Of a stretch of DNA of 23,777 nt, positions 1 to 23,777 are shown in pieces. Under the pieces are notes generated by a model, which was given only the letters and a program-made list of their open reading frames with translations, made no database searches and had not been told where the DNA came from. This DNA is from a virus, in the IMG/VR virus record IMGVR_UViG_3300042369_000123, positions 1 through 23,777 of that record; one strand, written 5' to 3'. The position numbers and the translations under genes are program-made. Within the stretch, counting starts at the first letter, position 1, and the number at the start of each line of letters is the position of its first letter.

Positions 1-1
1 A

Positions 2-202
2 TATGGAAAACCTTATCAAGAAGTAAACGGTGACGGATTAATAGATGAGATTAAAAATTTAGGCGATAAAATAAAAATGAGTCTGGGATTAGATTGGCCT
101 TTTCTTGATGCACAGCAGAGCAAATTTACTTTAGATTTGTATAATGAAACCATGAATCTCAACGACACTTATTTTAAGATGCCGGTGCCTACGAATGTAT
201 GA
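2..202 (+). CDS. C-terminal end of an unknown protein (5' part outside window)
   Basis: An open frame enters at the left edge (codons from position 2) and runs 66 codons to a TGA at 200-202. The visible residues include NGDGLIDEIKNLGDKIKMSL near the start and end in KMPVPTNV. I do not recognise the family. The stop overlaps the next gene's ATG (195-197), so the two are probably co-transcribed and translationally coupled, and this gene likely belongs to the same plus-strand cassette. There is no upstream stop in the visible part of the frame and codon use (AT-rich third positions) is like that of the neighbours. Confidence 0.6.
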   Translation, partial: YGKPYQEVNGDGLIDEIKNLGDKIKMSLGLDWPFLDAQQSKFTLDLYNETMNLNDTYFKMPVPTNV

Positions 203-2504
203 TATTTTTTATGTTTCAGCAAGCAACGGAAATGACAAAGACTGGTCAACAATAAAGTCTAGGTATCCACTTGCTCAAAAATTAACAAACATAAAATCTT
301 ACGAAGAAATTCAATCTAAATCCTTTACAAAAATGTTCTGGGTTATCTGGGACGATATAAATCTTACAGAATTTAATTTATTAGATTATAAAGCCACTAA
401 GTGGGATGACATGTATGTTCACGTTTTTAAAAACGGAGAACACTATGATGGTATTTGTTTGTTTCCTAAATCGTTGACGATTTCTCAGCGTGAATTTCAT
501 CATAGATTTTTTACAGCTAAAAAAGAAATTGATATTGTTGCTAGTATTCCAAAACAATATAAAACATACAGTCCTAATACATTCAACGAATACCAACACA
601 TAACCGACGACATGTTTTGGCTAGTATGGCCAGAAGTTACTGTAACTGACAAATCAATTTTTGACATATATTTTAGTCATCATAATAGTTATGACCGCAG
701 AGAAAATCATGTATTTAAAAATCTCTGCAATAGTGTTGAATCTTATCTCAGCGGAGTAATCCTTTGCAGCAAATATAAACCTTTATCAAATCGAGAGTTT
801 GATAAACAGTATGCTGTAGATAAAAAAGAGCACAACAAAGTTGTCAGCAAATATCAATACCCAGTTTATAAAATTAATTCTTATGCTGATTATTTAGAGA
901 TTATTGACAATGAAAAACAACAAATGTTTTGGTGTCAGTGGCCTAGTATAGAAATTATTGACGATACAATATTTGATTTTTATCTTGATCCTAACAATGG
1001 TGCATTAGATTATGATAGGCAAGAAAATCATGTATTTAAAAATTTATGCAATGATAAAGAATCATATCTAAGCGGAGTTGTTTTATTTTCTAAATCTAAA
1101 ATTATTTCTAAGAAAGAATTTGATAGAAAATATTTAATTGACAAAAAAGAACATACCCGCATAGTTAGTAGGTATAGATATAATCGATACAATATTTCCA
1201 GTTACGAAGAATATAAACAAATTATAGAAACAGAAACTCAACCTTTATTCTGGGGTATCTGGCCCGAAATAGCTGTTACAGATAATTCTGTTTTTGATTT
1301 ATATTTTGATCCCAATGACGGAAAATACGATCAAGATAGAAAAACAAATCATATGTTTAAAAATTTGTGTAACGATAAAGAAACTTATCTTTGTGGATTA
1401 GTATTGTTTTCAACAACACAAGTTATTTCACAGAAAGAATTTAATAGAAGATATTTAATAGATAAAAAAGAACATGCAGAAGTTGTAAGCCGTTACAGAT
1501 ATAATAGATATGTGTTATCGTCATATGACGAGTATACCGACATTGTTAAAAAAGAAACCCAACCACTATTTTGGGGAATCTGGCCCGAAATAGATATTAT
1601 CGACGAATCGATATTTGATTTATATTTTGATCCCAATGACGGAAAATACGAACACGATCGAAAAGAAAATCATACATTTAAACACTTATTCAATGAAAAA
1701 GAAATTTTTGTTAACGGTGTAGTGTTATTGTCTAAAGATAAAATAATTGGTCAAAGAGAATTTAAACACAGATTTTTAATTGAGAAAAAAGAACATGATA
1801 GATTAGTATCTAAACATTCTTTATATGATGTTGTTTTTATTTCTTATAACGAACCCAATGCCGATGAAAACTGTAACAAGTTATTAGAAATGTGTCCAAG
1901 AGCAAAACGTATTCACGGAGTTAAAGGAATTCACCAGGCGCATATACAAGCAGCTAAAATGTGCAATACTGACATGATATGGATCGTTGACGGTGATGCT
2001 ATTGTCGAAAATGATTTTAATTTTAATTTAGTTATGAGTAGTTACGACATAGACTGTGTTCATGTTTGGAAAAGCCGCAATCCTATTAACAATCTAGAAT
2101 ACGGCAACGGAGGTGTTAAGTTATTACCAAGACAATTAACAATATCTGTTGATGTTAATTCGCCCGATATGACCACTAGCATATCGAAAAAATTTAAAGC
2201 TATGAATACTGTGTCTAACACGAATTCATTTAACACAGATGAATTTGCTACATGGAGATCAGCATTTAGAGAATGTTGTAAACTAGCTAGTCGTGTAATC
2301 GAAAGACAATACGAGGAAGAAACTACACATCGTTTAGATGTATGGTGCTCAGTTGGTGTTGATAAACTATTTGGCAAATATGCAATTAAAGGTGCTCAGG
2401 CAGGTAGAGAATACGGCGAAACTAACAAAAACAATCCAGAGGCCCTTAAGAAAATTAATGACTTTGATTGGTTAAAGGAACAGTTCAGTGGAATACAATC
2501 GTAA
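195..2504 (+). CDS. Six-module glycosyltransferase-like (GT-A type) repeat protein
   Basis: 769 residues. The protein is a tandem array of related modules starting near residues 1, 121, 222, 329, 436 and 544; the middle ones repeat every 107 residues. Each module has a hydrophobic strand followed by a WxxWPE-like segment (for example FWGIWPE), then HxFKNL and a basic segment like DKKEH. The last module (from residue 544) starts YDVVFISYNEP and carries WIVDGDAIV, with Asp599 and Asp601 forming a DxD-type motif typical of the metal/nucleotide-sugar site of GT-A glycosyltransferases. In the five earlier modules the same place reads WDD, WPE or WPS, so they are probably inactive copies that could act in binding or spacing. 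It overlaps the previous gene by 8 bases and the next (GTG start) by 17, so it is part of an operon. The glycosyltransferase call is inference from the last module only; sugar and acceptor are unknown. No signal peptide or membrane segment is visible. Confidence 0.6.
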   Translation: MYDIFYVSASNGNDKDWSTIKSRYPLAQKLTNIKSYEEIQSKSFTKMFWVIWDDINLTEFNLLDYKATKWDDMYVHVFKNGEHYDGICLFPKSLTISQREFHHRFFTAKKEIDIVASIPKQYKTYSPNTFNEYQHITDDMFWLVWPEVTVTDKSIFDIYFSHHNSYDRRENHVFKNLCNSVESYLSGVILCSKYKPLSNREFDKQYAVDKKEHNKVVSKYQYPVYKINSYADYLEIIDNEKQQMFWCQWPSIEIIDDTIFDFYLDPNNGALDYDRQENHVFKNLCNDKESYLSGVVLFSKSKIISKKEFDRKYLIDKKEHTRIVSRYRYNRYNISSYEEYKQIIETETQPLFWGIWPEIAVTDNSVFDLYFDPNDGKYDQDRKTNHMFKNLCNDKETYLCGLVLFSTTQVISQKEFNRRYLIDKKEHAEVVSRYRYNRYVLSSYDEYTDIVKKETQPLFWGIWPEIDIIDESIFDLYFDPNDGKYEHDRKENHTFKHLFNEKEIFVNGVVLLSKDKIIGQREFKHRFLIEKKEHDRLVSKHSLYDVVFISYNEPNADENCNKLLEMCPRAKRIHGVKGIHQAHIQAAKMCNTDMIWIVDGDAIVENDFNFNLVMSSYDIDCVHVWKSRNPINNLEYGNGGVKLLPRQLTISVDVNSPDMTTSISKKFKAMNTVSNTNSFNTDEFATWRSAFRECCKLASRVIERQYEEETTHRLDVWCSVGVDKLFGKYAIKGAQAGREYGETNKNNPEALKKINDFDWLKEQFSGIQS
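555..1823 (+). repeat. Tandem 107-codon (321-bp) repeats inside the modular gene
   Basis: Units begin at 555, 858, 1179 and 1500; the last three are 321, 321 and 324 bases long. Units starting at 1179 and 1500 are the closest: a 38-base stretch at 1293-1330 is repeated exactly at 1614-1651, offset by 321 bases. The other units are conserved mainly at protein level. This points to growth by unequal recombination, with the last duplication or conversion being recent. The first (195-554) and last (from 1824) modules are more diverged and flank the array. Confidence 0.85.
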
Positions 2505-3921
2505 TATAAAAGGCAACGAACTTAAAGAGATTAACGGTAGATATGAATCTCGATATCTTGCTGATGCTGACTACGTGTATAAAGAACTAAACAAAGTTAG
2601 TCCGAGCTTTTGTCTTGCTAAATGGTATAATGTTAGTCTACACATTCCTACGGGAAAAACACATAGTTGTTATCATCCTAGGACACATCAAGTTCCTTTA
2701 GAAGAAGTTCGAATTGATGTTAGTGCATTACATAATACAAAATATAAAAAAGAACAACGCAAATTAATGTTAGCTGGAGAACGTCCTAAAGAATGTGAAT
2801 TTTGTTGGCAGATAGAAGATAGTGGTACGCAGTTAAGTGATCGTGCATATCGAAGTAAAGATGTTTACGAACACGGTTTAATAGAAGAAGCACAGTTAGT
2901 AGAAAATCCTAATCCACGCTACGTTGAAGTAAATTTTAATCAAGCCTGTAATTTTAAATGTAGTTATTGCAGCCCTCATCTAAGTACAGCATGGCACAAC
3001 GATATTCAACATAACGGTGCGTTTATTTTAAAAGATCGTTGGCACAATGATATTAATTGGATGAAGAGTCTTAACATAGATAACGGGCCAAACAATCCTT
3101 ACTTGCTAGCGTTCTGGGAATGGTTGCCACAGATATATCCAACACTACATACATTCCGTATGACTGGCGGTGAGCCATTGATGGATAAGAACACGTTCCG
3201 TATGTTTGACTATGTTAAAGAACATCCTAAAGAAGATCTGCATCTAAGTATTACTAGTAACTGTTGTCCGCCGGGTGATCAGTGGGCTAAATTTATGACT
3301 AGTCTTAAAGAGATTACAGATGTAGATGCAATTGATCATTTTATGTTGTATTGTAGTTTAGACTCTTGGGGTAATCAAGCAGAATATATTCGCAACGGTA
3401 TGGATTTTAATCTACTGTATAATAATGTATGTGATTATTTGCAAAATAGTGATAAACACAGTTTAACATTTATTATAACTTTTACCGCATTAAGTTATAC
3501 AGGATTTTATTCTTACATAGAAAATATTTTAAAACTTAGAAAACAATATAACAAAGGACGTCAATTAGTTTGGTTTGATGTTCCACAGTTATTAGATCCT
3601 GATTTTTTAAATCCTAAATTATTACCAGAAATGGTTAGTGAATTAGAACGCACTATAGAATTTATGAAATACAATCCTGAAACACGCTGGAACGAATTTA
3701 AAGGATTTAGTGATTTTGAAATTAGTAAGGTTCAGCGTTTAATTGATTGGATTAAATCGGATACAGGTTTTAATCGTGAGCTGGCGATGGAAAATTTTTA
3801 TTTGTTCTTTAGCCAGCATGATGCACGTAGAGATACAAATTTTTTAAATACTTTTCCAGAGTTAGAAAATTTCTGGAAAGAATGCGAGGTAAAATGCAAG
3901 AAAGCAATACACAAGCAATGA
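2488..3921 (+). CDS. Radical SAM protein with N-terminal twitch/SPASM-like domain (copy 1)
   Basis: 477 residues. The radical SAM core carries a CX3CX2C motif (Cys154, Cys158, Cys161, in ACNFKCSYCSP), which would bind the 4Fe-4S cluster that cleaves S-adenosylmethionine, and a TGGEP motif (about 226-230). Ahead of the core lies a cysteine set (Cys42, Cys61, Cys103, Cys106, the last two in CEFCW) that resembles a twitch/SPASM auxiliary cluster domain, here placed N-terminally. The start is GTG at 2488, supported by AAGGA at 2475-2479; it lies inside the end of the glycosyltransferase-like gene. The protein is clearly a paralogue of the gene at 4588 (both have ALHNTK-KKEQRK, then CxxCW). Substrate unknown; the family includes peptide- and sugar-modifying enzymes. 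The C-terminal ~150 residues are unassigned. Confidence 0.85.
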   Translation: MEYNRNIKGNELKEINGRYESRYLADADYVYKELNKVSPSFCLAKWYNVSLHIPTGKTHSCYHPRTHQVPLEEVRIDVSALHNTKYKKEQRKLMLAGERPKECEFCWQIEDSGTQLSDRAYRSKDVYEHGLIEEAQLVENPNPRYVEVNFNQACNFKCSYCSPHLSTAWHNDIQHNGAFILKDRWHNDINWMKSLNIDNGPNNPYLLAFWEWLPQIYPTLHTFRMTGGEPLMDKNTFRMFDYVKEHPKEDLHLSITSNCCPPGDQWAKFMTSLKEITDVDAIDHFMLYCSLDSWGNQAEYIRNGMDFNLLYNNVCDYLQNSDKHSLTFIITFTALSYTGFYSYIENILKLRKQYNKGRQLVWFDVPQLLDPDFLNPKLLPEMVSELERTIEFMKYNPETRWNEFKGFSDFEISKVQRLIDWIKSDTGFNRELAMENFYLFFSQHDARRDTNFLNTFPELENFWKECEVKCKKAIHKQ

Positions 3922-4598
3922 CGATTTTCATATACGGTGATAGTTTTAGCATGTCTAGTGAAGTGAGATGCACTTCGTGGATTGATCAATTACATGGAAA
4001 ACATCAACTAATAAATCGATCAATTGCAGGTGCAAGCAATCATTATATATTTTTAAGATTCATGGAAGACTTAGACCGTATAACACCTGACGATTTAGTT
4101 GTTTTTTGTTGGTCTGAGAATCAAAGATATTATCAGAAAGATTCTAAGAAGACACAAGAAATTCACCAGTTGTATCATAAACACTTTTATAATCAACGTC
4201 TTCTTGAAATGCAGTCTGATATGTATTTGGATAAGATCGAAGCGGTTGTTAAAGAACGAAAGATCCGCATGTTGTTTTTCTGGGCTTTCCCTTCCGGATA
4301 CGGTGATTCGAGCAATTGGGTATCTACTAAATTTGTATCCGAGGATAGCTTAGTTTATTCGCACACATTTGAAAACGAAGTTAGGCCAGCTCTGATATAT
4401 TTCTCTAGAATAGAAATACCAAAAAAATATTTAAACACAGAAGAAAAACTGCTTGAGTTTGCCTCTAAAGATATGAGACCTAATCATATGGCTAACCAAA
4501 AATTGCACGACGAACTATTTAAAATAGTAGATGATGTTTTTCATCATAGACTAGCAGGTCAAATTAATTTAAAAAACAGGTTACATAATGAGTCATAA
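3918..4598 (+). CDS. SGNH/GDSL hydrolase-like protein (copy 1)
   Basis: 226 residues from the chosen start. It opens MTIFIYGDSFSMS, with GDS as block I of SGNH hydrolases (the serine being the nucleophile), then AGASN (block II, Gly/Asn) and WSEN (block III-like), and ends with a PNHMANQKLH segment resembling the block V His region. SGNH enzymes are esterases or acetyl-transfer/deacetylation enzymes, often acting on sugars. I chose ATG 3918 because it overlaps the previous stop as ATGA and sits right before the first strand; in-frame ATGs at 3882 and 3894 are possible, and 3894 has GAGG four bases upstream. It sits between two paralogous radical SAM genes and overlaps the second by 11 bases, suggesting a shared pathway. 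Substrate unknown. Confidence 0.7.
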   Translation: MTIFIYGDSFSMSSEVRCTSWIDQLHGKHQLINRSIAGASNHYIFLRFMEDLDRITPDDLVVFCWSENQRYYQKDSKKTQEIHQLYHKHFYNQRLLEMQSDMYLDKIEAVVKERKIRMLFFWAFPSGYGDSSNWVSTKFVSEDSLVYSHTFENEVRPALIYFSRIEIPKKYLNTEEKLLEFASKDMRPNHMANQKLHDELFKIVDDVFHHRLAGQINLKNRLHNES

Positions 4599-5946
4599 AT
4601 TACAATATATTAAAAACGTAAGAGATAGATTAAACAAAGTCGGTACGGGATTCTGTGCAATGAAGTGGTTGCACCAAACTCTGTATCTACACACCGGTGA
4701 TAATCACAGTTGCTATCATCCGCGCCCACATCATATTGGTTTAGATGAAATTGCAGCAGATCCTAGTGCATTACACAATACAAAATGGAAAAAAGAACAG
4801 CGTAAAACCATGTTAGAAGGCGGTCGCCCTAACGAATGCCAATATTGTTGGAATATTGAAGATCTACCAGGCGAGCATATCAGTGACAGAATGATACATA
4901 GTTCCAGTGATTTCAGCGAACCACTGATTGAAAAACTAGCAGAATTACCTTGGGATGCTCCGGTTAATCCTCGTTACTTAGAAGTGAGTTTTGGTAACGG
5001 ATGTAATTATCGTTGCGGTTATTGCTGCCCACAAGCAAGCACCATGTGGACAGAAGAAATCAAGAAGCATGGCAATTACGATCTAACCTATAATCAGTAT
5101 GGCATTGAGTTTATGACCAACGGAACATACTACGGTCCTAAAGACGAAAATCCCTACATTGAAGCATTCTGGAAATGGTGGCCAAGTTTAAAAAATGACT
5201 TACATACTCTGCGTATTACTGGCGGCGAACCTCTAATGAATCCAGGGGCTATGCAGTTTTTTGATTTGCTAGAAACAGAACCAAGTCCTCATTTAGAAAT
5301 TACATTAAACAGTAATCTAGGTGTAACCTTTGATCGTGTTGACAGACTTATTCAAAGAGTAACTAGTCTTGTTCGTCAAAAGAAGATCCGTAAATTTAGT
5401 TTCTTTACAAGCATTGATAGTTGGGGCGAGCAAGCAGAATATATGCGTACAGGACTTAAATGTGATCACTGGGAACGCAATATGATAGAAGTAATCAAGG
5501 CAGGTGCTACTGTAAATTTGATGTGTACCTATAATGTCTTGTGCGTTACTAACTTTCAACAACTATTAGAAAAGGTAATCGAATGGCGCGAGAAGTTTGG
5601 ATTTGAGTCAGTGTCTTTTGATACACCGTACTTGAAAGAACCACCACATTGGATGATTAACATTCTCACAGATGATTTTATAGCACATCAAGAACGTCAA
5701 TTACAATTTATTGTAGACAATAAAAAATGGTTCACCGACGTCGAATATGAAAAAATGCTTCGTGTTACAGACTATATGAAAGAGAATCCGGTAAGCAAAG
5801 AAAAGATTCATGCTGGCAGAAGAGACTTTTATAGTTTTTTTAAAGAAAATGACAAACGTCTAGGTACAGATTTACTAAAGACATTTCCAGAATACACAGA
5901 ATTTTATAATCTGTGCAAACAAATTTACGAAAATTATGACAAATAA
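4588..5946 (+). CDS. Radical SAM protein with N-terminal twitch/SPASM-like domain (copy 2)
   Basis: 452 residues. Core motif CX3CX2C at Cys139, Cys143, Cys146 (GCNYRCGYCCP), followed by ITGGEPLM. The N-terminal auxiliary set is Cys23, Cys42, Cys84 and Cys87 (CQYCW). Order, spacing and many segments match the gene at 2488 (FC-KW near the start, SCYHPR, ALHNTK, then the core), so the pair arose by duplication, with an SGNH gene between them. Both also share a C-terminal segment reading YSFFKENDKR or similar and TFPE. The start overlaps the SGNH gene by 11 bases and its stop overlaps the next radical SAM gene by 11. Cofactor role is known from the family; substrate is not visible. Confidence 0.85.
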   Translation: MSHKLQYIKNVRDRLNKVGTGFCAMKWLHQTLYLHTGDNHSCYHPRPHHIGLDEIAADPSALHNTKWKKEQRKTMLEGGRPNECQYCWNIEDLPGEHISDRMIHSSSDFSEPLIEKLAELPWDAPVNPRYLEVSFGNGCNYRCGYCCPQASTMWTEEIKKHGNYDLTYNQYGIEFMTNGTYYGPKDENPYIEAFWKWWPSLKNDLHTLRITGGEPLMNPGAMQFFDLLETEPSPHLEITLNSNLGVTFDRVDRLIQRVTSLVRQKKIRKFSFFTSIDSWGEQAEYMRTGLKCDHWERNMIEVIKAGATVNLMCTYNVLCVTNFQQLLEKVIEWREKFGFESVSFDTPYLKEPPHWMINILTDDFIAHQERQLQFIVDNKKWFTDVEYEKMLRVTDYMKENPVSKEKIHAGRRDFYSFFKENDKRLGTDLLKTFPEYTEFYNLCKQIYENYDK

Positions 5947-7138
5947 ATCCACTTACTGTGTGAATCCATACATGAATCTAAGTATTCATCCTAAAGGCAT
6001 AGTTAAAACATGCTGCATGAGTACTCGAGAATTGGTTACTGACTCAGGGAAGACTACCATTAATAATGCTAGTATTTTGGAGTTTTGGAATAGTAAAGAT
6101 CGTCAACAAATGATTAGCAATCTTAATAACGGGGTTAAAATACCGGAATGCACATTTTGCTGGCAAGAAGAGGAAGCCGGCAAGGAAAGCAAACGAATTA
6201 GAGACAATAAAACGTATGCAAGTATTATTACTGATAGTGACATGTTACCAGTAGTTGTAGACCTAAGTATGGGAAATCTATGCAATATAAAATGTAGGAT
6301 ATGTAGCCCAACACACTCTACTCCTTGGATGATTGAAGAAGCTAGTATACATTTTCCAAATAATAAACAAGCATATTTAAAACAACCGAGGTGGCAAACT
6401 GTTAAAGATAGTTTTGATTACGAAAATAAATTTCTGTGGGATGATATTACTGCATTATTGCCCAATGTAACTAAATTTGATTTTGCCGGAGGCGAACCTT
6501 TTTATATCGAAAAACACTGGAGTATTGTAAACAAATGCGTTGAGGAAGGGTGGAGTAAAAAACAACACATTCATTATAACACTAATGGCACTATCTACCC
6601 AGAGAAATATATGTCATTGCTAGAAGAGTTTAGACTTGTGGATATACAAATCAGCAGTGATGGTGTCGGTAAGAAATTTGAATATTGCCGTCATCCAGCT
6701 GTTTGGGAAGAAGTAGAAGAAAATATTGATAAGTTTATTTCTGCAAAAAATAATAGCAAAACTGAATGGTTGCTATCTGCTTGTATTTCTGTTTCAGCAT
6801 TTAATGTATATGATTTTTTTGAAACATTTGAGCATTATGCCAGCAAGGGCATCGGTATATATGTTAATATGGTGCACGATCATCATAGTATCAAAGTGTT
6901 GCCTTGTGAATTAAAACAATCAATAATTAATAGACTCAATGCATCTGAATCTAAATATCTGCCACAACAGTGGAACAATGATAGAAATATGGTTATACAA
7001 TACCTATCTAACACAGAATTTTTTGAATCAGACTGGATTAATTTTTGGGCAGAACTCGAAAAGCGAGATACAATAAGAAAAGAATCTTTCAAAGAGATCT
7101 TTCCTGAATATTTCAACGAAATTAAAAAATACTTATAG
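5936..7138 (+). CDS. Radical SAM protein with N-terminal SPASM-like domain (copy 3)
   Basis: 400 residues. The N-terminus reads YCVNPYMNLSIHPKG..KTCC, then EFWNSKD and CTFCW: Cys8, Cys26/27, Cys72, Cys75. This looks like a SPASM/twitch domain, which normally sits C-terminal of the radical SAM core. The core follows with LCNIKCRICSP (Cys116, Cys120, Cys123) and AGGEPFY. The last residues (ESFKEIFPEYFNEIKKYL) resemble the ends of the two preceding paralogues (TFPE). It overlaps the upstream gene by 11 bases, with no clear Shine-Dalgarno, so it may depend on translational coupling. Substrate unknown. Confidence 0.85.
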   Translation: MTNKSTYCVNPYMNLSIHPKGIVKTCCMSTRELVTDSGKTTINNASILEFWNSKDRQQMISNLNNGVKIPECTFCWQEEEAGKESKRIRDNKTYASIITDSDMLPVVVDLSMGNLCNIKCRICSPTHSTPWMIEEASIHFPNNKQAYLKQPRWQTVKDSFDYENKFLWDDITALLPNVTKFDFAGGEPFYIEKHWSIVNKCVEEGWSKKQHIHYNTNGTIYPEKYMSLLEEFRLVDIQISSDGVGKKFEYCRHPAVWEEVEENIDKFISAKNNSKTEWLLSACISVSAFNVYDFFETFEHYASKGIGIYVNMVHDHHSIKVLPCELKQSIINRLNASESKYLPQQWNNDRNMVIQYLSNTEFFESDWINFWAELEKRDTIRKESFKEIFPEYFNEIKKYL

Positions 7139-7146
7139 GATATAAT

Positions 7147-8373
7147 ATGTGGAATGATGCAGTAACACAGGTTCATTGGGAACCAACAGACAAATGTAAC
7201 AGTGGATGTTCTATGTGTCCAAGATATGATTCAAAAGGTTTTGAGATAAGCACATTAGAAAATAAAGAATGGACTTTAGAAAGTTTTAAAAAAGCATGGT
7301 CTGTAAAATTTTTATCGCAATTGCAAAAGATACTTGCTTGTGGTAACTTTGGTGATCCTTGCGCCTGTAGAGAATTTGTAGACATATATGAATACTGCAG
7401 AGAAATCAATCCAGGCATGGGGCTTGCCTGTAACACTAACGGTAGCCTTAGAAATCCAGCATGGTGGAGTCGGTTAGGGGCTGTGATGCGTGAAGATCAA
7501 AATCTAGGTAACTACTGTACGTTTAGTCTAGATGGACTTGAAGACACAAATCATCTTTATCGTCGAAATACCAACTGGAAAAAAATCATGGAAAACGCCA
7601 AAGCATTTATTGATGCTGGCGGTGTTGCTCATTGGGATTTTATTGTATTTGAGCACAATGAACATCAAGTTGAGGAAGCTAGAGAACTAGCACGTTCTAT
7701 GGGCTTTAAGAACTTTAACGTTAAAAGAACTACCCGTTGGGCAAAATACAAAGACGGTGTTGGGTCATATCCTGTTTATTCCAAAGGCATACACTTGTAT
7801 GATCTTAAACAACCCAATGAAGATAAATTCAAACACAACTTTGAAGATTCGCAATACTTCAAGCAGAGCAAATATCAAAGTATCACGCTGAATGATTTTA
7901 AAAATATGGTAGGTATCAAGAATGGGGACATGAGATTTGTAAATGGAAAATGGGAAACTATTGATCTAGATTCACTTAACATAGCGTGCCGCGCAGTCAA
8001 AGATGCTAGAATGCATCAACCGCACAATGAAATATTTGTAAGTGCAGGAGGACATGTTGCTCCTTGTTGTTTTTTAGGTTCCGAGCCTATGATAGATACC
8101 AAAGTTAAAGACCGAGACGAAAATTATATCAGTATGATTAATGCTCAAGGTGGACTACATAGACTTAATATGCATATCAACGATATCTACGACATACTGC
8201 AATTAGATATTTTCCAGAAATGGATTCCCGACACGTGGGATAACGAAAATGGTAATACTTCAATGCGTCCAGCGAAATGCGGACAATGCTGTGGTGTAGA
8301 ATTTAATGGTCTCGATTTTGGAGAACTTGGAAACAAAAAAGATTCATACATTATCAAGGAAAACAATGAATAA
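7147..8373 (+). CDS. Radical SAM/SPASM-type protein with C-terminal cysteines
   Basis: 408 residues. The radical SAM motif is near the N-terminus: CNSGCSMCP (Cys17, Cys21, Cys24). A C-terminal cysteine group (Cys281, Cys307/308, Cys378, Cys381/382; APCCF and CGQCC) looks like a SPASM auxiliary cluster domain in the usual order, unlike the other four radical SAM genes here. The middle holds CGNFGDP in the place where many family members have GGEP, and ACNTNGS. AGGA at 7137-7140 precedes the ATG by six bases. The gene is followed within its last codons by the next start. SPASM proteins often modify peptides, but related ones act on other substrates, so the role is open. Confidence 0.83.
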   Translation: MWNDAVTQVHWEPTDKCNSGCSMCPRYDSKGFEISTLENKEWTLESFKKAWSVKFLSQLQKILACGNFGDPCACREFVDIYEYCREINPGMGLACNTNGSLRNPAWWSRLGAVMREDQNLGNYCTFSLDGLEDTNHLYRRNTNWKKIMENAKAFIDAGGVAHWDFIVFEHNEHQVEEARELARSMGFKNFNVKRTTRWAKYKDGVGSYPVYSKGIHLYDLKQPNEDKFKHNFEDSQYFKQSKYQSITLNDFKNMVGIKNGDMRFVNGKWETIDLDSLNIACRAVKDARMHQPHNEIFVSAGGHVAPCCFLGSEPMIDTKVKDRDENYISMINAQGGLHRLNMHINDIYDILQLDIFQKWIPDTWDNENGNTSMRPAKCGQCCGVEFNGLDFGELGNKKDSYIIKENNE

Positions 8374-9565
8374 TTTATGTGTCTTACCTTTTAATAGCAT
8401 AAGCATAGATGCAGTCGGGCAATTTAGAGCTTGTTGTAGCAGTGGAACCAATGGATTCAAATTATATGCCAAGGATTTAACTCCTGAAGAATTCATTAAT
8501 AATAAAAAAATTGTAGAACTAAGACAGGATTTTTTAAATGGACAAAAGCCTAGTAACTGTGATCGATGCTGGAACATGGAGGCTATCGGGAATCCTAGTT
8601 TTAGACACGTAGCAAATGAAAATCAATCTTATGGAATAAAAAATAACAAGACGATTGAATTTAAAAGTCACATAGGTTTTGAAAATATACAGTATCTTGA
8701 TATTACACTAGGAAATAAATGTAATCTCGCCTGTCGAATGTGCAGTCCTTATAGCAGTTCTTTAGTTGCCAAACAATGGAATATCATTAATAAATCACAG
8801 GGTCACAAGGAAATCATCGAATTTGATAGATCTACCAAAGACAAAATACTTGACACAATCAACAAATCTGTTAACTTAACAGAAATATACATGTTGGGAG
8901 GAGAACCACTGGTATCTGAATTTCACGATGAGATTGTTGAACTGCTCATTGCGAACGGTAGATCAAAAAATTTAATCTTGCATTACAATACAAACCTACA
9001 AATTGATGCTGAACGTAAATTAGAAGTATGGGAAAAATTTAGAAATATAGATTTAAGCATCAGTATAGACGGCCATGGTGATACTTATGAGTATATAAGG
9101 TGGCCTGGAAATTGGGCTAAATTACATAAAAATATAAACCTTGTAATTGATTATTCTAAACAGAATAAGAATATACTACCTGGAATAGCCACCACTGTGC
9201 AAAATTTAAATGTTGATAACTTAGACCAACTTATTGATAGCATGCATGAACTATCAGATAATAAACTCAGCTTTTATTTTATTCCGGTAGTTCAATTCAA
9301 TGAGCTTGACATAACACCCTTGCATGTTTTGGAAGAGTCACACAGCAAATTACAAAAGTATAGAAATACATCGTTGCATCGAGCAGATGAATTATTAAAT
9401 ATGATTAAGGAAGCAATAGATAAATCTAAAAATGTGGACTCTAAAAGGGTGGTCGAATTTTTTAAAATGCAAAAAAACTATGATATGATACGTAATCAAA
9501 ATTTATTCAAAATCAAACCTCATTTTATAGAATACGCAAAACAATTCAAGGTAAACACATGGTAA
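8366..9565 (+). CDS. Radical SAM protein with N-terminal SPASM-like domain (copy 4)
   Basis: 399 residues. N-terminal auxiliary set Cys5, Cys23/24, Cys65, Cys68 (MNNLCVLPFNS, RACCSSG, CDRCW), then core motif KCNLACRMCSP (Cys119, Cys123, Cys126) and LGGEPL. It is closest in layout to the gene at 5936. An upstream in-frame ATG (8306) would add 20 residues, but ATG 8366 has AAGGA at 8356-8360 at good spacing, overlaps the preceding stop region, and puts the first conserved Cys at position 5 as in the sister gene. The next gene's ATG overlaps its TGG-TAA end. Confidence 0.85.
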   Translation: MNNLCVLPFNSISIDAVGQFRACCSSGTNGFKLYAKDLTPEEFINNKKIVELRQDFLNGQKPSNCDRCWNMEAIGNPSFRHVANENQSYGIKNNKTIEFKSHIGFENIQYLDITLGNKCNLACRMCSPYSSSLVAKQWNIINKSQGHKEIIEFDRSTKDKILDTINKSVNLTEIYMLGGEPLVSEFHDEIVELLIANGRSKNLILHYNTNLQIDAERKLEVWEKFRNIDLSISIDGHGDTYEYIRWPGNWAKLHKNINLVIDYSKQNKNILPGIATTVQNLNVDNLDQLIDSMHELSDNKLSFYFIPVVQFNELDITPLHVLEESHSKLQKYRNTSLHRADELLNMIKEAIDKSKNVDSKRVVEFFKMQKNYDMIRNQNLFKIKPHFIEYAKQFKVNTW

Positions 9566-10401
9566 AACTTACTATCAAAGAAAATACATTTAATGTAAAA
9601 AGAATCGTAGCATTCGGTTGCAGTTTTACAGCCGGGACCGAAATACTAGATTATCAATTAAATCCCTATTTTGTAGATTTAAAAAATAAATTAGATGCGT
9701 ATCAGTGGTGGGAAAAACTTAAAAAAGATCCAGATCAGATGAAGCTACAGCTAGAAATTCGAAAACAAGAACCCAACCATTCTTGGCCGGCACATCTAGC
9801 TTCTTACTTGGGTGTGAACTTTATAAATTATGCAAAGCCTGGTAATAGTAATGAACTCATGTGTTGGCAGATAGAACAAAAATTAAATTCGGGAGAAATT
9901 ACCGATGACGATTTAATTTTGGTCGGAACAACCGGAACCCAGCGATCTATGTTTTTCTCTAGTACCTATCCAGAACCTGTGCCGTTTTTACTTTCAAATA
10001 TCGAATCGTACAAAGTCGAACTATCAGAACATATAACAAAATATTTCACAGACGATAGACTCTTGTGGAATTATTATAGAGATTTAAAAGTATTCGAATC
10101 AATAAAACAGAAAATAAATGGCAGATTGTTTGTGATCCCTATGGAACAAATTCGTGAAGAATTATGTCTTTGGCCCAGCACACACGCTTACGGCACATAT
10201 CGGGTAGCGTCACTTGAGAATGCTTTATTTTTTAACAAAATAATAAATCAATTACATAATTCTCAACTATTTGCAACTACAGATTGTTGTTTATACGATT
10301 TTAAAACGGAAAAAACTACATTACCACATGGACATTTAAATGAGGATGCTCATAAATCTTTCGCCGAACAGCTTTACAAAGAGCATGTTATTATCAACTA
10401 A
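9559..10401 (+). CDS. SGNH/GDSL hydrolase-like protein (copy 2)
   Basis: 280 residues. RIVAFGCSFTAG (Gly20-Cys21-Ser22) is block I of the SGNH family; GNSN (95-98) fits block II and GTTGTQR a block III variant. The C-terminal HGHLNEDAH (257-265) resembles block V, but the Asp usually three residues before the catalytic His is not seen, so activity is less certain. A Trp/Tyr-rich insertion lies between blocks I and II. Start ATG 9559 is preceded by AAGGT and overlaps the radical SAM stop by 7 bases. It is the last plus-strand gene, and ends 22 bases before the convergent methyltransferase gene. It shares only family motifs with the copy at 3918, so the two are not a recent duplication. Confidence 0.7.
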   Translation: MVKLTIKENTFNVKRIVAFGCSFTAGTEILDYQLNPYFVDLKNKLDAYQWWEKLKKDPDQMKLQLEIRKQEPNHSWPAHLASYLGVNFINYAKPGNSNELMCWQIEQKLNSGEITDDDLILVGTTGTQRSMFFSSTYPEPVPFLLSNIESYKVELSEHITKYFTDDRLLWNYYRDLKVFESIKQKINGRLFVIPMEQIREELCLWPSTHAYGTYRVASLENALFFNKIINQLHNSQLFATTDCCLYDFKTEKTTLPHGHLNEDAHKSFAEQLYKEHVIIN

Positions 10402-10402
10402 C

Positions 10403-10423
10403 CAGAATAGAGAAATTGTTCTG
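10403..10423. terminator. Short hairpin filling the convergent junction
   Basis: CAGAATA and TGTTCTG form a 7-bp stem (one G-U pair in plus-strand RNA) around a 7-base loop. It occupies almost the whole gap between the two converging stop codons (10399-10401 and 10424-10426). There is no clean run of T after it (CTATAATTT follows), so termination is only a guess from position; in minus-strand RNA the stem is five pairs. Confidence 0.35.
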
Positions 10424-11089
10424 CTATAATTTAATTAATGGATTTGTTATTATTGCACATAGATCAAGTTTCCAGAGTCCGTTGTGTTCGATATTAAAAT
10501 AGACTAATTCTAAATGATGTTCTTTGGCAAATCTGTTGGCACACTTGTTAATATGTTCATACATACAATCGTCGACAAATATAATACCGGGCTTCATGTT
10601 CGCATAACAATATTCTAAGTCAGTTTTTAAAACTTCGTCCTTATGGCTACCATCGAGTATTATACAACTCATTTGAGAAATATCAACATTATGCACTACA
10701 TCTGTAATTAACGTAATATTATCGCACTCTTTTTTATACAATTTTTGAATATGTCTAAAAGATGCGGGCTCTAACATAAGTTCGGGATACTTCGATCGTA
10801 GGTGCATTAAATGATCTGAGAGACCTTTCATTGCGAAGTATTCTTCAAAGTTGCTAGGGTCAACGGTTGTTATTGAATTGCTTGGGAATTCTTTTGCTAG
10901 TATATATGTAGTGCCGCCTGCAAATGTTCCAATTTCTAATATTTGTGTTAACTTATAATCATTGATTGCTTTGATAATAGGTGTTAACTTATTCATGGGC
11001 ATCAACGACATTGGTCGAGATGTTAAAATCTCTATTACTTCTTTTTCTACAGATGAATCATCGACTCTATACATAAGTAAATCTAACAA
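10424..11089 (-). CDS. Class I SAM-dependent methyltransferase
   Basis: 221 residues. ILEIGTFAGGTT (about 50-61) is the glycine-rich SAM-binding motif I of Rossmann-type methyltransferases, TVDPS is the acidic end of strand 2, and CIILDGSHKDEV followed by GIIFVDDC resembles the Methyltransf_24/CmcI-like group, which often methylates sugars or small molecules. Target unknown. The start is unclear: the frame opens with TTG at 11089, and the first ATG is at 11074 (residue 6), neither with a Shine-Dalgarno. An ATG directly after the upstream TAG (11102-11100) would be in frame if one A of the run at 11093-11096 were absent (see findings). It is the last gene of the minus-strand run and faces the radical SAM/SGNH cassette. 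Confidence 0.78.
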   Translation of the reverse strand: MLDLLMYRVDDSSVEKEVIEILTSRPMSLMPMNKLTPIIKAINDYKLTQILEIGTFAGGTTYILAKEFPSNSITTVDPSNFEEYFAMKGLSDHLMHLRSKYPELMLEPASFRHIQKLYKKECDNITLITDVVHNVDISQMSCIILDGSHKDEVLKTDLEYCYANMKPGIIFVDDCMYEHINKCANRFAKEHHLELVYFNIEHNGLWKLDLCAIITNPLIKL

Positions 11090-11102
11090 TGCTTTTAATC
11101 AT

Positions 11103-11408
11103 CTAGAACAATTTATTAGTTTCGCTGGCAATATCAGTTTTCAAGCGGGTCACATCAACTTTAAAATCGATCTTTTTGATTTCATCCTTGTATTCTTGGA
11201 GTGTGTTAAGCAATACGTCAGCGATGCTTTCGGAAGTTTGTTTAGTCAATTCATTTTTTACATCGATTTCCCATACTCTGCCATCTATAAAATCCAGTCG
11301 TACTGAATCCAGATAGGCTACCGGCATGGTATTCATGTAGAGATCTTCAAAAACCTCCGGCCATTCTTTTACAAGATGGCGCGGAGGTTTGAACAAGGGA
11401 TTAGGCAT
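11103..11408 (-). CDS. Small conserved phage protein of unknown function
   Basis: 101 residues, starting MPNPLFKPPRHLVKEWPEVF. It has a charged, probably helical C-terminal half (EYKDEIKKIDFKVDVTRLK) and no cysteine, membrane segment or catalytic motif I can name. Its ATG overlaps the stop of the upstream gene by 8 bases (GATGCCTAA), which fixes the start. The sequence resembles, from memory, small proteins of T4-like marine phages, but I cannot assign a function. Confidence 0.7.
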   Translation of the reverse strand: MPNPLFKPPRHLVKEWPEVFEDLYMNTMPVAYLDSVRLDFIDGRVWEIDVKNELTKQTSESIADVLLNTLQEYKDEIKKIDFKVDVTRLKTDIASETNKLF

Positions 11409-12051
11409 CAGCAGTTTCTTCTACCTTTTTAACTTTTTTAACAGTGGGATCGAGTTCTTCCGCTTCTTTGCGTAATCTTGCTGCTTCTTTATACATAGCA
11501 TCAGCTTGGCTACGATATGATTTTGCTAGATCCTTGTCAGTTAGTACAGCATCGGTTGCGGCCTGCGCTCGTATAGGAGCAGGTATATCTGAATCTACCG
11601 CAGGAATCGTATCATTTACTGTGGCTGCATTTTTAACTTCAGCTTTAGCAGACGGAGCACCTGCTACAAATGTGCATAGATCATCTACGGTGCAGTTTTT
11701 CTGTTCTGCTATCAGCGTGTTAAGATTAGCCAACAGCACAGTATCGTTGGTAGTAGGTGTCATCATTACAGCATCTGTGGCTACTTTAATCAATCTGCCA
11801 TCTGCTTGCATGGCCCGCAACATAGGTCTACCATCCGGGAATGGGCGTATGTGCATGATTTCGCCAAACTCAAATGCATCCTGCGCTTGTTCTGTTTCTA
11901 CCAAAGTCATAATCGAATCATGATATTGATCTGGCAGTTGAGCTACAGGTAATACTAGAGCCATGTTTGACTCTCCGGGCAACGTTCTAAACACTACCAA
12001 TACCTTGGCACCTGTGTTTTGAATTCTACCTATGTGTTTAAGGCTTTTCAT
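11401..12051 (-). CDS. Conserved phage protein with Ala/Lys-rich C-terminal tail
   Basis: 216 residues. The first ~110 residues form a compact domain (KHIGRIQNTGAKVLVVFRTL at the N-terminus, later GRPMLRAMQADGR) and the rest is rich in Ala, Asp and Lys with a predicted helix (YRSQADAMYKEAARLRKEAE) and a basic/acidic end. The start ATG follows the upstream TAA directly, with AAGGA nine bases before. I do not recognise a function; the layout (small folded domain plus charged tail) would suit a nucleic-acid- or protein-binding factor but that is a guess. Confidence 0.7.
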   Translation of the reverse strand: MKSLKHIGRIQNTGAKVLVVFRTLPGESNMALVLPVAQLPDQYHDSIMTLVETEQAQDAFEFGEIMHIRPFPDGRPMLRAMQADGRLIKVATDAVMMTPTTNDTVLLANLNTLIAEQKNCTVDDLCTFVAGAPSAKAEVKNAATVNDTIPAVDSDIPAPIRAQAATDAVLTDKDLAKSYRSQADAMYKEAARLRKEAEELDPTVKKVKKVEETADA

Positions 12052-12291
12052 TTAGGCTTCCTTTTTAGATACAGCTTCAAGGAAGGAATTTAGTTTGTTG
12101 AAACTTTTACCAACTGCTTCCAATTCTGCTGCTTTGAACGCTCCTCTGCTTGTTGCAACTTCGATGATATTTTTTACGGCTAACAGATCGCTGATATTTA
12201 AATCAGGACCTTGTGCTGCAGGTGCTTCTGTTGCCGCAGGCGCTGCTTGGGCTGGTGTCTCTACGACTTGATCTTTAACTTCTTCTGACAT
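12052..12291 (-). CDS. Small Ala/Pro-rich protein with helical C-terminus
   Basis: 79 residues from the chosen ATG (MSEEVKDQ). A low-complexity Ala/Pro/Glu segment is followed by a conserved-looking helical part (LNISDLLAVKNIIEVATSRG). I chose ATG 12291 because GGAG lies seven bases upstream and the start shares its A with the upstream TAA (TAATG); a longer form from 12315 would skip this signal. I recall similar short proteins in marine T4-like phages, without known function. Confidence 0.7.
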   Translation of the reverse strand: MSEEVKDQVVETPAQAAPAATEAPAAQGPDLNISDLLAVKNIIEVATSRGAFKAAELEAVGKSFNKLNSFLEAVSKKEA

Positions 12292-12560
12292 TAGTTTCTC
12301 CTTAGATGTGGGCATGCAAGCATGAAATAGGTTAATTCTTTTTGATCTTCAAAACCTACGAAATGCGAAGATCTTAAATTTCCACTCTGGTCTAGAGCAG
12401 GTTTTTTGCAGATATAATATCTGCCCTTGAGTTTGACTTTGATCCAATCTTCGATGCCTTCAAATATTTCAGATTCTGAAATATTCAATTCAGTGAAATG
12501 TGGGGCCACAGTCTTCAGCTTTCGCTGTTGTAGTACGTCCATTGGATTAAGGTCAAACAT
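12291..12560 (-). CDS. Small conserved protein of unknown function
   Basis: 89 residues (MFDLNPMDVLQQRKLK...). It is mixed alpha/beta in appearance, with KVKLKGRYYICKKPALD and a C-terminal ACPHLRRN; no named motif. The ATG lies only eight bases downstream of a TATAAATA late-promoter sequence (12569-12576), so a late transcript would have almost no leader. A second in-frame ATG at 12542 is possible but lacks a Shine-Dalgarno too. Confidence 0.65.
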   Translation of the reverse strand: MFDLNPMDVLQQRKLKTVAPHFTELNISESEIFEGIEDWIKVKLKGRYYICKKPALDQSGNLRSSHFVGFEDQKELTYFMLACPHLRRN

Positions 12561-12568
12561 AGTGAAAA

Positions 12569-12576
12569 TATTTATA
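12569..12576 (-). promoter_or_regulatory. T4-type late promoter (TATAAATA)
   Basis: Reading the minus strand, positions 12576 to 12569 give TATAAATA, the full T4 late-promoter consensus used by the phage late sigma factor gp55. It lies in the 24-base gap between two genes, pointing at the gene starting at 12560. The expected start of transcription is about 12563, three bases ahead of that ATG. Confidence 0.6.
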
Positions 12577-12584
12577 CAGGGGGA

Positions 12585-12983
12585 TTACTCGGGGGTAGAT
12601 TCTTGGCTAAGTCTTTTACTCATGGCTCGATTGTGTCCTAGCTTTCTAACATCTCCACTAAGAAGATATAACTCAAATGCAGCTTTTTCTTTCATTACTA
12701 TAATGTGTTTTTTATTAACAAAGAAAGGAGAATCAATGTAGTTATCTAACCAAAGCAGCACCTGCGGAGTGAATGCAAATTCTTTGGGAAATTCTATTTT
12801 GTAGGTTTTAATTTTGGCATATTTCTCAATGAATTCGAGAGCCTGTTCAGTTAATCTTAAACCACCTTGATCTTTTTTCCTAAAACTCCACCACCATACA
12901 GCTTTGTAGTCTTTGATGTTTTTTTCATTAACCGGTAATTCTGCTGCCTGCAAGAACGCCTTGGTGTAGGCATCTTTGTTCAT
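12585..12983 (-). CDS. Conserved phage protein of unknown function
   Basis: 132 residues from ATG 12983 (MNKDAYTKAFLQAAE). Features: a Trp-rich KAVWWWSFRKKDQGGLRLT segment, FPKEFAFTPQVLLWLDNYI, and a basic C-terminus (VRKLGHNRAMSKRLSQ). The Trp/Lys-rich segment and basic end could bind nucleic acid, but no known domain is evident. The frame is open further upstream (from 13025), but 12983 starts one base after the upstream TGA, as expected in this packed run. Confidence 0.65.
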   Translation of the reverse strand: MNKDAYTKAFLQAAELPVNEKNIKDYKAVWWWSFRKKDQGGLRLTEQALEFIEKYAKIKTYKIEFPKEFAFTPQVLLWLDNYIDSPFFVNKKHIIVMKEKAAFELYLLSGDVRKLGHNRAMSKRLSQESTPE

Positions 12984-12984
12984 G

Positions 12985-13269
12985 TCATTTAATCTCTTCA
13001 CCTGCAGTGAGTTTATATACAGCAAAGTCTTTGGTCTTGAACAATCGATTTAATTTCTTTGCCAGATTATGTGCATGACCTGGATTTGAAAATGAGACTT
13101 TTTTATATTTTGGTCCGGGATAGCTGGCTACCAAACTACCGCTCTTGAGATTGAAAGGTTGGCCGTTATAGAACACAGCCCAGATAGCTTCTGAATCGAG
13201 AATTTGCTCAACCTTGTAGGTTTCTTTGTTAGCATATTCTAAAAGAATTTTAGGTTTGGGTCTACTCAT
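12985..13269 (-). CDS. Small conserved phage protein under late/hairpin control
   Basis: 94 residues (MSRPKPKILLEYANKETYK...). It contains AVFYNGQPFNLKSGS, YPGPKYKKVSFSNPGHAHNL and a Lys-rich C-terminus. It looks like a small beta-rich, basic protein; I recall close relatives in marine T4-like phages but no function. Its start is fixed by AGGAA at 13277-13281, seven bases ahead of the ATG. That AGGAA lies in the loop of a hairpin and downstream of a late promoter, so expression is probably held back in read-through transcripts and high late in infection. Confidence 0.7.
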   Translation of the reverse strand: MSRPKPKILLEYANKETYKVEQILDSEAIWAVFYNGQPFNLKSGSLVASYPGPKYKKVSFSNPGHAHNLAKKLNRLFKTKDFAVYKLTAGEEIK

Positions 13270-13297
13270 ATACGTGTTCCTAATTAACCACGTATAT
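13268..13297 (-). promoter_or_regulatory. RBS-sequestering hairpin over a start codon
   Basis: ATATACGTG (13268-13276) and CACGTATAT (13289-13297) are perfect 9-base complements around a 12-base loop. In the minus-strand RNA the loop carries the Shine-Dalgarno AGGAA (13281-13277) and the 3' arm ends inside the start codon (AT of ATG at 13269-13267). Folding would hide the start codon of the gene at 12985-13269. Confidence 0.6.
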
Positions 13298-13304
13298 ATT
13301 TATA
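13297..13304 (-). promoter_or_regulatory. T4-type late promoter overlapping the hairpin
   Basis: Minus-strand reading from 13304 to 13297 gives exactly TATAAATA. With the usual spacing, transcription should start near 13291, inside the 5' arm of the hairpin at 13268-13297, so late RNAs would lack most of that arm and stay unfolded. Confidence 0.65.
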
Positions 13305-13309
13305 TCTTT

Positions 13310-13558
13310 TTAGAACTTGCCGCCGTCGAATTTTACGTCTATTTGAGTGGTTGATTCTTTGATTGCTGCCAGCATTTGATGTATTTCGCCCACAGTCTTG
13401 CTTAGTTTAGCAGACATGAGTGCCAGTTCTGTGGTCAGATCACGTGCTTCTTGTAAACTAATGCGTATTTCTTTTTGTTGACTGCGTTCAGCTACTTGAA
13501 TTCTCTGCAACAGTTTCTGTATAGTGGGCAGTGTATCTGGTAGATTATTTTGCAACAT
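13310..13558 (-). CDS. Small helical (coiled-coil-like) protein
   Basis: 82 residues. It is nearly all helix-forming, with heptad-like spacing through LQRIQVAERSQQKEIRISLQ and LALMSAKLSKTVGEIHQMLA, and ends KFDGGKF. No enzymatic motif. It overlaps the upstream gene by 14 bases. Likely a small structural or scaffold-type protein, by appearance only; unknown function. Confidence 0.65.
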   Translation of the reverse strand: MLQNNLPDTLPTIQKLLQRIQVAERSQQKEIRISLQEARDLTTELALMSAKLSKTVGEIHQMLAAIKESTTQIDVKFDGGKF

Positions 13559-14021
13559 TAGCCAATACCTGTTTCATTTCTAATTCTGTTTTGAACGGAC
13601 CTTTATATGGATATCGTTCCAGTGTGATTTTTTTTGGACAAAAACTTTTAACCCATCCTTTGTCAAATTTTATACAGTAGTAACCTGCACAGTATAGACT
13701 CTTGGAATCGCTGCTCTTGGTGAATAGCGGCAGTTTCTTACGAATATCAAACATGGCATTGTGAGGTTCGGCACTGGTGGAGTATCCATGAACCTCATTA
13801 GGTAGAGCTGTGTCGGCTTCCTTGACAATTTTTACTGTGAAAAACTTTTTACCAAACTGACGAGTTAGACTGTCTTTGGTTTCGTAAATTTTCACACCCG
13901 ACTCGTTGCTCATAAAAAATCTATTGTCGTCGTCTTTTCTCAGAGTGGCAATCTTCTCACCGTTCTCCTCTACGATCCAAAATTTATTTGCTATGATAGG
14001 TTTAGCATGTATATCTGTCAT
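13545..14021 (-). CDS. Conserved phage protein of unknown function
   Basis: 158 residues. The first half is beta-rich with repeated short strands (ANKFWIVEENGEKIATLRKD, NRFFMSNESGVKIYE), the second half contains KSLYCAGYYCIKFDKGW and ITLERYPYKGPFKTELEM. I recall related proteins in T4-like marine phages next to the RNase H-type gene. ATG 14021 overlaps the exonuclease stop as ATGA, so the two genes are translationally coupled, which hints at but does not prove a shared role in DNA metabolism. Confidence 0.7.
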   Translation of the reverse strand: MTDIHAKPIIANKFWIVEENGEKIATLRKDDDNRFFMSNESGVKIYETKDSLTRQFGKKFFTVKIVKEADTALPNEVHGYSTSAEPHNAMFDIRKKLPLFTKSSDSKSLYCAGYYCIKFDKGWVKSFCPKKITLERYPYKGPFKTELEMKQVLANVAK

Positions 14022-15004
14022 TGTGTATACCTCGCATTAAGTGGTTCTGCATAACTCTGTGCCTGATCAGCAATCTTTTTCAAGTCCCACAAATTACAGA
14101 ACTTGATCAATCTTATACCTACTTGACTCACATTCTTTTGTTCGGCGGTTGCAGTAGAAATGGTATTTGTAATTATTTCTTTGATGTTATCTGGCTGATG
14201 ACTTAGATCAATCAGTCGACGATTGCGTTCATAATCTTCTAAGACTCTATGTTCTTTGCCTTCGTGATCGGACCATCTCTGTAACATGAGATTGTTCCAC
14301 GCAAATCCTTTGCTTTTACGATCTTCGAACGCTTCACTAAGACCCACTTTTTTGCTTGTGCCTTTAGTACGCACACCTGGATACGCTGAGAAGACATTAT
14401 CACTGGTATCACCACGCATGCATTTTTCGAACAACAGCCATTCTGGGTTAGGTGCAGGCTTAGGCTCTTGTGTTTTTTTGTCAATGATAGGTTTGCCTTT
14501 GTCATCAAATATTCCTTTGTCAGTGATAACATGTTCCATAACACCATTGTATTGTGTGACATTGGGTGCAATCAATTGAACGAAGTCTGTGTCTGTGCTG
14601 ATGATCACATGTTTGTCATTTGGATGTGTTTGTATCCACCCTGCAATTAAATCATCAGCTTCTAGTTGCGGATTTTGCAAAACAGTGCAGTTAGTCTTTT
14701 CTGCAATAAATTCTTTGAACGTGTCAAATGCTTCCCAGAAGATTTTGTCTTCTTCTTGTTCTTTTTCTGTGTGTGCGGCACGAGCATCTGAACGATTACG
14801 CTTGTAAGGAGCATAGTAGTCCTTGCGCCACGATCTACCCTCTAAACAGAAGATAACATGACTACCTTCGAACTGCTGCCATGCTTTGCGAATACTGTTT
14901 AATGTGATGTGAAATGCCATGCCTAGTTTGATATCAGCGTCACCGTTGATAACGTGACGAGCACGAAAGAATGTGTTTGCTGTATCAACTAAGATATAAT
15001 TCAT
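14018..15004 (-). CDS. 5'-3' exonuclease, T4 RNase H/FEN family
   Basis: 328 residues. This metal-dependent nuclease would remove RNA primers and 5' flaps during phage lagging-strand synthesis. Acidic metal ligands are visible in family order: Asp7 (ILVDTANTFFRARH), the helical-arch region with KRNRSDARA (about 68-76), QLEADDLIAGW (Glu115, Asp117, Asp118), IISTDTDFVQL (Asp138, Asp140) and MRGDTSDNV (Asp199, Asp202), where the helix-hairpin-helix DNA-binding region begins. Length is close to T4 RNase H (about 305) with a short insertion after 150. The start ATG overlaps the upstream stop (ATGA). Confident as FEN-type nuclease; whether it acts mainly as RNase H or flap nuclease cannot be told. 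Confidence 0.9.
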   Translation of the reverse strand: MNYILVDTANTFFRARHVINGDADIKLGMAFHITLNSIRKAWQQFEGSHVIFCLEGRSWRKDYYAPYKRNRSDARAAHTEKEQEEDKIFWEAFDTFKEFIAEKTNCTVLQNPQLEADDLIAGWIQTHPNDKHVIISTDTDFVQLIAPNVTQYNGVMEHVITDKGIFDDKGKPIIDKKTQEPKPAPNPEWLLFEKCMRGDTSDNVFSAYPGVRTKGTSKKVGLSEAFEDRKSKGFAWNNLMLQRWSDHEGKEHRVLEDYERNRRLIDLSHQPDNIKEIITNTISTATAEQKNVSQVGIRLIKFCNLWDLKKIADQAQSYAEPLNARYTQ

Positions 15005-15441
15005 AGATTATCTTTCTTCACTGTTTTAATATCAATTACGCCTGTGTTTACAGGACCGCCGAAATCGCCATCGACTACTACATTGGCACACAGTTCACGG
15101 AACCAACGATCTATAATTTCTTCGTCTTTGTCTCCGTCCTCACCATATCCCTCTTGCTTTAATTTTAACACAAAAAGGTCGTTCCAGTCAAGCTCAAAAA
15201 AGCCATTACGAACATTATCTTTGTTGACATGTGTTTCGATTACGCCTACCCACGGTTCTTTTTTACGTGTTGCACGTTCTTTTGGAGATAATTTGGCCTG
15301 TGCCTCTGCTTCTGTAGCACGTTCGGCAGCTTCAGTGGCTGCTTTGGCTGTTTCAGAGGCTTGTGCTGCAATGCCTATTGATCGTTCTGCTTCTGCTCTG
15401 ATCTTGTCAATACCAAATAATTTTTCAATCCATTTATTCAT
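15001..15441 (-). CDS. Protein with Ala/Glu-rich coiled coil and conserved C-terminal domain
   Basis: 146 residues from ATG 15441. The N-terminal third is a long Ala/Glu/Lys helix (IRAEAERSIGIAAQASETAK onward), then a basic KERATRKKEPWVGVIETHV and an acidic C-terminal domain (FELDWNDLFVLKLKQEGYG, then IIDRWFRELCANVVV). I recall the C-terminal part from T4-like marine phages without known function. Three ATGs are close together (15453, 15444, 15441); GGGGA five bases before 15441 favours that one, while 15444 gives an ATGA overlap with the queE stop. Confidence 0.7.
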   Translation of the reverse strand: MNKWIEKLFGIDKIRAEAERSIGIAAQASETAKAATEAAERATEAEAQAKLSPKERATRKKEPWVGVIETHVNKDNVRNGFFELDWNDLFVLKLKQEGYGEDGDKDEEIIDRWFRELCANVVVDGDFGGPVNTGVIDIKTVKKDNL

Positions 15442-16295
15442 CATGTTCCCCATTCATTTTTAAACAATGGCACCTGCAATCTGTCTGAATATCTCAGTCC
15501 ATGTTTCATTGCCAGTTCTGCTACTCTGCGGTTATTTAGTGTGTATACACTTTCAACCCCGCCCACAGGCATGAGATAAACATTACCAGTGAAACCTTCT
15601 GCACGATAGATATCCACAGCTTCTAGAGCTTCTTCTGCATCACCTTCAGTGGCCACTACTAATTTGAGATATACATGACCAGCTTCTTGATATTCACAGA
15701 CTATGTCTGGGCGTATAGCTTCACTAGGCTGTTCTCCTGAACAACTGAGTTTGGCACTGACCGAGAATGTAACTTCTCTACTGGCAAAAGGAGGATTCTG
15801 TGCCCATTCTTGTAGATATTTTTTAAACTCCGGAGTTAGCTTTTGAGTACCGTTGGTTTCAAAAGTAATTTCTTTAAGACCTGTCATACTCAGATGATTC
15901 AACAGATCCGGATAAGCACGTTGCCAACCTAACAACGGTTCACCGCCAGTGATAACCAAGTGTTCATCTTCCCAACGCTTGTAAGGTAATATTTCCATGA
16001 TGCGTTCTGCAATCGCATCAGTTGTTAGCATGGGCGAAAGATCTTTGAATCTAGGATCCCAGCTGGCATAGCTATCACAACCTGTGCTTACTAATGGTAA
16101 GTCTTGATATTTAAAAAACTTCTTAATATCGGCCGCAATAAAATCACGCTCCTTGCTTTGTTCACCACGTGACATACCAAAGCCGTCACAAGTAAAGTTA
16201 CATCCAAACGTGCGTAAGAACACACTAGGGACACCCATATATCGGCCTTCGCCTTGTATGCTGTAAAAAAGTTCTGCTATTTTTATTTTGCTCAT
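15441..16295 (-). CDS. queE: 7-carboxy-7-deazaguanine synthase (QueE), variant cluster motif
   Basis: 284 residues. QueE is a radical SAM enzyme that turns 6-carboxytetrahydropterin into 7-carboxy-7-deazaguanine, the second-to-last step to preQ0. Visible family marks: AELFYSIQGEG (8-17), VFLRTFGCNFTCDGFGM (25-41), VITGGEPLLGWQ, and FETNGT. The cluster motif is unusual: Cys32 and Cys36 are followed by Gly-Phe where the third Cys should be, and the next candidate is Cys73 in STGCDSYASW, giving CX3CX36C with a ~30-residue insertion. Together with folE (20019) and a possible QueD-like gene (22109) it forms most of the path from GTP to 7-carboxy-7-deazaguanine; QueC is not in the window. The ATG lacks a Shine-Dalgarno. 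Confidence 0.88.
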   Translation of the reverse strand: MSKIKIAELFYSIQGEGRYMGVPSVFLRTFGCNFTCDGFGMSRGEQSKERDFIAADIKKFFKYQDLPLVSTGCDSYASWDPRFKDLSPMLTTDAIAERIMEILPYKRWEDEHLVITGGEPLLGWQRAYPDLLNHLSMTGLKEITFETNGTQKLTPEFKKYLQEWAQNPPFASREVTFSVSAKLSCSGEQPSEAIRPDIVCEYQEAGHVYLKLVVATEGDAEEALEAVDIYRAEGFTGNVYLMPVGGVESVYTLNNRRVAELAMKHGLRYSDRLQVPLFKNEWGT

Positions 16296-16300
16296 AGTTT

Positions 16301-16329
16301 ATTATACACTCTTTTTTTGTAATTGCCAA
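16301..16329 (-). promoter_or_regulatory. Possible sigma70-type promoter ahead of queE
   Basis: On the minus strand TTGGCA (16329-16324) and TATAAT (16306-16301) are separated by exactly 17 bases. The -10 box overlaps the stop codon of the small AbrB-like gene and lies five bases before the queE ATG, so the transcript would be nearly leaderless for queE or would serve genes further on. It sits within coding sequence and could be chance. Confidence 0.35.
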
Positions 16330-16466
16330 GAGCCATTGCCCTGATCTAGCCATTCTAATGTGTCGCCTTCGCCCCAACCTTGCAGATCCAATACTTCCTG
16401 TGGTATTGGCATAATGAGATCACCAGTATCGGGATCTTCTTCAAGAGTAACTGTCCATCGAGTCAT
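16302..16466 (-). CDS. Small AbrB/MazE-like protein
   Basis: 54 residues: MTRWTVTLEEDPDTGDLIMP, then PQEVLDLQGWGEGDTLEWLD and a short basic end. The order strand, then Pro-hydrophobic-Pro, then 'xxLGWxxGDxLxW' is like the SpoVT/AbrB swapped-hairpin DNA-binding fold found in AbrB and MazE-type antitoxins; related short proteins occur in T4-like phages. No toxin gene is recognisable beside it. ATG 16466 overlaps the upstream stop as ATGA, with GGAA upstream. It stands in what would otherwise be a 160-base gap. DNA binding is inference. Confidence 0.65.
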   Translation of the reverse strand: MTRWTVTLEEDPDTGDLIMPIPQEVLDLQGWGEGDTLEWLDQGNGSWQLQKKSV

Positions 16467-16645
16467 GTTATCATTCCTGGTTGTGATCTACGCTTACGAC
16501 ATTCTTGTTTTACTTCATTAGGAACATCAGGATGCCATTCGGATATACTGCAATCGTATACCTTATATTCTGGCACGTCTACTTGAGAAAGAAAGAGAAT
16601 CCAAAGCACACAGGCAACAACAAACCCAATGATGTATTTCTTCAT
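16463..16645 (-). CDS. Small single-span membrane protein
   Basis: 60 residues from ATG 16645 (MKKYIIGFVVACVLWILFLS): a short basic start and one strongly hydrophobic segment, either a membrane anchor or an uncleaved/cleaved signal peptide. The remainder has two cysteines (VYDCSISEW and KQECRKRR) that could pair outside the cytoplasm. ATG 16645 overlaps the upstream TGA as ATGA; an upstream in-frame ATG at 16672 is less likely. Role unknown; small membrane proteins of this kind in phages are often lysis- or exclusion-related, which is not shown here. Confidence 0.65.
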   Translation of the reverse strand: MKKYIIGFVVACVLWILFLSQVDVPEYKVYDCSISEWHPDVPNEVKQECRKRRSQPGMIT

Positions 16646-16848
16646 ATTCTGTCGCTTAACAATATTTTGCACAGCATGGCATCATGTTCGTGATAAAATT
16701 TAAATGTCATTTGATCTGTTTCTGGATGACTAGTGTATCGATCGCCTGGCAAGCCAAAGTGTTCCAACACCATGGCACAGGTTTCATTCCACCAAAATCC
16801 AGTTTGTTCTTTTTTCCAAGGAACTAAAATTGTTTTTAGATCAGACAC
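16642..16848 (-). CDS. Small conserved protein of unknown function
   Basis: 68 residues with a GTG start at 16848, GAG five bases upstream. Sequence features: ILVPWKKEQTGFWWNETCAM, LEHFGLPGDRYTSHPETDQM and YHEHDAMLCKILL. No known domain; it looks like a compact soluble alpha/beta protein. It overlaps the membrane-protein gene downstream as ATGA and sits 10 bases after the HIT gene's stop. Confidence 0.6.
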   Translation of the reverse strand: MSDLKTILVPWKKEQTGFWWNETCAMVLEHFGLPGDRYTSHPETDQMTFKFYHEHDAMLCKILLSDRI

Positions 16849-16858
16849 AATATCTCAC

Positions 16859-17236
16859 TCATTTTTTATAATTACCTTTTTCTGGAATAACATGTCTGAC
16901 ACCGCCTGTGGGGTCTTCCATGTCACCTTTGCGTCGAGGAATCAAATGAACATGTGGATACGGCACAGTCTGTCCAGCAGCTTCGCCCCAATTAAGGCCA
17001 ATATTGAATCCATCCCACTCACCATTTTTAACCTTTGCCTGCCCTACTCTCAGAGCATCAGCAAAACAATCTTCAATAACTCCCACAGCTGAATATTTAG
17101 GCACAAACAACAAGTGACCGTCTGTTACAGGATACTTGTCTTTAAAAACAACCACATGAAAGTCGTCTTGTACAACATCGTTCCATGGTGCCTGCCCTGC
17201 ATCACGTGCATCGTCTAACGAATAATGTAAGTTCAT
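16859..17236 (-). CDS. HIT-family nucleotide hydrolase/transferase
   Basis: 125 residues, normal for the family. DGHLLFVPK (39-47), FNIGLNWGEAAGQTV (77-91) and PHVHLIPRRKGD (94-105) are the HIT hallmarks. HIT proteins hydrolyse or transfer nucleotidyl groups from substrates such as AppppA or adenylated amines. The triad is altered: the motif reads Tyr93-Pro-His95-Val-His97, so the first His of HxHxH is Tyr, while the middle (nucleophile) and last His remain. The C-terminal GGVRHVIPEKGNY matches the subgroup with 'GGVR-VIPEK'. ATG overlaps the upstream stop as ATGA. Confidence 0.85.
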   Translation of the reverse strand: MNLHYSLDDARDAGQAPWNDVVQDDFHVVVFKDKYPVTDGHLLFVPKYSAVGVIEDCFADALRVGQAKVKNGEWDGFNIGLNWGEAAGQTVPYPHVHLIPRRKGDMEDPTGGVRHVIPEKGNYKK

Positions 17237-17460
17237 CGTTTATATTCCTTTCTTTCTGTAGGTAGGTCATCTTCTCGTACAACAAACTCACGGCCGCCTA
17301 GACTGCCTGCAAATGCTTTAGTGCGTTCCATATAAACTAATCGTAGTTTAAGAGTTTGAAATGCAACATCTAAAAATGCCTTGGGCTTATAACCTAGAAC
17401 ATGCATATCAAAATCTTTACCTGCGTCAGTGCAATGAACTTTAATCTTAGAATCGATCAT
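17233..17460 (-). CDS. Small conserved protein of unknown function
   Basis: 75 residues from ATG 17460 (MIDSKIKVHCTDAGKDFDMH). Contains HVLGYKPKAFLDVAFQTLKL and a GSLGGREFVV segment, then a basic end. No known motif. The start is set by the ATGA overlap with the phosphoribosyltransferase stop, and its own stop overlaps the HIT start in the same way, so it is coupled to two nucleotide enzymes. Confidence 0.65.
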   Translation of the reverse strand: MIDSKIKVHCTDAGKDFDMHVLGYKPKAFLDVAFQTLKLRLVYMERTKAFAGSLGGREFVVREDDLPTERKEYKR

Positions 17461-17996
17461 TTTGTCCACCAATCTTCCCAAGGAAAATCAATCCATACAT
17501 CCTTCTCTGCCTTGTTAACTTCCATGCCAACGAAATCCATCTTAACATTGCACTTGCTGGCGAGATTATCTACTAACACAGCAAATTTAACATTGTTATT
17601 CCACACTTCTTCCCAGGCTGGATCATCTGGAAAGCAACCACTTGGCCAATCTTTCATGATCCAGTTAAGTGTGGTGCCTTGATCGTTGATATCATCTACA
17701 ATTAAAATGTTTTTAAAAGCAGTATCGCTATCAACTGCACGATCCTTGGACAACGGTCCTAGAGCATCTTCAGCCATCCATAAATTACTCTCCGGACCAA
17801 TCTCACTATCTCGTAGACTTACATTGAGAGTATGTAACGGAATATTAAAATATTGACTGATCATAACAGCAGGAATCAATCCCCCTCGAGTAATTCCTAC
17901 AATATAATCGGGCCTCCACGTTCCTATAGCAAGCTCTCTACAAATCTTGCCGACTAGTCCGGTTACTTCATGCTGGTTGATTTTGAGTTTGTTCAT
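17457..17996 (-). CDS. Type I phosphoribosyltransferase (purine salvage-like)
   Basis: 179 residues. ILIVDDINDQGTTL (97-110) is the PRPP-binding motif of type I phosphoribosyltransferases, and IVGITRGGLIPAVMI (32-46) the preceding loop that binds pyrophosphate. The C-terminal segment DVWIDFPWEDWW resembles the FPWE end of xanthine/hypoxanthine-guanine PRTases, suggesting a purine base as substrate. It would make nucleotides from free bases, useful for phage DNA synthesis or for feeding GTP to folE. AAGGA five bases before the ATG; it overlaps the cupin gene by 29 bases. Base specificity cannot be read from the sequence. Confidence 0.85.
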   Translation of the reverse strand: MNKLKINQHEVTGLVGKICRELAIGTWRPDYIVGITRGGLIPAVMISQYFNIPLHTLNVSLRDSEIGPESNLWMAEDALGPLSKDRAVDSDTAFKNILIVDDINDQGTTLNWIMKDWPSGCFPDDPAWEEVWNNNVKFAVLVDNLASKCNVKMDFVGMEVNKAEKDVWIDFPWEDWWTK

Positions 17997-18435
17997 TTCT
18001 ATCCTTGAGATATTGTTCGTGTTGTATCCATTTGTTGTTGACTAAAAATCCCCATTCACGTTTATGCGGGCCAGGCATGAATAGGGTCCAAGCAGTTATT
18101 CCAGGTTGAAGTTCGATGCGATGATAGCTATTAGAACCACAAATACGGAAGTGACCAGGACCCCGCCAATGCTTGGTCTCTCCAATCATTTGGCCATTTT
18201 CGAAATTAGGAGTATATTCATAGTATCCACCTTTTAGTATCAGTGTAGCATAGGGCCACGGATGATCATGAACATCGTCAGGATCACCTTTGAGGAATTT
18301 ATGTAAAAATACGTTGAATGGAAAACGATCTCTTTCTTTCAAGAAGAGATAATACCGTTCGAGATACGGTTCGTTATTAACACGATCATAAATGATACGC
18401 TTGCGGCCCAGTCGTTCAAGCAGTTTCAAAAACAT
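17968..18435 (-). CDS. Cupin-like metal-binding protein
   Basis: 155 residues. DPDDVHDHPWPYATLILKGG (51-70) carries His56 and His58 in the place of the first cupin metal motif, followed by a beta strand and Gly-Gly-Tyr; His105 (NSYHRIEL) fits the second motif. The N-terminus is basic (LLERLGRKR). Cupins include dioxygenases, isomerases and binding proteins; this one resembles the cysteine-dioxygenase-like phage group, but no function can be fixed. AGGAAG precedes the ATG; it overlaps the glycosylase gene by 20 bases. Confidence 0.65.
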   Translation of the reverse strand: MFLKLLERLGRKRIIYDRVNNEPYLERYYLFLKERDRFPFNVFLHKFLKGDPDDVHDHPWPYATLILKGGYYEYTPNFENGQMIGETKHWRGPGHFRICGSNSYHRIELQPGITAWTLFMPGPHKREWGFLVNNKWIQHEQYLKDRNEQTQNQPA

Positions 18436-18835
18436 TATTAACTTCTTCCTTGAGATATCTTATCAGTTCTTTATCTGTGGGCGATACACTATAATTGTTC
18501 TTGTAAAAAATCTCATAGCTGTCGCTGCCGTATTTTCCAATGCCATATAACATTGTAGCATCATTTCCGTCCCAAGTCAAATAGTCTTGACTCATTCTAA
18601 TCAATCGAGTATAACGAACATTAACCATTCCGAGTGGTTGGATTATGCTTTTGACAAACTCTTCGTCTGCTTGTAGCAATGCCAGTGCTGTAGGAAACCA
18701 ATATAGAAATTCTGGCAGAGTGGTCTTCACAGCTTTGCGACCAGTTTGATTTAACATAATTACCCCAACAAAATGCTGCCAAGCATTGTCAACTTGTTGT
18801 TGCACCATTAGATCGTCACGTAGAGGTTTAATCAT
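18416..18835 (-). CDS. MBD4-like helix-hairpin-helix DNA glycosylase
   Basis: 139 residues, the size of the catalytic domain alone. It matches the MBD4 thymine/uracil DNA glycosylase pattern: FVGVIMLNQTGRKAV (22-36), IIQPLGMVNVR (64-74), YGIGKYGSDSYEIF (97-110, the hairpin region) and VSPTDKELIRY (117-127). Asp121 lines up with the catalytic Asp of MBD4 (in its VHPED-KLNKY segment). No cysteines for an iron-sulfur cluster are present, unlike Endo III or MutY. Such enzymes remove T or U from G mismatches after deamination. The methyl-CpG-binding domain of MBD4 is absent. ATG overlaps the upstream stop as ATGA. The homology call is from remembered motifs. Confidence 0.72.
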   Translation of the reverse strand: MIKPLRDDLMVQQQVDNAWQHFVGVIMLNQTGRKAVKTTLPEFLYWFPTALALLQADEEFVKSIIQPLGMVNVRYTRLIRMSQDYLTWDGNDATMLYGIGKYGSDSYEIFYKNNYSVSPTDKELIRYLKEEVNNVFETA

Positions 18836-19050
18836 TCTACATCCTCGTCAAACCATTCATCAACTTGACGTTCTGCTTCTTCTCGGGTCATTGCATGAAC
18901 AAAGATTCTAGCAGGTTCTCCGACAGTGTGCTGAATATTAAACTTTATCACACCAGCGGGGATAAGATTCCAATCTCGTTCTACAACAAACTCTTGTAGA
19001 TGCTTCATTCTGTGTATTAAATTATCTGTAAGATCTTTGGCTGTGTTCAT
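18832..19050 (-). CDS. Small conserved protein of unknown function
   Basis: 72 residues from ATG 19050 ([20 protein letters not shown]). Contains RDWNLIPAGVIKFNIQHTVG and an acidic end (AERQVDEWFDEDVE). The frame is open upstream to 19170 but that part is the shadow of the overlapping gene; the ATGA overlap with the stop at 19047-19049 decides the start. Function unknown. Confidence 0.65.
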   Translation of the reverse strand: MNTAKDLTDNLIHRMKHLQEFVVERDWNLIPAGVIKFNIQHTVGEPARIFVHAMTREEAERQVDEWFDEDVE

Positions 19051-19241
19051 TGCTGTCCCCGAACTATATTCTTGTTCTCTGTTTCGGCATCTTGACGCAG
19101 TTGATCTTCCATCCACAACATTTTTTGATGTTGATACATTTCTTCTGAAAGTCCATGCCATCCACAGCATTTACCAGTCGGGCTTCGGCCGCATCCGCAT
19201 TTACCAAATTCTTCTGCATTTTCTTTAACTCTTATTTGCAT
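19047..19241 (-). CDS. Small cysteine-rich, CDGSH-like protein
   Basis: 64 residues from ATG 19241, which has AAGGA five bases upstream; an in-frame ATG at 19268 lies in the preceding gene. [20 protein letters not shown] (about 13-32) has three closely spaced Cys and a His in the order CxC, x-x-Ser, CC-G-W-H, like the 3Cys:1His cluster site of CDGSH iron-sulfur proteins, although the spacing is one residue shorter and Asp-Gly-Ser is replaced. The rest is a helix rich in Met, Gln and Glu. Could instead bind zinc. Confidence 0.55.
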
Positions 19242-19249
19242 AATATTCC

Positions 19250-19735
19250 TTAAGTTGGGAAGGGCCACGCTTTACTTGGCTCTGGTCGAGTTTTTAATTT
19301 TACATTCTCTTCAATAACGTCACCTGTTATTTCATCACACAGGTCAACTTGATACGGTGCAATGATATGCACTGCACAATCTTCTTCTGACCAATCATGT
19401 TCGCCGTCATAGAGCCAACCTGCACCACCTTCGTAGTAGAGTTCTTTGAGTTCTTGTTGCTCTAATTCGCTAATGTCATCACTGAATTCCCACTCAACAC
19501 TGACACTGTCGTCAAACTCACAACCCCAACCACAATCGGTTCGAGCATAGGCAACAGGATCACCTTCCCAGGGAAGATTGCAATCTAAATCACCTTCAAC
19601 AAAGCCTTGTCCCCAACGATAGGTTTCGTCAATGTTAAACCAACTGATGCTATCATCTGGATTCTTACGATACATTTCTACATGGTAGACAATGCTTTTC
19701 TTTTCCAGTGGTTTGATTACATATACTTGACTCAT
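19250..19735 (-). CDS. Acidic conserved phage protein of unknown function
   Basis: 161 residues, strongly acidic, Trp-rich. Notable segments: ISWFNIDETYRWGQGFVEGD, ARTDCGWGCEFDDSVSVEWE and the proline-rich C-terminal end PEPSKAWPFPT. No catalytic motif known to me; the highly negative surface could mimic DNA or interact with a basic partner, which is speculation. Its ATG directly follows the TAA of the small membrane protein gene. Confidence 0.65.
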   Translation of the reverse strand: MSQVYVIKPLEKKSIVYHVEMYRKNPDDSISWFNIDETYRWGQGFVEGDLDCNLPWEGDPVAYARTDCGWGCEFDDSVSVEWEFSDDISELEQQELKELYYEGGAGWLYDGEHDWSEEDCAVHIIAPYQVDLCDEITGDVIEENVKLKTRPEPSKAWPFPT

Positions 19736-19909
19736 TTAAATTCCCTTGTAAGCATCAAGAATAAGAGCACCGCCAATTGTAAATCCTACAATAGCAAGTC
19801 CGTAGTTACCGTTAACTAACGCACTCAATCCAGATAGTAAGTTTAGTCCGCCGATTGTAAGGCTAATTTCTTTTCTGTTACGGCCAACCCATATAAAAAA
19901 TTTATCCAT
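19736..19909 (-). CDS. Small two-span membrane protein
   Basis: 57 residues: MDKFFIWVGRNRKEISLTIG, then GLNLLSGLSALVNG and NYGLAIVGFTIGGALIL with a short polar end. Two hydrophobic stretches separated by a turn suggest a hairpin in the membrane, with the basic WVGRNRKE loop inside. AAGGA lies upstream of the ATG and the ATG shares its A with the upstream TAA (TAATG). The stop abuts the next ATG. Function unknown; it fits a holin-like or host-membrane factor in size only. Confidence 0.65.
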   Translation of the reverse strand: MDKFFIWVGRNRKEISLTIGGLNLLSGLSALVNGNYGLAIVGFTIGGALILDAYKGI

Positions 19910-20022
19910 TATATTTCCTTAATAAAGTATTTTGATGCAGGGTATTGCACCTGCAACCACTCTAACAAGCCCGCTTCAACTGGTAAGCGAACGCTATCAA
20001 ACTTGTTAGTAATGTATCTCAT
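19909..20022 (-). CDS. 37-residue small protein
   Basis: Sequence begins MRYITNKFDSVRLPVEAGLL and ends PASKYFIKEI. Both ends are locked to neighbours: the ATG overlaps the folE stop as ATGA and the TAA overlaps the next ATG. It has no known domain. It explains the 110 bases between folE and the membrane protein gene, which otherwise would look like a gap. The coupling makes a real gene likely; function unknown. Confidence 0.55.
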   Translation of the reverse strand: MRYITNKFDSVRLPVEAGLLEWLQVQYPASKYFIKEI

Positions 20023-20765
20023 CGTGGCGAAAATTCTTGCTGCATTTTAATATTGTCAAAGAATTCTTTCTTTGTTCCTGGATCATCTTTAAATGCACCT
20101 TTGAGTACAGTGGTCTGTGTTAGACTCGAATGCGCCATAATGCCACGATTCTCACAGCAACCGTGAGTGGCTTGTATGTATACTCCGATGTTTTCACTAT
20201 CTGTAGCTCGACTTATTTCTCTTGCAATATCATTGCAGAGTTCTTCCTGGAGAGTGCCACGCCTAGCGCACCACTGAGCAATACGAGTATACTTGCTAAG
20301 GCCAATAAGTTTGTTGGCAGCAATGATACCAATATAAGCCACCCCAGATACAGGCTGGTGATGATGACTACACATACTACGCAATTCACTTCTAACAACC
20401 AACATTCCTTCATATCTATCCTCACTATCATTCGGAAACGCTGTTGCATCTGGAGCAGGGTCGTATCTACCTGACATGATTTCATTAAAATACATTTTAG
20501 CAAGTCTACGTGCTGTGCCTTTACTGTTGGGATCATTTTCACGATCAATAAGCAAACTGTCTAGCACTTGTTCAAATGCAGGAGTTGCTTCGTCAATTAA
20601 TTTTTCTAAGTCGCCGTCATGCAGATAATCACTGATGTTGTCACCGGCCCAGAAACGCTTGCCTTCACGTTTCATCTTAAAACGAATGTGATCACCTAGA
20701 TATGCTTCTTTATATCCGCCATCGCCTGCCATTGCGTCCAGGCCTGTTTCTGTTTTATTTGTCAA
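20019..20765 (-). CDS. folE: GTP cyclohydrolase I (FolE)
   Basis: 248 residues. FolE converts GTP to 7,8-dihydroneopterin triphosphate, the first step to folate and to 7-deazaguanines. The zinc and catalytic residues are visible: MCSHHHQPVSG (Cys132, His134-136), LIGLSKYTRIAQWCARRGTL (153-172), and ATHGCCENRG (His201, Cys203). The N-terminal ~45 residues before NISDYLHDGD are a phage-type extension. Start: TTG at 20765 with GGAG seven bases upstream, rather than the internal Met12. It is followed by a 37-residue gene in ATGA overlap. With queE and a possible QueD-like gene it suggests 7-deazaguanine synthesis, for tRNA queuosine or DNA modification. Confidence 0.92.
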   Translation of the reverse strand: MTNKTETGLDAMAGDGGYKEAYLGDHIRFKMKREGKRFWAGDNISDYLHDGDLEKLIDEATPAFEQVLDSLLIDRENDPNSKGTARRLAKMYFNEIMSGRYDPAPDATAFPNDSEDRYEGMLVVRSELRSMCSHHHQPVSGVAYIGIIAANKLIGLSKYTRIAQWCARRGTLQEELCNDIAREISRATDSENIGVYIQATHGCCENRGIMAHSSLTQTTVLKGAFKDDPGTKKEFFDNIKMQQEFSPR

Positions 20766-20804
20766 TTTATTCTCCGAGTTAATGACGTGGATGTCATATA
20801 ATAG

Positions 20805-21869
20805 TTATTTTAACATCTCTAATAGTTTATTACAACTAAAAAAGTTTTCTTGTAGTATAGCTACCTGTTTATTTAGGCTAGGCAGTCGAGTTTCGTAATT
20901 ATCCATATGCTGGATTATTTCTCTACAAATATCTGGACGATATACAGTATATGCATCGTAGCTCTCAGTCCATTTGCTAGGATACTTAAATGTATCTAAA
21001 GCCATTTCACTATAGCTGAGTCTATCAGGAACCATAGGAATGGCACCTACAATAGCACCTTCATACCAACTGATGCCTAGGGTTTCTTGCAGGTTTGCAC
21101 TAAACACCAATTTGGCTTCGCCTAGCAAATTATGATATTCGTTTTTTGTTAGTTGTTGATCTTGACAGACGACAAATTCATATTGCGGTAAGTGTTCTTT
21201 CAAGTCACGAAAGATTTCAACCTGTTTCTCTGGAGCGATACGATGCGGGAACAAGATAAGATCACGTTTAGTCATGTTTTTATACATTGTTAACGTGTCC
21301 TCCATATACTCCATAGGCCAACCTGTGCGCACAATCTTAGTATCATATAGTTTTTTTGCTGGAGTAAATCCTAACAAATTTTCACAAAACATGTCAATAT
21401 GAAACTGTGTAGCAAAGTAGTTGTGATCAAACGCATGATAGAAACTTTGTTCAGCATTTCTAACCCAGGGTTTATTTCCTACAAGGCGTCCTAAGAAGTC
21501 TTGCGGATCATATGAGCCAGCATGCCAAAGACCATGTGTAGTTACTGGAATTCCCAGTAGCTCACTCATATACTTTAAATTTATGATACCAGGATGCCAA
21601 GCATCAGTAAAGATAAAGTGATCGCCGGGATGAATGGATCCGTTACAAAATAACCTACCCATTTGTTCAATTTGACTAGCCTTGTAGATATTCGTGCCGC
21701 CAAAGTTGAGAAATGCTCCAGGAGTGGTAGCACTAGGAATGTCCGTAGGACCTGATATAATGTTGACATGGTGCCCTGCTTTTTTAAGGATTGCCGGCAC
21801 GTGAGTTTTCCACTGACCCGTATATCTAGTCTCTACTGCTTCAAGATCAATGAGAAAAACTCGTGCCAT
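20805..21869 (-). CDS. GT-B fold glycosyltransferase
   Basis: 354 residues. The C-terminal half shows the GT4/GT1-like donor-binding layout: LILFPHRIAPEKQVEIFRDL (about 205-224), then FVVCQDQQLT, LVFSANLQETLGISWYEGAI with the E-x7-E pattern, and GAIPMVPDRLSYSEM. The N-terminal half has a Rossmann-type start (RVFLIDLEAVETRYTG) and FLNFGGTN. It would transfer a sugar to a phage or host acceptor, for example modified DNA bases or a capsid protein. No membrane segment. GAGG upstream of the ATG. Sugar and acceptor are unknown. Confidence 0.82.
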   Translation of the reverse strand: MARVFLIDLEAVETRYTGQWKTHVPAILKKAGHHVNIISGPTDIPSATTPGAFLNFGGTNIYKASQIEQMGRLFCNGSIHPGDHFIFTDAWHPGIINLKYMSELLGIPVTTHGLWHAGSYDPQDFLGRLVGNKPWVRNAEQSFYHAFDHNYFATQFHIDMFCENLLGFTPAKKLYDTKIVRTGWPMEYMEDTLTMYKNMTKRDLILFPHRIAPEKQVEIFRDLKEHLPQYEFVVCQDQQLTKNEYHNLLGEAKLVFSANLQETLGISWYEGAIVGAIPMVPDRLSYSEMALDTFKYPSKWTESYDAYTVYRPDICREIIQHMDNYETRLPSLNKQVAILQENFFSCNKLLEMLK

Positions 21870-21872
21870 TAA

Positions 21873-22097
21873 TTAACCTCTTTTTTGAAAGTGTGGTCTG
21901 TTGCCTTGATATGGACGTCTTGGCCGTTTGCTGGCAAGATAGGATCCATAGTTTTGACTATCCCTGCGATAGAGATCTGCAGGATTAAAATCGCAGAGTT
22001 GAAATCTGCACCAATCGTGGTAGGCCTCGAGGTCCTCCCACACCTTTACAACGTCAGGACGATTTTCAAAGTACCTGTAGTCCTTGTAGTTTTTCAT
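21873..22097 (-). CDS. Small conserved protein with Arg-rich tail
   Basis: 74 residues. N-terminal part rich in Tyr, Asp and Trp (YKDYRYFENRPDVVKVWEDL), a middle AYHDWCRFQLCDFNPADLYR and a basic end (ASKRPRRPYQGNRPHFQKRG). The C-terminal Arg/Pro tail suggests nucleic-acid binding. Similar short proteins are, from memory, common in T4-like marine phages. AGGAAC lies before the ATG. Function unknown. Confidence 0.65.
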   Translation of the reverse strand: MKNYKDYRYFENRPDVVKVWEDLEAYHDWCRFQLCDFNPADLYRRDSQNYGSYLASKRPRRPYQGNRPHFQKRG

Positions 22098-22108
22098 CGA
22101 TGTTCCTT

Positions 22109-22498
22109 TTAGTATTTGATGAATGAACCATTTTCTCCGTCTTCGGAGACCTCAATCCAAATCTCGCGACCTGGATACTTTTTGCTAATGACGTCATATA
22201 AGTCGCCTGACATCATTTCACAACTCTTATAATCTAAACTTAGTGTAGCATCTTTGTAGAGATTTAGCAACCATCGTTTAAACTGAATAAACTCAATATC
22301 ACGATCATCGTGTGTAACGCCAATCCAAACTTTGAAGTGAAAGATGTGACGATGCGGATAACCTAGAAAACTTACATCATATTCATCACCTGTAGCAAGT
22401 GCTGGGTCTGTAAGTGCAGCTGGATATTTGTGCATACCTTCTTTCTGAAAGGTAACCCAAATCATTTTGTTAGGTCTAACGTCTTGTCGAATGTTCAT
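22109..22498 (-). CDS. Possible QueD/PTPS-like T-fold protein
   Basis: 129 residues. The sequence GMHKYPAA (21-28), then PHRHIFHFKVWIGVTHDDRD, EFIQFKRWLLNLY and IWIEVSEDGENGS follows the order of 6-pyruvoyl/6-carboxytetrahydropterin synthases (a His early, an HxH zinc pair, then Asp/Glu-Phe-xx-hydrophobic-Lys, and a late Glu). The usual catalytic Cys is not visible. Context supports it: folE lies about 1.3 kb downstream in the same run and queE further on. ATG overlaps the upstream stop as ATGA. It may instead be an unrelated conserved phage protein of T4-like marine viruses. Confidence 0.45.
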   Translation of the reverse strand: MNIRQDVRPNKMIWVTFQKEGMHKYPAALTDPALATGDEYDVSFLGYPHRHIFHFKVWIGVTHDDRDIEFIQFKRWLLNLYKDATLSLDYKSCEMMSGDLYDVISKKYPGREIWIEVSEDGENGSFIKY

Positions 22499-22869
22499 CT
22501 TAGTTGTTCCATGGTTATAATTTTAGATAATTCTTCACCGAGATCTTTATCTTCAGTGACCACATGTAGACTGTGTCGATTCTCATCGTTCTTTCGGTCA
22601 TACTTGGTAGTTTCAATGATAGTACCGCCACTAGCGCCATAGACATTTAGTCGAAAACCTTGTGATGCAATGTTTGGGCCTTCGCTGTCAACTGAAATAA
22701 GCTGATTACTGTAATCTTCTTCGTCGTTCATTAGCCAGTTGCGAATTTTTTGTTTAAATGTTAATTTCATAGGTTTCTTTTCTACTACACTTCTTGCACG
22801 ATTAATTTTATTAGCACCGCGGATTCTTGGAACCTTTGTCACCGATGCTACTGCGTAGCCACCACTCAT
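22495..22869 (-). CDS. Conserved phage protein of unknown function
   Basis: 124 residues from ATG 22869 (ATGA overlap with the upstream stop). The N-terminal ~30 residues are basic (KVPRIRGANKINRARSV); the rest has FKQKIRNWLMNDEEDYSNQL, GFRLNVYGASGGTIIETTKY and a helical C-terminus. A start at 22770 (MKLTFKQK) would drop the basic part. I recall relatives in marine T4-like phages. No function known. Confidence 0.65.
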   Translation of the reverse strand: MSGGYAVASVTKVPRIRGANKINRARSVVEKKPMKLTFKQKIRNWLMNDEEDYSNQLISVDSEGPNIASQGFRLNVYGASGGTIIETTKYDRKNDENRHSLHVVTEDKDLGEELSKIITMEQLR

Positions 22870-23399
22870 TTGATAATCTCATCTTTACCATATTGATCCC
22901 AACTAGTAAACTTATTTCTATCTAGTAGGTCATGGAGGTTATGGCACCACACTCCGTGATTAGTTGCTTTAAAGTCTTTGTCATCAATTTTCAGCGTAGC
23001 GTTATAGCCTAGTTGATTAATATAAGGTAATTTTACACTAATCTGCGGAATAAATCTACGCTTTTCGGTAAGACCACTTTCAAGCAATCCTTCCGTTTCA
23101 CGAACATCAAAGTCTAAGGTACACCAAAATTCGTCCTCTGCATCTAAGCAGACATAGATCATATCTTCCCAAGGACGCCATGTTTCTGTATCGTTAACAC
23201 CATTAGTCTTAAAACTTTGATTAGCACCAAAGTAAATATGTTTGCACCTGTTGTTACGAGCCAATTCCATAATAATATATGGATCATGCACACCTACAAC
23301 AAACAGTGTTTTCATTCCGTAGGCAGGAGTATGTTCAATCTCTACGCCGGTGAAGAAGGTAATGCTATCAGCAACACCTGAATCGTAATTTCTTTTCAT
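22866..23399 (-). CDS. Conserved phage protein of unknown function
   Basis: 177 residues. ADSITFFTGVEIEHTPAYGM near the start, then TLFVVGVHDPYIIMELARNN, KHIYFGANQSF and WCTLDFDVRETEGLLE. It is alpha/beta with a Rossmann-like alternation of strands and helices in the first 70 residues, but no nucleotide-binding loop is obvious. I recall it as a conserved protein in T4-like marine phages, often near pterin/7-deazaguanine genes, which is its context here. ATG overlaps the upstream stop (ATGA). Confidence 0.65.
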   Translation of the reverse strand: MKRNYDSGVADSITFFTGVEIEHTPAYGMKTLFVVGVHDPYIIMELARNNRCKHIYFGANQSFKTNGVNDTETWRPWEDMIYVCLDAEDEFWCTLDFDVRETEGLLESGLTEKRRFIPQISVKLPYINQLGYNATLKIDDKDFKATNHGVWCHNLHDLLDRNKFTSWDQYGKDEIIK

Positions 23400-23542
23400 T
23401 TTTTAAATAAATTTTGAATTGATCGGATTAGATTAAGAAATCGAAAATGATAGTCGGTTAAGAATGGAGTTCGATGCGGACAACGACCTTGTTGCCAATC
23501 ACAGTTAACTGTGATTTCTTGCCTGCATGTGTCGCATTTCAT
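23396..23542 (-). CDS. Small zinc-finger-like protein
   Basis: 48 residues: MKCDTCRQEITVNCDWQQGR then CPHRTPFLTDYHFRFL and a basic end. Cys3-x-x-Cys6, Cys14, Cys21 and His23 could bind one zinc ion, as in small zinc-ribbon proteins of phages. ATG overlaps the stop of the coiled-coil gene as ATGA, and its TGA overlaps the next ATG in the same way. It occupies the ~140-base stretch left by its neighbours. Function unknown; zinc binding is inference. Confidence 0.6.
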   Translation of the reverse strand: MKCDTCRQEITVNCDWQQGRCPHRTPFLTDYHFRFLNLIRSIQNLFKK

Positions 23543-23766
23543 AGTTCTAGTCCATTTCTTCTTGCTTCTTGTTCTGCCTGCGCTTCTTGCATCACTGCTT
23601 CGTGCTTGTGTTTAAGTATAACAATATCATCCTTTAAACGCAACCTTTGTTTCTTCAATTCTTCTATTTTTAGGTCATCAAAGATACCAGTTTTTTCCAT
23701 ACTGTCTATCTGTTTGTCCAAAGCACGGTGAGCTTCTTCTAGATGCTTGATTCTATTTTGATACAT
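23539..23766 (-). CDS. Small coiled-coil protein (YdcH/DUF465-like)
   Basis: 75 residues: MYQNRIKHLEEAHRALDKQI..., a heptad-rich helical hairpin with DDLKIEELKKQRLRLKDDIV. The pattern 'HLEExHRxLDxxI, then EExxLKKxRLxLKDxI' is typical of the DUF465/YdcH family of short helical proteins found in proteobacteria and phages. AAGGAG lies five bases before the ATG, close to the window edge. It is the first visible gene of the minus-strand run; whether more genes precede it is outside the window. Confidence 0.7.
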   Translation of the reverse strand: MYQNRIKHLEEAHRALDKQIDSMEKTGIFDDLKIEELKKQRLRLKDDIVILKHKHEAVMQEAQAEQEARRNGLEL

Positions 23767-23777
23767 ATCAACTCCTT

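Follow-up and report, generated by a model that had tools for sequence, protein, structure and literature searches.

In uncultured T4-like phages, the cassette of five radical SAM (rSAM) proteins, two SGNH-like proteins and a modular glycosyltransferase described here makes up the 3' portion of a tail operon, and its gene set probably produces a sugar coat of an unusual kind during the late phase of infection. The best overall reading, to which we give an even chance, is that of a late operon, linked to the fibre genes of an uncultured T4-like phage, which builds and edits a glycan. A glycan is likely the product; whether it sits on the virion or on the host is about evenly balanced, and the chemistry of each rSAM enzyme and the acceptor are what we infer. 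The whole stretch of DNA that was analysed, hereafter the window, is IMG/VR record IMGVR_UViG_3300042369_000123 (23,777 nt), whose phage origin is backed by near-identical contigs, one of which, 281 kb long, encodes a T4-type Gp23 capsid protein. Related gene sets are widespread in uncultured phages.

Organization of the cassette

The cassette comprises eight ORFs, all on the plus strand. Ahead of it lies the 3' end of a single-domain GT-A-like glycosyltransferase gene (2-202, plus strand), which is complete in near-identical contigs (L010:4698-5615). The first cassette gene, GT (195-2504), encodes the modular glycosyltransferase of 769 aa, and is followed by the N-terminal-twitch rSAM protein R1 (2488-3921), the optional SGNH-like S1 (3882-4598), the twitch proteins R2 (4588-5946) and R3 (5936-7138), the latter opening an exchangeable R3-S2 block, the rSAM protein R4 (7147-8373), which bears a C-terminal cysteine set (C281, C307, C308, C378, C382), a further twitch protein, R5 (8306-9565), and the SGNH-like S2 (9559-10401). 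Six of the seven junctions overlap and the remaining one is an 8-nt gap (-17, -40, -11, -11, 8, -68 and -7 nt in 5' to 3' order), which confirms the one-direction, overlapping gene set described in an earlier note on this DNA. No membrane-helix-like stretch occurs in any of the eight proteins. Scans of window positions 1-12000 for sigma-70 promoters (69 matches vs a shuffled expectation of 56.6, sd 8.6) and for terminators (5 vs 5.3 expected from shuffling) were both near chance.

The glycosyltransferase had been regarded as a GT-A repeat protein, and GT-A copies are indeed present, but five of them are degenerate half-domains in tandem (333-1811, aa 47 to about 539, with a repeat spacing of 321 nt) and a single intact catalytic domain follows (1812-2504). 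The catalytic DxD is present as a DGD motif, with D599 and D601 invariant across the 22 rows of alignment A10, while copies 2-5 carry WP where the catalytic domain has VDGDA, and copy 1 has WDD there. The Pfam score is below its curated cut-off (Glyco_tranf_2_3, 17.8 vs 27), and profiles of GT, S1, S2 and the upstream protein F6 gave zero matches to PDB-chain sequences. The AlphaFold2 model of GT (pLDDT 88.6, pTM 0.57) has 72 matches in the PDB at E <= 0.001, with K4CP and CgT heading the 50 listed and a glycosyltransferase of mycobacteriophage Che8 among the fold matches (E 9.2e-5); a GT-A fold is predicted by this model. To our knowledge, no rSAM enzymes have been reported in mycobacteriophage virion glycosylation.

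The SGNH label holds for S1 and S2 as far as the Ser, Gly and His are concerned, yet the Asn of block III is replaced in both. These residues we take to be those of the SGNH blocks I (Ser), II (Gly), III (Asn) and V (His). S1 retains GDSF, G and NH, its invariant residues being G19 D20 S21, G50, H202 and H209 (7 rows), while S2 retains GCSFT ... H..H, with G20, S22, G95 and H259 invariant (12 rows). At the block III Asn position, S1 conserves S78 and R82 and S2 conserves R129 with T125, and because other conserved residues stand there the proteins are called only SGNH-like. S1 has zero Pfam or NCBIfam matches; those of S2 to DUF6071 and Lipase_GDSL are both sub-threshold. S1 was not found in the related locus L009.

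The radical SAM proteins

That five rSAM proteins stand side by side was borne out, since CX3CX2C is kept in each of them. Four pass the curated cut-off of 170 bits for NF033640 (N_Twi_rSAM), namely R1 (307.5), R2 (294.7), R3 (285.5) and R5 (288.5); R4 was left out of this family because it scores only 37.1 bits. R4 passes Pfam Radical_SAM (40.6 vs a cut-off of 29.5), and R1 falls under the same cut-off (21.9). R1 and R2 are paralogues with 36% identity, and R5 is 25% identical to R3. Both CX3CX2C and the N-terminal twitch cysteines are kept in every alignment row of R1 (49/49), R2 (73/73) and the R3/R5 family (68/68), seven cysteines being invariant in R1 and in R2, from which two [4Fe-4S] clusters per protein would be expected; mean column identity of R2 is 83% (39 groups). 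One of the alignments took in 52 proteins, comprising 51 of the 71 listed and one from L293. For the NF033640 family we are aware of no function that has been tested.

R1, R2, R3, R4, R5 and S2 are under purifying selection, beyond chance: dN/dS lies at 0.02-0.21 against L009, where dS is near-saturated for R1, R4 and R5, and at 0.06-0.17 against L050 for R3, R4, R5 and S2. Identity to L050 is 83-91% over R3-R4-R5-S2 and 71-78% over R1-R2, and R3-R4-R5-S2 has been swapped as one exchangeable block.

The AlphaFold2 model of R2 (pLDDT 81.0) contains an rSAM core. Foldseek found no PDB match to it at E <= 0.001, the best being AprD4 (2.3e-3), and VIA-align ranked the peptide maturase SkfB first (Z 12.2), followed by BlsE (11.3), MoaA (10.8), anSME (10.8), DesII (9.8) and AprD4 (8.0). 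Searches of PDB-chain sequences gave no match for R2 or R4, a marginal match of R5 to SkfB (E 0.044), and a match of the R1/R2 profile to MoaA over about 20 residues. The cassette rSAM proteins thus appear, from the R2 model and sequence searches, to have no close relative among the characterized sugar rSAM enzymes, which weighs against the glycan reading.

The fibre-linked operon that contains the cassette

The order of the operon is fibre genes, the small gene F8, the glycosyltransferase-like F6 and F7, the small gene F10, two glycosyltransferase genes and then the rSAM genes; after the last glycosyltransferase come one or two R1/R2-type genes and a variable tail. The contig G001 illustrates this arrangement, with hub, wedge, virion structural and fibre genes followed by F3, F8, F6, F7, F10 and two glycosyltransferase genes, so that baseplate and fibre genes lie directly 5' of the stretch from F3 onward. 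F6, F7 and F3 have no family match, and for this reason the glycosyltransferase labels of F6 and F7 and the fibre label of F3 rest on motif and position. The T4-type capsid family PF07068 occurs in 4/6 contigs, the remaining two of which may be fragments, and the gp14 neck family PF11649, gp14 and VrlC being the expected flanks of a T4-like host recognition cluster, in 1/6.

F8 carries a TATAAATA-like motif, and in L010 TATAAATA stands 27 nt 5' of it. An unsupervised k-mer ranking surfaced TAAATAA, which lies 5' of F8 in 23/41 cases as against 5/429 for F6, F7, glycosyltransferase and rSAM genes; at unlabelled variable-region genes a motif of this type was found in 7/177. From F8 onward the junctions are mostly overlapping, and F8 is the motif-bearing start of the operon, as at fibre genes. 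The motif is late-promoter-like, the pattern being one that we take to be that of phage T4.

The co-occurrence search that the earlier note had proposed found the link between glycosyltransferases and rSAM proteins from an independent query, F6. F6 had at least 586 relatives, of which the best 80 were kept and reduced to 55 non-redundant loci; 38 of these had at least 5 kb downstream and could be assessed. Within this sample from the best 80, a cassette-family rSAM gene lay within 14 genes of F6 and two glycosyltransferase genes within five genes of it in 38/38 loci, F7 followed F6 in 37/38, and an R1/R2-type gene stood immediately after the last glycosyltransferase on the same strand in 35/38, the rSAM block being on the opposite strand in 3/38. 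In the same sample, cassette-family rSAM genes made up 1/195 genes upstream of F6 and 73/355 downstream. One extra gene follows R1 in L327 and L356.

Starting from the rSAM genes, 213 viral loci including the window were reduced to 75 non-redundant ones (R1/R2 identity below 90%). A glycosyltransferase gene stood within three genes upstream of the rSAM gene in 59 of the 75, F6 or F7 was found upstream in 48 and F3 or F5 in 41, while DNA ligase lay upstream of the rSAM core in 7. Both R1- and R2-labelled genes were present in only 45/75 loci, SGNH-like genes in 37, R3/R5-type in 42 and R4-type in 37. Nine contigs were picked for the absence of glycosyltransferase genes around the cassette, and seven of them, which may be fragments, had no such gene anywhere. 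The earlier note had named independent, unclustered occurrence of these genes in other genomes as the outcome that would speak against a pathway. Among the loci tested this was not seen for the glycosyltransferase-rSAM core, but it was seen in part, in that some cores lie away from glycosyltransferase and fibre genes and the SGNH-like, R3/R5-type and R4-type genes occur in about half of the 75.

The variable region was scanned with 145/269 of its proteins, those below 120 aa, or below 300 aa on the opposite strand, being left out. Families found in this slot elsewhere include NAD sugar epimerases/dehydratases (10), UDP-sugar dehydrogenases (3), carbamoyltransferases (4), B12-binding proteins (6, B12-rSAMs being among the genes seen) and 2OG oxygenases (6). 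The control (145/331 proteins) showed none of these sugar or B12 families and one 2OG oxygenase among the 25 of 34 families listed; it was drawn from proteins upstream of rSAM genes in loci without the glycosyltransferase block, and its two GT7 proteins may therefore belong to cassettes. Some islands continue into genes that are usual in phages (PhoH, gp32, lysozyme and UvdE, one each), and the L236 cassette is convergent with glycosyltransferase genes, so that a few fibre and glycosyltransferase genes of L236 entered the sample. A bacterial homologue of R1 in L153 adjoins an ABC-2 exporter, two Glycos_transf_1 proteins and a carbamoyltransferase, and sits in a polysaccharide-export cluster.

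Possible functions of the operon

The earlier note had suggested a modified glycan or peptide on the virion or host surface. The glycan half of this proposal is sustained by the co-occurrence around F6, by the sugar genes of the variable region and by the L153 cluster; the peptide half is not. A fuller joint reading is offered more tentatively, at somewhat less than an even chance: a late operon would glycosylate the phage's own fibres, twitch rSAM enzymes would edit the sugars, and swappable blocks would give a lineage-specific coat, drawing on an enzyme stock common to Bdellovibrio-type bacteria with large rSAM arrays of the same family. F6 and F7 (glycosyltransferases by motif only), together with two GT-A enzymes, one of which carries the pseudo-glycosyltransferase repeats, would assemble a sugar chain, whose carbon skeleton one or two R1/R2-type enzymes may then alter by oxidation, epimerization or deoxygenation, by means of a 5'-deoxyadenosyl radical together with an auxiliary Fe-S cluster bound by four cysteines. 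Further radical-based changes would come from the exchangeable block, here R3, R4, R5 and S2, which probably also adds an acyl group. The phage's own tail-fibre protein would be the most likely acceptor, such that the sugar coat would differ between related phages.

The main rival, which is possible but distinctly less probable than the glycan operon at large, is the remodelling of the host surface, whereby the sugar enzymes would change the LPS or capsule and block superinfection or re-adsorption to debris. This is the published view of the glycosyltransferases in pelagimyophage host recognition clusters (HRCs; PMC7029224), and both the sugar-nucleotide enzymes of the variable region and the L153 cluster would equally suit a surface polysaccharide. 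It is weakened by the variable region itself, in which no flippase, polymerase or exporter occurs among the 25 of 45 families listed and a membrane-helix-like stretch was found in just 3/269 proteins, and by the position of the operon, with fibre genes directly upstream in G001 and a motif-bearing start at F8, as for fibre genes. Promoter motif and operon evidence thus lean towards the virion.

Modification of DNA or nucleotides, or a viperin-like anti-host nucleotide, is improbable. The window does encode QueE (phrog_2076, 6.6e-54) and a GTP cyclohydrolase (7.9e-44), and DNA glycosylation by phage glycosyltransferases is described as possible in the text of PMC12619734. QueE and FolE, however, lie on the opposite strand in a separate region of the window, and 7-deazaguanine DNA modification was dropped; the TGT/DpdA family was found in 0/4 contigs, possibly fragments, and QueC in 1/4, barely above its cut-off. 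The viperin-like candidate was likewise dropped, since the prokaryotic viperin model NF038283 (cut-off 180 bits) scored R1, R2 and R3 at only 27.4, 20.8 and 23.8 bits, R4 and R5 being unlisted.

Maturation of a ribosomal peptide by the rSAM proteins, after the manner of SPASM/twitch maturases, is highly improbable in spite of their SPASM-like cysteine sets and of SkfB, SuiB and anSME among the structural matches of R2. The partners are a glycosyltransferase and sugar-nucleotide enzymes, and junctions of at least 90 nt number only 13/364 in related islands. The absence of a visible precursor peptide, which had been observed earlier, was upheld within the cassette, where neither a gene nor room for one exists (gaps of -68 to 8 nt), and RiPP maturation was dropped for the cassette on this ground. 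A hypervariable island that tolerates unrelated passenger genes sharing no pathway, as the differing SGNH-like, R3/R5-type and R4-type genes might suggest, is equally improbable, given the F6-F7-F10-GT-GT-rSAM order in most F6 loci (sampled from the top 80 among at least 586 relatives), the exchange of the R3-S2 block as one unit and the low dN/dS.

The rSAM genes of aquatic phages are unexplained auxiliary genes, and the fibre-side glycosyltransferase-rSAM core offers them a testable role in glycan synthesis, which would also account for their occurrence as exchangeable blocks. Were the fibre-glycan reading true, swappable fibre coats would parallel in phages the diversity of O-antigens. The recurring core further directs attention to a sizeable uncharacterized set of twitch rSAM proteins that possibly act on sugars.

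Relation to known phage systems

Among 50,697 phage records, queried with GT, S2, R2, R4 and R5, the whole cassette was not seen, since GT and S2 had no match, R2 had two weak partial matches, R4 four partial ones, and R5 matched 40 Vibrio phage records, none above 26.2% identity. The system is less novel than the earlier note supposed, in that five-rSAM modules (CP220, CPt10; PMC2853527) and rSAM cassettes in glycosyltransferase-rich HRCs (PMC7029224) have already been published, and the present operon is a variant of these.

The HRC of pelagimyophages and cyanomyophages is a hypervariable tail-fibre island of T4-like phages, rich in glycosyltransferases, GT8 being the commonest, with sugar genes that include UDP-glucose dehydrogenase and rfaE; two phages differ there by radical SAM-related cassettes, and modification of the host O-chain is the role that the authors favour for the glycosyltransferases (PMC7029224). 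Shared features are a T4-type capsid in the genome and a position directly after baseplate and fibre genes, together with glycosyltransferases. The rSAM cassettes of the HRC receive a single mention in the text of that source, which gives neither gene order nor family, whereas a GT-GT-twitch-rSAM order recurs here; and, unlike the HRC (PMC7029224), the far side of the present cassette is occupied by convergently oriented genes, among them those for QueE and an exonuclease. The T4-like environmental virus TARA_ERS488813_N000010 resembles the present case in its many rSAM genes (12) within one T4-like genome, their clustering and partners being unstated in the description (PMC5332604). Mycobacteriophage glycosyltransferases decorate virion proteins (Freeman 2023, via PMC12619734). 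The "moraphage" lineage, whose core includes four glycosyltransferase orthogroups, was considered as a link and dropped, since "radical" is absent from the main text and the predicted hosts are mostly Bacteroidota (PMC12619734).

The Campylobacter phages CP220 and CPt10 encode 11 and 12 rSAM proteins per genome, five of those of CP220 in one stretch (gp080, 081, 083, 084, 087), and the set has been termed an interchangeable module (PMC2853527). The CP220 record also holds an amidinotransferase-like gp086, with gp088 and gp089 noted as nucleotide-diphospho-sugar transferases; an rSAM block and a glycosyltransferase are present in our cassette. Six CP220 rSAM proteins were tested: gp080, gp083 and gp084 match R4 (52-61 bits), gp084 also matches R3/R5, weakly (19.5 bits), and none matches R1 or R2. 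The two also differ in that the amidinotransferase is absent from the present cassette, and in that a metabolic benefit, not a glycan, was proposed for the CP220 module by its authors (PMC2853527). As a cultured phage, CP220 is a place to study a related module. A second rSAM cluster in G001 adjoins an amidinotransferase-like gene with 29.6% identity to CP220 gp086.

Association of glycosyltransferase and radical SAM genes

The cassette is composed of eight open reading frames (195 to 10401, all on the plus strand), of which six of the seven junctions overlap and the remaining one is an 8-nt gap. They encode a modular glycosyltransferase (GT), five radical SAM (rSAM) proteins (R1 to R5) and two SGNH-like proteins (S1 and S2). 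None of the eight contains a membrane-helix-like stretch, and they are thus predicted to be soluble. From position 500 onwards the 23,777-base IMG/VR record is 100% identical (rounded, per 500-base bin) to six contigs, except for the last bins of L004. In one of these, 281,658 bases long (locus L010, phage contig G001), baseplate hub, wedge, virion structural protein and tail-fibre genes lie upstream; between the tail fibres and the cassette are two fibre-labelled F3 genes, the small gene F8 (116 aa), the GT-like F6 and F7, the small gene F10, a single-domain GT and then the repeat GT. The two F3 genes have no family match and owe their label to position, and F6 and F7, with neither a family nor a PDB-sequence match, are termed GT-like by DxD-type motifs only. 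The opposite flank carries convergent genes, including an exonuclease and QueE, and Gp23, the T4-type capsid family, was detected in four of six larger contigs.

Relatives of R2 were found in 281 viral stretches, and the 80 loci retained from them formed 39 groups, in which R1 directly precedes R2 or is separated from it by S1; S1 is present in 5 of the 39 groups. The R2, R1 and R1/R2-alignment scans together gave 213 loci (window included), which reduce to 75 once redundancy is removed. Of these 75, 59 have a GT no more than three genes upstream; F6 or F7 is found on that side in 48 and F3 or F5 in 41, and seven have a DNA ligase there instead. At least three cassette-family rSAMs per island were present in 43; 45 had both an R1- and an R2-labelled gene, and in 39 the two were neighbours or had a single gene between them. 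R3/R5-type genes occurred in 42 loci, R4-type and SGNH-like genes in 37 each, B12-rSAMs in 12 and carbamoyltransferases in six. Some cassette cores lie apart from this arrangement: of nine contigs chosen for having no GT beside the cassette, two carry the GT elsewhere, and in seven, which may be fragments, none was seen.

Because these scans began with rSAMs, the co-occurrence was retested from F6. The best 80 of at least 586 relatives, which cover the near relatives of F6 rather than the entire family, yielded 55 non-redundant loci, 38 of which extend 5 kb or more downstream. Every one of these 38 has two GTs within five genes and, within 14 genes, a cassette-family rSAM. F7 followed F6 in 37. 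In 35 the last GT is followed immediately, on the same strand, by an R1/R2-type gene, and only seven contained three or more rSAMs. Cassette-family rSAMs accounted for 1 of 195 genes upstream of F6 versus 73 of 355 downstream. In L342 a single R1-type gene constitutes the entire variable part, and in L327 and L356 it is accompanied by one further small gene; the minimal form is thus two GTs followed by one twitch rSAM. In the three F6 loci outside the 35 (L303, L307, L309), as in L236, the rSAM block does not follow the GT-fibre operon but occupies the other strand; orientation is therefore not strictly fixed.

Probable operon start and timing

Median junctions from F8 through the rSAMs are -4 to -17 nt, and the fibre-to-F8 junction is 58 nt. 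An upstream pattern resembling the T4 late promoter precedes 21/83 F3/F5 and 13/42 F8 genes, compared with 0/46 F6, 0/48 F7, 0/44 F10, 0/104 GT and 3/242 rSAM genes, 2/9 S1-family genes, 50/476 unlabelled genes and 29/4,500 random stretches; for unlabelled genes of at least 120 aa the counts were 7/177 inside islands and 10/180 outside. When all 7-mers were ranked, with no motif chosen beforehand, the top one before F8 was TAAATAA (23/41, versus 5/429 F6, F7, GT and rSAM genes), and before F3/F5 it was ATAAATA (29/81 versus 4/429). In L010, TATAAATA lies 27 nt upstream of F8. The junction spacing and the promoter-like motif shared by F8 and F3/F5 suggest that the GT-rSAM operon most likely begins at F8 and is read late, together with the fibres.

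The encoded proteins

The CX3CX2C motif is kept in all five rSAM proteins. R1, R2, R3 and R5 (307.5, 294.7, 285.5 and 288.5 bits) are members of the N-terminal-twitch family NF033640 (cut-off 170), while R4 scores 37.1 bits, below that cut-off, and exceeds that of Pfam Radical_SAM. In non-redundant alignments (rows above 150 bits and 330 aa), seven cysteines of the rSAM motif and twitch are invariant in R1 (49/49 rows) and R2 (73/73), as are eight in the R3/R5 family (68/68); R4 has its own C-terminal set, with C281, C307 and C308 in 39/39 rows and C378 and C382 in 38/39. R1 and R2 are paralogues (36% identity), and R3 and R5 are 25% identical.

In the GT (769 aa; DNA repeat spacing 321 nt), the second half of a GT-A domain occurs in five copies ahead of an intact C-terminal domain. 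Both aspartates of the VDGDA motif in the latter are invariant in 22 relatives; the copies have WP (WDD in the first) in its place. Relatives carry 0 to 6 repeats (a rough motif count that misses divergent copies). The protein is thus one enzyme to which a variable number of seemingly inactive copies is attached. Its AlphaFold2 model has a mean pLDDT of 88.6 and a pTM of 0.57. It gave 72 PDB matches with E <= 0.001, and the 50 listed are mostly GT-A enzymes, including chondroitin polymerase, CgT, WrtF, RmlT and a PBCV-1 capsid GT; the closest viral models are two uncharacterised proteins of uncultured phages. The L065 gene product encoded at 3382-4518, ahead of the repeat GT, has a sub-threshold Hint/intein-like domain and occupies the place of the fibre and GT-like genes of other loci.

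Neither S1 nor S2 exceeds any Pfam or NCBIfam cut-off. Both keep the Ser, Gly and His residues of the SGNH blocks but not the block III Asn; we therefore name them SGNH-like, with a putative role in acyl transfer or hydrolysis.

Possible function

Pfam families were compared between 145 random proteins of the 269 in the variable region not labelled as R1-R5 types and 145 of 331 proteins from outside the islands. The former included NAD sugar epimerases/dehydratases (10), UDP-sugar dehydrogenases (3), carbamoyltransferases (4), B12-binding proteins (6), further rSAMs (9), 2OG-Fe(II) oxygenases (6) and methyltransferases (2), among 25 of 45 families listed, the others having at most one member each. 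The first four were absent among the 25 of 34 control families listed (the others again having at most one member each), where rSAMs numbered two, 2OG oxygenases one, methyltransferases one and GT7 two.

The soluble proteins, the intact rSAM and twitch cysteines, the GT-A fold, the sugar-nucleotide partners of related loci and the operon with its gene order fit a glycan operon. In such a pathway the rSAMs would act on sugars, S1 and S2 would move acyl groups, and the fibres may serve as the glycan acceptor; the fold searches are compatible with sugar, peptide and nucleotide substrates alike. Contiguity with the fibre genes, the promoter-like motif common to F8 and the fibre genes and the lack of membrane exporters speak for the fibres as acceptor, while cassette cores beside DNA ligase, a bacterial relative within an export cluster (L153) and the preference in print for modification of the host O-chain speak against it.

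Bacterial relatives and previously described modules

A scan of genome contigs returned at least 91 relatives, of which the best 80 were kept; 12 of these are clear (34-47% identity, L147-L158) and the rest weaker and partial. Nine of the 12 are in records labelled Bdellovibrio- or Bacteriovorax-type, and L151 is a phage contig, as judged from its genes. The L153 relative neighbours an ABC-2 permease with ATPase, two Glycos_transf_1 enzymes and a carbamoyltransferase; three other neighbours, from L147 and L150, had no Pfam match. NF033640 matches, above and below cut-off together, numbered 13 in the genome of L150, 31 in L147, 22 in L155, 32 in L153 and 8 in L149; all 14 control genomes had weaker matches, with none over the cut-off. 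Of three dense bacterial rSAM arrays, two have GT genes recognised by the phage GT profile.

Dense chromosomal NF033640 arrays with R4-like genes were observed in Bdellovibrio-type genomes (L369-L373, contigs of G021, G022 and G023, e.g. G021:C192:22358-54921); one or two of three arrays also include GT, B12-rSAM and amidinotransferase-like genes. G001 itself has a second cluster of N-terminal-twitch and other rSAMs (C1:226000-262000; L367, L368), which includes an epimerase-like gene; its amidinotransferase-like gene is 29.6% identical to gp086 of Campylobacter phage CP220. Asp/Asn beta-hydroxylase domains were present in 5 of 52 proteins scanned from L367, L368 and the bacterial stretches.

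Timms et al. count 11 and 12 rSAM proteins in the genomes of CP220 and CPt10, and they describe a module of five rSAM genes as interchangeable, with a putative amidinotransferase in each of the clusters (PMC2853527). In the CP220 record two genes noted as nucleotide-diphospho-sugar transferases come right after this module, and gp080, gp083 and gp084 match the R4 profile. A paper on a related Campylobacter phage counts radical SAM enzymes and carbohydrate enzymes among its unusual features (PMC3322345). The host recognition cluster is named, and rSAM cassettes are mentioned, in PMC7029224; 12 rSAM genes are given for one T4-like genome in PMC5332604; and rSAM, GT and RmlD genes are listed together for Tasman Sea viruses in PMC7150976. 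Modules and cassettes of rSAM genes in phages are thus already in print; no description of the GT-rSAM core was found in the open-access papers searched.

Block exchange and other features of the window

Identity to L050 is 83-91% over R3-R4-R5-S2 and 71-78% over R1-R2, with flanks of 71-84% except for one 95% bin; to L009 it is highest in R2 (88-90%). S1 was not found in L009, whose R2 is 98% identical. For cassette genes against these two loci, dN/dS was 0.02-0.21 wherever computable (dS was saturated for R1 and R2 against L050, and above 2 for R1, R4 and R5 against L009). Positions 1-500 of the window share 93% identity with the near-identical contigs, versus 100% in later bins, and may mark an edge of recombination within GT genes.

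On the minus strand of the window, a QueE-like rSAM (15441-16295) and a GTP cyclohydrolase (20019-20765) represent early steps of 7-deazaguanine synthesis; the TGT family was found in none of four related contigs. A tRNA-Glu (TTC) gene on the plus strand (18303-18378) lies opposite a minus-strand ORF (17968-18435).
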